NCBI RefSeq assembly: GCF_014205845.1
Contig: NZ_JACHCR010000032.1
Span: 1-56,714 of the forward strand
Source of the DNA: Mucilaginibacter cryoferens
Lineage (GTDB): Bacteria > Bacteroidota > Bacteroidia > Sphingobacteriales > Sphingobacteriaceae
Length of the DNA stretch: 56,714 bases
Direction: 5' to 3'
Of this stretch, positions 1-56,714 are shown one piece after another (within the stretch, counting starts at the first letter, position 1; the number at the start of each line of letters is the position of its first letter). The notes under the pieces were generated by a model, which saw only the letters and a list, made by a program, of their open reading frames with translations, had not been told where the DNA came from and searched no databases. Position numbers and translations under genes: made by a program.

Positions 1-93
1 TTGGTCATTGGTCATTGGTCATTGGTCATTGGTCATTGGTCATTGGTCATTGGTCATTGGTCATTGGTCATTGGTCATTGGTCATTGGTCATT
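1..93. repeat. 7-bp tandem repeat (TTGGTCA)n
   Basis: About 13 uninterrupted copies of TTGGTCA start at the first base, so the array may continue outside the window. A partly complementary run of GTCATT/AATGAC words lies at 161-186, so the array and that run could pair as a hairpin upstream of the epimerase gene. Nothing coding is seen in 1-196. Confidence 0.95.
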
Positions 94-160
94 AAAATGA
101 GAATTGACCCGACCTTGTATTGTTTTAATTATTTTGGACTATTTTTCGCAAACCCTAAAA

Positions 161-200
161 GCACCAATGACGAATGACTAATGACAGCAAAGCGAAATGA
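161..200. repeat. AATGAC-word repeat, complementary to the 5' tandem array
   Basis: Degenerate AATGAC words followed by a stretch almost identical to 4095-4121 (shared core GACTAATGACAGC, then AGCGAAATGA). It overlaps the start codon of the epimerase gene. The same word in inverse sense makes up the array at 1-93. Confidence 0.7.
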
Positions 201-1111
201 GCAATAAACTAATGAACATTCTAATAACAGGAGGTGCCGGAGGATTGGGCAAACGGTTGAGTAAACTGTTGATACAAAAGGGCTATTCGGTGAACGTTTT
301 GAGCCGCAAACCGGGTAAGGATAAAGATATAAAGACCTTTATCTGGGATGTGGATAAAGGCATTATAGATGAGCACTGCATTGATGGGATTGATACCATT
401 GTACACCTTGCAGGTGCAGGCATTGCCGACAAACGGTGGACAGATGAACGTAAAAAAGAAATAGTTGAAAGCCGTACCAGGTCTGTAGCGCTTATATATA
501 ACCTGCTTAAAAGCAGGGCAAATAAAGTAACCTCGGTTATATCGGCATCGGGAATTGGCTATTACAGCGATCGTGGCGATGAACTGCTTGCAGAGGACAG
601 CGCCCCAACTACCAATTTTATATCGCAGTGCTGTATTGATTGGGAAGCAGCTGTTGATGAGGGCGAGCGATTGGGGTTAAGGATAGTAAAATTTCGTACA
701 GGTGTAGTTTTGGATAAGGATGCCGGGGCATTGCCAATGCTGGCTTTACCTCTAAAACTTTTTATAGGTTCGCCTATTGGTGATGGCAAACAGTGGATTT
801 CGTGGATACATTGGCAGGATGTGGTTGATATGTATCTTTTCGGTATAGAAAATAAAACACTGAAAGGCGTATTTAATATGGTGGCGCCCCACCCGGTTAC
901 CAATGCACAAATGACCAGTGCTGTTGCCAAACAATTACATAAACCGCTATGGGCACCCAAAGTACCTGCATTTTTGCTGAAGTTATTATTAGGCGAAATG
1001 AGTTCGCTGGTTTTAGGCAGCACAAAAGTATCTGACAAAAAAATAAGCGAGGCCGGCTTCAGCTTTAAATACCCGGAGGTTGCCCACGCGTTAAAAGAAA
1101 TATATGGATAA
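197..1111 (+). CDS. TIGR01777 family NAD-dependent epimerase/dehydratase-like protein
   Basis: An extended short-chain dehydrogenase fold. The N-terminus carries the Rossmann motif TGGAGGLG (residues 11-18, GxxGxxG). The middle has the family signature SASGIGYYSDRGDE and a WISWIHWQDVV segment. The last ~50 residues match the DUF1731 tail (VAPHPVTN, then WAPKVPAFLLKLLLGEMSSLVL). At 304 residues it is the usual length. Members are related to YfcH/SDR39U1; the substrate is not established. The ATG at 197 is used, but the ATG at 212 (residue 6), just before the Rossmann strand, is a good alternative. Its stop overlaps the next gene's start by 8 bp, so the two are probably co-transcribed. Confidence 0.9.
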   Translation: MSNKLMNILITGGAGGLGKRLSKLLIQKGYSVNVLSRKPGKDKDIKTFIWDVDKGIIDEHCIDGIDTIVHLAGAGIADKRWTDERKKEIVESRTRSVALIYNLLKSRANKVTSVISASGIGYYSDRGDELLAEDSAPTTNFISQCCIDWEAAVDEGERLGLRIVKFRTGVVLDKDAGALPMLALPLKLFIGSPIGDGKQWISWIHWQDVVDMYLFGIENKTLKGVFNMVAPHPVTNAQMTSAVAKQLHKPLWAPKVPAFLLKLLLGEMSSLVLGSTKVSDKKISEAGFSFKYPEVAHALKEIYG

Positions 1112-2417
1112 TAAAACCCCGGTAACCATCTTTTGGTTTCGCCGCGATCTGCGTTTAAATGATAATGCCGGCCTGTACCGGGCCTTAAAAAGTGGCAACC
1201 CTGTTTTGCCTCTGTTTATTTTTGATAAAGAGATACTGGATAAACTGGAGGACAAGGATGATGCCCGTGTTACCTTTATCTATAAAGCCTTTGAAGATCT
1301 GAATAAAGCGTTACATCAGCATGACAGCAGCTTATTGGTTATCTATGATAAAGCCGAGCATGCGTGGGATAACATCATCAAAACCCACAACATAGCCGCA
1401 GTTTATACCAATCACGATTATGAGCCTTACGCTACCAAACGCGATGATACTGTAAGAGATAAACTAAAAAAGCACAACATCGTTTTTAAAACTTTTAAAG
1501 ACCAGGTGATCTTCGAAAAAGATGAGGTTACCAAAGATGATGGAAAACCATATACTGTTTATACCCCCTATCAGCGTAAATGGTATGCCGCAGTTAAACC
1601 TTTCTATCTAAAAGTCTACCCTACCGAAAAATATTTAACAAACCTGGTAAAAAGCAAACCGCTCCCGCTTCCATCGCTTACAGAAATGGGCTTCGAAAAA
1701 AGCGGAATGCTTTTTCCAGATCAGGAATATAAAAATGTGATAGGCGATTATGCCGAAAAACGCGACTTCCCTGCCATTGCAGGCACATCGCACATTGGCC
1801 TGCATCTGCGTTTTGGCACGGTAAGCATCCGCGAACTGGCCAAAGCCGCGCATGGCTATCACAATAAAACCTGGCTAAATGAATTGATCTGGCGCGAGTT
1901 TTATATGATGATACTCCACCACTTTCCGCATACTATGGATCATGCTTTTCGCCCTGAGTACGACCGCATTAAATGGGTTAATAACGAGGAGCAATTTAAA
2001 GCCTGGTGCAATGGCCAAACCGGCTACCCCATTGTTGATGCCGGCATGCGCGAACTAAACACCACCGGCTTTATGCACAACCGTGTACGCATGATAGTTG
2101 CCAGTTTTTTAAGTAAAGATTTGCTGATAGACTGGCGCTGGGGCGAACATTACTTTGCCCGTAAACTGCTGGATTATGAGATGGCCAGTAACGTAGGTGG
2201 CTGGCAATGGGCAGCAGGATCGGGTACAGATGCCGCACCTTACTTCAGAATCTTCAACCCCGAATCGCAAACCAAAAAGTTTGACCCTGATTTGAAGTAT
2301 ATAAAAAAATGGGTTCCGGAATATGCTGATTTTAGCAAGTATCCGAAACCCATTGTCGATCACGCTTTTGCACGTGAGCGTTGCCTCAAAGCTTTTAAAG
2401 AAGCTTTGGTAAAATAA
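1104..2417 (+). CDS. phrB: Deoxyribodipyrimidine photolyase (class I CPD photolyase)
   Basis: Light-driven repair of cyclobutane pyrimidine dimers. The N-terminal antenna-binding Rossmann domain opens with WFRRDLRLNDN. The C-terminal FAD domain shows LHLRFGTVSIRELA, WLNELIWREFY, TGYPIVDAGMRELNTTGFMHN and DYEMASNVGGWQW, the expected flavin-contacting and Trp-chain regions. Its 437 residues are typical. It overlaps the upstream epimerase gene by 8 bp. It ends 3 bp from the convergent FKBP gene with no visible terminator between. A second, DASH-type family member lies at 23469-24767. Confidence 0.95.
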   Translation: MDNKTPVTIFWFRRDLRLNDNAGLYRALKSGNPVLPLFIFDKEILDKLEDKDDARVTFIYKAFEDLNKALHQHDSSLLVIYDKAEHAWDNIIKTHNIAAVYTNHDYEPYATKRDDTVRDKLKKHNIVFKTFKDQVIFEKDEVTKDDGKPYTVYTPYQRKWYAAVKPFYLKVYPTEKYLTNLVKSKPLPLPSLTEMGFEKSGMLFPDQEYKNVIGDYAEKRDFPAIAGTSHIGLHLRFGTVSIRELAKAAHGYHNKTWLNELIWREFYMMILHHFPHTMDHAFRPEYDRIKWVNNEEQFKAWCNGQTGYPIVDAGMRELNTTGFMHNRVRMIVASFLSKDLLIDWRWGEHYFARKLLDYEMASNVGGWQWAAGSGTDAAPYFRIFNPESQTKKFDPDLKYIKKWVPEYADFSKYPKPIVDHAFARERCLKAFKEALVK

Positions 2418-2420
2418 ATT

Positions 2421-3359
2421 TTAGTTGGTTATAGTGGCAATGGTAAAATCAAACCTTAAACACACATTAACAGCAATACCAGTATTACCTGTACGGCCAT
2501 AACCGTATCTGGATGGCAACAGAAGCGTTACTGCTGTACCAGCTGTATAACCTACTAAACCTTGCGTTACGCCCGCTACGTACGAGCTACCGCCATTACC
2601 AGAAAAATCAAATGAGGTTGCTGTTGTAGCACTGGCAACGTCAAACTGTGTTCCGTTAAAAAACTGCCCCGTGTATGTTGTGGTAAACGCACCATATTGG
2701 GTAATAGGGTTTGTGCCCGTTCCCGGTACCGATACTTTATAATAATAACCACCAGGTGATTTAGTATAGCCTGTCATACTATTGGTAGCCATGTAATTTT
2801 TTATTACCTGATCGTCATAAAGATTTTGATCAGAATATACGTTGATGTAATAGTCGAGGCACTGATTACCTGCAATACGGGTATTCACGTTACTGGCACT
2901 ACCTGTTCCGTATCCGCCGATGCCGTAAGCCAAACGTGACGGAATGAGTATCCTCGCCCTTGTTCCCCTGTATTTAATAAGATTATGAATGGCTATTTGT
3001 AACCCTTTTGGATAGCCATTCTGGTTTATGTGTCCCAAAAAGCTATCGTAATGGTTAGCCGTTAACGAATCCAGCGAGTTGTATTTACCATCAAAAGAAC
3101 TCAGGGTAAATACGTACTTCACAGTATCAGAGTAACTCAAAGGAGTAGTTGTGGCCCCCTGCGACAAGATCTGGTAATAAATACCGGTGGTATCACCATC
3201 GGTGGTATCACGTTTCATACCGGTAAGCCCGTTTGCTTTAATATAGTTTTGGATATTGGTTTCATCAAACTGCGTAATATTGGGATCGTTGGCAGTTTTA
3301 TGACATGATAATAAGCCTGCAGAAATAAGGAGTACAAGCGCAAAAGTAATTTTTCTCAT
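2421..3359 (-). CDS. Lipoprotein with two FKBP-type peptidyl-prolyl isomerase domains
   Basis: The N-terminus is a lipoprotein signal with the lipobox LLSC, so it is probably anchored in the periplasm or outer membrane. Two FKBP-like units follow, at about residues 60-175 and 200-312. Each has the late IPSRLAYG or LPSRYGYG segment typical of FKBP isomerases; the second has the clearer core (TTYTGQFFNGTQFD). The first unit is divergent and may not be catalytic. It is followed on the same strand, upstream in sequence terms, by a one-domain paralogue (3422-3919), and the two probably form a small operon. Confidence 0.85.
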   Translation of the reverse strand: MRKITFALVLLISAGLLSCHKTANDPNITQFDETNIQNYIKANGLTGMKRDTTDGDTTGIYYQILSQGATTTPLSYSDTVKYVFTLSSFDGKYNSLDSLTANHYDSFLGHINQNGYPKGLQIAIHNLIKYRGTRARILIPSRLAYGIGGYGTGSASNVNTRIAGNQCLDYYINVYSDQNLYDDQVIKNYMATNSMTGYTKSPGGYYYKVSVPGTGTNPITQYGAFTTTYTGQFFNGTQFDVASATTATSFDFSGNGGSSYVAGVTQGLVGYTAGTAVTLLLPSRYGYGRTGNTGIAVNVCLRFDFTIATITN

Positions 3360-3421
3360 CTATATTATTTGTTACCGGTAAATGCTGGCTCTACAGCCGG
3401 TTTACCTTTTATTTTTTTTTC

Positions 3422-3919
3422 CTAATTAGTTATATTATAAAGCTGTATATTAAAATCAAGTACCGAATTTGCGGGCAAATGTATGGAATCCTGCGCATAT
3501 GGTCCGTATGCATACCGCGAAGGTACCAACAACCTTACTTTGCCTCCTTTTTTAATTTCGGGTATCCCCAATTGCCACCCTCTTATCACACTACCCAATG
3601 TATAGGATGGATGAAAATTACTGGTTTGCGCAAATGTGTAACCTGTGGTTAGTATCTGCCCTGTAAATCCCACCGTTATGGTTGTCGAACTGGTGAACAG
3701 ATCATTGCCAGCCCCTCCTTCACCTGTTTTAACAATGTAATAAACACCCGAGGTATCAATACGTTTTGCACTATCCTCCGGGTGTGCCGCCACGTAATCG
3801 CTTATTATCTTATCATCTATCCCGGCCTGTATTTTATACTGTACCAAAGGGTCGGCCGATTTTTTACATGCGCCCAAACCAGCCATCAACAACAATAATA
3901 AAACAAGTAACCTGTTCAT
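3422..3919 (-). CDS. FKBP-type peptidyl-prolyl isomerase lipoprotein, single domain
   Basis: From the chosen ATG at 3919 the protein starts MNRLLVLLLLLMAGLGACKK, a clear lipoprotein signal with lipobox LGAC. One FKBP domain follows: VGFTGQILTTGYTF, then GWQLGIPEIKKGGKVRLLVPSRYAYG. The open frame continues upstream to 4015, but that extension would bury the signal peptide and overlap a good promoter (-7 box at 3932-3939), so the shorter start is preferred. It probably folds or holds exported proteins. Paralogous to the neighbouring gene at 2421-3359. Confidence 0.88.
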   Translation of the reverse strand: MNRLLVLLLLLMAGLGACKKSADPLVQYKIQAGIDDKIISDYVAAHPEDSAKRIDTSGVYYIVKTGEGGAGNDLFTSSTTITVGFTGQILTTGYTFAQTSNFHPSYTLGSVIRGWQLGIPEIKKGGKVRLLVPSRYAYGPYAQDSIHLPANSVLDFNIQLYNITN

Positions 3920-3931
3920 TTTTTCAAAAGG

Positions 3932-3939
3932 CAAATTTA
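3932..3939 (-). promoter_or_regulatory. Bacteroidetes -7 promoter box for the single-domain FKBP gene
   Basis: TAAATTTG on the minus strand matches TAnnTTTG, 12 bases upstream of the chosen ATG at 3919. No clear -33 TTG is seen. It supports the short start. Confidence 0.5.
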
Positions 3940-4057
3940 TTCTTTTATAATAGAAAAACGGCAGCTTAACATTTTTTAACACATTACGCCACCAATATTC
4001 GTTTACCACGATCATATTTGAATCAAAAACGCTTTATACTTCAAAAAATTATAGCAA

Positions 4058-4130
4058 AATTGGCTTAGTCATTTGTTATAAAGCGGACAATGCTAATGAC
4101 TAATGACAGCGCAGCGAAATGACTAATGAC
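4058..4130. repeat. Intergenic repeat of AATGAC words
   Basis: Runs of TTAGTCATTTG on the left and CTAATGACTAATGAC on the right can pair. The right half (4095-4121) is nearly identical to 172-199 at the window start, making it a dispersed copy of the same short element. Confidence 0.7.
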
Positions 4131-4134
4131 TTAT

Positions 4135-4578
4135 TTAAGGCTTATAGTTTAAGGTAAGCTTATTGATCTTTTTAAGCATTTCGGTGAGGTGCTCTTTTTC
4201 TGTTTCGCTGATGTGCGAATCGAGGTAGTTGTTAAACTGTTTTACTACCACGCGGGCCTGGTGGCGCTTCTCCTTACCCAACTCGGTAAGGTATATCTTT
4301 ACCGAACGTTTATCGCCCTGGTTTGATTCACGGTAGATCAATCCCGTTTTTTCCAACTGACTAAGCATACGCGATAAACTGGTCGACTTCAATCCCAGCA
4401 AAGCCGCCGCCTGCGATACCGTGGTACCATCCTTTTCGTCGATATTAATCAACAGGTAACCTATAGATTGTGTAATGCCAAACTCTGTAACCAACTGGTT
4501 GTACCGGTTAGCTACGGTTTGCCACACGATCTTCAAAAAATAATCGATGGTTTCCTGGTGTTTAACGCTATTATGCAT
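4135..4578 (-). CDS. MarR family transcriptional regulator
   Basis: A 147-residue protein with the MarR winged helix-turn-helix. The recognition helix region is VSQAAALLGLKSTSLSRMLSQLEKTGLIYRE, followed by the wing GDKRSVKIYLTELGKEK. C-terminal helices probably form the dimer interface. Family members are usually ligand-responsive repressors; the ligand and targets are unknown. It is transcribed in the same direction as the gamma-glutamyltransferase gene upstream (4741-6459), with a hairpin between. A full Bacteroidetes promoter precedes it. Confidence 0.92.
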   Translation of the reverse strand: MHNSVKHQETIDYFLKIVWQTVANRYNQLVTEFGITQSIGYLLINIDEKDGTTVSQAAALLGLKSTSLSRMLSQLEKTGLIYRESNQGDKRSVKIYLTELGKEKRHQARVVVKQFNNYLDSHISETEKEHLTEMLKKINKLTLNYKP

Positions 4579-4585
4579 GTAATTT

Positions 4586-4616
4586 CAAACGTAAGAAATG
4601 CTAATTGATTACGCAA
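4586..4616 (-). promoter_or_regulatory. Bacteroidetes-type promoter of the marR-like gene
   Basis: On the minus strand the -7 box TACGTTTG (4586-4593) lies exactly 20 bases downstream of a -33 TTTG (TTG at 4614-4616). This matches the TTG-N19/20-TAnnTTTG pattern known for Bacteroidota primary sigma factors. The start codon is 7 bases beyond the -7 box, so the leader would be very short. Confidence 0.7.
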
Positions 4617-4624
4617 ATCTAAAA

Positions 4625-4729
4625 GTTCATTTGTTCACTGGTTCATTGGTGTATATCGCACAACTTTCATGGGCAAAATGCATCATCTTATAAATCAGAC
4701 AAGACCAATGAACCAGTAAACAAATGAAC
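4625..4729. repeat. Long intergenic hairpin of GTTCATT words
   Basis: Arms at 4625-4650 and 4704-4729 are complementary over 26 bases with one mismatch, separated by 53 bases. Each arm is itself built of degenerate GTTCATTTG/GTTCATTGG words. It lies between the glutamyltransferase stop and the marR promoter and could act as a terminator or processed structure. Confidence 0.85.
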
Positions 4730-4740
4730 CAATGAACTAA

Positions 4741-6459
4741 TTAATACCCCAGCTTCGTGTCATCCCCTCTTGGGTCGGCGCCGCCTTCGTAATAGCCCCA
4801 TTGGGTTTTCAGGATGGCATCTACCCGGCCAATAGCGCCGCGGGTTACTATTTTATAGCCCTTGCTTTGCAGTTTTTCAACCGTTGCGCTATCAACACCA
4901 TCTTTTTCGATGGCAACATTATCGGGCAGCCATTGCGAATGGAAACGTTTAGAGGCCACGGCCTGCTGCATGTTTTGGTTAAACTCAATCACATTTAATA
5001 TGGTTTGAAAAACCGATGTGATAATGGTTGAGCCACCGGGGGTGCCCACTACCATAAATAGTTTGCCATCCTTTTCAACAATGGTAGGCGTCATAGACGA
5101 GAGCATACGTTTACCGGGTTGGATGCTGTTGGCTTTACCACCCACCAATCCGTACATATTAGGTACGCCCGGTTTGGAGCTAAAATCGTCCATCTCGTTA
5201 TTGAGCAAAAAGCCTGCGCCTTTTACAAATATATGGGAGCCAAAACTATCGTTTAATGTGGTTGTGATAGATACCGAATTACCATCCCTATCTACAATAG
5301 AGTAATGTGTTGTTTGGTCGCTTTCGTAACCCACAAACGTACCTGGCTGAATGCTGGTGCTTGGCGTGGCGGCATCCCAGCTAAAATTACTCATGCGTGC
5401 TGTGATGTAAGCCGGCTTAAGCAGGCTATCAACGGGCACTTTAAAAAAATCAGGGTCGCCAAGGTATTTAGATCTATCTGCATACACCCTGCGCTCTGCC
5501 TCAACAACCAACCTAATTGTCGAATCCTGGTTATATCCCCATCTTTTCAGCGGATACTTTTCTACAGATTGCAGCAACTGCAACAATGCTATACCGCCGC
5601 TTGATGGTGGAGGCATGGTAATTATTTTATAATTTTTGTATTTGCCTATAATAGCTTTACGCCAAACGGAATGATAGTTTTTCAAGTCGGCTTTGGAGAT
5701 AAGGCCATTACCTGTATTCATTTCGACAATAAGCTCATCGGCCACAATACCATCGTAAAAGCCATCGCGGCCTTTATCGCGAATGTATTCAAAGGTTTTA
5801 GCCAGGTCTTCCTGCACCAGCAGGTCGCCTTCTTTCCAGTCGCCATCCTTCACCAAATAATTTTTACCGGGGTTTAGGCGTATAAAATCGGCTTTGGCGC
5901 GGTTAAGATCATTAGCAAGACCTTTGGTTATTTTAAAGCCGTTACGGGCAAGGTCTATAGTTGGCTGTACCAGATCTGCCCATTTTAGTTTGCCATATTT
6001 GTTGTGGGCCTCTACCATACCATCAACAGAGCCGGGCACACCCGATGCCTGGTGGGTATATAAGCTCATATCTTTAATCACATTGCCTGCCGAATCGAGG
6101 TACATATTGGCGCTTGCCCCTGCCGGGCCTTTCTCCCTAAAATCAAGTGTATTGGTTTCGCCCTTACCCGAGCGAAAAACCATAAAGCCTCCACCCCCAA
6201 TATTGCCGGCTTGCGGATGTGTTACTGTTAAGGCAAATTGTACAGCTACAGCAGCATCAACAGCGTTACCACCTTTCTTTAAAATATCCAGCCCAACCTG
6301 TGCGGCATCGGGGTAAGCACATACCACCATGCCGTTGCGGTACTGCCCGCTGTTGTTAACACCCAATTGCCCCTGTACACATCCGGCGGGTATAAAAAAA
6401 AGTACTGTTAAACACAGGCTTAAATATCTACCCCTCTTTGTTTTAAAGCTATTTATCAT
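4741..6459 (-). CDS. ggt: Gamma-glutamyltransferase (glutathione hydrolase)
   Basis: Cleaves or transfers the gamma-glutamyl group of glutathione and related peptides in the periplasm. An N-terminal hydrophobic signal is present (LSLCLTVLFFIPAGC; a cysteine there suggests a possible but non-canonical lipobox). Family motifs follow in order: NAVDAAVAVQFALTVTHPQAGNIGGGGFM, the nucleophile region TTHYSIVDRDGNSVSITTTLND (the first residues of the small subunit after self-cleavage) and LLNNEMDDF. Then come GKRMLSSMTPTIV and VGTPGGSTIITSV. Its 572 residues are normal for the precursor. Confidence 0.96.
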   Translation of the reverse strand: MINSFKTKRGRYLSLCLTVLFFIPAGCVQGQLGVNNSGQYRNGMVVCAYPDAAQVGLDILKKGGNAVDAAVAVQFALTVTHPQAGNIGGGGFMVFRSGKGETNTLDFREKGPAGASANMYLDSAGNVIKDMSLYTHQASGVPGSVDGMVEAHNKYGKLKWADLVQPTIDLARNGFKITKGLANDLNRAKADFIRLNPGKNYLVKDGDWKEGDLLVQEDLAKTFEYIRDKGRDGFYDGIVADELIVEMNTGNGLISKADLKNYHSVWRKAIIGKYKNYKIITMPPPSSGGIALLQLLQSVEKYPLKRWGYNQDSTIRLVVEAERRVYADRSKYLGDPDFFKVPVDSLLKPAYITARMSNFSWDAATPSTSIQPGTFVGYESDQTTHYSIVDRDGNSVSITTTLNDSFGSHIFVKGAGFLLNNEMDDFSSKPGVPNMYGLVGGKANSIQPGKRMLSSMTPTIVEKDGKLFMVVGTPGGSTIITSVFQTILNVIEFNQNMQQAVASKRFHSQWLPDNVAIEKDGVDSATVEKLQSKGYKIVTRGAIGRVDAILKTQWGYYEGGADPRGDDTKLGY

Positions 6460-6708
6460 GGTAACTAATAAAATTTATTTCACTAAAATAACCTATTTAC
6501 CGCTATAAATCCATTAAACCAGCCTCATTATTTTACACTGAAAACCAGGCTGATGGCAATTTATTAAAATCGTTTTTTGCATCAATAAGCATAAAAAATT
6601 AAAACCAACGTTTATTTGCAGGAACATTTGGGCTTAAAATGGGTTAAACCAGTATTAAGCCTATATGCTTTTACATTACCTGTTTAATTGTTTACTTAAA
6701 ACTACTAC

Positions 6709-7206
6709 ATGAAAAAACTAACTTACATTTTACTATTCTCGGTCGCGTTTTTATTAATAGGCAAGCGCTCGCAGGCACAGGATTACAAATGGGCAGCGGG
6801 CCTTAAATTTGGCGCCTATGAAATTGGCCCATCCGGAAAATACTTTCTTGATAACACTACAGCCCTGGAAGGCATTTTGGGTATCCGCGATCATGGCCTG
6901 GTAATAACCGGCTTATACGAGATCCATACACAGGTATTTAATGTAGATAAGCTGAACTTCTTTTACGGCTTTGGTGGGCATGCGGGCTCTATAGGGGCCG
7001 GGTACTACCACCGCTTTGGCAGCGATGCCGAGTATTACAAAGACAGGCATCTATTACTGGGAGCCGACGGCGTTTTAGGCCTGGAGTGGACCATCCCCCG
7101 CAGCCCGATTGCCGTAAGCCTTGATCTTAACCCACGCCTTGAAGTAGCTACCGGACCATTTTTTGATATAGCGCCGGGCGTTGGCGTAAAATATACTTTT
7201 CAGTAA
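6709..7206 (+). CDS. Small secreted protein, outer-membrane beta-barrel-like
   Basis: A clean signal peptide ends near residue 23 (RSQAQD). The remaining ~140 residues are alternating beta strands rich in Gly and aromatics (FYGFGGHAGSIGAGYYHRFG) and end in YTFQ with an aromatic near the C-terminus, as outer-membrane barrels often do. No specific family is recognised. It converges with the S8 protease gene, with a long inverted repeat between them. Confidence 0.65.
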   Translation: MKKLTYILLFSVAFLLIGKRSQAQDYKWAAGLKFGAYEIGPSGKYFLDNTTALEGILGIRDHGLVITGLYEIHTQVFNVDKLNFFYGFGGHAGSIGAGYYHRFGSDAEYYKDRHLLLGADGVLGLEWTIPRSPIAVSLDLNPRLEVATGPFFDIAPGVGVKYTFQ

Positions 7207-7210
7207 AAAA

Positions 7211-7337
7211 GCCTCACCCAAACCCTCTCCAAAGGAAGCCTCACCCTGCCCTCTCCAAAGGAGAGGGTTCTAAAAACATTTTTTAAATGCACGTGCAAAT
7301 CAAAGGCCCTCTCCTTTGGAGAGGGTTTGGGTGAGGC
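7211..7337. terminator. Inverted repeat between convergent genes (bidirectional terminator-like)
   Basis: Arms at 7211-7235 and 7313-7337 are perfectly complementary over 25 bases. A smaller palindrome (CCCTCTCCAAAGGAGAGGG, 7249-7267) sits inside. It starts 4 bases after one stop and ends 3 bases before the other, filling the convergent gap. It lacks a simple U-tract, so function as a terminator is inferred from position. Confidence 0.65.
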
Positions 7338-7340
7338 TCT

Positions 7341-10300
7341 CTAATGTATAACAATCACCTTTTTAGCATAAACCTTACTCCCCAGTGTTACCCTTAAAAT
7401 ATAAACACCCGGCGGCACAGCGCTTACATTCACTACCGTGCTAAAATTACCCTGCGGAATGCTTTGTTTTTGGGTTAGGGTAGTTTGCCCAACCGAACTT
7501 ATAAGTGCAATATTTAAATCTTCGGCGGTATTTGCCTTAAACACCACATACAAATTATCGCTGGTTGGTACCGGAAAAACGGTTAAACCTATATCTGTTG
7601 ATTTATCTGCGTTGGTAACTGTTCGGGCATAGGCAAACACATCTGATATGGCTACACAGCCACTGGCCAGCGTATCTGCTACCTGATAATTACCGCTTTG
7701 TAACGGATTAAAAGTAGTACCGGTAGCGCCTGCTATCACCTGGCCATTTAATAGCCATTGATTGCCTGTAGCCATGCTGGAGTTTAAGGTATTGTTGCTT
7801 TGCACAATAACCGGTTTGGTTAAGGTAACCGCTTTGCGCGCGGCCGATGCGCAGCCCAGGCTTTGCACCTTCATATCGTAAAAATAATAATAGAACCCTT
7901 TATAGTAGGTGGTATCAGAAGGATTGTCGCCCGTAGCATCATTAGATACTATGCTAAAAATATTGCCTATGCTAAAAGGATAACCGGTTACCCCCGCGTT
8001 GTTACGGTAAATAGTAGCCGCATTATCGTAGGTTATGGATATCTGGTAATTACCGGCCGCTGGTAATTCGAGGTTAAGATCGTATACTTTACCCTGATCT
8101 GCCGGGTCATCATCTTGCGGTCCGGCCAGTGGCGTGGTGCGGGTTGCCTGGGCATTTATGGTAGTGGTGGCCACAATCTGCCCGCTGCTGTTGCTTACAT
8201 TAAAAGTTATTTTGCCCGGGTTGCCTATGTACAGCCGCGCACTTTGAATAACCACCGGCACTTTGGTATTAATATTTATTGACGGGGTAAACTGGTTGTA
8301 CCCACCGCCACTGAACACATTTTTGGTAGCCGGACCTATAGTTCCCTTAAAATCATTTACGCCTGCATAATAAGTATTATTTACCGGCGGAGTTGCAGTA
8401 TTGGCCGGGCTGCCGGCTGCTACAGGGATAGTATCGTTTACATTTTGATACCAAAGTAAAGTACCATCACCAACGCCCGATAGCAGGTATTGCTTGGTAT
8501 CGGTACAATAATATGCGCTCAGAGCGCCAATGGCCGATGGGCTGTTTATTACGATGGTTGTGGTTACTGTATCGTTTGTTTTAACCGGATCGCCGGGTAA
8601 ACTGCTGATGGCGGTTATGGTGTAAGTTGCCCCGGCAACAGCATTAAAATTTTGAGCAAAGGTAAAGTTATCTTCATCGCCAGATGCAAGCGTGGCGGTG
8701 TAGATGCCGGTAAAAGTACTTACAGAATTGTCGGCCGCTGTTATTTTTACGGTTAAAGGAATATTGCTGATAGCTGCGCTGCCATAGTTTTTAACCCTAA
8801 CGGTAACCGGCGTACTTGCCGAGCAAGCCCCGCTCGATCCCGGATTTACAATAGCGACTATACCCGCATCAATGCTGGTTTGTAAAAACTGTACCCTATA
8901 ATCCTGGGTTTCGCCTTTGGCATAACTGCCACAGGCGGTAATAGTTGATGCATCACTGGTTTCGCTTAATACTACCCGCATCAGGCTGTAAGTACCGGCT
9001 GTAACACTTGCCGGTATTTTTATAGTAGCATTGTAAACGCCCGTTCCATTTATAACACCTGTGGTGGCCACCAGCTCGCTATCTTCAAAAGTGCCGTTTT
9101 CATTAAAATCTATAAACACTTTGGCCATTTTATTAAAGTTGCCTCCACAAGTACCCAATGTTAAACTTAGCGGGTACGATTTATCCTGCTCCAGCTGAAC
9201 TGTTAAGTTGGTATAGTCAGAATAGCTTTGGCAACCTGCCGCCGGGGTATTGTTAATATTGGCCAACGTCATGTTATCAACCCGCGAATCGGCGTTACTT
9301 AGCGGTGCCGATGAGCAGTAGGCCTTACCACCCATGCCCGTAACTATAAGCGAATAAGGTTGCGAACCCGAAGATAAGGTGCCTTTATGCGATACTGTAA
9401 TGATATAAGCCTTGCCTGGCACGGCGTTGGCAATATAAACCTGCTCCACATTATCCCTGATGTTATTGCCCGTTGTTGCTGTCGCGGATGGATTATCGGG
9501 ATCTAAAACCCAGGCATTGTAAGTAGTGGTGCCGTCGCTCACTTTTATATCCAGGTCGTTAACCAGTTTGGGGGTACGGCTGTTGATGGTGCCATCAGGC
9601 AAAACCGTTCCCTGCGGATCTGTCCAGGCTATGGTTGCTGTCAGCGCATCGGCCCCCGAAGCCAGTACATTAACAGATTGGGTTTGCCCCTGGCTTAACG
9701 TATTTTCTTTGATAAGGCTTTTGGTGCCATTATCGGTAATGGCCTGCGCAGCCTTGGTCATATTAAGTAATCCCCAGCCATAAATATAATCGGGGCCAAC
9801 ATTACCGGCATCAAAAGCGGTATGGCAAACCAGGCCCTTAAGTGTTGCCGACCGCATAAACGTTTGGTTATTTTGTTTGTAATAGTACTCCTGCAGCAAA
9901 TACAACGAGCCGGTAATATTAGGCGCGGCCATAGAGGTACCAGAGAGCGTTAGGTACGCTGTACTGTTGGCAACCCCTACCGATGTTACGTTTACCCCAT
10001 CGCCTACAATATCGGGCTTTACACGGCCATCATCTGTAGGCCCCCAACTGCTGAAATAGGCTATACTCACATCTTCTCTCTTTTGAGGGCCCGAAGGCAA
10101 TGGATTTACAGCGCCTACGGTAAGGTTATTTTTGGCGTTGCCTGTTGTACTAATAATATCATACCCGCTGTTATCGCTTATGTTAGCCGGGCGGGCTCCT
10201 TTATTAACCAGGGTTTGATCTGTACGGCTGCGGTAGCCATAATAGGTTGCCCCTACTGCCGGCCCATTGCTAGCCCTGGCGTTACCTGCCGATTCTACAA

Positions 10301-11084
10301 TAAGGTAATAAGGCGCGGCGTAAGCTATTTTATCCCATGATTGCGCACGGGTATCATAAAAGCCAAAAGTATAATCAACCGAATCGCCGGGCAGGCCGTA
10401 CCATTCCCAGCGGCTGTCGGTATCGTTATAATCCCATCCGGCCACATCGCCGTAGGAGTGATTGGAGAGTAACAAGCCCGATGCGGCTCCGCTCATTTCG
10501 GCTACATCATTATTAAAATCCCATGATAACAGGGTGCCCGTATTAAAAGCCATCCCTTTAGCAGGCGCGTAAACACCTTTAGCTATCATGGTACCTGCAA
10601 CGTGTGTTGTATGATCAAGTACGGCAGCACCATCTTTTATAGTGATGGTTTTACCGGCAAATTCCTGGTGCGCGGTATATACCGAACCGCCATCCCAAAT
10701 AGCCAGTTTATTTAACAGATAGGCACTTGAGCCCGATAAGTTTAAACCCAGCGAACCGCCGGGCTGCACCGTATTGGTGCCGGTTGTAGCCGCAGCCGTA
10801 GTATTATTATGAGTGATGAGATAAACCGGAAAGCCCAAACTATTTACCCCCTGCAACGATAACAGGTTACCATTTTTAGATCGCCTGCTGATAGGCCAGC
10901 CCCGTTTGGTGGCTTGCGCAAGTGCCTGTTGCCTGCCTGTAGTGTAGGTATTTTTTAATTGTGATGCAAAACTACTTAGCTCGGCTTTTTTGGCATCACT
11001 TACCAAAGGTTGCTGGGCAAAGGTCTCGCCCGCCAGGCATAACAAAAAAAAACAAACGTAAATAACCGGGTAGAATTTAGTCAT
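7341..11084 (-). CDS. S8 (subtilisin-like) serine peptidase with type IX secretion sorting domain
   Basis: A large secreted protease (1247 residues). A signal peptide ends near residue 23. The catalytic triad is visible: D131 (AIWDGG), H161 (DHTTHVAGT) and S384 (SGTSMAAP), with the oxyanion Asn at N268 (ESAGN). Beta domains follow: a proprotein-convertase-like region at ~460-590 and a GEVED domain at ~640-735 (FIDFNENGTFED ... GETQDYRVQF). Next come a CARDB-like domain (~740-840) and Ig-like segments. A C-terminal type A sorting domain ends it (FPVPTSDNLYV ... VPPGVYILRV ... KKVIVIH). It is probably exported by type IX secretion and attached to or released from the surface. The substrate is unknown. 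Confidence 0.93.
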   Translation of the reverse strand: MTKFYPVIYVCFFLLCLAGETFAQQPLVSDAKKAELSSFASQLKNTYTTGRQQALAQATKRGWPISRRSKNGNLLSLQGVNSLGFPVYLITHNNTTAAATTGTNTVQPGGSLGLNLSGSSAYLLNKLAIWDGGSVYTAHQEFAGKTITIKDGAAVLDHTTHVAGTMIAKGVYAPAKGMAFNTGTLLSWDFNNDVAEMSGAASGLLLSNHSYGDVAGWDYNDTDSRWEWYGLPGDSVDYTFGFYDTRAQSWDKIAYAAPYYLIVESAGNARASNGPAVGATYYGYRSRTDQTLVNKGARPANISDNSGYDIISTTGNAKNNLTVGAVNPLPSGPQKREDVSIAYFSSWGPTDDGRVKPDIVGDGVNVTSVGVANSTAYLTLSGTSMAAPNITGSLYLLQEYYYKQNNQTFMRSATLKGLVCHTAFDAGNVGPDYIYGWGLLNMTKAAQAITDNGTKSLIKENTLSQGQTQSVNVLASGADALTATIAWTDPQGTVLPDGTINSRTPKLVNDLDIKVSDGTTTYNAWVLDPDNPSATATTGNNIRDNVEQVYIANAVPGKAYIITVSHKGTLSSGSQPYSLIVTGMGGKAYCSSAPLSNADSRVDNMTLANINNTPAAGCQSYSDYTNLTVQLEQDKSYPLSLTLGTCGGNFNKMAKVFIDFNENGTFEDSELVATTGVINGTGVYNATIKIPASVTAGTYSLMRVVLSETSDASTITACGSYAKGETQDYRVQFLQTSIDAGIVAIVNPGSSGACSASTPVTVRVKNYGSAAISNIPLTVKITAADNSVSTFTGIYTATLASGDEDNFTFAQNFNAVAGATYTITAISSLPGDPVKTNDTVTTTIVINSPSAIGALSAYYCTDTKQYLLSGVGDGTLLWYQNVNDTIPVAAGSPANTATPPVNNTYYAGVNDFKGTIGPATKNVFSGGGYNQFTPSININTKVPVVIQSARLYIGNPGKITFNVSNSSGQIVATTTINAQATRTTPLAGPQDDDPADQGKVYDLNLELPAAGNYQISITYDNAATIYRNNAGVTGYPFSIGNIFSIVSNDATGDNPSDTTYYKGFYYYFYDMKVQSLGCASAARKAVTLTKPVIVQSNNTLNSSMATGNQWLLNGQVIAGATGTTFNPLQSGNYQVADTLASGCVAISDVFAYARTVTNADKSTDIGLTVFPVPTSDNLYVVFKANTAEDLNIALISSVGQTTLTQKQSIPQGNFSTVVNVSAVPPGVYILRVTLGSKVYAKKVIVIH

Positions 11085-11943
11085 GGGCTTGAAATATAGG
11101 TATTTTCAAGAAAATTTAAACCACTAAATTAACTGATTTATACAAGCTTTTTATGAAGCCCCGATGAACACAAGGAATGTATCTATGAGTAGTGTATTAA
11201 CCACTCCCCATAGTGACTTTTAATTCTTGATTCTCTTCCCGGAAGCTCCCTAAAAACACAAAAGCAGATTGTCATTGAGCTACAACCAGGTCAACCCGAA
11301 AAAAACAGTAATAACATCTTAAAAAAAAGATCGTCATTGCGAGTGACAACCAGCTCGACTGGAAAAAACATTGATGACATCCCAAAAAAAGATCGTCATT
11401 GCGAGTGACAACCGGGGGTAACCCAGAAAAAACAGTAATGACATCTTAAAAGAGACCGTCCTTGCGAGGAGGTACGACGAAGCAATCCCCAAATTACAGG
11501 GCGGATTTGCATAGCGACTCTGTAAGTCGGGGATTGCTTCGTACCTCGCAATGACGGCGGCGATGGTATTGTGCTTGAAAAAACAAACACTGATAATCAG
11601 CCATTTAAAATCACGTCATTATAAGGCACGAAGCAATCCCCTACTTACAGGGCGGATTTGCACAGCAACTCTGTAAGTCGGGGATTGCTTCGTACCTCGC
11701 AATGACGGTGGTGAGGGTGTTGTGTTTGAAAAAAACACATACTGATAATCAACACTTTAAAAGCATGTCATTATAAGGAGGTACGACGAAGCAATGACGA
11801 TGGCGAGGGTATATCGCATATGAAAAACAAGCTGATATTCAATCATTTATAATCACGTCATTATAAGACACGAAGCAATGACGCTTGAATAAATGTTTCA
11901 TTAAAACTATAAAAGCATCAATAAATCAAGTTTAAACAGCTTC
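11085..11943. other. 859-bp gene-free region with hairpin repeat array
   Basis: Contains no credible gene. Open frames here encode the peptide word RGTKQSPTYRV, which is a translation of the hairpin repeat and not a protein. Most of the region is the compound repeat array at 11320-11890. Confidence 0.85.
11320..11890 (+). repeat. Compound array of hairpin repeats (copy 1)
   Basis: Alternating units: GTCATTGCGAGTGACAACC followed by CTGGAAAAAACATTGATGAC-type spacers, then hairpins whose stems read GAAGCAATCCCC ... GGGGATTGCTTC around a CTGTAAGT/ACTTACAG inner stem. Full hairpins lie near 11482-11545 and 11630-11692; truncated units follow near 11780 and 11870. The same units in the same order, but reverse-complemented, form the array at 43375-43980. 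Confidence 0.9.
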
Positions 11944-13593
11944 TCAGGACAGGTATTTCCCCACTATCGGCATCCTGCGGCCCATGCCAAATGCTTTGGG
12001 TGATACCCTTAAGATTGGCGGCGTTTGGAAACGTTTATGTTCTGCCGAATTGGTGAGTTTTATTACCCGGCGCACAGTAGCTTCGTCGTAACCCATTTTT
12101 ATGATCTCGGCCGATGAGCGGCGATATTCAATATACTCTTCCAGTATCTTATCCAAAACATCATATTCGGGCAGCGAATCGGTATCTTTCTGATCGGGCC
12201 TTAACTCGGCCGATGGTGGTTTTACAATAGAGTTTATCGGGATAATCTCTTTATCCCTGTTAATATGGCGGGCCAGGTCAAACACCTGTGTTTTGTATAC
12301 ATCGCCAATTACAGAGATACCGCCACACATATCGCCATACAAGGTGCCGTACCCAACAGCGGCTTCACTTTTATTGCTGGTATTAAGCAGTATATAACCA
12401 AACTTATTACACATGGCCATTAATAATATAGCCCTGCTGCGCGATTGAATATTCTCTTCGGCAATGTTAAACGGCAGATTTTTAAACTGTGGATGCAGCG
12501 AGCCCTCAATGGCTTCGGTAATATTACGAATGGCGATGGTTTCGCTTTTACAACCCAGATTGGCTACCAGGTCTTCGGCATCCTTCAGGGAATGGTCGCT
12601 CGAAAAACGGGAAGGTAACAACACCGCCATTACATTCGCCGCACCAAGCGCTTCGGCAGCCAAAGCACATACTACGGCCGAATCGATACCGCCAGACAGG
12701 CCTAAGATGGCCTGCTTAAAACCCGATTTATGAAAGTAGTCCCTGATACCCAATATAATTCCCTGGTGAATTTGCTCAATATCGCCGGGGCGCTCTGTTT
12801 TCAGTGTAGTAGGATGTTCAAAGCTGAGGGTATTATCATTATTTAAGGTGTAATACGCCATATCCTCTTCAAAGTATGGCATCTCATCTATCAGCTTACC
12901 GGCATTATCAAACACCAGCGATCCGCCATCGAAAATAAGTTCGGTTTGCGCACCTACGTTGTTTACATATAGCAGGGGCAATTGGTACCTGCTTGCATTA
13001 TCGCTCAAAATGGCAATGCGTTCTTCATCGTGGTTATAGGCAAACGGCGATGCCGCTATGTTGATCATCACATCCGGCTGCTGGTGGATCAAAATATCCA
13101 TAGGGCGGGTAATGTATAATGGGTTCTCTATGGTGTTCCACAGATCTTCGCAAATGGTAAGCGCTATTCTTTTGCCCTTAAACTCAATGCAGTTAAACTC
13201 CGTTGATGGTTCAAAGTAGCGGTACTCGTCAAATACATCGTAGTTTGGCAACAACGCTTTATTTACTATTGCCTTTACCTTACCACCCTCAATAAAATAA
13301 GCCGAATTATTCAGATCCTTGCCTTCGGTTTTATTATTAAAGGTTGGCAGGCCTATAATACAAGCTACATCGGTACAAACCGCCGCTATTTTTTTAGCCG
13401 ACTCTTCGCATAAACCAATAAACTCATCAAATTCCAAAAAATCGCGTGCGGGGTAACCGCATACGCACAACTCGGCAAAAACAACCAGGTTGGCACCGTT
13501 TTGTTTGGCTTTTAATACATGGTCAATAATTTTGGCCGTGTTAGATTCGAAGTTACCTATATGATAGTTAAGCTGGGCTAATGCAATTTTCAT
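11944..13593 (-). CDS. nadE: Glutamine-dependent NAD+ synthetase
   Basis: Last step of NAD+ synthesis: amidation of deamido-NAD+ using ATP and ammonia released from glutamine. The N-terminal nitrilase-type glutaminase domain (~1-250) shows the catalytic Glu (VVFAELCVCGYP), Lys (NKALLPNYDVFDEYRYF) and Cys (LTICEDLW). The C-terminal synthetase domain (~265-549) shows the pyrophosphatase loop LGLSGGIDSAVV, NTSNKSEAAVGYGTLYGD and GGISVIGDVYKT. Length (549 residues) fits the two-domain enzyme. It is divergent from gldB. Confidence 0.96.
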   Translation of the reverse strand: MKIALAQLNYHIGNFESNTAKIIDHVLKAKQNGANLVVFAELCVCGYPARDFLEFDEFIGLCEESAKKIAAVCTDVACIIGLPTFNNKTEGKDLNNSAYFIEGGKVKAIVNKALLPNYDVFDEYRYFEPSTEFNCIEFKGKRIALTICEDLWNTIENPLYITRPMDILIHQQPDVMINIAASPFAYNHDEERIAILSDNASRYQLPLLYVNNVGAQTELIFDGGSLVFDNAGKLIDEMPYFEEDMAYYTLNNDNTLSFEHPTTLKTERPGDIEQIHQGIILGIRDYFHKSGFKQAILGLSGGIDSAVVCALAAEALGAANVMAVLLPSRFSSDHSLKDAEDLVANLGCKSETIAIRNITEAIEGSLHPQFKNLPFNIAEENIQSRSRAILLMAMCNKFGYILLNTSNKSEAAVGYGTLYGDMCGGISVIGDVYKTQVFDLARHINRDKEIIPINSIVKPPSAELRPDQKDTDSLPEYDVLDKILEEYIEYRRSSAEIIKMGYDEATVRRVIKLTNSAEHKRFQTPPILRVSPKAFGMGRRMPIVGKYLS

Positions 13594-13628
13594 GGATGGT
13601 ATAGTAACGTATTAATGCAAATAAAAAT

Positions 13629-13636
13629 TATTTTTG
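13629..13636 (+). promoter_or_regulatory. -7 promoter box of gldB
   Basis: TATTTTTG matches TAnnTTTG, 14 bases before the ATG at 13651. It lies downstream of the alternative ATG at 13615, arguing for the later start. No clear -33 TTG is seen. Confidence 0.5.
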
Positions 13637-13650
13637 CTCAAAGGATAAAT

Positions 13651-14688
13651 ATGATAACTACCCCGTATAAAGCAAAACAAATTTACTTAATTTTTTTCAT
13701 CGGCCTGATATTGGCCTCCTGCGGGCGCAATAAAAAGATAGATGTAAGTAATATTAACCTTGAAGTGAAGATTGAACGCTTTGACCAGGATTTTGACGCT
13801 ATGCGTACCAGGCCAATGGCGCAGCAGGCCATCCACCTTCATAATAAATACCGTGTATTTTACCAGGATTTTATTGAACGTATTTTGCCGGTGGGCAATA
13901 TAAAGGATACAGCATATTTTAAAGCCCTTCGCAACGTTTTTAACAACAAAGCCTATAATGATCTGCGGCAGGATGTGGAAGCTACTTACCCTAACCTGGA
14001 TAAGCAAAATACCGAGCTTACCGAAGCCTTTAAATATATTAAACATTACTATCCGCAGAAAAAAATGCCAAAGGTATATGCCTACTTCTCGGGCTTCCAG
14101 GCGCAAACTTCTATTGGCGATGGTTATTTCGCTATAGGGCTCGACCTGTTTCTGGGGGCAAATTCCAGGTTTTACCCGTCTATCACCAGCGCGTTTCCGC
14201 ATTATATGTCGCGTCATTTTACGCCCGAAAATATTACACCGCGTGTAATTGAGGGCATTGCCCGTGAAGATATGTTTCCGGAGGATGATGCTGATAAATC
14301 GCTGCTATCGAAAATGATATACAACGGCAAGATCATGTACTTTATGGATAAGATATTGCCCGAAGTTGGCGATACCACCAAAATAAGTTATACCGGTGCC
14401 CAGATGAAATGGTGTACCGGCTTTGAACCGAAAATATGGAGTTACTTTTTGGATGAGAACTTGCTGTATGAGACCGACTATCCCAAAATTCAAAAATACC
14501 TTACAGAAGCACCCTTTACTCCCGGCCTTGGCGAAAACAACGAATCGGCCCCAAAGCTGGCGGTATGGACCGGCTGGCAAATTGTACGTACCTATATGGA
14601 TAAACATCCTGATGTTACCCTACAGCAGCTGATGAAAGAGAAGGATGCCCAAAAGATATTGAATGAATCGAAATACAGGCCTAAGTAG
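13651..14688 (+). CDS. gldB: Gliding motility lipoprotein GldB homologue
   Basis: From the ATG at 13651 the protein has a lipoprotein signal (YLIFFIGLILASC, lipobox LASC). The body matches the GldB family: INLEVKIERFDQDFDAM near the N-terminus, YFSGFQAQTSIGDGYFAIGLDLFLG in the middle, and a C-terminal VWTGWQIVRTYM. In Flavobacterium, GldB is required for gliding; in non-gliding relatives its role is less clear. The upstream ATG at 13615 would place extra residues before the signal peptide and lies before the promoter. A gldC gene is not seen next to it. Confidence 0.85.
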   Translation: MITTPYKAKQIYLIFFIGLILASCGRNKKIDVSNINLEVKIERFDQDFDAMRTRPMAQQAIHLHNKYRVFYQDFIERILPVGNIKDTAYFKALRNVFNNKAYNDLRQDVEATYPNLDKQNTELTEAFKYIKHYYPQKKMPKVYAYFSGFQAQTSIGDGYFAIGLDLFLGANSRFYPSITSAFPHYMSRHFTPENITPRVIEGIAREDMFPEDDADKSLLSKMIYNGKIMYFMDKILPEVGDTTKISYTGAQMKWCTGFEPKIWSYFLDENLLYETDYPKIQKYLTEAPFTPGLGENNESAPKLAVWTGWQIVRTYMDKHPDVTLQQLMKEKDAQKILNESKYRPK

Positions 14689-14690
14689 GG

Positions 14691-14832
14691 AGCCCCCCAG
14701 CCCCCTAAAGGGGGAGCTTTTTGATTTGCAGGTTTCCAATTATTCGTATAAACAATAAAGCCCAGGCAATCGCCCGGGCTTTATTGTTTATCTATATTTT
14801 TCCAAAATTCCCCTTTAGGGGCTGGGGGGCTT
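14691..14832. terminator. Nested inverted repeats between convergent genes
   Basis: Outer arms (14691-14717 and 14808-14832, GC-rich AGCCCCCCAGCCCC type) enclose a strong hairpin at 14750-14789. That hairpin's arms read AATAAAGCCC and GGGCTTTATT with an AT tail on both sides. Placed between gldB and the convergent small membrane protein gene, the inner hairpin is a good bidirectional terminator. Confidence 0.8.
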
Positions 14833-15025
14833 ACTTTATTATGGCAAACACAGTTTTTAAAGCTATTGCAGCACCAATTAACAACGCGATGTTGGCAATA
14901 ATTGAAAAATAGGTAGAGTTTTCATCACCGGCAAAGCGAATGAATACACCAAAAATGCCTATGATGATTGCAACAACTAATATTTTGTAATGTTTCTCTG
15001 CGTTAGCGTTTTCCATTGACTCCAT
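14831..15025 (-). CDS. Small two-helix membrane protein of unknown function
   Basis: A 64-residue protein with two hydrophobic helices, roughly residues 15-33 (ILVVAIIIGIFGVFIRFA) and 39-62 (YFSIIANIALLIGAAIALKTVF). The start may be at 15025 or 15016 (residue 4). Not assigned to a family. It lies downstream of a terminator-like element and upstream, in transcription sense, of nothing else; it may be transcribed alone. Confidence 0.65.
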   Translation of the reverse strand: MESMENANAEKHYKILVVAIIIGIFGVFIRFAGDENSTYFSIIANIALLIGAAIALKTVFAIIK

Positions 15026-15085
15026 GATACCGTATTTAATGTTTTGGCAAAAATAGAAATGTTTAGCGAAAATGCCACTAAATTT

Positions 15086-15976
15086 TTAGGATTTTATCGT
15101 GCCGAAGAACGCCGGATGCTTCCTTTTGTAATACCTGAACAGCAATATAAAGCCAAGGGCCACTAAAACAAACACCCACAGGTTGGCAAGGGCCAAAACC
15201 ACCTCTGTAAACATGAACCATCCATAGGCCAGCGAATTGAATAAACGTTTCCCAAAAAGCAATTGATAAGCCGAAGGATCGTCATTGGCTATAGTTTCCT
15301 GAATAATGGTATTACTCTCATAAAAATTCAGCGTGATTACACTGAACTTAACAGCGGCATCAATTTTAAGGTTGTCTATCTGTCCATCTACCATGTCATC
15401 TTTCAGCAACAAAACGTTCATGGGGTTTTTTATGGTAACTTTTCCTTTCCTCTGCTGGTCTACCAATTCCTTGCGAGTGTTGAACTTTAGTTTGGCCGAT
15501 AGAAAATCGAGTGATTTATCTTCTATATCCATTTTACTGAATGTAACGTGGGTACCCATGTGCGCCACCTGGTACATAAAGTCTTCCAACTTATCTGATG
15601 GTATTTTGATAGTCATATCCTCAGAGGTATTGAATGCAGACACCCTCCGTACCGAATCATCGCTGATGCGATAATCCCGGCTGCCCTGGGTTGACGACTC
15701 CATTTGATGATGCATAACCATCCCGGTATTTTTAACAGTAAGCCCTGTTATCTTTTCTGCCGTTTGCTGCACATTTTTTACTTTAAAACGCATATCGGCA
15801 GATTTTACAAGTTTGGGTTCTACCGACAAGGAGGTATCAACCATTGTTTTCCGATCTACAGAGGTAGAATCAGCACTGCTACTATTGTTAATCGCCTCAT
15901 ATTTTGAGCCAGCTCCTTTACAAGCGCCCAGCAGCAATACTCCCACCGCCAGGGTAGTTAAAATTTTGATTTTCAT
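15086..15976 (-). CDS. DUF4349 domain lipoprotein
   Basis: A 296-residue lipoprotein (lipobox LLGAC near residue 20). A DUF4349 domain fills about residues 55-270: KSADMRFKVKNVQQT at its start, TIKIPSDKLEDFMYQV and FSKMDIEDKSLDFLSAKLKF in the middle. A C-terminal membrane helix (LALANLWVFVLVALGFILLF) and a basic tail end it. The family function is not known; the layout suggests an envelope protein with a periplasmic domain. Confidence 0.85.
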   Translation of the reverse strand: MKIKILTTLAVGVLLLGACKGAGSKYEAINNSSSADSTSVDRKTMVDTSLSVEPKLVKSADMRFKVKNVQQTAEKITGLTVKNTGMVMHHQMESSTQGSRDYRISDDSVRRVSAFNTSEDMTIKIPSDKLEDFMYQVAHMGTHVTFSKMDIEDKSLDFLSAKLKFNTRKELVDQQRKGKVTIKNPMNVLLLKDDMVDGQIDNLKIDAAVKFSVITLNFYESNTIIQETIANDDPSAYQLLFGKRLFNSLAYGWFMFTEVVLALANLWVFVLVALGFILLFRYYKRKHPAFFGTIKS

Positions 15977-16619
15977 GATGTTAATTGTTTTTTTTGGTTA
16001 CTATTAATACCGAAAATGGGCTTTAGGTAACCCTATTTTCTGAATCAGAATTTTCAGGATTATTGAATTGACAGAATTTTGGCGAAAGTCGTGGGAATAA
16101 TATAAAGTTTCATTTTTAAAATTCGGAAATTTTAAAACCCTTTTTTTAGCCAAAACAAATCTTTCACTTTATATGAAATGCAATTGTGCTTGCAGGTAAA
16201 AAATTTCAACCCCATTAGGCAGGCCACTATTGCCCCCTGCACAATAAAATCTATAGGCAGCTAAAACACCTTACCTGAACAACTTAACAAAATTTATATC
16301 GTTAGTTCATCTATCAAACGCTTCAACGTTTTTACATCCAACAAAGAGGCGCTTGTTATAGAAATTTACTTTAAATTGCTATATGATCCTGACGCTGTTT
16401 TAAGACTTTGCGTTACCGGGATACGCAAACTTTCAAATCAGAATTTATGAAAATATTCTCTATTAATCAGGCTTAGGGCGTTCTGAAAACTTTGTAACTA
16501 ATTCCCAATACTTACCCTAAAAGAGCGGCGGTGGATATTAATATTTCGGTTGGCGATGAAAAACATACCAAACTCTTAAACCTTTGAACTATATTTACCT
16601 TTCAAAACCTGAAATCTGA
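15977..16619. other. 643-bp gene-free region upstream of the zinc-ribbon genes
   Basis: No credible gene. A TTCTGAATCAGAA palindrome lies near 16037, in a context resembling dispersed Bacteroidota repeats. An imperfect promoter-like TATATTTA lies near 16590, upstream of the gene at 16620. The rest is AT-rich without clear structure. Confidence 0.6.
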
Positions 16620-17405
16620 ATGTACCACAATTGTCCTAAATGTGCAGCTAAATTTATGGCAGGGACAAAATTTTGTGAAAACTGTGGTTGTAACCTACAC
16701 ACTGAGTTTATCCAGGCACCTACCTGTCCTCAATGCAAAACGGCTTTTTCTGAAAATACTAAATTTTGCACCAATGATGGCAGCCGATTAGTTAGGCCGG
16801 AAGATTTAGTACGGAGATGCACCATCTGTAATATCGAATATCCCGACGGTGTTAATTTTTGCCCAACTGATGGGGGAGCTATCCAGCCAGCTTATTTAAA
16901 AAACTTGCAGAATACATTTTCCAGTGCTGGAATAAACCCGCAAGGGAATTGGTACCCAAAGGCAGATCTGGGAGCGAGATTCCTGGCGAGGTTGCTTGAC
17001 GCAGTTTTTTTTGCATTGCTTTGTATCCCGGCGTTATTATGTCTGCTTTTGGCGCAGAACAAGGATGACAATGTTTACTCAGGCACAAATTCGGGTGGAT
17101 ATTATTTCTTAGCCATTTTGTTGTATTTTATACCAATAGGTTATGATTTTGTAAAAGACGGATTGGGGCGTGGGCAAAGCTGGGGTAAAAGGATATGTTC
17201 GTTAATGGTGGTCAATTTAAACGATAATTTATCCTGTAACAAAGGCCAGTCCTTTATAAGGAATTTAATATCCGGACTAATCTTAGTTATCCCATTTGTT
17301 GGATGGTTAGTGGAACCTATAATGGTGCTTGCAACACCAGACGGGCGAAAACTGGGCGATAAGGTTGCAAATACCCAGGTAATAGAAGTTAAATTTTATA
17401 AATAG
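16620..17405 (+). CDS. Zinc-ribbon and RDD domain membrane protein
   Basis: The N-terminal ~85 residues carry three CxxC-type zinc ribbons: CPKCAAKFMAGTKFCENCG, CPQCKTAFSENTKFC, and CTICNIEYPDGVNFCP. The C-terminal half is an RDD family membrane domain: GARFLARLLDAVFFALL, GRGQSWGKRICSLMVVN and FIRNLISGLILVIPFVGWL. RDD proteins are small membrane proteins, some implicated in ion transport; the role here is unknown. The next gene, 6 bases downstream, also begins with a zinc ribbon, so the two form an operon. Confidence 0.88.
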   Translation: MYHNCPKCAAKFMAGTKFCENCGCNLHTEFIQAPTCPQCKTAFSENTKFCTNDGSRLVRPEDLVRRCTICNIEYPDGVNFCPTDGGAIQPAYLKNLQNTFSSAGINPQGNWYPKADLGARFLARLLDAVFFALLCIPALLCLLLAQNKDDNVYSGTNSGGYYFLAILLYFIPIGYDFVKDGLGRGQSWGKRICSLMVVNLNDNLSCNKGQSFIRNLISGLILVIPFVGWLVEPIMVLATPDGRKLGDKVANTQVIEVKFYK

Positions 17406-17411
17406 AAATAT

Positions 17412-17801
17412 ATGATATGCTTACGATGTAACGCTGAAAACAGCGAAGAGGCCAAATTCTGCAAGAATTGCGGCATGGATATGTCCTATACACCTCCGGC
17501 AAAAAAGGATTCCTTAAAACAGAGTGTACTTTTTTTGCTCATAGTTTTGGGGTTTCACTATGTAATGTTTATCATGTGGGAAGCCATAAATTTTTATGTA
17601 CGGAAACTAACTGCGAGTGGCGGCAACAGCACCGAAGTGGTGACTATTTACAAGGTAGCTAATTGGTTTGGCACCGGATCTACAGTAATATTGATGCTGA
17701 TATTAGCCATAATTTCGAAAAACAACGCAGTGAGGATATCGCTGATTATTTTTATACTGATAAGGATAGCGCTGAATTTCTCCTATCTTTTGACATCATA
17801 A
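17412..17801 (+). CDS. Zinc-ribbon membrane protein, unknown function
   Basis: 129 residues. One zinc ribbon (CLRCNAENSEEAKFCKNCG, residues 3-21) is followed by about three membrane helices (VLFLLIVLGFHYVMFIMW, WFGTGSTVILMLILAII, ISLIIFILIRIALNF). It follows the RDD protein gene with a 6-base gap and shares its ribbon type. The stop is at 17799-17801. Confidence 0.8.
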   Translation: MICLRCNAENSEEAKFCKNCGMDMSYTPPAKKDSLKQSVLFLLIVLGFHYVMFIMWEAINFYVRKLTASGGNSTEVVTIYKVANWFGTGSTVILMLILAIISKNNAVRISLIIFILIRIALNFSYLLTS

Positions 17802-17881
17802 AAAATAACCAGTTAAAAAACTTGAAGGGGCTTAACATGATTAAACTGCACTCCCCGGAGTAATAACTTCATCTGTTAAAC

Positions 17882-17926
17882 AAAAATGGGGCTGCTCATA
17901 ATTAATGAACAGTCCCATTTTTTTAA
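17882..17926. terminator. Bidirectional terminator between the zinc-ribbon operon and sucB
   Basis: Arms AAAAATGGGGCTGCTCAT and ATGAACAGTCCCATTTTT pair with two mismatches around a short AT loop. A T-run follows on one strand and an A-run precedes, so it can serve both convergent units. Confidence 0.85.
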
Positions 17927-17938
17927 TAAACTTATCCG

Positions 17939-19510
17939 TTATACCCCTAATAATAACCTTGCAGGGTCTTCTAACAGTTGTTTCACCCGCACCAGGAAGC
18001 TTACAGATTCGCGGCCGTCAATGATACGGTGATCGTATGACAGGGCCAGGTACATCATAGGGCGGATAACTACTTGTCCGTTTACGGCAACAGGGCGCTC
18101 AATGATGTTGTGCATACCTAATATGGCCGATTGCGGCGAGTTTAATATCGGGGTCGACATCATCGATCCAAATACACCGCCGTTGGTGATGGTGAAAGTA
18201 CCACCGGTCATTTCGGGAATGGTTAGTTTGTTTTCGCGGGCTTTGCCGGCTAAAACAACAATGGCTTTTTCAATTTCGGCCAAACTCAGGCTATCTGCAT
18301 TCCGAATAACCGGAACCACCAAACCTTTAGGAGCCGATACCGCGATAGAAACATCAGCATAATTGCTGTAAACAATTTCTTCACCTTCTATACGGGCGTT
18401 AACTGCAGGCCAGTCTTTCAAAGCCTCGGTAACCGCTTTAGTAAAAAACGACATAAAGCCTAAGCCTACGCCATGTTTTTCTTTAAATTTATCTTTGTAT
18501 TTACCGCGTAACTCCATGATAGGCTGCATATCTACTTCGTTAAAAGTAGTTAGCATGGCTGTTTCATTTTTAACGGCTACCAAACGCTTGGCAACAGTTT
18601 TACGCAACGAGGTCATTTTCTCGCGTTTTTCACTACGTTCGCCAGCAGCAACCGGAGCCGAAGCAACCGCCTTAGGGCTTTCAGCTACAGGCTTAGGGCT
18701 TGCTGCCTGCGCGCCAAGGGCATCGCCTTTAGTAATACGGCCATCAACACCTGTACCATTCACCCCTTTCGGATCAACACCTTTTTCGGCTAATATTTTT
18801 GCAGCAGCCGGCGATGGTGTGCCAGAGGCATAAGTTACACCGCCAGAAACGTTACCACCACCCCGTGGAGATTCGTCTGTTGCACTAACAACAGCAGGGG
18901 TAACCGGGATTGATGCAGCTTTACCAGCGCCCGCACCTTCAATGGTACAAACAACCGCGCCAATTGGCAATACGTCGCCTTCTTGGGCTATGGTTTTTAA
19001 TGTGCCGGCTTTTTCGGCAGTTAATTCAAAAGTTGCTTTGTCAGATTCCAGCTCGGCAATGGCTTCGTCCATTTCAACGGCATCGCCATCTTTCTTTATC
19101 CAGCGCGATAAAGTAACCTCGGTGATAGATTCACCTACTGTTGGTACTTTAATTTCTAAAGATCCACCACCAGAAGCAGGCGCGGGAGTAATAGCAACAG
19201 GAGCAGCAACAACCGGAGCGGGTGCAGCAGCGTTGGCTACAACCTCGGGCTGTGCAGCCGGTGTAGCAGCGCCGGCACCTTCTTCAATATTGGCAACCAG
19301 GGCGCCAATAGCTAAAGTATCGCCTTCTTTGGCAACAGTATGTAAAGTACCCGCTTTTTCGGCAGTAAGTTCAAAAGTGGCTTTGTCCGATTCTAACTCG
19401 GCAATAACCTCATCCATTTCCACGTGATCGCCATCTTTTTTGATCCAGCTTGATAGGGTTACTTCTGTTATTGATTCACCTACTGTAGGTACTTTGATCG
19501 CTAAACTCAT
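17939..19510 (-). CDS. sucB: 2-oxoglutarate dehydrogenase E2 (dihydrolipoyllysine succinyltransferase), two lipoyl domains
   Basis: TCA-cycle enzyme that transfers the succinyl group from lipoate to CoA. Two nearly identical lipoyl domains (about 2-78 and 118-194) carry the lipoylated lysines K43 and K158 in ESDKATFEL. Ala/Pro linkers separate them. A peripheral-subunit-binding domain ([15 protein letters not shown] ... GRITKGDAL) and the catalytic domain with [10 protein letters not shown] near the C-terminus follow. Many bacterial E2o proteins have a single lipoyl domain, so the duplication is notable. The E1 gene lies 128 bp upstream on the same strand. Confidence 0.95.
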
Positions 19511-19542
19511 ATTATAGTGTTGTAGATTTTAATTGTTTAATA

Positions 19543-19629
19543 GTTGCGGGGTTAAGGTTCGTGTTGCCAGTTGCGAGGTTCCGGTAACCGGACTTTTTAA
19601 CCCGAACCACGACACTCGTAACCCGCAAC
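19543..19629. repeat. Hairpin of GTTGCGGG/CCCGCAAC words between sucA and sucB
   Basis: Arms about 19543-19584 and 19588-19629 pair imperfectly through GTTGCGGG, GGTTAAGGTTCG and CCGG blocks. It resembles the other word-built intergenic hairpins in this window. It could lower read-through from E1 to E2 or shape mRNA processing. Confidence 0.75.
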
Positions 19630-19638
19630 AGAAATTAA

Positions 19639-22464
19639 TCAATCCGCTCCGGCATCAGCCATTTTTTTTGTTGTCTTTTTTATTGATTCTTTTACCACTT
19701 TACCCGCTGGCGCTTCAAATGCTTTTGAAACAATGTACAACTGCTGCGCGGCATGCTGTTTAGCAAAGCCTGTAGCTGTACTGCTGCCTTCGTTACGCGA
19801 TATCACGTTAAGGTTAATAACCGTATCGTTATGGAATTTGCGGCAAATATATGGCCATGCGCCCATATTCTCGGGCTCTTCCTGTACCCATATAAACTCG
19901 GTAGCTTTTTCGTATTTGGCTTTTACCTTTAATATTTGTGTAACCGGGGTTGGGTATAATTGCTCAACACGTACAATTGCAACATCCTTACGTTTGTCAA
20001 CCTGTTGTTTATCAAGCAAATCGTAATATATCTTACCTGTACATAGTAATACACGTTTAACCTTTTTAGGATCAACGTAGCTATCGTCAATCAGCTCGTG
20101 GAATTTACCGTTGGTGAAATCTTCTATTGGCGATACGCATTTAGGGCTGCGTAACAAACTCTTAGGTGTAAATATAATGAGCGGCTTGCGGAAATCGCGG
20201 TGCATCTGCCTCCTTATTATATGGAAGAAGTTTGCAGGCGTAGTGCAATTGGCCACCTGGATATTATCATCGGCACAAAGCTCCATAAAGCGCTCTACAC
20301 GGGCAGATGAATGCTCCGGACCTTGCCCCTCATAACCGTGAGGTAACAGCATTACCAACCCATTACCACGTTGCCATTTGGTTTCGGCACTGGCAATGTA
20401 CTGGTCAACTATAATCTGGGCGCCGTTAAAGAAATCGCCAAACTGGGCTTCCCAAATAGTTAACGCATTAGGGTTTGCCAGGGCGTAACCATACTCGAAA
20501 CCAAGTACACCGTATTCAGATAACAAAGAGTTGTAAATACTGAGTTTCGCATCTGTTTCGATGGTAGCCAATGGTGTGTATTCATCTTCCGATTCGGCCA
20601 GGGTTAATACCGCGTGGCGGTGCGAGAATGTACCGCGTTTTACGTCTTCGCCACTTAACCTTATCGGGTAACCGTCTTTTAATAAAGTACCGTAAGCCAA
20701 AAGTTCGCCCATGGCCCAGTCAAATACCTTGGTTTGGTTAACCATGTTTTTACGGTCTTCAAACAGCTTTTCTATCTTTTTAAAGAACTCTTTATCCTGC
20801 GGCAGGGTGGTAATTTTATTACCAATGCTCAATAGTTCATCTTCGGCAACAGAGGTATCCACTGCTTTAACAAACTCTTTATGGCTTGCCAGGTGTAAAC
20901 CACTCCATGCACCTTCAAACATGGCTATAGTATCGGTAAACCGGTCTTCGGCTTTTGATTCATCCAGCTTTTGCTGTAACTCATCTTTAAATGCCTTTTC
21001 CATTCCCTTTAAAAATGCCTCATCAATGCTTCCTTCGGCAATTAATTTCTGGCTGTAAATCTTTAGCGGGTTTGGATGCGCCTCTATGGCTTTGTATAAC
21101 AATGGCTGGGTAAACTTAGGTTCATCAGCCTCGTTGTGGCCGTAACGGCGGTAGCAAAGGATATCAATAAACACATCCTCGTTAAACACCTGCCTGTACT
21201 CCATAGCCAGGTTAACAACGTAAGACAAAGCCTCAACGTCATCGCCATTTACGTGAAACACCGGCGACAGTACCGTTTTTGCCACATCAGTACAATACGT
21301 ACTTGAACGGGCATCTTTATAGTTGGTGGTAAAACCTATCTGGTTATTAATAACCAGGTGAATGGTGCCGCCTGTGCGGTAGCCATCCAGTTTTTCCATT
21401 TGTAAAACTTCGTAAACAATACCCTGGCCTGCAACAGATGCATCGCCATGGATTAATATAGGGGCTATCTTAGAATGATCGCCGTTGTATTTAAAGTCGA
21501 TTTTTGAACGGGTGATACCTTCTACAACCGGGTCAACCGCCTCTAAGTGCGAAGGGTTGGGGCAAAGGCTTAAGTGTACCTTTTTACCGTTTGATGTGGT
21601 AACATCGGTAGAGAAACCTAAGTGGTATTTAACGTCGCCTCCAAAAGGAGATTCCGAGTCGAAGTTTTTGCCTTCAAATTCAGAGAACACCTCTTTGTAG
21701 GTTTTCTCCATAATGTTGGTGAGCACGTTTAAACGACCACGGTGAGCCATCCCGATGATGAACTCTTCGATACCCAGATCCGCACCCGTTTTAATAACCG
21801 AATCCAGTGATGGGATAAGCGCTTCGGCTCCTTCTAACGAAAAGCGTTTTTGACCCAAAAATTTGGTGCCCAAAAAGTTTTCGAAGGTAACAGCCTCGTT
21901 AAGCTTGTTCAGCATCAGCTTTTTCTCATCCAGTGTGAAAGAGGGCATGTTACGATGCTTCTCCATCCTGTCTTCAAACCATTTGATCTTGATAGGATTG
22001 CGGATGTACCGGTACTCGGCACCTATGGCACGGCAATAAGTATCTTCCAGCAACTGGCGAATATCGCTCAGTTTGGCAGCACCCAAACCAACTTCAACAC
22101 CGGAGTTAAAAACGGTATCCAGGTCGGCCTCGCTTAGTCCAAATGTATCCAGCTCTTTACCTGGGTAGTAGTGGCGACGCTCGCGCACCGGATTGGTTTT
22201 GGCAAATAGGTGCCCGCGCGAGCGGTACCCATCTATCATATTAAGTACTTTGATCTCCTTTAAGAAGTGATCGTACGTTTTATCATCTACGCCAGGTGCC
22301 GCTGTCGCGGCTGTGCCTGTAGCGTTTGTATTTATGTTAAACTCAAACCCCTCGAAAAACTTCTGCCAGCCATAATCTACCGATTCGGGGTCCTGTTTGT
22401 AAGCTTCGTATAAGGAATTGATGTAGTCTGCGTTGCCGCTATTGATATAATTTAGACGATCCAT
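19639..22464 (-). CDS. sucA: 2-oxoglutarate dehydrogenase E1 component
   Basis: Thiamine-diphosphate decarboxylase of 2-oxoglutarate. The N-terminus from the chosen ATG (MDRLNYINSGNADYINSLYE ... GWQKFFEGF) is the usual E1o opening. Core motifs: GMAHRGRLNVLTN, LSLCPNPSHLEAVDPVVEG, HGDASVAGQGIVYE, NNQIGFTT and the late PHGYEGQGPEHSSARVERF and SLLRSP. The frame extends 9 codons further upstream (22491), but that would overlap the promoter box. 941 residues is normal. E3 is not in the window. Confidence 0.96.
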   Translation of the reverse strand: MDRLNYINSGNADYINSLYEAYKQDPESVDYGWQKFFEGFEFNINTNATGTAATAAPGVDDKTYDHFLKEIKVLNMIDGYRSRGHLFAKTNPVRERRHYYPGKELDTFGLSEADLDTVFNSGVEVGLGAAKLSDIRQLLEDTYCRAIGAEYRYIRNPIKIKWFEDRMEKHRNMPSFTLDEKKLMLNKLNEAVTFENFLGTKFLGQKRFSLEGAEALIPSLDSVIKTGADLGIEEFIIGMAHRGRLNVLTNIMEKTYKEVFSEFEGKNFDSESPFGGDVKYHLGFSTDVTTSNGKKVHLSLCPNPSHLEAVDPVVEGITRSKIDFKYNGDHSKIAPILIHGDASVAGQGIVYEVLQMEKLDGYRTGGTIHLVINNQIGFTTNYKDARSSTYCTDVAKTVLSPVFHVNGDDVEALSYVVNLAMEYRQVFNEDVFIDILCYRRYGHNEADEPKFTQPLLYKAIEAHPNPLKIYSQKLIAEGSIDEAFLKGMEKAFKDELQQKLDESKAEDRFTDTIAMFEGAWSGLHLASHKEFVKAVDTSVAEDELLSIGNKITTLPQDKEFFKKIEKLFEDRKNMVNQTKVFDWAMGELLAYGTLLKDGYPIRLSGEDVKRGTFSHRHAVLTLAESEDEYTPLATIETDAKLSIYNSLLSEYGVLGFEYGYALANPNALTIWEAQFGDFFNGAQIIVDQYIASAETKWQRGNGLVMLLPHGYEGQGPEHSSARVERFMELCADDNIQVANCTTPANFFHIIRRQMHRDFRKPLIIFTPKSLLRSPKCVSPIEDFTNGKFHELIDDSYVDPKKVKRVLLCTGKIYYDLLDKQQVDKRKDVAIVRVEQLYPTPVTQILKVKAKYEKATEFIWVQEEPENMGAWPYICRKFHNDTVINLNVISRNEGSSTATGFAKQHAAQQLYIVSKAFEAPAGKVVKESIKKTTKKMADAGAD

Positions 22465-22488
22465 GTGAAAATGATCTTTAAAACAGTG

Positions 22489-22496
22489 CAAAAGTA
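22489..22496 (-). promoter_or_regulatory. -7 promoter box of sucA
   Basis: TACTTTTG on the minus strand matches TAnnTTTG, 24 bases upstream of the ATG at 22464. No clear -33 TTG is seen. It supports the internal start codon. Confidence 0.55.
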
Positions 22497-22726
22497 AGCA
22501 TATACGGTTATATACTTCATAATTAATTGTAAAGAAATTTAGTTAAAAATGATGCAGATTTTATGATGATGGGCGGTTTGGAGGATAAAATATGGTAGGT
22601 TATTCTAAAAAGGGGTTTCGGGAGCGCAATCCATCTGTCATCAAATAACCTGATAACGGGCGATGCTGGATCTTGTTAAACAAACTCATTGACGATTTAT
22701 CCTGGCCCTGAAAAAACAATCACCGA

Positions 22727-22757
22727 TTGACAAATGCTATTAAATATGGTATATTTG
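22727..22757 (+). promoter_or_regulatory. Bacteroidetes-type promoter of the PIN toxin-antitoxin operon
   Basis: A -33 TTG (22727-22729) and a -7 TATATTTG (22750-22757) are separated by exactly 20 bases. The ATG lies 20 bases beyond the -7 box. This is one of the two best promoter matches in the window. Confidence 0.75.
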
Positions 22758-22777
22758 ACTAAGAGCGGAACATAGCC

Positions 22778-22981
22778 ATGACTATAGAACAAACGGACCA
22801 AGGTATACTGATTAAAACAACTGCACCGGTAAATATGAAAGCCGTGCAAAAAATCATCGATTATTTTTCTGTGATGGAAATTGTTTCCCGCAATCAAGGT
22901 ACCGAAGAACAAGCTGGAGAACTATCAAACGAAGTGGATAAAAAATGGTGGCAGGAAAATAAACATCGGTTCCTTAAATGA
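22778..22981 (+). CDS. Putative antitoxin of a PIN-domain toxin-antitoxin pair
   Basis: A 67-residue acidic/basic protein (MTIEQTDQGILIKTTAPVNM ... EEQAGELSNEVDKKWWQENK) with no recognised DNA-binding motif. The inference rests on size, an immediate upstream promoter, and a 4-base ATGA overlap with a PIN-domain gene, the usual antitoxin-toxin arrangement. The C-terminal Trp-rich stretch may be the toxin-binding tail. Alternative: a small orphan regulator. Confidence 0.6.
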   Translation: MTIEQTDQGILIKTTAPVNMKAVQKIIDYFSVMEIVSRNQGTEEQAGELSNEVDKKWWQENKHRFLK

Positions 22982-23421
22982 TAGTGGTTGCTGATACCAA
23001 TATCCTTTTTAGCGCTTGCCTTACTCCCGACAATCGTATTTTTGAGATATTATTTAGCACATCCCCTAAATTGCAGCTAATCAGCAGTTACTATGCTATT
23101 GAAGAACTACGCCAACACAAAGCCAAACTCATTCGATTATCAAAGCACAGTGAACAGGAAATTGAAATATTACTAATGGCTGTACTAAAGCAAATAGATT
23201 TTTTTGGTGAAGATATTATTGAGAAAAAATATTGGATTGAGGCGGATAATTTAACAAAGGGAGTTGATAGCAAAGATATAAGTTTTGTTGCGCTTGCATT
23301 AAAAACTAACGCTATGTTGTGGACAGGTGATAAAAAGCTGGTCAATCACTTAAAAACTTTAAACTTCGAAAACATAATAAACACCTCCGAATTATACGCT
23401 CTATTAAGCATTGACAATTAA
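22978..23421 (+). CDS. PIN-domain protein, VapC-like toxin
   Basis: 147 residues. The PIN fold opens with MIVVADTNILFSA (D6 metal-binding). An acidic residue follows in IEELRQHK, and the late motif DSKDISFVALALKTNAMLWTGDKKL supplies the remaining acidic residues. PIN toxins cut RNA, often tRNA, with Mg2+. It overlaps the antitoxin candidate by 4 bases. The gene is more AT-rich than the housekeeping genes on either side, consistent with transfer. It converges on the cryptochrome gene. Confidence 0.85.
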   Translation: MIVVADTNILFSACLTPDNRIFEILFSTSPKLQLISSYYAIEELRQHKAKLIRLSKHSEQEIEILLMAVLKQIDFFGEDIIEKKYWIEADNLTKGVDSKDISFVALALKTNAMLWTGDKKLVNHLKTLNFENIINTSELYALLSIDN

Positions 23422-23468
23422 GATCATCAGCTAATTTTGCAACAGTTGCTTGCAAAATCTTATTTTAC

Positions 23469-24767
23469 CTACACCCCTACCAAATCCCCGGCCTCGTCTT
23501 TGGGCGAAGCTTCCCAGGTGTTTACAAAATCACTTTTGGTTTCCAACTCTTTTTGTGGGATGGTGGCTATTGTATATTTACTTTCTTTGGCATCGTTTAC
23601 GCCGGCTATAAATGCCCAGTTGCCCCAGTTGCTGGCCGGCGAGTAATCTATCAGTTTTTCTTCAAAGTAAACGGCACCTTTAGTCCAATCGCCTTTGAGA
23701 TCGTGCACCAGGTAAGTGGACACAATCTGGCGGCATTGGTTGCAGATATAGCCGGTGGCATTTAACTCATGCATACAGGCGTCAACAAACGACACACCAG
23801 TTTTCCCGGCAGCCCATTTATCAAAATCGGCGTTATCGGCAGCAGGCATTTCTTCCTGGCTGTTTTTTGCTTTTATAAATTTTTGCCCATGCTTTTTAAA
23901 CATAAACCTAAAATAGTCGCGCCATAGCAGCTCCAGTTTCAGCATACCACTCTGGGTATTGTTATGTTTAAATATTTCCCAGTACACCTGCCTTGGCGAA
24001 ATACAGCCAACAGATAACCAGGGCGATAATTTGGAAGTATTATTAAGGATGCCGTTTTTGGCTTTACCTTTTACGGCCACATCGGATTTTGCGAAATAAG
24101 CATGTAACTGTACCAGGGCGGCTGTTTCTCCACCCTGAAAATAGTTGGTTGCCCGCACATCGTCAACCGGCTCATTGATGCCTAACTGCTGTAAGGTTGG
24201 CAATTCGCCGGCATCTGCAATTTCGGGAATATCAATATGTTCGGGAGTGGGCACGCATGGGCGCACATTGCTATCGCGCTCCACCTTTTTTTTAAATACC
24301 GCGAAGCTATCCGGGATATCTTTTATAGGGAAGGGAAGATCTTCTTTATGGTAAAGTGTGTGGCCAATAAAATGCTTGAGGTTTAATCTCATCTTCCATA
24401 AAGCAGCCTCCACTTTTTCGGAGATCTCTGTTTCTTCGTGGGCCACTTCACGATGATGGTACACCTCGTTTACCTGGTATTGCTCGGCAAGCTGTGGTAT
24501 AACTTCGGCAGGATTACCGGTGCGTATAATTAATTCGGCACCATACCCTTGCAGGTTCTTACGCAGATCTGCAACGGCCTCCAACAGGAAACGAGCCCTG
24601 AAGCTACCCGTTTTTGAAGCACCCGATTCTGTTTGCTGAAAATAATACGGATCGAAACAATATACCGGCAGCACTTTATCGGCCTTGCGCACGGCTTCTA
24701 ACAATATCTCGTTATCATGTATCCGCAAGTCATTTCTAAACCAAACCAGTATCGTTCTATCGCTCAT
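23469..24767 (-). CDS. Cryptochrome DASH (photolyase family)
   Basis: Flavoprotein of the photolyase/cryptochrome family; DASH members repair dimers in single-stranded DNA or act as photoreceptors. DASH-type features: FDPYYFQQTESGASKTGSFRARFLLEAV early on and GHTLYHKEDLPFPIKDIPDSFAVFKKKVE before the FAD domain. The FAD domain has KLSPWLSVGCISPRQVY, WRDYFRF, and ELNATGYICNQCRQIVSTYLVHDL with DYSPASNWGNW. 432 residues. Distinct from the CPD photolyase at 1104-2417. Confidence 0.92.
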   Translation of the reverse strand: MSDRTILVWFRNDLRIHDNEILLEAVRKADKVLPVYCFDPYYFQQTESGASKTGSFRARFLLEAVADLRKNLQGYGAELIIRTGNPAEVIPQLAEQYQVNEVYHHREVAHEETEISEKVEAALWKMRLNLKHFIGHTLYHKEDLPFPIKDIPDSFAVFKKKVERDSNVRPCVPTPEHIDIPEIADAGELPTLQQLGINEPVDDVRATNYFQGGETAALVQLHAYFAKSDVAVKGKAKNGILNNTSKLSPWLSVGCISPRQVYWEIFKHNNTQSGMLKLELLWRDYFRFMFKKHGQKFIKAKNSQEEMPAADNADFDKWAAGKTGVSFVDACMHELNATGYICNQCRQIVSTYLVHDLKGDWTKGAVYFEEKLIDYSPASNWGNWAFIAGVNDAKESKYTIATIPQKELETKSDFVNTWEASPKDEAGDLVGV

Positions 24768-25023
24768 AGTTAAACAGGGAGTTAACTGTATTAATGCAGA
24801 TCACAAATTTGCAACTTATTTGCATCTTCTGCACATTTAGCTGCAATATTTGACATCTTCACAACATTTTTCCTCTTTTTTATGCCAGCCAGACGGCTTT
24901 TGGCAAAAGAAACAAACTTTATGGGGCAACTTTTTTGCAGACATAAAAAGCCTAAAGATAAAGCATAAGTGTCAGAAAAACACAATGGCAACGGTTAAAC
25001 ACCAAAAATGTGACATAAAACCC

Positions 25024-25833
25024 TTACCTATCCGTCTTTACTTTGGCCTTGATGATGGAATCTTTTTGCGCATTGTTAAGCTTATAATTAAACTGAAACA
25101 AGGCTCCCTCAAAATCGCCATAGGATGGGTTTGGGATCACGATGTACCTACTGCCAAATTCTTTTTCCAGTTTTTGGGTAACAGCAACACGACTTTCCTC
25201 AGATGGATGATTATCATACAGCATATCAAAATCGGGCAGGTTATCGCCACAAAGCAGCAGGATGTTGTGCGTTTTTAATACGTTTAACCTGCGGGCTTCT
25301 TTGCTTGATGTAGTTGTTTTTAATTGCAGGTGCTCATCATCGGCATTGGGCAAACCATACAGCTGCAGGTTTTTGAGGGTTGATGCCCGCTCGTTTTCGT
25401 TGCGGTTGGTGATGTAAAATATGGTGATCCCTTTTGATGCAGCATATTTAAAAAACTCCGGAGCGCCGGGTACGGTATCGGCCACGGCCTTATCTGTCCA
25501 CTCTTTCCAGGTGGCGTCGGTATAATCCTGGTTATGCAGGGCGCGTTTGGCATCGTAGGGGCTGTTATCTAACAAAGTCTCATCAATATCGGTAACAATA
25601 GCCAGTGGCTTATTTCCCGGATTCTTCACACCCTCATCAACCCTAAGTTTAGCAATATTATAAGCCTGAAAGCATAAAGCCTTATACTCTGCCGCCCTTT
25701 GTTGCCAAATAGACGCCCAAACCTTACCGTTGTTGGTGATTGATGCAGCATTGCTATCTGCAACTTTTTTTGTAGACGAGCAGGCTGATAGGAGTAAAAA
25801 TACAGGTAATAAATAACGATAACTTTTTTTCAT
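25024..25833 (-). CDS. 5'-nucleotidase, lipoprotein e(P4) family (HAD acid phosphatase)
   Basis: A periplasmic, membrane-anchored acid phosphatase. From the ATG at 25833 the signal is MKKSYRYLLPVFLLLSAC with the lipobox LSAC. HAD motif I is IVTDIDETLLDN (D82, D84). Motif II is IFYITNRNENER, and LLLCGDNLPDFD forms the late acidic motif. Members such as H. influenzae e(P4) release phosphate from nucleotides, including nicotinamide mononucleotide. The longer frame to 25857 is rejected because a promoter box covers it. Confidence 0.93.
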   Translation of the reverse strand: MKKSYRYLLPVFLLLSACSSTKKVADSNAASITNNGKVWASIWQQRAAEYKALCFQAYNIAKLRVDEGVKNPGNKPLAIVTDIDETLLDNSPYDAKRALHNQDYTDATWKEWTDKAVADTVPGAPEFFKYAASKGITIFYITNRNENERASTLKNLQLYGLPNADDEHLQLKTTTSSKEARRLNVLKTHNILLLCGDNLPDFDMLYDNHPSEESRVAVTQKLEKEFGSRYIVIPNPSYGDFEGALFQFNYKLNNAQKDSIIKAKVKTDR

Positions 25834-25854
25834 TTTGGATGATGATGTATTATG

Positions 25855-25862
25855 CAAAGATA
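25855..25862 (-). promoter_or_regulatory. -7 promoter box of the e(P4)-type phosphatase gene
   Basis: TATCTTTG on the minus strand matches TAnnTTTG, 21 bases upstream of the ATG at 25833. No matching -33 TTG is seen. Confidence 0.5.
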
Positions 25863-25964
25863 AAAGCTTTAAGCTAACACCATATTATGCCGGATTTATT
25901 TCGGGATAGTAAAGACTTCCGAGGTTTTTAAAACTTCGGAAGTCTCGTGAATGCCTAAATCCAA

Positions 25965-26080
25965 AAGTCAAGTAATGTCGTGTCATCGATAAATTGACGC
26001 TTAGTCTTTAGCCCAAAGTCATAAGTTCTTAAGTATAGAAAAGAGAAAAAGCTGACTTGTGACTTAACAGCAGTCTCCCC
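25965..26080. repeat. AAGTCA-word repeat downstream of the aldo/keto reductase gene
   Basis: Several AGTCAAGT, AGTCATAAGT and GACTTGTGACTTAA words in both senses form a loose hairpin. It is of the same kind as the other word-built hairpins but more degraded. Confidence 0.45.
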
Positions 26081-26085
26081 AAAAA

Positions 26086-27105
26086 CTATCTCTTTTCTAC
26101 CTTATTATAAAATCCGCCGAAGCTGTTGTTCTTTACGGCTTCCTCATTAAAAAAGTCGCCGGGAAAGCCGAGTTCTATCGCGCTGGCATCGCTCAGGCGT
26201 TTCATCTGTTCGGTGCTTAAAACAACATCCGCGGCTTTAAGGTTATCTGTCAATTGATCTACTTTGGTGGCGCCCACAATAGGGATACACGAGAAGTATT
26301 GCTGGCGGGTCCAGTTAAGGGCTACATGGCTTTCAGATACGCCTAATTCGGCAGCAACTTCCATTACCACTTTGGTAATTTTTTCGGCCCTGGCATTCAG
26401 CCGGTTGCTTTCGGGTTTTATCCGGCCTTTATCGCCTTTTAAATATTTGCCGGTTAGCGCCCCACCCGCAAGCGGCGCCCATGGTGTAACCGTCATCCCA
26501 AAGTGTTTTGCCATGGGTATCAGCTCCCGCTCGGCGGTGCGAGCCAACAGGCTGTACTCTACCTGTAAGGCTATAAACTGGCTCCAACCCATCAGCTCGG
26601 CCAGGGTATTGCCTTTGGCTACCACCCAGGCGGGGGTATCGCTTATGGCAGCGTAAGTTATTTTACCTTGTTTTATCAGATCGTCCATAGCGCGCAGCAC
26701 TTCATCAACCGGGGTAATATTATCCCAGATGTGCAGGTATAAAACATCAATAAAATCAGTTTTCAGTCGCTTTAAACTTTCCTCCACGCTGCGCATCATG
26801 TTTTTGCGGCTATTGCCAGACGCGTTGGGGTTGGTAATATTATCCTTTAAAGTATACTTAGTGGCCAGCACAAAATAATCCCTATCGTGATTGCTCACAT
26901 AATCGCCTATTATTTTTTCGCTGGTACCCAGCTTATATATATTGGCGGTATCTAAAAAATTGCCGCCCGCATTGGCATAGGTATCCATAATGGCAAAACT
27001 GGTTGCCGCATCGGCACCCCAACCTGCCTCGGTACCAAAACCCATAGTGCCCAGGCACAACTCCGAAACTTTAAGGCCAGATCGGCCGAGTAATTTGTAA
27101 TTCAT
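26086..27105 (-). CDS. Aldo/keto reductase
   Basis: NADPH-dependent reductase with a TIM-barrel fold. The N-terminus is MNYKLLGRSGLKVSELCLGTMGFG. Catalytic residues are visible as Asp/Tyr in FLDTANIYKLGTSEKIIG, Lys in LATKYTLK and His in LYLHIWDNITPVDE. The C-terminal cofactor loop is IPIVGATKVDQLTDNL. 339 residues. It resembles the YajO/PhnO-like group acting on broad carbonyl substrates; the physiological substrate cannot be read from sequence. Confidence 0.93.
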   Translation of the reverse strand: MNYKLLGRSGLKVSELCLGTMGFGTEAGWGADAATSFAIMDTYANAGGNFLDTANIYKLGTSEKIIGDYVSNHDRDYFVLATKYTLKDNITNPNASGNSRKNMMRSVEESLKRLKTDFIDVLYLHIWDNITPVDEVLRAMDDLIKQGKITYAAISDTPAWVVAKGNTLAELMGWSQFIALQVEYSLLARTAERELIPMAKHFGMTVTPWAPLAGGALTGKYLKGDKGRIKPESNRLNARAEKITKVVMEVAAELGVSESHVALNWTRQQYFSCIPIVGATKVDQLTDNLKAADVVLSTEQMKRLSDASAIELGFPGDFFNEEAVKNNSFGGFYNKVEKR

Positions 27106-27118
27106 ATAAGCCCCCTCT

Positions 27119-27231
27119 AAATCTCCCCCGGAAGGGGAGATTTTTATTTTAATGTTGTTAAATCATTCTATATTAAGAAACCTCGCGCCTTGTTTTTAAA
27201 GCCCTCCCAACCGGGGAGGGTTGGGAGGGGC
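27119..27231. repeat. Pair of GC-rich palindromes in a divergent intergenic region
   Basis: Hairpin 1 at 27119-27143 (AAATCTCCCC ... GGGGAGATTT) and hairpin 2 at 27201-27231 (GCCCTCCCAACC ... GGTTGGGAGGGGC). Unlike similar palindromes elsewhere in the window they lie between divergent genes, so a terminator role is unlikely; they may be dispersed repeats. Confidence 0.8.
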
Positions 27232-27281
27232 AAACAATAACAAAATTGCTTTGTAATATTAAACAATGCAAATGTATTACC

Positions 27282-27608
27282 ATGAAAATTATAACACTCC
27301 ATTCCCCTATTCATATTCACGAGTTGTTTAACATACTGCAGCATAAGCTTAACCCGCTTTTTGAAGAACGCAGGCAAAGTGATATTAAATTTACTGTAAG
27401 TGGTAAAGATGATGTGCTGGAGATTAGCCAGCCGGATTTATATGAGGGCGTATTGTTTAGTTTGGAGGTTGTAGGGCACGAACTGCATATAACCCGAAAC
27501 GAGCATTATGTAGATGATGTAAACTCGCTCACTATCGAATCTATCCTGAACGATCTGTTTGCCGATGTGGCCGGCAAGCATGGCACCGATCTTGTGCAGG
27601 AGGGTTAA
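27282..27608 (+). CDS. Conserved-looking small protein, unknown function
   Basis: 108 residues from the ATG at 27282 (MKIITLHSPIHIHELFNILQ); an upstream in-frame ATG at 27246 would add 12 residues with two cysteines and looks less likely. Soluble, mixed alpha/beta, no signal peptide. No family recognised. It is 46 bases upstream of the MscS gene in the same direction and may share its transcript. Confidence 0.6.
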   Translation: MKIITLHSPIHIHELFNILQHKLNPLFEERRQSDIKFTVSGKDDVLEISQPDLYEGVLFSLEVVGHELHITRNEHYVDDVNSLTIESILNDLFADVAGKHGTDLVQEG

Positions 27609-27654
27609 GCAAAATTTGAAATATAATTTTTAGCTTTAACAGAAAAACTACCTT

Positions 27655-29280
27655 ATGCGTAATATCTGTTATCTGCTAATCCTTTTTTTGATTACATCCA
27701 TTAACGTTAATGCGCAAAAGGCCGCCAAAGCTACGCCTATAGTCCCCACTCCTTTATCGGGCGAACCGGTTATTATAAACCGCGATACCCTATTTAAATT
27801 TTATACTGGCCAGGGTTTGTTTGAAACACAGGAACGTGCCGCCGTAGTTACCAAACGAATAGAAGCGCTGGTGGCCCGTATAGATTTTAACCCCGATTCG
27901 CTTGTTTTAAAAAACGACAGCACGCTTTCGGTTATCTATTACAACTCCCAAATTGTAATGGCCGTAAATAATAAGGACGCTACCTTTACCGAACTTAACC
28001 GGCCACAGCTGGCTGCAAGCTATCTGTTAATACTTAAAAAGAAGCTGGGTAACTATTTTACCAATAACAGCACCCAGCAGGTAGTTATTAACATACTGGA
28101 GGCCGCAGCTGTTATTATATTACTTATCGCTTTAATATGGGCTTTATTTAAAATATCAAGGTGGCTAAAACTTAAACTACTAAAAGCCTGGGAAACCCGG
28201 CTTGATAAACTGGCCCAACAGGGTGCTCCTGTTGTATACGCGCACCGGCTGCTGCCGGTAGTTACCGGTTTACTGCGCATAGTTAGGGTAATTTTAGTTA
28301 TTATACTGGTTTACCTGGCACTGCCTGTATTGTTTTATATTTTCCCTTCATCCAAATCTATATCGGTACAATTACTTAGTTACGTGGTAACACCGTTTAA
28401 AAGTATTTTACTGGCTATTGTTAACTATATACCCAACCTGCTTACCATAGCGGTTATATATGTGGTAACCCGTTACATAGTTAAGCTGGTAAAGTTTATT
28501 GCTAACGAAATTGCCCTGGGTAATTTTAACATCAAAGGTTTTTATGCCGAGTGGGCCATGCCTACCTATAACATCATCAGGGTATTGCTCTTCGCATTTA
28601 TGTTTGTGGTGGTGTTTCCGTATCTGCCGGGTTCCGATTCGAAGATATTTCAGGGGGTTACGGTATTTTTGGGGGTGTTGTTCTCGCTGGGTTCATCATC
28701 GGCGATATCTAACATGGTAGCGGGCATTGTGCTCACCTATATGCGCCCCTACAAAATTGGCGACAGGATTAAGGTAGGTGAAGTAAGCGGCGATGTGGTA
28801 GAGAAAAACCTGTTGGTTACCCGGTTACGCACCATCAAAAACGAGGATATTACCATACCCAATGCAACCATATTAAGCGGCCATACCACTAACTACACCA
28901 CAGTAGCCAATACTATGGGGCTGATACTAAATACTACCGTTACTATTGGCTACGATGTACCCTGGCAAACAGTGCATAACCTGCTCATTAGTGCCGCCGA
29001 AACTACCGAGGGTATTATGCCCGACAAAAAATCTTTTGTGTTACAAACCGCGTTGAATGATTTTAATGTGAGTTACCAATTAAATGCTTACACCACGCTA
29101 TCAAACAAAATGGCTGTAGTGTACTCTCGCCTGCACCAGAACATTCAGGATAAGTTTAACGAAGCCGGGGTAGAGATCATGTCGCCGCATTATACCTCAC
29201 TGCGCGATGGTAATCATATCCAGATTCCGGAGGGTTATGTGGCTGAGGGTTATGTTAAACCGGGGTTTAAGGTGGAGTAA
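27655..29280 (+). CDS. MscS family mechanosensitive ion channel
   Basis: 541 residues. A signal peptide ends near residue 22 (INVNAQ). A periplasmic region covers ~25-145, then several membrane helices lie between ~150 and ~370. The MscS pore helix and beta domain follow: LFSLGSSSAISNMVAGIVLTYMRPYKIGDRIKVGEVSGDVVEKN ... RLRTIKNEDITIPNATIL. Such channels open on membrane tension to release solutes during hypo-osmotic shock. The extended N-terminus puts it in the larger, YbdG/MscK-like class by layout only. Confidence 0.92.
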   Translation: MRNICYLLILFLITSINVNAQKAAKATPIVPTPLSGEPVIINRDTLFKFYTGQGLFETQERAAVVTKRIEALVARIDFNPDSLVLKNDSTLSVIYYNSQIVMAVNNKDATFTELNRPQLAASYLLILKKKLGNYFTNNSTQQVVINILEAAAVIILLIALIWALFKISRWLKLKLLKAWETRLDKLAQQGAPVVYAHRLLPVVTGLLRIVRVILVIILVYLALPVLFYIFPSSKSISVQLLSYVVTPFKSILLAIVNYIPNLLTIAVIYVVTRYIVKLVKFIANEIALGNFNIKGFYAEWAMPTYNIIRVLLFAFMFVVVFPYLPGSDSKIFQGVTVFLGVLFSLGSSSAISNMVAGIVLTYMRPYKIGDRIKVGEVSGDVVEKNLLVTRLRTIKNEDITIPNATILSGHTTNYTTVANTMGLILNTTVTIGYDVPWQTVHNLLISAAETTEGIMPDKKSFVLQTALNDFNVSYQLNAYTTLSNKMAVVYSRLHQNIQDKFNEAGVEIMSPHYTSLRDGNHIQIPEGYVAEGYVKPGFKVE

Positions 29281-29442
29281 GGAATTATAAAAGCGGAGGA
29301 CTGTGCAATTCTCCTCTCGAGAAGGGCGAAGGGCATCTTCAGATATAGGGCCATACATGTCATAAATTGTTTTACAACAATACTTCAGCCATCTTATGAA
29401 CTTGTAAATTCACATTTTAAACTCTGATAATTATTCAAATAG

Positions 29443-30630
29443 ATGAAAGTATTAAGCACTATTGGAGATCTTCTGCTCTTGTGTCTTACATTTCAAGGAC
29501 TGGTTCTTGCTGCGATAATATTTTATTCTTCCAGGAAGATCAAAAGTAACAGGTGGTTAGCTGCCTTTATCTTCTTAATATCCTATTCTACTTTGGGTAC
29601 AGAGATCTTAACGTCCGCAATCCCTGGTAAATTTCCGTGGATATACTTTGTAATTCCGCAACTCCGATTAGCATTAGGCCCAATACTTTACTTTTATACA
29701 CGCACCCTTTTATCAGAAAAACAGCGGTTAACGGGGCGGGATTGCCTGAATTTTGTGCCGTTGATTTTTGAAATGGGTCCACAAATAGCCTTTATAGTCC
29801 ATTTTTCCGGGCTTTTATCATTTCCGGCTATCAAAAATTGGTATGTGCCGTTCGAAAGTTTAGTAATGAATTATGAAGCAAGTAATTTAAGCACGTTGCC
29901 GTTTTTCTTTTCATTCCTTACTTACTTATCCGCCTGCTATAAAATAATCCTTGTAAGCGAAAGCAATCCCAATCAAAACCTTTCGGCCTTTAGACTTAAA
30001 GATGCTAAGTGGCTAAGAACATTAATAATTACCTTGTTCCCCATAGTTATTATATGGTTAATTACTATCGTTTTAAATTATTTACCATTACCCCAACTGT
30101 TTTATGTTATCAGGTACATCATGAGCTTACTTGCCATTGGATTTGCCTATTGGTTGGGAATGGCAGCATATTCCCGCCAAGCCAAAATGTCTGTAAACGA
30201 TTTGGCTGCATATCAAAAATCTCCCGGCAAGATCTATTTTTCTTCTGACGAAGCGGAGTTATATCAAAAACAACTTTTTGTATTAATGGAGAAAGAGCAG
30301 CTTTACCTCAACCCGGCGTTAAAACTCGATTTAGTAGCAGACAAGATAGCTTTGTCGGAAAAACAGCTTTCGAATTTACTCAACCAGCATCTTAGCAAAA
30401 GCTTTAACGACTTTATTAACGAATATAGAGTACTGGAAGCCAAAAAGAAATTAGCTGATACTACGTACTCGCGCTTTACCATTGCTTCGATAGCTTTCGA
30501 ATGCGGTTTTAACTCGCTTGCCACCTTTCAACGTTGTTTTAAACAATTTGCAGGCATCACCCCCAGCCAGTATCAAAATAATCAGCGTAGTTCATTATCC
30601 CAACAGAATAGTACTCAAATCCCGATTTGA
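29443..30630 (+). CDS. AraC family regulator with membrane-spanning N-terminus
   Basis: 395 residues. The first ~240 form about seven hydrophobic helices (LLLLCLTFQGLVLAAIIFYS, then others ending YVIRYIMSLLAIGFAYWLGM). The last ~100 are an AraC-type double helix-turn-helix (LVADKIALSEKQLSNLLNQHLSKSFNDFINEYR ... TIASIAFECGFNSLATFQRCFKQFAGITPSQY). Such membrane-bound AraC proteins are common in Bacteroidota and probably sense envelope or periplasmic signals. The secreted genes at 30730 and 31411 follow in the same direction and are its likely neighbours in regulation. Confidence 0.9.
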   Translation: MKVLSTIGDLLLLCLTFQGLVLAAIIFYSSRKIKSNRWLAAFIFLISYSTLGTEILTSAIPGKFPWIYFVIPQLRLALGPILYFYTRTLLSEKQRLTGRDCLNFVPLIFEMGPQIAFIVHFSGLLSFPAIKNWYVPFESLVMNYEASNLSTLPFFFSFLTYLSACYKIILVSESNPNQNLSAFRLKDAKWLRTLIITLFPIVIIWLITIVLNYLPLPQLFYVIRYIMSLLAIGFAYWLGMAAYSRQAKMSVNDLAAYQKSPGKIYFSSDEAELYQKQLFVLMEKEQLYLNPALKLDLVADKIALSEKQLSNLLNQHLSKSFNDFINEYRVLEAKKKLADTTYSRFTIASIAFECGFNSLATFQRCFKQFAGITPSQYQNNQRSSLSQQNSTQIPI

Positions 30631-30729
30631 GTAGGTTAAAGGCTGTAAAGTGGTTTGTTTTGTACTATCGGGTGTTAAAAACGCCACGAAAATTTACATC
30701 TCATTTTTAACCATTTATTCACTTTACAA

Positions 30730-31368
30730 ATGATAAAAAATCTCAGTCTATCGATGTTATTAGTTGCCTGTTGTTTGATCGCTTTGCCATCAACCGGCCT
30801 AAGCCAGCAACCCTCCATCCCTCAGGATTCGCTTTCGGCTTATATTGGTAAATACCAGATGCAACAGGGGATGCAAACAATTTTTGCAGATGTATATATT
30901 GAAAACGGAAAGTTAATTGCCAAATCATCCGGTGGCGAACTGCTACCCCTATATCACATCAGTGGAGATAACTTTAAGTTACTCAATAAAAACCTGCCTG
31001 TTAAATTTATAAGAGATAAGAATAATAAGGTATTTCAAATAAGTGTGAATGGCAGTGTTGCCTGGTCGCGTACACAAAATGTGGCACAACCAACAACAAA
31101 TAAATCATTTAATCCAAACGACTTTTTGGGCAAATATCAAATAACAGTTAATGGGCAACTCCTTAAAATAGATGTGTCTTTAAAAAACGGCCAGTTATGG
31201 GCAACTCAGTTGTGGGATGGTGGCAACAGTAAACTGGATTTTATCTCCACAGATAAATTTATCGTTAATGCCTTAAGCATGCCACTTACTTTTATCAGAA
31301 ATAATGGTAACGAAGTAATCCAGTTATTGCTCAATAACCACGATTTGTTTGCAAGAATTAAAAACTAA
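30730..31368 (+). CDS. Secreted protein with two DUF3471-like repeats
   Basis: 212 residues with a signal peptide (SMLLVACCLIALPSTGLSQQ). Two related ~85-residue units follow: AYIGKYQMQQGMQTIFADVYIENGKLIAKSSGG ... and FLGKYQITVNGQLLKIDVSLKNGQLWATQ ... Each ends with an FIR(D/N)N ... VIQL/FQIS strand. The unit resembles the DUF3471-type beta module often found at the C-terminus of beta-lactamase-like and S41 proteins. The downstream S41 peptidase ends with the same type of module. Confidence 0.75.
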   Translation: MIKNLSLSMLLVACCLIALPSTGLSQQPSIPQDSLSAYIGKYQMQQGMQTIFADVYIENGKLIAKSSGGELLPLYHISGDNFKLLNKNLPVKFIRDKNNKVFQISVNGSVAWSRTQNVAQPTTNKSFNPNDFLGKYQITVNGQLLKIDVSLKNGQLWATQLWDGGNSKLDFISTDKFIVNALSMPLTFIRNNGNEVIQLLLNNHDLFARIKN

Positions 31369-31410
31369 CTATTGCCATACCAACTTTCACTGTATACTTA
31401 ACATTTGGCC

Positions 31411-32784
31411 ATGGTTCATAACAAAAAATATTATTTGCTAATTGTTGCTTTGCTGTCATTTAATTTGTTGTACGGTCAAAATAAACCGCCGGTATTAACA
31501 TCAGCCATTAAAGCAAGTATTGCCGAACGCCTATGTAGTGTTTTGATATCCAATTATGTTTTCCCAGACACGGCTGCGCGGATGGCCCTCAATATCAGGA
31601 AAAAACTTGAAACAGGCGTATATGATCAAATCTCGGAGCCGGGCGACTTTGCCAATCATTTAAAAAGTGACTTGCTAACCATTTACCGGGACAAGCACCT
31701 TAGCATAACATATGAGCCTGCTTTGCAAGGCAGTGTTAAGGATATTTCCTATATGCAGCAAGCTGCGAGAGCCATGAAGATTGCAGAACAAGCTAAACTA
31801 CAGAATTACGGATTTTCAAAAACAGAAATATTGAGTGGCAATATTGGTTACCTGGCGTTAAATGGCTTTTTTGATTTGAACGAACAATCTAAACGGGCCG
31901 TTAATAGTGCATTTGATTTTTTAATAAACACAAATGCACTGATCATTGATTTGAGGCTTAATGGCGGTGGACAGGCAGACATGGTTAAGTACATAAGTAG
32001 TTTATTTTTCAAGGACTCAACCCATATCAACGATTTTTATTTAAAGCAGACAAATGAAATTCAGCAAATATGGACTGAACCCCGATCACAGTCAGATTTA
32101 TGGTCTATACCCCCTATATATATACTTGTAAGTGCATACACGGCTTCGGCCGCAGAAGAATTTGCCTACGATATGCAAAGTTTGCATAGGGCTATTATTA
32201 TTGGAGAATTAACTACAGGAGCTGCCCACCCAATGCAAATTATCAATATTGGATATGGCTTTACAGCATATATTCCTTTTGCCAGGCCTATAAATCCGCT
32301 TACAAAAACTGATTGGGAAGGCTGTGGCGTTAAACCGGATATAGCAGTAAGTGCAAACCGCGCCCTAAACTCTGCAATACAGTGTGTTTACAGGCAACAA
32401 ATTAATTCAACAGATACGTCAACAGCCAATAGTGCCAAATGGATGTACTTTATTTATAAATCCAAACTTAACCCTTATAAAATAAATCTAAAGCGGCTTA
32501 AAAGGTTTGTAGGCAACTATGGAGGTAATAAAATTTCTATTGAAAATGAATATCTTATTTATAATACCGCTAATGGCTACAGAGCAAAATTAGTCCCGAT
32601 CTCTAAAACAACATTTACCCTCGACTCCCCTCTTGATAACAGAGAGGTGATTTTCAGAACAAATGCTAAAGGCAGGCCTTACAAGATGTATTTAAATTTT
32701 AACAGTAGTTTACCTACAGGGTTTGTAAGAATTAGTAAGGGGTTTATTAAATATAATAAACCCCTTACTAATACCCGACTATAG
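31411..32784 (+). CDS. S41 family peptidase (IRBP/tail-specific protease-like), secreted
   Basis: The ATG at 31411 (MVHNKKYYLLIVALLSFNLLYGQ) gives a signal peptide; an upstream TTG would add only two residues. The N-terminal helical cap (AERLCSVLISNYVFPDTAARMA) and the core (GNIGYLALNGFF ... NALIIDLRLNGGGQADMVKYISSLF) match the family. The nucleophile segment is LVSAYTASAAEEFAYDMQ, and IIGELTTGAAHP is typical of the IRBP-like branch. A C-terminal DUF3471-like module (KRFVGNYGG ... FRTNAKGRPYKMYL) ends the protein. It is 42 bases downstream of the two-module gene. Substrate unknown. Confidence 0.88.
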   Translation: MVHNKKYYLLIVALLSFNLLYGQNKPPVLTSAIKASIAERLCSVLISNYVFPDTAARMALNIRKKLETGVYDQISEPGDFANHLKSDLLTIYRDKHLSITYEPALQGSVKDISYMQQAARAMKIAEQAKLQNYGFSKTEILSGNIGYLALNGFFDLNEQSKRAVNSAFDFLINTNALIIDLRLNGGGQADMVKYISSLFFKDSTHINDFYLKQTNEIQQIWTEPRSQSDLWSIPPIYILVSAYTASAAEEFAYDMQSLHRAIIIGELTTGAAHPMQIINIGYGFTAYIPFARPINPLTKTDWEGCGVKPDIAVSANRALNSAIQCVYRQQINSTDTSTANSAKWMYFIYKSKLNPYKINLKRLKRFVGNYGGNKISIENEYLIYNTANGYRAKLVPISKTTFTLDSPLDNREVIFRTNAKGRPYKMYLNFNSSLPTGFVRISKGFIKYNKPLTNTRL

Positions 32785-33096
32785 ACATCTAAACTGCCCA
32801 ACCGGTAGATAGCCCCTCAACATGTTTCAAAGAGAATGCATGGGAGGTTCATTTTTTATGCAACATGTTGTAGAAACCAATTTGGCGTCTGTTATTTAAC
32901 GTAAGCTTACGCAAGTATCCCCCCAAAGATTTCTCTCGCGCAGGCTTTCACGCATCCCGCCCGGGCTTTATCCAATGACATTTTTTTTATTTAAAGACCC
33001 GTATAAACAATATTTTTCAAGAGTGAATCTAAAACCGCCAGAAACCAAAAAAGACGCATTCATCATGCGTCTCTCCTTAATATCGTATAACGGATC
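32785..33096. other. 312-bp convergent gap
   Basis: No gene seen. It holds the terminator at 33045-33072 on the desaturase side; nothing clear on the S41 peptidase side. Confidence 0.7.
33045..33072 (-). terminator. Intrinsic terminator of the acyl-ACP desaturase gene
   Basis: Perfect 8-bp stem AGACGCAT/ATGCGTCT (33052-33059, 33065-33072) with a 5-base loop. On the minus strand it is followed by TTTTTTGG. It starts 25 bases after the desaturase stop. Confidence 0.85.
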
Positions 33097-34077
33097 TTAG
33101 CTGTTTATCCAGCTAAATTTGTACTCCAGCATGGGGTTTTTCATCCTATCGGCAACACGTAATAAACGGCTTGGCAGGTTCATAATGTAGTCGCGGGCTT
33201 TTTCGCCGCTTTCGTTAAGATCGGTAACACTTTCAATATGCCAGTCTTCAATCAGCTCTTTCAAAATGTCGACATAGTCTATAGCGGTATAAACGCCTAA
33301 ACGCTGTGCAGCATCGGTAAAGTGACCAAAGGTTTGGCCTATTTTTAAGCCTACTTCGCGCAGGAAGTGAGCGGGCATTACAATTTTTTTGCGCATCATA
33401 TCCTCAAAGGCAATCATAGCCTCGTTTGGATCTACCTCAAATATTTTTTCGATAAAGTACTTGTAGGCTTTGGCGTGGCGGGCTTCATCGCCGGCAATTA
33501 CACCGCACATTTTTGAGAGCAGGGTATCGCCATCTTTTTTAGCCTGCGATGCCACACGCCTGTGCGATACATTAGTAGCCAGCTCCTGGAAAGAGGTATA
33601 TATAAAGTTGCGGTAAGGATCGGTGCCGGTGCCAATATCAAAGCCATCGGCTATCAGGTATTGGGTTGATACTTCCATCATTCGCATGTTAACACGGCCA
33701 GACAGGTAGAGGTATTTGTTTAACAGATCGCCATGACGGTTTTCTTCGGCAGTCCAATGACGGGTCCAGCGCATCCATCCGCCATCTTCGTTTTTTGATA
33801 CGCCATCAACCATGGTAAGCCACGATTCGTAAGTTGGCAAAGCCTCCTCGGTAATGGTATCACCAACTAAAACAGCAATCAAATCGTAGCTTAAACCGGC
33901 GGCGCTTTCCTGCAATTCCTTTATCTCGTTAAAGAAAGTATCTCTTGAAGAATCTGGTAAAAAATCAGAGGGCTGCCATATCGTATCAACAGGCTTCAAA
34001 AAATCATACATCTTTTCGAGCATGAATTTTTCAATGTGACTCATTACCTCCCTGCGTTTTTCTACAAAAAATTCCAT
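33097..34077 (-). CDS. Acyl-ACP desaturase (stearoyl-ACP desaturase type)
   Basis: Soluble di-iron enzyme that inserts a double bond into acyl chains on acyl carrier protein. The two iron-binding motifs are EENRH (residues 111-115) and DEARH (197-201), within four-helix-bundle context (WTAEENRHGDLLN, GVIAGDEARHAKAY). 326 residues matches the family. The start at 34077 (MEFFVEKRREVMSHIE) has a -7 box just upstream; the ATG at 34044 is an alternative. It lies 50 bases downstream of the GH5 gene but has its own promoter. Confidence 0.94.
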   Translation of the reverse strand: MEFFVEKRREVMSHIEKFMLEKMYDFLKPVDTIWQPSDFLPDSSRDTFFNEIKELQESAAGLSYDLIAVLVGDTITEEALPTYESWLTMVDGVSKNEDGGWMRWTRHWTAEENRHGDLLNKYLYLSGRVNMRMMEVSTQYLIADGFDIGTGTDPYRNFIYTSFQELATNVSHRRVASQAKKDGDTLLSKMCGVIAGDEARHAKAYKYFIEKIFEVDPNEAMIAFEDMMRKKIVMPAHFLREVGLKIGQTFGHFTDAAQRLGVYTAIDYVDILKELIEDWHIESVTDLNESGEKARDYIMNLPSRLLRVADRMKNPMLEYKFSWINS

Positions 34078-34094
34078 AACAAATTATTAATGCT

Positions 34095-34102
34095 CAAAGG
34101 TA
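34095..34102 (-). promoter_or_regulatory. -7 promoter box of the acyl-ACP desaturase gene
   Basis: TACCTTTG on the minus strand matches TAnnTTTG, 17 bases upstream of the ATG at 34077. No well-spaced -33 TTG is seen. Confidence 0.5.
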
Positions 34103-34127
34103 ACATTTAAAGAACAATAATGTGATA

Positions 34128-35276
34128 TCATTTTACTGCATTATAACCTATTGCGTCCATCATACACACAGGCAAATTATCTATTGATGGCTTGCCCGTA
34201 AATATCGAAAACGTAGTATTATAATCCCAAAGCATGCCTGGAATGCCCAATTTTTTAAGTGCGGTACGTACCGCTTTAATATAACGGCAGCGGCTGTTTA
34301 TATCGGCATATTTATTATATACCCCATATTCGCCACAAATTATTGGCACATCGTATTTATCGCCCCAGGCTTTCACTATCTGCAATTTATCATTTACAGA
34401 CTGCTCGTTGCCATCGCGTTTGTACATTTCGTGGTTACTTTCGCCAGGTGTGCCTTTGGCTTTTGCATTAAGGGCTGGAAAATTTTCCGCATTATAAGGA
34501 AATGATACCCCGGTGGTAGCCACCTGGTCGCCCACCCAGCTTGCCCCCTGGTGGGTAAAAAAGAAGGGCTCGTAAAAGTGAAAAGTGTATATGATATTAT
34601 CGTCGGCAAGCCGTACAAACCTGCTTAGCTCATAAATGCTGTTATAATTTGATGCCCCTATAATAAGGGTACGGGTTTTATCAACCTTGCGCAGGGCGGT
34701 TACTATGTTGTATGCCGCATCTTTCCACACATTGGGGTTCATGTGGGGTGGCTCGTTATAAAGTTCAAAAAACAAATCGCCGGCACTCACATTTTTGTAC
34801 CTTTTGGCCAGTTTTACCCATAAATCAATAATTTTTTGAGTCTCGGTGTTGCTGTTGGTATCGTTTATTTTACCATAATGATAATCTAAAACCAGTTTAA
34901 ATCCGTACCTATGGCATTGCTTAATCACTTTATCAATGTATCCGGGTATTTCTTCGGCAGGCAGGTGTTCCGATTCAAAATATGTGAAAGCCACAGGCAG
35001 CCTGATGCTCCTGAAACCAAGCCTTTTCAATAACTCAAAATCGGCATCTTTTATAGCCCCCTGGCTCAATGGTGCTTTGTTCCAGGTTTGCTCCAGCCAC
35101 GAAAAACTGATTCCATTGTTAAGCGATTGCGCACGCTTAAAAGCCAAAGCCCGCAACTGGCCGCTGTTTGGACTGCTTTTTGCAAACGAACTACTTACTG
35201 CTGCAAATAATAATATTAACAAAAGGTTTAAGAATTGCGTAAAACAGATATTTTTGTTAGTTAACTTATTACACAT
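34128..35276 (-). CDS. Glycoside hydrolase family 5 (endoglucanase-like)
   Basis: A 382-residue exported GH5 enzyme. The N-terminal hydrophobic segment (FLNLLLILLFAAVSSSFA) is a signal peptide. GH5 TIM-barrel motifs: GFRSIRLPVAF, KLVLDYHY, acid/base E175 in FFELYNEPPH, TFHFYEP and nucleophile E316 in IICGEYG. It points away from the sensor kinase and Bcs-like genes and is probably the locus glycanase, the role GH8 BcsZ plays in enterobacterial cellulose operons. The exact glycan is unknown. Confidence 0.93.
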   Translation of the reverse strand: MCNKLTNKNICFTQFLNLLLILLFAAVSSSFAKSSPNSGQLRALAFKRAQSLNNGISFSWLEQTWNKAPLSQGAIKDADFELLKRLGFRSIRLPVAFTYFESEHLPAEEIPGYIDKVIKQCHRYGFKLVLDYHYGKINDTNSNTETQKIIDLWVKLAKRYKNVSAGDLFFELYNEPPHMNPNVWKDAAYNIVTALRKVDKTRTLIIGASNYNSIYELSRFVRLADDNIIYTFHFYEPFFFTHQGASWVGDQVATTGVSFPYNAENFPALNAKAKGTPGESNHEMYKRDGNEQSVNDKLQIVKAWGDKYDVPIICGEYGVYNKYADINSRCRYIKAVRTALKKLGIPGMLWDYNTTFSIFTGKPSIDNLPVCMMDAIGYNAVK

Positions 35277-35337
35277 AACACAGCAATAACCAATAGGGCT
35301 TTAATTTTTTAATTTAACAATTCCAAGATAACGAATA

Positions 35338-36684
35338 ATGTTTGTTCAAATTACAAAAGAAGAATTAATAAAAGAGACCTCAAAAAAAGCGTGGTTCCAA
35401 ACCAATAATATTGTTTTTACAATTATTTTTCTGTACCCTCTTTTTTCCATTGTTGACTACATTTACACGCAGGATATCTGGATTCAGTTGGTTATTGTAC
35501 GCATCATTACCTGTTTAATAATTTACGGGCTGCACAGTTATATACAGTACAAAAAATACGATTACCGCGTGCTGCTTCATGTAGCTATGCTTTTGCTATC
35601 GGTAACGTCGGCCTTGCTTTGCAATATAGTAGCTGTTCAAAGCCTTAATATTTACTATTCGCTTTTTGCAACCCTTGTTTTGTTTTTTAACCTTCAGGTA
35701 TTTTGGGAGCCTGTAAACTCTATTATACAATTTTTAATATCTCTTTTACTGCTTGCTATTTTCTTTAACATGCAGCGCGAGTATAACCTGGATGTTGTAA
35801 TTAACAATGGCGGGCAGTTATTTTTTATCATATCGGCCATATCGTGCCTTATACCTAATACCCGCTATAAAGTAATGCAGCGCGAAGTGCGTTCGCTGAT
35901 ATTGATCGAAAAATCAAACGAGCAACTTAAACAGCAAAACACGGCTATCAATGAGAAAAATAACCTTATTGATATGCAGTACGAGCAACTGCGCAAGCTG
36001 GACGGGCAAAAGAACAGCTTTATAAACATTGCAGGCCACGATCTTAAAAACCTCATCGGATCTATAGTGATGAGCAATAACATGATCAAGGAAGAGGATT
36101 ACCGCTTAAGTAACGATCAGAAAGAGTTTGTTGGGTACATCACAGAATCGGCCGATAAGATGCAGTACATGCTTAACAAACTGATGGACGTGAAGGAGAT
36201 TGAATCGGCAGAGATGACGTTTAACATGGAGATCTTCGATATTAATGTTGAGGTGATGCATGTATTTAAAGGCTTGTATGAAACCGCGCAGATGAAAAAC
36301 ATCCACCTGGTTGATAATGTATTAAAATTGCCGCTTAATGTAAAGCTCGACAGGGTGTTTACCGGCCAGGTATTTCAAAACCTGCTATCAAATGCCATAA
36401 AATTTTCACAAACCAATAATACCATAAAGGTTATTACCAGCCTTCAGCGCCAGCACTTTGTTTTCGAAATTATTGACGAAGGCATTGCCATTGGCCAGGG
36501 CGAATTGGATATGATGTTTAACAAACTAAAAACCCTGAATGATACATCGGGCGTTACCGAAAGCCGTTTAGGACTTGGTTTATCTATTGCCAAGCTAATG
36601 ACCCAGGAAATGGGCGGCGAGCTATCATACCGCAGCGATGACAACGGTAACTATTTCAGAGTAGAATTTTACGTTATAAATTAA
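35338..36684 (+). CDS. Membrane sensor histidine kinase
   Basis: 448 residues. Five or six membrane helices occupy ~25-175, then a short coiled coil (NEQLKQQNTAINEKNNLIDMQYEQLRKL). HisKA: H234 in INIAGHDLKNLIGS. The ATPase domain has an N-box NLLSNAIKFSQ, a G1 box IDEGIAIG that departs from the usual DxGxG, and an intact G2 box RLGLGLSIAKLM. There is no receiver domain and no response regulator gene adjacent. It is 14 bases upstream of the BcsB-like gene, so it is probably the first gene of the polysaccharide operon. Confidence 0.9.
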   Translation: MFVQITKEELIKETSKKAWFQTNNIVFTIIFLYPLFSIVDYIYTQDIWIQLVIVRIITCLIIYGLHSYIQYKKYDYRVLLHVAMLLLSVTSALLCNIVAVQSLNIYYSLFATLVLFFNLQVFWEPVNSIIQFLISLLLLAIFFNMQREYNLDVVINNGGQLFFIISAISCLIPNTRYKVMQREVRSLILIEKSNEQLKQQNTAINEKNNLIDMQYEQLRKLDGQKNSFINIAGHDLKNLIGSIVMSNNMIKEEDYRLSNDQKEFVGYITESADKMQYMLNKLMDVKEIESAEMTFNMEIFDINVEVMHVFKGLYETAQMKNIHLVDNVLKLPLNVKLDRVFTGQVFQNLLSNAIKFSQTNNTIKVITSLQRQHFVFEIIDEGIAIGQGELDMMFNKLKTLNDTSGVTESRLGLGLSIAKLMTQEMGGELSYRSDDNGNYFRVEFYVIN

Positions 36685-36698
36685 TTATTTACAACCAG

Positions 36699-38780
36699 AT
36701 GAATAAATTTTTTTCCCTCTTAGCCTTTGTATTTCTTATTAGTACGGCGTCGAAAGCACAAAACTTTGTAACCTTTAAATCGCTGGGCCATGATGATGAT
36801 ATAATATATGGCATGAGCGGTGCCAACTCATTTTATTTTAAGATCACACCGCTTACCGAAATGAACGGTAGCAAAGTGGTTTTATATTTTGAGCCATCAC
36901 AAGCGCTAATAAAAGAGCATTCGTTTATTAACGTTGTAATAAATAACAAGCCTGCCTATAGCGGCCGGATGACAAAGGATTCTATCCAGAAACTAACCCT
37001 TAACCTAACCCGGGCCGATCTTTCAAACGATAAGTTTTTGAAAATACAGATCAAAACCTTACTTACCATCACCGATGATGAGTGTAAGGACCTTGATAAC
37101 CCGGCGATGTGGTTAAAAATTAAAAACTACTCTTACCTATCGCTTTTACGCAGCAGCAAAAATTTCTTCGATAACGTAAACATCAGCAATTGTTTTGATT
37201 CTAAAAGAGCCATTGTTTACCCGTCTAATCCATCGCTGCACGATTTAAAAGCAGTAGCATGGGCTTACTCCAGGTTGAAAAAAACACAAACCAGGGATAT
37301 CATGGTGTTTGATGAGGCGCATTTACCAGATAGCGTAAGAAACTACATTAAGGTTGGCAACATAGGCTCGCTAAATACCGAAACGCGCGACCTGGTTAAA
37401 ATTACGCCGCAAAGTGGGCAAGGTTTATTTTACCTGCACAAATCTATTAGCCTGGTTACAGATACCAACATCCGCATGGTTGAAACCAATGGCATGTTGA
37501 TGCCGGTTAAAACTGCTACACAGGAAAACGTTGTAAAAGAAATATTATTTATAACAGGCGGCGATGATACCGGTTACGAAAAAGCGATTACCACTTTAGG
37601 TAATATGAACATTCTAAATTCAACCTATGGCGATTATCTGTTAATTGAAAAGGCGCAAAACACCTTCTCAAAAACTATTGACGAGAACCGGTCAAAACTA
37701 TCGTTGAAACAGGTTGGCGGCGTAAGCGACTTTTTATCGGGTATTGGCTCGTTAAAAAGCTCGTACTCCTTTAAAAACAGCGACTTCAGCTTTACACCAA
37801 AAGAGGTAGAAATTAGGTTTGTAGCCAACTACAGCGCCTTAAATGCCGGCGACCGTGGTTTCTTTAACATATACCTTAACGGTTTGCTGATAAGCAGCGA
37901 GAAACTGGATGCTACCGGTAAACTAAATACGGCCATTACCATTAACCGTTACCAACATCATAAATACAATACTCTGGAGGCCGAATTTAGGTTTTACCCA
38001 ACCAGCGGCCATTGCAAAGATAGTTTCACCAATTTTTTTGCCGAGGTTGATGTAGATAAATCGTACCTGGAATCAAAAAATCCTTTTGTAACCAGCGACC
38101 TGAGCTTTTATCAATATCCTGAGGCATTTAACAACGGTACCACCCGTATAGTAGTTACTAAAGAGTATGCCAAATACGCTGCCGGTGCCATGGGCGAGAT
38201 CATTTATGAGTTAAACAACAACATCAACGCCAATAATTTCCCCGAGTTTGTTTACTCCAACGAAATTCCGGCAACAGATCTTAAGAAGTATAACATCATA
38301 GCGCTTTTATCTAAAAACGACCCTCTACTGGGCGAATTTAAGGATGCGCCGATTCATTTCGACAGGGATTTCAGACTTTATAATACCGATAACAATACGC
38401 CGGTTTATTCATTATCAGATACGGTATCAAATGGTTTGGCCCAGATATTTTACGGGCGTAGCAATAACGCCACCCTGGTACTTACCGCAACCGGAACCCA
38501 CATTGCCGAAGCGTTTTTAGCCGCATCGAAATCAATTACCGAGCAGCTTTCAACACTATCAAGCAACGTTTGTATCTCTGATGTTAACTCCAATAAATAC
38601 CTGTTCAACATCAACAAATCGAGCGAGAACCTGGAGTACATTGATACCAAAAGTGGTCTTACCCGTTTTTGGGATAGCTACAACCTGTATATACTGTTAG
38701 GCATACTGATATTGATATTACTATCCTTCCTTTACGTACGTTCGAGAGTTCAGCGGTCGCAGGATATGTTTAATGATTAA
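36699..38780 (+). CDS. BcsB-like periplasmic polysaccharide synthase subunit
   Basis: 693 residues. A signal peptide (FLISTASKAQ) leads into a long periplasmic region, and one C-terminal membrane helix (YNLYILLGILILILLSFLYV) ends it. Two BcsB-type halves are visible. The first is KVVLYFEPSQALIKEHSFINVVINNKPAYS with DDECKDLDNPAMWLKI. The second is VEIRFVANYSALNAGDRGFFNIYLNGLLI with FYPTSGHCKDSFTNFFAEV. BcsB guides the polymer through the periplasm and its tail helix packs on BcsA. It precedes the GT2 gene by 145 bp. It is divergent from E. coli BcsB. Confidence 0.82.
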   Translation: MNKFFSLLAFVFLISTASKAQNFVTFKSLGHDDDIIYGMSGANSFYFKITPLTEMNGSKVVLYFEPSQALIKEHSFINVVINNKPAYSGRMTKDSIQKLTLNLTRADLSNDKFLKIQIKTLLTITDDECKDLDNPAMWLKIKNYSYLSLLRSSKNFFDNVNISNCFDSKRAIVYPSNPSLHDLKAVAWAYSRLKKTQTRDIMVFDEAHLPDSVRNYIKVGNIGSLNTETRDLVKITPQSGQGLFYLHKSISLVTDTNIRMVETNGMLMPVKTATQENVVKEILFITGGDDTGYEKAITTLGNMNILNSTYGDYLLIEKAQNTFSKTIDENRSKLSLKQVGGVSDFLSGIGSLKSSYSFKNSDFSFTPKEVEIRFVANYSALNAGDRGFFNIYLNGLLISSEKLDATGKLNTAITINRYQHHKYNTLEAEFRFYPTSGHCKDSFTNFFAEVDVDKSYLESKNPFVTSDLSFYQYPEAFNNGTTRIVVTKEYAKYAAGAMGEIIYELNNNINANNFPEFVYSNEIPATDLKKYNIIALLSKNDPLLGEFKDAPIHFDRDFRLYNTDNNTPVYSLSDTVSNGLAQIFYGRSNNATLVLTATGTHIAEAFLAASKSITEQLSTLSSNVCISDVNSNKYLFNINKSSENLEYIDTKSGLTRFWDSYNLYILLGILILILLSFLYVRSRVQRSQDMFND

Positions 38781-38788
38781 GTTTTTTT

Positions 38789-38900
38789 AGTATCAAGTAG
38801 CACATTTAGTATCAAGTAATTAGTAGCAAGATTTTTAAAACGGCTCCAGCTGCTTAACACTAACTACCTGATACTAATTACTTGATACCTGCTACTAACT
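38789..38900. repeat. AGTATCAAGTA-word hairpin between the BcsB-like and GT2 genes
   Basis: The left arm (AGTATCAAGTA, then GTATCAAGTAATTAGTAGCA) and the right arm (TGATACTAATTACTTGATACC, then GCTACTAACT) are made of the same words in opposite sense. Lying inside the presumed operon, it could attenuate or process the transcript between the two synthase subunits. Confidence 0.8.
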
Positions 38901-38925
38901 AACAAAGTAACTTATACTATATATA

Positions 38926-40770
38926 ATGAGTATTTCAATTCCTGAACTTTTGGTTAATGATGGTTTTATATCACCAGGCGATCAGGTAAAAATTAAAAAT
39001 TTTTCGGAGAGGTCAGGGATGTCATATGCCAAGATCGCACTTAACTTCGGCTACATCTCCCGCAAAAACTACGAACGCTCATTAAGCAACGCCGGTTATC
39101 ATTTTGCTCAGATAAGGGAAGAGGCATTTGATCCCGAAGTGCTAAAACAAGTTGAACTAAAGTTTGCCAACGATCATGTAGCCCTCCCACTCCGGATAGA
39201 AAATAACCGGGTGGTAACCCTCATGACCGACCCCAGCAACCAGCTGTTTCTCGATTTTATAAGGTTTACCTATGATATGGAGCCCGATATCATCATAGCC
39301 TACGATTTGGATATTACCTGGCTAAGCCACAAACTGCTGGGCGAAAAATATGTAAAAGCATCGGTATATGAGCTTATGCGCCGCGATCCAAAAAGCTCGG
39401 CATCTACTACCTTTACTATGCCGCAGCTTATTTTTATATTTAGTTTGCTGGGTATAATAGCGGTGGGTATGGTTTTAAACTTTAAAAACACATCCATTAT
39501 TATTAACGTGGTTATCAGTATGTTTTTCCTGATAGCTATTATATTTAAGTTGTTTTTGGCGTTGGTGGGGTCGCGGTTCGAGCTGCACCAGGCTGTTACC
39601 AAAGAAGAAGTACGCAATGTTATTGATGACGAACTGCCGCCATACACTATACTGCTGCCGGTTTACAAAGAAGATAAACTGATCAAAAAACTCATCTGGA
39701 ACTTACAAAGTATCGATTATCCGCGCGAAATGCTGGATATAAAGCTGCTGATTGAAGAAGATGATGATAAAACATTAAAAGCGGTACAAAACCTCGATTT
39801 CCCGGCAGTTTTTGAGGTAATTGTGGTGCCTTTTCATATGCCCAAAACCAAGCCGAAGGCATGTAACTACGGTCTGCATTTTTCGAGGGGAACGTTTTTA
39901 ACCATTTACGATGCCGAAGACATCCCGGATACAGATCAGCTTAAAAAAGTGGTGGCCCTGTTTACCAAGCTGCCGGCCCATTACATTTGTATCCAAAGCG
40001 CACTCAACTACTTTAACCGTAACGAGAACTTTCTGACCCGTATGTTTACCCTGGAGTACTCGTACTGGTTTGATTATATGCTGCCCGGCCTCGATACGCT
40101 TGATATCCCTATTCCGCTGGGCGGTACCAGCAACCACTTTAAAATGGATGCCCTGGTTGAACTTGGCGCCTGGGACCCTTTTAACGTAACCGAAGATGCC
40201 GACCTTGGTGTACGCGCTTACGCCAAAGGTTACAAAGTGGCCATCATCAACTCTACCACCTACGAGGAAGCCAATAACGAGCCCATCAACTGGATTCGCC
40301 AGCGTTCGCGTTGGATAAAGGGGTATATGCAAACCTACCTGGTACACATGCGTAACCCTGCAGAACTCATCAGAAAAATTGGGTTTAAAGGTTTCCTGGG
40401 GTTTAACTTTTTTATCGGCGCTACATCGGCCACGTTTTTGGTTTACCCGCTGTTGCTGGCCATATTTATAAGCTACCTGGTGTTTGATTTTTCGACCATC
40501 CGCACGCTGTTTCCGGATTGGGTTTTGTTTATGGCCATATTTAACCTGATGGTGGGCAACATCCTGATGATATACGTAAACATGATGGCGGTATTTAAAC
40601 GCCGTTACTTTGAGCTGATATTGTTTGCCATTGCCAACCCGGTTTACTGGTTAATGCACTCGGCAGCGGCTTATATGGGCTTATACCAGTTAATAACCAA
40701 TCCGTTTTATTGGGAAAAAACCAATCATGGTTTAAGTAAAGTTAATAACCCCACAAACGTTGTTAAATAA
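38926..40770 (+). CDS. Cellulose-synthase-like GT2 glycosyltransferase with N-terminal MshEN-like domain
   Basis: 614 residues. Residues 1-130 resemble the GspE/MshE N-terminal (MshEN) domain: ELLVNDGFISPGDQ, then RSGMSYAKIALNFGYISRKN (R29-G31-G42). PLRIENNRVVTLMTDPSNQLFLDFIRF closes the domain. Two membrane helices (~160-205) precede the GT2 domain with DAED (D329-D332), the TED motif (D424) and QRSRW (459-463), the processive-synthase signature. C-terminal helices follow and no PilZ domain is present. The first MshEN motif lacks the usual RLG. It overlaps nothing and is 2 bases from the next gene. Confidence 0.88.
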   Translation: MSISIPELLVNDGFISPGDQVKIKNFSERSGMSYAKIALNFGYISRKNYERSLSNAGYHFAQIREEAFDPEVLKQVELKFANDHVALPLRIENNRVVTLMTDPSNQLFLDFIRFTYDMEPDIIIAYDLDITWLSHKLLGEKYVKASVYELMRRDPKSSASTTFTMPQLIFIFSLLGIIAVGMVLNFKNTSIIINVVISMFFLIAIIFKLFLALVGSRFELHQAVTKEEVRNVIDDELPPYTILLPVYKEDKLIKKLIWNLQSIDYPREMLDIKLLIEEDDDKTLKAVQNLDFPAVFEVIVVPFHMPKTKPKACNYGLHFSRGTFLTIYDAEDIPDTDQLKKVVALFTKLPAHYICIQSALNYFNRNENFLTRMFTLEYSYWFDYMLPGLDTLDIPIPLGGTSNHFKMDALVELGAWDPFNVTEDADLGVRAYAKGYKVAIINSTTYEEANNEPINWIRQRSRWIKGYMQTYLVHMRNPAELIRKIGFKGFLGFNFFIGATSATFLVYPLLLAIFISYLVFDFSTIRTLFPDWVLFMAIFNLMVGNILMIYVNMMAVFKRRYFELILFAIANPVYWLMHSAAAYMGLYQLITNPFYWEKTNHGLSKVNNPTNVVK

Positions 40771-40772
40771 AA

Positions 40773-42341
40773 ATGAGTATCTCTAAAAATCAATACCTGT
40801 TTATTATAACCGTAGTGCTTGCCATTTACTATTTGGCGGTGGGCATTTACATAAACCATTTGGGTTACTATAACCAGGAGAGCATTTTTTATATAGAAAA
40901 AACCAAAATCATTTTTGAAGGTCTTGGCAACCGCATAAAGGTAATGGGGCTTACCGCGCCGCTTTTACCTTTTTATTGCTCTATTATTTTTAGTTCTATC
41001 AATACCTTCTGGGCTCCACTTATAGCATCGGCCCTGGGCACCGCCGCTTTCTTTTATATTATAGGCACCGCGCTTAGCACCCGTGTTAAAAACGACGATT
41101 TTTACCTGGGTGTAGTGGTTATCCTGTTTTTTTTGCACCCGGGTATTTTGTACGCGGCCACATCGGGCAAGGCTATTTACCTGGTGCTTATCTTCTTTTT
41201 CCTGTTCTTTTTTAACCTGCTAAAATTCTACCGGTCAAACACTACGTTTCATGTATCGCTGGCCAGTATCTCGCTGGTTACGCTTATATTTTGCGATTAT
41301 AAATTTGTATGGCTTTGCCTTTTCTTTATCCCGCTGGTATTGGTTATTACGCTGCAAAGCTTAAACCTGGGCGAAAAAGAATCCATTTTCCGTTTGTTTT
41401 TAAGCTTTAACAGCCCATCGCTGCGCCGTAAGCTTGTAAGCAAAACATTTGCTATTTATATCATCCTGTTTATATTGCCCATAGCATCTATTATTTGCTA
41501 TAAGCTGCTTAACTTAACCCATGCCAGCGATCTTAACTATTTTATAGAAAGCCCCTACGCCACCTGGAATGTACTGGTTGATAAGCTTAATTATGATATG
41601 ACCACCGCCGCCACCAACTACCAGTTGCCAGAGCTATCGGTACTGGTATCGGCCAAGGTTATTTATTTTTGCCCGCTTATTTTAGTGGCTATATACCTTT
41701 TTCGCGAAAGTACTTACCAGGCTTTAACCGTATTAACGCCTTTCGCCTTCATCGAGTTTTTGCACATGAAGTACGATAAGCTGTACCTTACCTATGAGTA
41801 TTACCTTATTTTTTTAATACTGGCCCTGCTTTGTTTAATATTTAAGGCACAAACCGTTAAAAACCAAAAGATTTTTAAAATAATAGTGCTGGTTACGGTA
41901 TTGGCGCAGTTGTATACAGGCTACATTTTTTTAGCCAACTCGCTTATTCACGATGAAAAGGCCTTTATAACAACCCTGGTAAAAGGCGAGCGCAATCCCG
42001 ATCAGAACGAGAGCATGGAAATGGCCGAATATATTAACAGCCTGCCATCCAACGCGCATGTATTGATGGACGATGCCGTAGCCTACCCGGTAGCCGCCTT
42101 TACCAACAACATCAAACGCTTAACCCTGCCCTACCAGGATATGTTTTTGAGCGCTATTGAAACGCCCTATCATTACGATGATTATGTTATGATAGCCACA
42201 GCCAAAAATCCGTTTACGGGCTATACACAACTCAACAACAGGTATATACCGCTTATACGCATAGTAAACAGCGGTGTAAATTACAAGCGTGTTTACGAAA
42301 CCAACAACTGGATACTGTACAAGATAATTACCATACAGTAA
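40773..42341 (+). CDS. Polytopic membrane protein, GT-C (GT39/ArnT-like) by layout
   Basis: 522 residues with roughly ten or more hydrophobic helices through residue ~390 and a soluble C-terminal tail (MEMAEYINSLPSNAHVLMDDAVAYPVAAF ...). This order is typical of GT-C enzymes and PMT-like transferases, but no catalytic Asp-Glu motif can be claimed with confidence. Gap of 2 bases from the GT2 gene, so translation is probably coupled. It may modify or export the polymer; function unproven. Confidence 0.7.
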   Translation: MSISKNQYLFIITVVLAIYYLAVGIYINHLGYYNQESIFYIEKTKIIFEGLGNRIKVMGLTAPLLPFYCSIIFSSINTFWAPLIASALGTAAFFYIIGTALSTRVKNDDFYLGVVVILFFLHPGILYAATSGKAIYLVLIFFFLFFFNLLKFYRSNTTFHVSLASISLVTLIFCDYKFVWLCLFFIPLVLVITLQSLNLGEKESIFRLFLSFNSPSLRRKLVSKTFAIYIILFILPIASIICYKLLNLTHASDLNYFIESPYATWNVLVDKLNYDMTTAATNYQLPELSVLVSAKVIYFCPLILVAIYLFRESTYQALTVLTPFAFIEFLHMKYDKLYLTYEYYLIFLILALLCLIFKAQTVKNQKIFKIIVLVTVLAQLYTGYIFLANSLIHDEKAFITTLVKGERNPDQNESMEMAEYINSLPSNAHVLMDDAVAYPVAAFTNNIKRLTLPYQDMFLSAIETPYHYDDYVMIATAKNPFTGYTQLNNRYIPLIRIVNSGVNYKRVYETNNWILYKIITIQ

Positions 42342-42387
42342 CAACCCAATCAAGAACTTATTAACTATTAACTGTTTTATATTAACC

Positions 42388-42418
42388 AAGACCTGCCGGC
42401 AAATGCGGCGGGTCTTTT
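42388..42418 (+). terminator. Intrinsic terminator of the polysaccharide operon
   Basis: Stem AAGACCTGCCG (42388-42398) with CGGCGGGTCTT (42406-42416), 7-base loop, one mismatch, followed by TTCTTTTG. It ends the transcript 47 bases after the last stop. Confidence 0.85.
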
Positions 42419-42524
42419 CTTTTGTGGGTGGTAAAAATAAGGTGGTTGCGTTATTCAAGCTTTACAATGCTGATTGGTAAAAACAGGGGGGGGGATGAAG
42501 GGGAGAATGACAGACACTCCATGG

Positions 42525-42712
42525 CGGCGAAGACTCACCCGGCGAGGCTACGCCCGCCACCCTCTCTTCGGCTTCGCCGGAAAGAGGGAATTGAAAATTA
42601 AAATATACAAATCATTGATTAATAATAAATTACATATACAACACCCTCTTTCCACCGCAGGTGAAGAGAGGGTGGCCCAGCGTAGCGTCGGCCGGGTGAG
42701 TCTTAGCCGGCG
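42525..42712. repeat. Long imperfect palindrome (GACTCACCC family, copy 1)
   Basis: The left arm begins GACTCACCCGGCGAGGCTACG and continues CCACCCTCTCTTC; the right arm (42646-42702) is its near reverse complement. About 38 bases pair with a few mismatches, with an AT-rich loop. Related half-sites occur at 45327-45400, 45870-45920 and 47073-47125. No gene lies in 42342-42920. Confidence 0.85.
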
Positions 42713-42920
42713 TTCAACTGAATACTTGTGTAAACCTCAACTTGTTACGGATAACTACAAAGGATCTATTCGCCTACTATACAGGGCGAAGAAGCATAGC
42801 GGATAATAGATTCTTCGTCCCTCCAGAATGACAACCGTTTTTTGAGGTATCATGGGTAGGTACCAAGCATGCCAGGCGTTTCTTTAACACATCATAGGGA
42901 ACAAGGTGCGATAAGCAACT

Positions 42921-43298
42921 TTACCCCTGCTGCAAAACAGGTTCGCCCATCACAAACCAGGCTTTGGTTATTTTATCGTTTGCCAGTTCGTAAATACAAA
43001 CCGCGTCGATATGGCCTGGTCCGTTGGGGAAAGTGCGCGAAACCACTTCTACATCCACAACCCTGTTGCCAAGCACGGTACGACTGGTTAGCTTCCCAAA
43101 CAAATCGGGTTCTTCAAACCGCACGATATGCCTTTCGCGAATGGCCGCCGCACCCGTGGCCAGCAACGTATCGGGGAAAAGATAGTATTGCGCATCGTCG
43201 GCCCAATAGGTCATAAACAGATCAATATCGCGGGCGTTGTAGGCATCCAATTGTTTTTGAACCACTTGTTGCATGGCGATTTGGGAGGCATTATCCAT
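42921..43298 (-). CDS. SnoaL-like/NTF2-like family protein
   Basis: 125 residues, cone-shaped alpha+beta NTF2 fold. The N-terminal pattern VVQKQLDAYNARDIDLFMTYWADDAQYYLFP and the C-terminal strands HIDAVCIYELANDKITKAWFVMGEP are typical of SnoaL-like proteins annotated as steroid delta-isomerase-like or nuclear transport factor 2-like. The fold binds small hydrophobic ligands or acts as an enzyme; the specific activity is unknown. It stands alone between repeat-rich regions. Confidence 0.88.
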   Translation of the reverse strand: MDNASQIAMQQVVQKQLDAYNARDIDLFMTYWADDAQYYLFPDTLLATGAAAIRERHIVRFEEPDLFGKLTSRTVLGNRVVDVEVVSRTFPNGPGHIDAVCIYELANDKITKAWFVMGEPVLQQG

Positions 43299-43374
43299 AT
43301 AGGTTTATTTTAGATTGCCAATATAGGCGATAGCGGCTAAACCAAGGCAACCTAAACCCGATTAATACACTTAT

Positions 43375-43980
43375 AATGACACCTTTTTAAAGTATTGATT
43401 ATCAGTATGCTTTTTTTTAAACACAACACCCTCGCCACCGTCATTGCGAGGCACGAAGCAATCCTCGATTTACAGAGTAGCTGTGCAAATTTGCCCTGTA
43501 TTTTGGGGATTGCTTCGTCGTACCTCCTTATAATGACATGGTTATAAAGTATTGATTTTCAGTATGTATTTTTAAAACACAAACCCCTCACCACCGTCAT
43601 TGCGAGGCACTAAGCAATCCCCGACCTACAGAGTAGCTGTGCAAATCCGCCCTGTAAGTAGGGGATTGCTTCGTCGTACCTCCTTATAATGACATGCTTT
43701 TAAAGTATTGATTATCAGTGTGTATTTTTTCAAGCACAACACCATCGTCGCCGTCATTGCGAGGTACGAAGCAATCCCCTACTTACAGAGTTGCTGTGCA
43801 AATCCGCCCTGTAAGTAGGGGATTGCTTCGTCGTACCTCCTCGCAAGGACGGCCTTTTTTTAAGATGTCATTACTGTTTTTTCTGGGTTACCCCCGGTTG
43901 TCACTCGCAAGGACGGCCTTTTTTAGGATGTCATCAATGTTTTTTTCCAATCGAGCTGGTTGTCACTCGCTATGACGATC
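43375..43980 (-). repeat. Compound array of hairpin repeats (copy 2, inverted)
   Basis: Reverse-complemented counterpart of 11320-11890. Three full hairpins with GAAGCAATCC/GGATTGCTTC stems lie near 43455-43520, 43610-43675 and 43768-43832. CACTCGCAAGGACGGCC units follow at the right end, with the same spacers in mirrored order. Hairpins are about 155 bases apart. Confidence 0.9.
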
Positions 43981-44120
43981 TGTTTTTAATTTAACCAGCC
44001 TCTAAGTTTTTTATACAATCTATCAGCGTGCGCGAAGCTTTTCAAGCAATACCCCGGGGTAAAATAAGCCAGAAAACGAAGCAGCGCGGACGCGCAATTA
44101 CGACTCGGACAAGTTTCTCT

Positions 44121-44225
44121 GCGTTAGGGATAGTAGCGGATACCGGCCTGTGCTTAAGGCCTGCGCAGTATGAGCGGATAGCCCGGGCCGAAGGCAACGC
44201 CATTGTGGGGAGCAAGGATTGTTGG
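44121..44225 (+). repeat. GGCGTTGCCTTCGGCCCG repeat (copy 1)
   Basis: About 105 bases that reappear, diverged and reverse-complemented, at 51313-51425. The shared blocks are GCCGAAGGCAACGCCATTGT, GGCCTGT/AAGGCC and GTTAGGGATAGTAGCGG. The partner lies next to the SIR2-STAND gene. Confidence 0.8.
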
Positions 44226-44432
44226 ATTAAGGAGCAAGGATAAAAAAATTGTAGAGACGCATAATTGCGTATGCCCGCGTTTGGGCGGGTGGCAGTATAT
44301 AGAGAAAATAAAACCCGGTTAAAAGCCAAAAGCCTTAAAACATACAAACGTTTGTCTGTATGCTTTAAGGCTGCAATATTTTTATTCGGGGGGAGTAGTG
44401 TTGATTTATTTTATAGGGGTAAGCGCGTTTGT

Positions 44433-45005
44433 TTACTGGAAAGGCACGTAGGCGCCGGCGGGTTTAATGCTTGCGGTTACAGGGTAGGTGTTGCCAAGCA
44501 GCGATACTATTTGCTGGTTGTTGCCGTCTTTGGCATAGTCGGCAGCGGTTTTGTGTTGTTTGTCTTTAATTTTGGTGCTGGCACCGTGCTCCAACAAGCT
44601 TTTTACGGCGCTGGTGTTACCGGCATTTACAGCGGCTATAAGGGCGGTAGCGCCGGTGGTGTTGCGTGCATCCAGGTTAGGGTAGTAGTGCAGTAACAGG
44701 TTAACGATGTTGATGTTGCCTTGTTTGCAGGCTACCATCAGCGCGGTGTTGCCGTCGGCATCTTTGGCGTCAACCTTAACGTCGGCCTGTAGTATCAGGT
44801 TTACAAATTTTTCCTGGTTACTTTTTACCGCGTAAATAAGGGCTGTGCTGCCGTCGCTGTTTTTGGCGTTAAGGTTTACGCCCTGGTTTAGTAAAAACTT
44901 AACACCGGGGACATCATTTTCCTGAATGGCGGTAAAAATATTCTGCGCAAAAATGGGCAGCGCGCATACCAGCAGCAGACTTAGCAAAGTTAATTTCTTT
45001 TTCAT
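44433..45005 (-). CDS. Secreted ankyrin-repeat protein
   Basis: 190 residues. A signal peptide ends at ALPIFAQN. About five ankyrin repeats follow: NVPG-type NDVPGVKFLLNQG, NSDGSTALIYAVKSN, DADGNTALMVACKQG, NTTGATALIAAVNAG, and KQHKTAADYAKDGN. These make a protein-binding solenoid in the periplasm; the partner is unknown. It is flanked on both sides by long repeat regions. Confidence 0.9.
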   Translation of the reverse strand: MKKKLTLLSLLLVCALPIFAQNIFTAIQENDVPGVKFLLNQGVNLNAKNSDGSTALIYAVKSNQEKFVNLILQADVKVDAKDADGNTALMVACKQGNINIVNLLLHYYPNLDARNTTGATALIAAVNAGNTSAVKSLLEHGASTKIKDKQHKTAADYAKDGNNQQIVSLLGNTYPVTASIKPAGAYVPFQ

Positions 45006-45975
45006 TTAATCAATTGATACAGTTAATTGGCTTTCGCCGGTTAATAAACATAGCAACTAACGAAATATCTTTAACCTTAGCCTTGGTGGATATTATCCTC
45101 ATTAACAGGCCATGGCAGGCCCAAAATACCCTCATTTGCTTATGATGTAAAATTTGATTGGCATAACTTTTAAGTTGATGAACAAAATGAACAGGCGTAC
45201 TCTAACTAAGAATATTGATAACCCGCCGGATTAATTATTAGTTTATGGGGTATTTTGCCCGGGGTGTATTTTGTAGGATTATTTATGACATTGAGATTAC
45301 ATATATAAATAGGTGGTGAGGAACGCAGCAGAAGACTCACCCGCCAATCCGCCAAAGGCGGACGGCACCCTCCGGCTTTAGGTGAGCGTTGCACAACTAA
45401 GGACTTTTTTTCCGATGCCTGTGTCCTCACAGGCATCTTCCCGAATATAGCGCTGGTTTACCCACCCTAAACGTGGAGCATTCGGAATTGCGGTCTGTGA
45501 AGACACCATAGCCGTTAACTTAAGAGCAAAACGCTTCAAAAAGCAGGGGAATGTGTGATTCCCCTCTTGAGAGGGGTGGAGGGGTGTGTCATTCTGCGTG
45601 CGGCCTATCGCTTGTATAACACACCCCTGCTCACGCTCTTTGCTACCGCGCCCCCTCTCAAGAGGGGATTTTAAGAAGCCTAAGGCTAAATTTTTCTTAA
45701 GTTAACGGCTATGGTGTCTTCACAGACCGCGGGTGGAAAAGACGCTGATTCTGATAACAGCGAGTTGTGCAACGCTCACCTTTCGCCGCATAGAGGGGTT
45801 TGAATGGTGAAGATATACAACCCGAAAAATCTAAATCAAAAAACAAACTTTTCAACTCCCGCTATGCGGCGAAAGCCGGAGAGAGGGATGGCAAGCGAAG
45901 CGAAGCCAGGGTGAGTAGTAGCCACAAGGCCCATCCAAACATCATCTGCACATCTATAATCTGAAATCTGCACAT
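45006..45975. other. 970-bp gene-free region with nested inverted repeats
   Basis: No credible gene on either strand. Dominated by the nested palindrome at 45327-45920. TCTGCACATCT words repeat near 45945-45975. Confidence 0.8.
45327..45920. repeat. Nested inverted repeat with a perfect 34-base inner arm pair
   Basis: Inner arms at 45491-45524 and 45697-45730 are perfect reverse complements over 34 bases (left arm begins CGGTCTGTGAAGACACC). Outer arms at 45381-45398 and 45763-45780 match over 18 bases (GGTGAGCGTTGCACAACT). Edges at ~45331 (GAAGACTCACCC) and ~45910 (GGGTGAGT) match again. Inside lies a further palindrome of CCCCTCTTGAGAGGGG type (near 45555-45580 and 45650-45668). The organisation suggests a MITE-like element inserted in another, or a long structured RNA. 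Confidence 0.85.
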
Positions 45976-47073
45976 CTACCCCTCCCTCCAATTCACCATC
46001 TTATTCACCGTTGCCAAACCCAGCTTTAGCCGGCCGGCTATCTGGCGCTGACTAAGGCCCTCGGCATGCAGCTGGGCAACCTGCTGGGCCTGGCGGTCGC
46101 GCTGTTGCTGGGCGTTGGTGAGCAGGTGGTCAAGCTCGTGGCAGTTGCCATCAAATTTAAATTGCAGAAAACTGTCACGGCGTTCCAGCTTGCACTGGCA
46201 AACGTTTGCGGCTCCGTAGGTTTCTTCGGTGCTGCGCTGTTTTATTTGTTTAAGGTAACGGTAGCCCGGCCATTTGCAGCTTTCGCCGATGGCAAAGGCG
46301 CTATCGGCAAAGTTGATGAGCATTTTGCTGCCCTGTAAATCGTTACGACTAATAGGCAATGCCGGGTTGCGCTTGGGCGTATGCGCCAGCACCAAAATGC
46401 TTAAGCCATGGCGGCTTTTTAAGTATTTAAGCTGCTTCATTAGCGGCAACGCCTCGTTTGCCCGCTCGGTACCCTTACGCATACAGGTAATATTATCAAT
46501 AATAAGCACCGTAGCGCCGGTAGTTTTAATGCCGCGGGTAAGCGCCTCAATTACCTCATCGTTAAAGCCGGTGGTGGCGCTGTAATGTTTGTACAGCTGG
46601 TTGTACTCGCCCCGCAAAAAATTATCATCAAACTTGTAGGTGTCCTGCCCATCGGTATAACGCTGCTCAAACTGTTTGCCGGCCAGCTCAAAATCAATAT
46701 ACAACACGGGAGTGGCCGGGGCATCGGGCCCGAAACCGGTAATAGCCTTACCCCGGGCAATGCTTTCGCCCAGCTGCACGGCTAAAATACTTTTGCCCAT
46801 ATTGGTATCGGCAAACAAAATGCATAGTTCGCCCTGCAGCCAAAACCGGCCGAACAACATTTGCGGCGTATCGGCCTCACGTTCCATAGTCATCCATTGG
46901 TTAGCCTTGTAAATATGGAACAAGCTGTTGGGGTTATACTCATCGGCCTCTACATGGTCGAAAGCCAGCTGATCGGCAGTAGGTTGCCCGGCGTTGACCG
47001 GTTTGCGTTTTTCGGTGAATTGAATGTTGAAGTTGTGCGACATGTTTTTTGAGGTTTGTGTTGTGGGTTGCAT
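45976..47073 (-). CDS. RepA/KaiC-like AAA ATPase with C-terminal helix-turn-helix
   Basis: 365 residues. Walker A: LFADTNMGKSILAVQLG. Walker B: GATVLIIDNITCM, followed by LSILVLAHTPKR and a DLQGSKMLINFADS segment typical of RepA-like hexameric ATPases. The C-terminus is a compact helix-turn-helix (GLSQRQIAGRLKLGLATVNKMV). Such ATPases are found on plasmids and integrated elements of Bacteroidota. No integrase, primase or mobilisation gene is next to it, so it may be a leftover. The start may be 47073 or 47043. Confidence 0.82.
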   Translation of the reverse strand: MQPTTQTSKNMSHNFNIQFTEKRKPVNAGQPTADQLAFDHVEADEYNPNSLFHIYKANQWMTMEREADTPQMLFGRFWLQGELCILFADTNMGKSILAVQLGESIARGKAITGFGPDAPATPVLYIDFELAGKQFEQRYTDGQDTYKFDDNFLRGEYNQLYKHYSATTGFNDEVIEALTRGIKTTGATVLIIDNITCMRKGTERANEALPLMKQLKYLKSRHGLSILVLAHTPKRNPALPISRNDLQGSKMLINFADSAFAIGESCKWPGYRYLKQIKQRSTEETYGAANVCQCKLERRDSFLQFKFDGNCHELDHLLTNAQQQRDRQAQQVAQLHAEGLSQRQIAGRLKLGLATVNKMVNWREG

Positions 47074-47125
47074 AGCGGCGAAGACTCACCCCGACCAGGC
47101 TTCGCCGGTATCCCCCGCTCTCCAA
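47073..47125. repeat. GACTCACCC family half-site
   Basis: GCGGCGAAGACTCACCCCG followed by CAGGCTTCGCCGG and CCCGCTCTCC resembles the left arm of the palindrome at 42525. It directly abuts the start of the ATPase gene; no right arm is seen. Confidence 0.6.
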
Positions 47126-47309
47126 CTTTGTTACATAGTGGGGATGAAAAAATTGGCTTAATAGGCTATGCACTGTAAATTGGAGGGGGTGTAGCAGCGA
47201 AGCGCAGACCCGATGGGAAGTAGCCGACCTGCTCTGCCAACACAAATTTACTAAACTCCAGCCGTCTGCGTGCTGACACTACTTTGTCAGTACCGTGGGC
47301 TCTTCTATT

Positions 47310-47425
47310 TTCGCTCCCCGTTGGGTTATGCAACTGCTTGCCGGGAGGGCGACTTGTGACGCTTTTAACGAAATAGGTAGCGAAGCACAAATCTGCCATC
47401 GCCTAACACGGGCGCGCTAAAAAAG
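47310..47425 (+). repeat. ~120-bp direct repeat, copy A
   Basis: Shares CTTTTAACGAAAT, TAGCGAAGCACA, TCTGCCATCGC and CTAAAAA blocks with copies at 51091-51216 and 55096-55225, in the same orientation. It lacks about 11 bases before the CTAAAAA end. It lies in the 469-bp gap upstream of the AraC-permease fusion gene. Confidence 0.8.
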
Positions 47426-47542
47426 GGAGACGATAAAACACCCCTTATAACGAGCGATGATAATTGAAGAAAATTAAAGAAATAAGCAATGTCTTATTAA
47501 ATTACACATCTATTTAAACCTTCTTATATCTTGAGTTTATAT

Positions 47543-50500
47543 ATGTTCCATATCAACTTGTATAACGGCGCGCTGGAGGGAGTACTGTTCGTTGGGCTCA
47601 CTTTTGCCATACAGCTATGGTTTGTCAAAAGCGCCAATCGTCCGGCTAACCGATTTCTCGCCGCGGCCCTGTTTGTGCTGGTCTTTTGGATAGCCGGAAT
47701 ACTGGGTGCTGATATTGAGCAAGGGAAACTGCTGCCGCAATTTACACTGGCTTTTGGGCCGCTGATCTATTTTTACGTACGGAAAGCTATCTGGCACACA
47801 CTACATTTCCATCTGGCGGATCTGTTGCATTTCTGCCCCGTTCTTTTGGTACAGGCTTTTTGGTTACCAGGAATTGCGTTTATATTAAAACCCTTGACGT
47901 TCATATCGGTCGGCACTTACCTTTATCTATCTCATCGGCTGATAGAACGGTTTTATGCTAGTCAGAAATTTAAAGAAGGTGATCGTCATCGGTATGAATG
48001 GCGCTGGTTGAATCAACAACTGGCAAGTTTAGGCCTGGTGTTATTTTTATGGATACCGCTCATTGTAATTGATTATTTTGGTTTTCATTTCGCGTTAGAT
48101 CGCTATGTTTATTACCCACTCAATTTACTTTTCGGATTGATGGTTATCCGGATGAGCGTAGTAGTGTTTTTCAGACCCGAAACCGACGCAACCGGGGGGG
48201 CTCCATTATTTCCTAAACCATCAGCCTCAACAGCTTTGAAACAAAAAGGTAACTGGCTCAAGAAAAAAATTGAGGCCAGCCTGCTGTATCAGGACCCGGA
48301 TTTAAGTGTCGGTACTTTGGCTGAGCAACTGGATATACCCGCCCATGAATTATCCCGGATCATCAATGGTGGGCTCAAAAAAAACTTCAGTGACCTGATC
48401 AACGAATACCGCATCCGGGATGTGGTAGCTAAAATGCTGAACCCGGCTTATAATCATATTACGCTGTTGGGTATAGCTTATGAATCGGGCTTCAATTCCA
48501 AAACAACTTTTAACCGCACTTTTAAAGAAATAACTGGAAAAAGCCCGGCAGAATATAAGAATGAACTCAAAAAAGAGCGACCATTTTCTAAAATGGAACG
48601 TTTGCAGGGAAACAGGCCGGTAGTTTTGCACCATGAAACCACATTTAAATGGTCTCATGAAAAAATCAACCGTGATACTATGTTTCGCAATTATTTAAAA
48701 ATCGCGTGGCGCAATATTATTCGCCACAAAACTTCGTCAGTAATAAATGTTGCTGGCCTCGCCGTGGGGTTTGCTGCATTCCTTCTAATTTTTCTTGTGG
48801 TTCGTTATGAACAAGGCTTTGATCAGTTTCATGTTCACAAAAAAAAGTTATTTAGGGTAATACGTGTGGCGCGTAATGCGGCACATGAAGACTACCGCAC
48901 GGGGATGCCGTTCCCTGTTGCCCCAAGTTTGAGGAGCAATTTTCCGCAATTAGCCAATGCCGGAGCTATTGTACCTGATGACTTTGTACAAGTTATTATA
49001 AGCGATAATGGAAATGGCGCTGCAAAAAGATTTAGAGAAGTACACGGAATATTTTTCGCCGAGCCGCAATTTTTTGACATGTTCAGTTTTTCAATAGTGG
49101 CAGGTGAATATCGAAACTCACTTAAAATGCCAGGGAACGTTTTATTAACGCAGAGCTTGGGAGATAAGTATTTCGGCCATTGGCAAAAGGCTACAGGAAA
49201 AATATTGAGGATGGATGGCGTAACAGTAAAGGTTTGTGGCATTTTAAAAGATTTGCCTGCAAATACCGATTTCCCGATTAAAGCGGTATTGTCATACGCT
49301 ACACATCAAAATTATGCCGAACTGAAAAAGCTCATGAACGACTGGGGCTATATTGAAGAAGACAATTACTGCTTTGTTCAATTGAACGAAAGCGATTCAC
49401 CTGCACAGTTCAAAGGTGAGCTTAAGGAGTACGCTGATCGGTATATCAAACCTGTCAATCCATATTATTATCTATCCATACAGCCCTTAAATGAAATGCA
49501 CTTTGATGCACGTTACGGAACGTTCGATGGCCGCGTTTTTAGCGAAAACCTTATCATTGTGCTCAGTACCATCGGTATTTTCCTATTGGTAGTGGCCTGT
49601 GTAAATTTTATCAATCTTAGTACAGCACAATCCGTAAACCGCGCACGGGAAGTTGGGGTACGCAAAGTATTGGGCAGTAGCCGCCGCCAACTGATCCTTC
49701 AATTCCTGGGTGAAGCAGCGCTTATCAGCTGTTTTGCATTTTTCATCGCCCTGGCTGCTGTGATGATTATTATACCGGCCATCAACAACCTACTTGATAT
49801 CCACCTTACTGTCTCAGCCTTGTATGAGGGTAATATGATCTTCTTCCTTGGGTCTGCGTTGGTAGCGGTAACTCTTTTAGCCGGGTTTTACCCTGCTTTC
49901 CTGCTATCCGGCTTTAACCCGGTTCGGGTATTAAAAAGTACACTGTCTGCACAACAGGGCGGTATTTCGCTGCGGCGTGGTCTGGTTATTTTTCAGTTTT
50001 TTACAGCACAGGCACTTATCATTGTTACAATAGTAATGGTTTCCCAAATGAGCTACGTTAATACCGCTGATATGGGTTTTAACAGGGAAGCCATCTTAAC
50101 TGCCCAGCTTCCGCGGGATAGCGTTGGTATTGCAAGCCAGACTGTATTGCGCGATGAATTAATGAAAATACCCGGTATCGAAAAAGTGAGTTTCGGTATG
50201 GGTGCCCCGATCAGCGAACGGTGGCTCAGAGAATTGCGAACACCTGATAATGTAGGTAAAGTGCCCAATATGATCACCGCGTATAAGCTGAACGATACAG
50301 GCTTCTTTAACCTGTTTCATTTGCAGTTTATTGCGGGCCGCCCCTATTACGACTCAGATTCGACCCGCGAATTTGTTGTGAGCGAAAATGTTATTCGTAA
50401 ACTGGGTTACCGAGACCCTCAGCGAGCCCTAGGGAGCAGGATTATCGTGAATGGCTTTAATCGACAGATCGTGGGCGTTGTGAAAGACTTTCATATTGCC

Positions 50501-51088
50501 TCGCTGCGCGACAGCATTGTCCCCGTGGTAATGTCGACCAGTAAAGAGAGCTATGGCATGGTTAGCGTAAAACTTAATTTATTACAGGCCAAGCCTGCAA
50601 TCATTGCCATGCAAAAACTGTGGGATAAACATTATCCAGATTTCGCGTTCACAAACAGTTTCCTTGACCAAGACGTCGCCGCTTATTACCGGCAGGAAAC
50701 TCAACTATCGGAGCTCTACAAATTGTTTGCAAGCGTTGCAATATTTATATCCTGTTTGGGTTTGTATGGATTGATAACATTTATGGCGGTGCAGCGGAAA
50801 AAGGAGATTGGCGTACGAAAAGTTCTTGGTGCACCCCTCAGCGCGATACTGATCCTTCTATCACGGGAGTTTACATTGCTAATTGGTATCTCGTTTCTAT
50901 TCGCGGCACCGGTTGCATGGTGTTTTATGCATAATTGGTTAAAACAATATGCCTACCGGATCAATTTGGGTCCCGAGCTGTTTGCCGTAACCATTATAGG
51001 CTCAATCCTGATCGCATGGGCAACGGTAGGCTATACTGCCATCAAAGCCGCGTTGGCCAATCCAGCAAAAAGTTTGCGCAATGAGTAG
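47543..51088 (+). CDS. Fusion of membrane AraC regulator and MacB-like ABC permease
   Basis: About 1180 residues in one frame. Part 1 (~1-360): several membrane helices, then an AraC helix-turn-helix (SVGTLAEQLDIPAHELSRIINGG ... ITLLGIAYESGFNSKTTFNRTFKEITGKSPAEY). Part 2 starts near an in-frame ATG at 48680 with MFRNYLKIAWRNIIRHKTSS, the usual start of a stand-alone Bacteroidota permease. It has two periplasmic MacB domains and two FtsX domains (GVRKVLGSSRRQLILQFL and GVRKVLGAPLSAILILL). The ATPase is not encoded nearby. ATG 47543 is preferred to the TTG at 47531. Confidence 0.9.
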   Translation: MFHINLYNGALEGVLFVGLTFAIQLWFVKSANRPANRFLAAALFVLVFWIAGILGADIEQGKLLPQFTLAFGPLIYFYVRKAIWHTLHFHLADLLHFCPVLLVQAFWLPGIAFILKPLTFISVGTYLYLSHRLIERFYASQKFKEGDRHRYEWRWLNQQLASLGLVLFLWIPLIVIDYFGFHFALDRYVYYPLNLLFGLMVIRMSVVVFFRPETDATGGAPLFPKPSASTALKQKGNWLKKKIEASLLYQDPDLSVGTLAEQLDIPAHELSRIINGGLKKNFSDLINEYRIRDVVAKMLNPAYNHITLLGIAYESGFNSKTTFNRTFKEITGKSPAEYKNELKKERPFSKMERLQGNRPVVLHHETTFKWSHEKINRDTMFRNYLKIAWRNIIRHKTSSVINVAGLAVGFAAFLLIFLVVRYEQGFDQFHVHKKKLFRVIRVARNAAHEDYRTGMPFPVAPSLRSNFPQLANAGAIVPDDFVQVIISDNGNGAAKRFREVHGIFFAEPQFFDMFSFSIVAGEYRNSLKMPGNVLLTQSLGDKYFGHWQKATGKILRMDGVTVKVCGILKDLPANTDFPIKAVLSYATHQNYAELKKLMNDWGYIEEDNYCFVQLNESDSPAQFKGELKEYADRYIKPVNPYYYLSIQPLNEMHFDARYGTFDGRVFSENLIIVLSTIGIFLLVVACVNFINLSTAQSVNRAREVGVRKVLGSSRRQLILQFLGEAALISCFAFFIALAAVMIIIPAINNLLDIHLTVSALYEGNMIFFLGSALVAVTLLAGFYPAFLLSGFNPVRVLKSTLSAQQGGISLRRGLVIFQFFTAQALIIVTIVMVSQMSYVNTADMGFNREAILTAQLPRDSVGIASQTVLRDELMKIPGIEKVSFGMGAPISERWLRELRTPDNVGKVPNMITAYKLNDTGFFNLFHLQFIAGRPYYDSDSTREFVVSENVIRKLGYRDPQRALGSRIIVNGFNRQIVGVVKDFHIASLRDSIVPVVMSTSKESYGMVSVKLNLLQAKPAIIAMQKLWDKHYPDFAFTNSFLDQDVAAYYRQETQLSELYKLFASVAIFISCLGLYGLITFMAVQRKKEIGVRKVLGAPLSAILILLSREFTLLIGISFLFAAPVAWCFMHNWLKQYAYRINLGPELFAVTIIGSILIAWATVGYTAIKAALANPAKSLRNE

Positions 51089-51090
51089 AG

Positions 51091-51216
51091 TCCCCGTTTA
51101 GCGCCTGTGTGGGTGCCTAAGGGAGGGGGATTTGCGACTCTTTTAACGAAACATATAGCAAAGCACAGGTCTGCCATCGCTCAACATCGGCGTACAAGAC
51201 CTACACTAAAAAGAAG
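51091..51216 (+). repeat. ~125-bp direct repeat, copy B
   Basis: Begins 3 bases after the fusion gene stop (TCCCCGTTTAGCGCCTG) and ends ACCTACACTAAAAAGAAG. It aligns end to end with copy C at 55096-55225. Ends are weak inverted repeats (TTTAGCGC ... ACACTAAA). Together with copy C it brackets the SIR2-STAND gene. Confidence 0.85.
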
Positions 51217-51312
51217 ACTTTGGACTTGGAAAAGGGCGCTAACAGCAGCAAGCTGTAGGTTACCAGATAATTTAAGCCCACTATTGCGCTTATCTTAATT
51301 CTTGATGCTAAC

Positions 51313-51425
51313 CTCTTGACTCCCCATAATGGCGTTGCCTTCGGCCCGTGCTGTACGTTTATACGCCTACAGGCCTTAGGCGCGAAGGCCAGTATTCACT
51401 GCCATCACTAACGCGGGGGGAGAGC
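51313..51425 (-). repeat. GGCGTTGCCTTCGGCCCG repeat (copy 2)
   Basis: Reverse-complement, diverged copy of 44121-44225, spanning CCCCATAATGGCGTTGCC to CACTAACGCGG. It lies in the 387-bp gap between the two large genes; no gene is seen in that gap. Confidence 0.8.
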
Positions 51426-51475
51426 ACATTGTTAAGCAAATAACTATAGTAACATCTGCCATTTAGTTAGCTCCC

Positions 51476-54400
51476 TCAGAATGTAGGTTCTTGGCTATAA
51501 GTCAATGCCCATTCTGAATCATGTTTTTTAATGTATTCTTTTAACTTAATTGGATAGAAATCAAAATTGCATTCATACCCCTTAAACTCATCAATTTTTA
51601 GATTTTCAAATTTATAATTCAGATATTGATAATAGTATGCAGCACTTAAGTCTAAACCCTCTTGAAGTCTGTCTAAAAACTCCTCGATATTATTTTCCTT
51701 TAAGAACAAACAGTAAAAATACAATGCTTCGAGGTAGTAATATTTTATATGAAACAGTAAGCCCAACGCAGATATAAAATGCTGTTTTTTAGATACTATG
51801 TCAGCATCTTGAAAAGCAAACATCAATTGCTGTAGGCCAGCAGTATACGGATTAGTTATAACAAGCTTTTGTATTCTTTTAACTTCCAAAGGCTTAATTT
51901 TCGACAGTGTGTAAGTGCACTGCATTATCTCCAAATGTTCATCAGAAAAAAGATTTCTAATGTAGTTTTCCAACTCATTGACATCATTCAAATTAAACCT
52001 AAAATCGTTTTCAAACATGTAAAAATTTGGTTCTCTTATCTTACTTGTATCTGGAATCCCTAAGTAAAAGAAATCATTTTGCAAATCTGTATTAGTATTT
52101 AAGTCATTTAGAATAAATGAATTTACATACTTAATTGTATGTCCTTCCATACTATGAATAGATGATATATAATCATAGTACTTATTCAAATTTGGATTTT
52201 CCTTTTCAAAGCTTCTCTTCTCAATCTCACTGGGAGGCATAATTTCGACAAATTTTTTGTATACAATATCGAAATCTGTGTGGAAATATGTTTTACCTAA
52301 ATCTAACACACTTATTAATGTCTCAGCGTCCTCTATCTCCGAAAAATACCTCTTTAGCCTTTCAAGCTTGTTTTGATAATCCAAAATCTGTTTTTCGTTT
52401 ACTATGTAATAGCTAATTGAATAAACATAATTTAACAAATAAAATTTCTCTGGCACCTTTGTTTTGGATGAAACTTCTATTTGTTCAATATAATCCAAAA
52501 CATTCATCATATTATTTTTTACCGAATTATGAAGTTTTAGAGCCATAGAGAAGGATTTCTTCTTCCCTATATATTTAATCAATTTTAATATAAAGCAACA
52601 ATAAGAGTATGCATCATTAAAATACTTTTGCTTTACTGAAATATCTCTCTTATTAAATTGTAATTCCGCGAATCGCCTTATTATTGGCTGCAATTGCAAA
52701 GTCCCATTTATATCTTCAACCAAAGATTTATCTCTAAGTATACGAAGCTCTTTATCCGTAATATGATTACTAGATGTAGAGCTACTAAAGCATTTTTTAA
52801 AATCTGTTAAACTAATACCATCTGGAAACAAATGTAAAACTTCGAACGCTAGTCGCTCCAAAGGATTTAATGTTAAATAAGAATAGTTTATAGATTGATA
52901 GATTGACTTTGTTCTCTCTATGTTAATATCTGCGTCATTTTTGAAAATTTGAGTAAAATTTTCACTTGTAGATTCAAAAAAGTGACGCTCAAGCTGCTCC
53001 TTCAACTCAGATATGAATTTGAATCTTGTTCTTGAACGAGTAACCAATCTTATAGCTAATGGATTTGTATTTAATAAATTCTCTAAGATATCCATTCGCA
53101 AAATCTTCAATTCGTCAACATCGGTAATTGGACCGTAATCTCGTAAAAAAAGCTTTACTGCGTCATCTGTTACGAGTGGGCTTAATGCATAAATCTCTTC
53201 AAATTCCAATCCTAAAGTTTCTCTAGATGTCAAAACAATATTTGCATAGTCAGTTGCAAATTCCAATAAAGAGAGGACTTTTTTAAAATCGTCTTTGTTA
53301 CCTAAATTAGTTACTGTTTCAAAATTATCGAGAATGATTAATATGTCTTGCTTGTTTAGATTGCTTGTCAAGTAATCCTTGAAATTTACTATATTTAGTA
53401 AATTAAACCCATTAATGAGTAGATCTTCAAAATCAACAAAATTCTTCACATTTTCACAAGAGATAAACGAAACCCCCAATTTAAAATAGCCTCTATTGTA
53501 TAGTTCATAGGCACATTTCTTTATCAAAGTCGTTTTGCCTATCCCTCCAGAACCTTTTACATTCAACAATTTATTAGAATTTGTAATAGCGATAAGGCTT
53601 TTAGTAATTGAAGCCTGTTCTTCAATTCTTCCAACAATTCCATGCAAAGATTTTCTCCCAAACTCCAAATTTAACTTAGTTCCATATAGCGAATTATTGG
53701 TAGGATTCCCTTTATTTATCTTAGGTGGAAGAATTGTATTTAAATAAATTGTAATATCCTCTTCAATGTAAGATAAATCATGATTTCTTAAGGTCTTGTA
53801 AAAAAAACGACTTACTAGTGAATGTTTAAATGTTCTAATTTTTATAATTGATGTATTTTTTGAAATTTCAAAGTCTTCGTTAGTAATAATAACTTTTATA
53901 ATTTTATCATTTAAAATACTTGAGTATAAATCCTCAAACGATACCAACTGACTTTTTAAATTATCATCTTCAATATATAATTTCCCCTTAAAACATTTTG
54001 TCAAAATGATCAAATAATCAAAATCATCAATTGTCTGTAGTGTTCTTAAATTTAAAAAACCAGTAAAAATATCTACATCTAAATCTCCAAAACATTTTAA
54101 AATATGTTTATACTCTTCATCAATAGAAAAATCTAACGGATTGGGATATAAAATTGCAATCTTGCTCGATCTATTTTGTGTAGGGACGCTGGATAGCAAA
54201 TGTTCTTTGCCTCTTTTGTCAAACTTCTTGACGGCTAACAAATCATCTATAATATTATCGATATCGGAATACGAATCCATTTTAATTGGCAACAAATATT
54301 GATACCCCTTAAATAACTGAGGATCAGTAGAAAGTATGTAGTGTTTGTTATTATTACCAAATATTTCGTCAAGACTTGTAAATAATGAATTTACAAATGG

Positions 54401-54991
54401 GTCCTCAAAACTGAAACCAATAAAAAGAATTAGTTTATCCGTAAACAAGGTTTTGAATTTGTTTATCGCTGCGTTTTCACTTAAATAAAGACGTTCATAA
54501 TCTTGCTTAAATAACACACAAGAATCTGGCTCGCTAAATGAACCATGTATTTTAAAAATAAATTTTTCATTTCCTTTGTTAATCTCACTTACATTAAAAT
54601 TAGAACTATGAATTGTAGGAACTATAGTTTCGTCAGCTTTTTCGAAAGCATTATCATAATTAGTAGTAACAATTTTCCCTGACAATTCAATTAGCTTTTT
54701 ATGTAGTGAAAAATCGCCCTCTTTGATATTAAAATTTTGTTTTATATATTTTCTAATGGAAGTATGATCTGCATTTAAAAATTCTAAAACTCCTATTGGG
54801 TCCATAGTTTTATTTTCCATCAGAGGAATAAACCCGTTATATTTACCACCCTCAGAAAATTCAATAATATTTTCTACGAGAGCTCTCCAAGTTGGCAATT
54901 TGAATCTCTTTGATAAGCCGGCACCGGCAAAAATAACTAGATTATCACTTTCAATAGCCTCCTTAATTGTTTTAGGAATTTCAATGTTCAT
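51476..54991 (-). CDS. SIR2-STAND NTPase, Avs-type anti-phage defence protein
   Basis: 1171 residues. SIR2 domain ~1-260: FAGAGLS (22-27), TTNYD (109-113), KIHGS with H149, and GFSFEDP (192-198). These predict NAD+ hydrolysis. An unassigned alpha/beta segment covers ~280-415. STAND NTPase from ~445: P-loop GSGGIGKTT (480-488), Walker B ILIILDNFE (~555), VLTSRE and NPLAIRL. A winged-helix-like region and a long helical C-terminus follow, probably the sensor. This order (effector, NTPase, helical sensor) is that of Avs proteins. The gene is much more AT-rich than its neighbours. Confidence 0.88.
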   Translation of the reverse strand: MNIEIPKTIKEAIESDNLVIFAGAGLSKRFKLPTWRALVENIIEFSEGGKYNGFIPLMENKTMDPIGVLEFLNADHTSIRKYIKQNFNIKEGDFSLHKKLIELSGKIVTTNYDNAFEKADETIVPTIHSSNFNVSEINKGNEKFIFKIHGSFSEPDSCVLFKQDYERLYLSENAAINKFKTLFTDKLILFIGFSFEDPFVNSLFTSLDEIFGNNNKHYILSTDPQLFKGYQYLLPIKMDSYSDIDNIIDDLLAVKKFDKRGKEHLLSSVPTQNRSSKIAILYPNPLDFSIDEEYKHILKCFGDLDVDIFTGFLNLRTLQTIDDFDYLIILTKCFKGKLYIEDDNLKSQLVSFEDLYSSILNDKIIKVIITNEDFEISKNTSIIKIRTFKHSLVSRFFYKTLRNHDLSYIEEDITIYLNTILPPKINKGNPTNNSLYGTKLNLEFGRKSLHGIVGRIEEQASITKSLIAITNSNKLLNVKGSGGIGKTTLIKKCAYELYNRGYFKLGVSFISCENVKNFVDFEDLLINGFNLLNIVNFKDYLTSNLNKQDILIILDNFETVTNLGNKDDFKKVLSLLEFATDYANIVLTSRETLGLEFEEIYALSPLVTDDAVKLFLRDYGPITDVDELKILRMDILENLLNTNPLAIRLVTRSRTRFKFISELKEQLERHFFESTSENFTQIFKNDADINIERTKSIYQSINYSYLTLNPLERLAFEVLHLFPDGISLTDFKKCFSSSTSSNHITDKELRILRDKSLVEDINGTLQLQPIIRRFAELQFNKRDISVKQKYFNDAYSYCCFILKLIKYIGKKKSFSMALKLHNSVKNNMMNVLDYIEQIEVSSKTKVPEKFYLLNYVYSISYYIVNEKQILDYQNKLERLKRYFSEIEDAETLISVLDLGKTYFHTDFDIVYKKFVEIMPPSEIEKRSFEKENPNLNKYYDYISSIHSMEGHTIKYVNSFILNDLNTNTDLQNDFFYLGIPDTSKIREPNFYMFENDFRFNLNDVNELENYIRNLFSDEHLEIMQCTYTLSKIKPLEVKRIQKLVITNPYTAGLQQLMFAFQDADIVSKKQHFISALGLLFHIKYYYLEALYFYCLFLKENNIEEFLDRLQEGLDLSAAYYYQYLNYKFENLKIDEFKGYECNFDFYPIKLKEYIKKHDSEWALTYSQEPTF

Positions 54992-55095
54992 GTAAGGTTT
55001 AGTTTTGTTAAGACTTACAAGTTTAGCAATTATTTATAATACTCGTTAACATCATAGAAACATCAATCTTAGGCAATCTTGGATTATTTTTGAGA

Positions 55096-55225
55096 TCCCC
55101 ATTTCGCGCAGGTCTTCTGTGGCTGCCTGAGGGGGGATGACTTGTGCTTCTTTTAACGAAATTATAGCGAAGCACAGGTCTGCCATCGCTCAACACCGCC
55201 GCGCAAAACCTGCGCTAAAAAGAGG
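55096..55225 (+). repeat. ~125-bp direct repeat, copy C
   Basis: ATCCCCATTTCGCGCAGGT ... ACCTGCGCTAAAAAGAGG; end blocks GCGCAGGT and ACCTGCGC are perfect inverse complements. It lies upstream of the SIR2-STAND gene in the 310-bp gap, same orientation as copies A and B. Confidence 0.85.
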
Positions 55226-55301
55226 TAAACTTCCCCCTTTTTTGACTCAGAACTTAAGACTTTCGACTAATGAGCCCGTACTTCGGTTACATAACCGCAA
55301 C

Positions 55302-56195
55302 CTATTTCAGATTCCGCGCCTGCGGGCGTGGTAAAGTTTGCGGTTCGAAATGTTTGCGTGCCTTAAATTCTTTTACTGCACCTTTCTGGGTGGCATCTGC
55401 CAGCTGTGCCTTCAGGATCTGATCTTGCGGTTTCTGAATTTTAAAATACCAGCTGATAGAACCAAACACAAACAAAAAGGCGCCGGTGATAAGCAGCAAG
55501 TAAAAATACAGGTTATACTCAAACCACTTGTAGGCGTAAACATCAATTTTGGCTTTGTCGCTGTCGCGCACAGCGGCCATATTTTCTGATACCTTACCAT
55601 ATAGTTTTTCGGCCTCGTTAAAAATGAGGGTGGTAAACCTGGTTTCTATCCAGTTGGCCGTGGCCACAACACCGGTGCGCAATTGCACCTGGTTATTTTT
55701 GGCCAGCGCCTCGTTTATCTTTTTGTAGATGGTTGGGTTCTTGATGTTTTTTAGTTCCAGCTGCAATTGTTTGCGCAGCTGCACGGTGTCGGCAATTTTA
55801 GAGATGCTGATGAGCTTATCTTGTAATACGGTGTTGCTACTGTCGCTCAATTTCAGAAACGTTTTAAACGCGCTTTTGATAGCCATATTGGTGGTATCGT
55901 AATGCATATCTGTTTGAAAATATTTAAACCACTCCTGTGCCTCCGCGTGCGTAAACGGCTTAGAGTTGGAGGTCATGGCTACCATGTAGGAAGAGTAGTC
56001 GTCCTTGTTGGAAGCCACCATATCGGTATCAGCCCCGTAAGCTTTCTTTAGCGAGTCGAGCACATGATAGGTTTGCCGGGGCTCAAATTTATTTAAATGC
56101 GAATCGTTAAAATACAGGGAGTACAAAATAACCACCAAGCCAAACATAAACGCAAACTTGTACAAACTATCGGTAGGGAACGGCAAATTGAACAT
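55302..56195 (-). CDS. Two-helix membrane protein with large extracytoplasmic domain, unknown function
   Basis: 297 residues. Helix 1 at ~11-29 (YKFAFMFGLVVILYSLYF), a helical loop of ~195 residues, helix 2 at ~228-252 (YFYLLLITGAFLFVFGSISWYF), and a basic cytoplasmic tail. The loop is rich in Lys/Asn/Asp and lacks recognised motifs. The base composition is ordinary for this genome, unlike the SIR2-STAND gene next to it, so it is probably core. No family assigned. Confidence 0.75.
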   Translation of the reverse strand: MFNLPFPTDSLYKFAFMFGLVVILYSLYFNDSHLNKFEPRQTYHVLDSLKKAYGADTDMVASNKDDYSSYMVAMTSNSKPFTHAEAQEWFKYFQTDMHYDTTNMAIKSAFKTFLKLSDSSNTVLQDKLISISKIADTVQLRKQLQLELKNIKNPTIYKKINEALAKNNQVQLRTGVVATANWIETRFTTLIFNEAEKLYGKVSENMAAVRDSDKAKIDVYAYKWFEYNLYFYLLLITGAFLFVFGSISWYFKIQKPQDQILKAQLADATQKGAVKEFKARKHFEPQTLPRPQARNLK

Positions 56196-56714
56196 GGCAA
56201 TAAGCTATTGGTTACAAGCAATTTACACAATAAAACAGGATTTAAAAAATATTACAAAAAAACCCGGGAAGACACGGGTAATTGAATTGGCGGCGGGGTG
56301 CCTTCGCTTATATGATACGAGCCTTAAAGCCGTAAAAACATCCGCTTCTATAATAAGCCCGGTAAACGCAGATCGGCGTCCGGGTAATCTTCAAATTCGG
56401 CAACCGGCAACCAAGGTAAAAACCGGCGCTATGCCTGATGCATTTAAAAAAGTTGTTATTATATTTTCGGTAAAAGCGGCCATTTATTCCACTTTTATCA
56501 GCGAATAATACACTGGTATTTAAGATTTGTTCCAGTTTATTTACCTGCACCGGTTAAAACCGGAGAAACCCGGGCTGTAACCGATGGTTTTATGTCTTTA
56601 AGCTGCCATTTCTTAATCAGGAGCGAGACTCCGAACACCTATCATACTGACTATCTTCACATTAAGCGTTCGTCCCCGAACACCCGAACGGTGTTAGTCA
56701 AAAGCGAACACCTT
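56196..56714. other. 519-bp terminal region without a confident gene
   Basis: Minus-strand frames are short and uncertain. CGAACACC occurs near 56632, 56676 and 56705 with the inverse CGGTGTT near 56689, suggesting a repeated operator-like or palindromic element cut by the window edge. A possible C-terminal coding remnant is noted at 56539-56633. Confidence 0.5.

Follow-up and report, generated by a model that had tools for sequence, protein, structure and literature searches.

Control by c-di-GMP is a well-known trait of the cellulose-type synthases that make bacterial matrix polymers. The locus considered here occupies positions 34128..42341 of a 56,714-nucleotide stretch of a Mucilaginibacter genome (the window). 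Its five open reading frames are all present, with genes for a sensor kinase, a BcsB-like protein, a processive GT2 synthase and a GT-C-like protein in one direction and a divergent GH5 gene, an arrangement that agrees in coordinates and strands with a preliminary description of the sequence. Judged by sequence, the probable function of the gene set is the synthesis and export of a cellulose-like polysaccharide. The preferred reading, held at a probability of about 70%, is a synthase-dependent exopolysaccharide secretion system of the xag-like/sfz type that has lost c-di-GMP control, has the kinase as its likely input and probably makes a beta-1,4-type glycan.

The BcsB-like periplasmic partner (36699..38780, plus strand) has a signal peptide, two beta-sandwich plus alpha/beta repeats and a C-terminal membrane helix. 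Its identity, already proposed in the preliminary description, passed both profile and fold tests: it matches PF03170 at 73.7 bits (cut-off 21), and a profile of 13 relatives reaches BcsB in the PDB at E 6e-4; the single sequence had no BcsB among its PDB matches. Like BcsB, it would take up the chain in the periplasm. The processive GT2 synthase (38926..40770, plus strand; PF13632/PF13641) combines membrane helices with the motifs DAED 329, GGTSNHF 399, TED 422 and QxxRW 459, all conserved when 12 relatives are aligned, and would polymerise a UDP-sugar and push the chain across the inner membrane. An intergenic hairpin ahead of it (about 38788-38896) folds well (z -3.7) but was rejected as a GT2 regulator, being a dispersed repeat with 39 copies in the genome at up to two mismatches (none for the reversed control). 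The divergent GH5 endo-glucanase (34128..35276, minus strand; PF00150, 116 bits) has a hydrophobic, signal-like N-terminus by hydropathy (residues 8-34) and the motifs NEP (174-176) and GEYG (315-318), within which the catalytic Glu presumably lies. Endoglucanases head its list of solved structures (E 1e-42 to 1e-31), and CcsZ (6uje) follows at E 2e-20. The secreted enzyme may trim or release the chain.

A plain cellulose (Bcs) locus whose BcsC, PilZ and BcsZ were lost in this lineage would account for the BcsB homology, for the match of the GT2 to BcsA (7lby, E 5.5e-13) and to TIGR03030 (CelA/BcsA equivalog), and for the closeness of the GH5 to cellulases. The TIGR03030 score, however, is 60 bits against a cut-off of 699, an MshEN domain replaces PilZ, and this domain, the GT-C-like gene and sometimes an outer-membrane barrel, all features of the xag-like cassette, recur in relatives from other phyla. 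The absence of BcsC and PilZ at the locus, noted earlier, extends to the whole genome, where neither PF05420 (which does match the E. coli control) nor PF07238 finds a match at E <= 0.001. The same claim for GH8 BcsZ holds at the locus, where the glycanase is a GH5, and fails for the genome, where two GH8 matches lie on contigs other than this one. Canonical Bcs and this locus thus share a BcsB subunit with its fold and the GT2 motifs, whereas a BcsA equivalog with PilZ, BcsC and a local GH8 BcsZ are lacking here and MshEN and the GT-C-like protein are found instead. Membership in canonical Bcs was rejected on the TIGR03030 score and the genome-wide lack of PilZ and BcsC, and a reduced cellulose locus appears quite improbable.

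The gene set of the preferred xag-like/sfz reading travels together. Relatives of the kinase, BcsB-like, GT2 and GT-C genes are clustered in 19/20 loci fetched from the same taxonomic order (where 58 genomes have a BcsB-like match, 20 of them sampled here), so the adjacency of GT2, BcsB-like and GT-C genes proposed at the outset is conserved in related genomes. A full-length GH5 ORF accompanies 15 of these 20 loci; 2 have a degraded or fragmentary copy, and in 3 the gene was not found. Across the phylum, 395 sampled genomes included 11 with a GT2 match (E <= 1e-100) and 12 with a BcsB-like match; the former are all contained in the latter, and the one remaining BcsB-like match is weak (E 7.4e-4) and interrupted by internal stops. 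Together, the order-level clustering and this co-occurrence argue against a chance association.

The gene directly after the GT2 gene (40773..42341, plus strand) encodes a polytopic GT-C-like membrane protein of the XagC/Sfz3 type, for which no Pfam match was found. The GT-C call comes from weak profile matches: some homologues are named 'Glycosyltransferase RgtA/B/C/D-like', PMT_2 matches 3/23 relatives (best 3.9e-5, below cut-off where the score was seen), and the protein after the GT2 in locus L065 matches PMT at 2.4e-4. A profile of the 23 relatives had no PDB match below E 0.4. The protein is a possible lipid-linked-sugar transferase that, facing the periplasm, would probably attach a side sugar or some other lipid-linked unit.

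Such a transferase, and the lack of an outer-membrane channel gene at the locus, would also suit a glycan retained in the envelope as a glycolipid or wall decoration, as would the name 'Beta-monoglucosyldiacylglycerol synthase' of one homologue (P0196). Against this, the BcsB partner, the QxxRW motif and the signal-like N-terminus of the GH5 argue for secretion, and so does the distribution of a candidate channel. In other genera, a gene for a COG4313/FapF-like outer-membrane barrel lies between bcsB and the GT2 gene, and the 12-stranded fold of this barrel type was found in the barrel of a relative. In Mucilaginibacter, a relative of this barrel is encoded away from the locus, beside acyltransferase and esterase genes, and the self-contained machine of the preliminary description is not upheld. 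GT2 and barrel are jointly present or jointly absent in 58/61 Mucilaginibacter genomes; they lie on different contigs in 25 of 48 genomes, and on one contig but >230 kb apart in 6 of the 48. Barrel paralogues are common, and the barrel of the source genome and the in-operon barrel of L046 share only 32% identity. In X. cucurbitae (L125, gene names assigned by position and not by annotation), the gene that immediately precedes the xagB-like GT2 matches the barrel profile at 69 bits; since this is the position of XagA, that protein is probably a channel of this kind too. An XagA-type barrel is thus proposed as the outer-membrane exit of xag-like systems, unlinked in Mucilaginibacter yet present or absent together with the synthase, and the chain, which most likely has beta-1,4 linkages and may be O-acetylated, would exit through a 12-stranded channel encoded elsewhere in the genome. 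In the accessible part of a study of Xanthomonas oryzae pv. oryzicola, xagA and xagB are required for the raised biofilm of a delta-rpfG mutant, and single xag deletions in the wild type do not lower EPS or biofilm (PMC3609779). Retention of the glycan in the envelope is accorded little probability.

How the secretion system of the preferred reading is controlled can be approached through an N-terminal MshEN domain of the GT2 that the preliminary description overlooked (residues 4-138 by motif comparison, 38935..39339, plus strand; PF05157 at residues 57-138, 36.1 bits against a cut-off of 23.1). As described in the available text of the source, c-di-GMP-binding MshEN domains carry two RLGxx(LVI)(LVI)xxG(LVI)(LVI)xxxxLxxxLxxQ motifs (PMC5013675). 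The GT2 domain has two 24-residue motifs at the correct spacing and departs from the receptor consensus, since motif 1 begins SIP and motif 2 SYA, so that both the Arg that binds c-di-GMP and the Gly two positions after it are missing. This Arg is missing from both motifs in 51/51 Bacteroidota copies (most of them from Mucilaginibacter, with a few genomes represented twice), whereas R-x-G is kept in 34/48 non-Bacteroidota copies; of the 14 genomes whose copy lacks it, 9 were checked for GGDEF and every one has it. The counts come from an anchored scan, as an unanchored one drifted into membrane helices in Bacteroidota sequences; both use the best-scoring window, which favours motif detection in either group. 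Seven short or anchorless GT2 sequences lie outside the counts: L098, L108, L109 and L159, which are Bacteroidota or short pieces, and L120, L122 and L126 from Mariprofundus, where R-x-G was found separately. GGDEF has no match in the source genome, and is absent from 18/18 Bacteroidota genomes with the module that were tested and present in 34/34 others, a contrast that, like the one in the motifs, is drawn largely from a single clade. Judged by these sequences, the synthase looks to have lost its usual switch by c-di-GMP, and the MshEN domain would no longer be a c-di-GMP receptor.

The membrane sensor histidine kinase (35338..36684, plus strand) has, by motifs and hydropathy, hydrophobic stretches within residues 24-172, HisKA (PF00512, 33.5 bits) with His234, and HATPase_c (PF02518, 63.7 bits). 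The membrane sensor attributed to the locus is thus present, and its gene adjoins BcsB in 27/29 Bacteroidota loci against 0/51 other loci, the latter including L115, a MAG titled Bacteroidetes. No response regulator gene adjoins the kinase in the window, and among the loci examined only L065 has one. Since L064 has the module but no kinase, the machine does not depend on the kinase. As a co-inherited sensor, it most likely gives the on/off input, a direction of control that we infer. Alternatively, the synthase may still respond to c-di-GMP or another cyclic dinucleotide through a divergent MshEN domain, with the kinase as an unrelated neighbour. The MshEN-like pattern is indeed kept, with the tenth-position Gly of motif 2 retained in 50/51 Bacteroidota copies, and in 12 relatives G42 of that motif is invariant and K36, R46 and Y49 nearly so, which suggests some ligand or partner. 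Nevertheless, the uniform loss of the binding Arg, the lack of GGDEF and PilZ matches in the source genome, the lack of GGDEF across the Bacteroidota genomes tested, and a kinase adjacency that is hard to credit to coincidence make this alternative unlikely.

A more specific and still tentative proposal is that Bacteroidota rewired an exopolysaccharide synthase once controlled by c-di-GMP, its MshEN domain losing the nucleotide site and becoming a docking or sensing domain for a signal that the co-inherited kinase delivers. If so, a c-di-GMP-free lineage could switch a BcsB-type secretion machine directly, with no second messenger in between. Having kept the receptor domain without its nucleotide site and, in the genomes tested, without the nucleotide-making enzymes, the lineage offers a natural experiment on c-di-GMP-free synthase switching.

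Several known systems resemble the locus in part. The clostridial ccsZABHI system, as far as the available text describes it, likewise has a GH5 in place of GH8, no BcsC and possible O-acetylation, but CcsA carries PilZ and CcsB is not a BcsB homologue (PMC7710045). E. coli NfrBA-YbcH also joins an MshEN-GT2 exopolysaccharide synthase to an outer-membrane partner; in the main text as available, which does not mention BcsB, the MshEN of NfrB is C-terminal and binds c-di-GMP, and NfrA is a TPR-barrel (PMC8669469), whereas MshEN here precedes the GT2 domain. XagABCD of Xanthomonas (PMC3609779) is represented by L125, whose GT2 has an MshEN motif but which lacks BcsB-like or GT-C-like profile matches and an adjacent kinase, in a genome with 27 GGDEF matches. 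The closest system is the xag-like cassette bcsB-xagB-xagC-xagD, or sfz1-4, known from the accessible reports on stalk-forming iron oxidisers (PMC4643136; PMC8250860). As described there, it has a BcsB-like gene, a GT2 gene with an N-terminal EpsE/MshEN-type domain and a gene for a protein of about 500 aa in one direction, with a glycosyl hydrolase in the set. The same order is found here, with the BcsB-like gene directly upstream of the GT2 gene and an XagC/Sfz3-type protein directly downstream, whose family profile matches the Mariprofundus protein after the GT2 (82 and 69 bits), equated with Sfz3 by order and length. The three Mariprofundus loci recovered by the GT2 scan all have BcsB-like neighbours, and L120 and L122 also GT-C-like ones (L126 is a short contig). 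The uncharacterised Sfz3/XagC is thereby tied to a GT-C-like family found in several phyla. The locus departs from the published cassette in its hydrolase, a divergent GH5 (Sfz4 is given as family 10), in the sensor kinase ahead of BcsB, in the loss of the c-di-GMP motif and in a genome that has no GGDEF; a stalk is not implied. In the literature consulted, mostly outside subscription journals, the cassette is not reported from Bacteroidota. The locus is a Bacteroidota branch of the published xag-like/sfz cassette (bcsB-xagB-xagC) and therefore not a new kind of system; its novel aspect is its regulation.

The window is one contig of the 6.95-Mb M. cryoferens genome, and the polysaccharide synthase module proposed for it in the preliminary description is borne out, in the positions of its five genes and in their domains, by ORF coordinates and domain profiles. 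A GH5 glycanase gene on the reverse strand (34128–35276) is followed on the forward strand by genes for a sensor kinase (35338–36684), a BcsB-like protein (36699–38780), a GT2 synthase (38926–40770), and a GT-C-like protein (40773–42341). From these coordinates, the intergenic gaps are 14 bp (kinase–BcsB), 145 bp (BcsB–GT2), and 2 bp (GT2–GT-C). The 145-bp gap holds an inverted-repeat hairpin (38788–38896) composed of TAGTATCAAGTAATTAGTA; this repeat has 39 genome copies at up to two mismatches, versus 0 for a reversed control, and the hairpin looks like a member of a dispersed palindromic repeat family. Behind GH5 lies a desaturase gene (33097–34077; PF03405, 470 bits), which adjoins the module in 13 of 14 fetched same-genus loci and in none of six from g3, a second genus of the same order. 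The GT2 protein carries the motifs DAED329, GGTSNHF399, TED422, and QxxRW459, kept across 12 aligned relatives, and its best solved relative is E. coli BcsA (E 5.5e-13). The closest named homologues of the GT2 and GT-C-like proteins are nearly all from Mucilaginibacter.

The module locus is real and conserved. In an even draw of 201 genomes from the order, the BcsB-like protein was found in 58 (50 of the own genus and eight of g3), and three own-genus genomes are among the misses listed. A draw of 395 genomes from the phylum gave 12 with this protein, spread over 7 of 170 genera, and the 11 genomes with GT2 at E ≤ 1e-100 all fall inside these 12. Conservation of the neighborhood, the check set at the outset, was examined in 20 loci hand-chosen from the 58 genomes: kinase, BcsB, GT2, and GT-C relatives are co-located in 19. 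The exception (L045) has BcsB without the other module genes, and GT2 does not match in its genome at E ≤ 1e-100. GH5 is complete as an ORF in 15 of the 20 loci, degraded or fragmentary in two, and not found in three. It is degraded, with no full ORF, in L033 (13382–14203) and only a fragment in L036 (7357–7740), both with synthase genes retained; it was not found at L041 and L042, though the synthase genes are retained.

A GT2-alignment scan of named genomes gave at least 593 matching stretches, of which the best 80 loci were used. Among these, the 29 Bacteroidota loci (L082–L110) hold BcsB in 28, GT-C in 29, and GH5 in 22, and the kinase adjoins BcsB in 27; both loci without it are interrupted by a contig end. 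The 51 other loci, which include L115 although it is titled Bacteroidetes, hold a BcsB-like protein in 21, a GT-C relative in 29, and the order BcsB–GT2–GT-C in 10, all counts being lower bounds because profiles were built mostly from Bacteroidota sequences and a simple ORF caller overlooked GT2 in 10 of the 51. With these profiles and this ORF caller, no BcsB-adjacent kinase was found in the 51 loci.

The N-terminal domain of GT2 matches MshEN at residues 57–138 (36.1 bits; cut-off 23.1). As described in PMC5013675, the MshEN receptor for c-di-GMP has two 24-residue motifs, each beginning RLG; the window motifs begin SIP and SYA. In an anchored scan, which left out seven GT2 copies, Arg occurs in either motif in 0 of 51 Bacteroidota copies (mostly Mucilaginibacter, with a few genomes counted twice), and R-x-G occurs in at least one motif in 34 of the 48 other copies. 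The MshEN fold is probably kept in the Bacteroidota copies, since 50 of 51 retain Gly at the tenth position of motif 2. A profile search of the own genome gave no GGDEF and no PilZ match. Across 52 genomes, 10 of them taken directly and 42 represented by loci among the best 80, GGDEF matches were found in none of 18 Bacteroidota genomes and in all 34 others, L115 being counted among the latter on two weak matches.

In a quick GT2 tree of 74 sequences with MshEN columns removed (23 hand-picked Bacteroidota rows, L115, and 50 others), one clade (SH-aLRT 93) holds 22 Bacteroidota rows: L064, which lacks the kinase, branches off first, and the 21 kinase-bearing rows are nested (SH-aLRT 99). L065 and L115 are placed elsewhere, on long branches. 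The tree requires two changes for the kinase label and nine for the motif label. These placements and label changes indicate that, within the main Bacteroidota clade, motif loss preceded or accompanied kinase gain. Motif loss also occurred in GGDEF-bearing lineages (of the motif-less genomes outside the 51 Bacteroidota copies, nine of nine tested have GGDEF). Separately, L065 encodes a single-domain response regulator between its kinase and BcsB-like genes (9534–9977; PF00072, 96.7 bits), the only adjacent candidate partner of the kinase among the loci examined.

Elsewhere in the genome, contig C5 carries a co-directional set (L074, 7602–12382) of an Acyl_transf_3 acyltransferase, two AXE1-type esterases, and a COG4313/FapF-type outer-membrane barrel; BLAST clusters show similar sets in seven further same-genus loci, some of which also encode another barrel or a TPR protein. 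Within the window, a 1171-aa protein with an N-terminal SIR2 domain (51476–54991, reverse strand) resembles anti-phage ThsA (103 bits), LmuA, and Dsr1 over its first ~220 residues and is possibly a defense gene product. The gene for an AAA_25 ATPase (45976–47073, reverse strand), whose C-terminal stretch reads in translation like a resolvase helix-turn-helix, may mark an integrated element. One ORF (47531–51088, forward strand) joins an AraC-type HTH to MacB/FtsX permease domains and is either an unusual fusion or a missed stop.

The module belongs to a kind already published, though uncharacterized. The bcsB-xagB-xagC-xagD cassette was linked by comparative genomics to stalk formation in iron oxidizers (PMC4643136) and is described as sfz1-6, with Sfz3 given no known domain (PMC8250860); the GT2 scan recovered the M. 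ferrooxydans PV-1 locus among its best 80 of at least 593 matches. The GT-C-like family weakly ties Sfz3/XagC to lipid-linked-sugar transferases. In Xanthomonas, PMC3609779 reports that a delta-rpfG mutant depends on xagA and xagB for its raised biofilm and that single loss of either in the wild type lowers neither biofilm nor EPS. The gene preceding GT2 in the X. cucurbitae locus matches the barrel profile (69 bits), so XagA is probably a barrel-type channel. The novelty lies in the Bacteroidota branch, with a receptor domain lacking its ligand site in genomes lacking the ligand-making enzyme and with a kinase gene adjoining the module, and, in Mucilaginibacter, an outer-membrane barrel that is unlinked to the module yet co-occurs with it.
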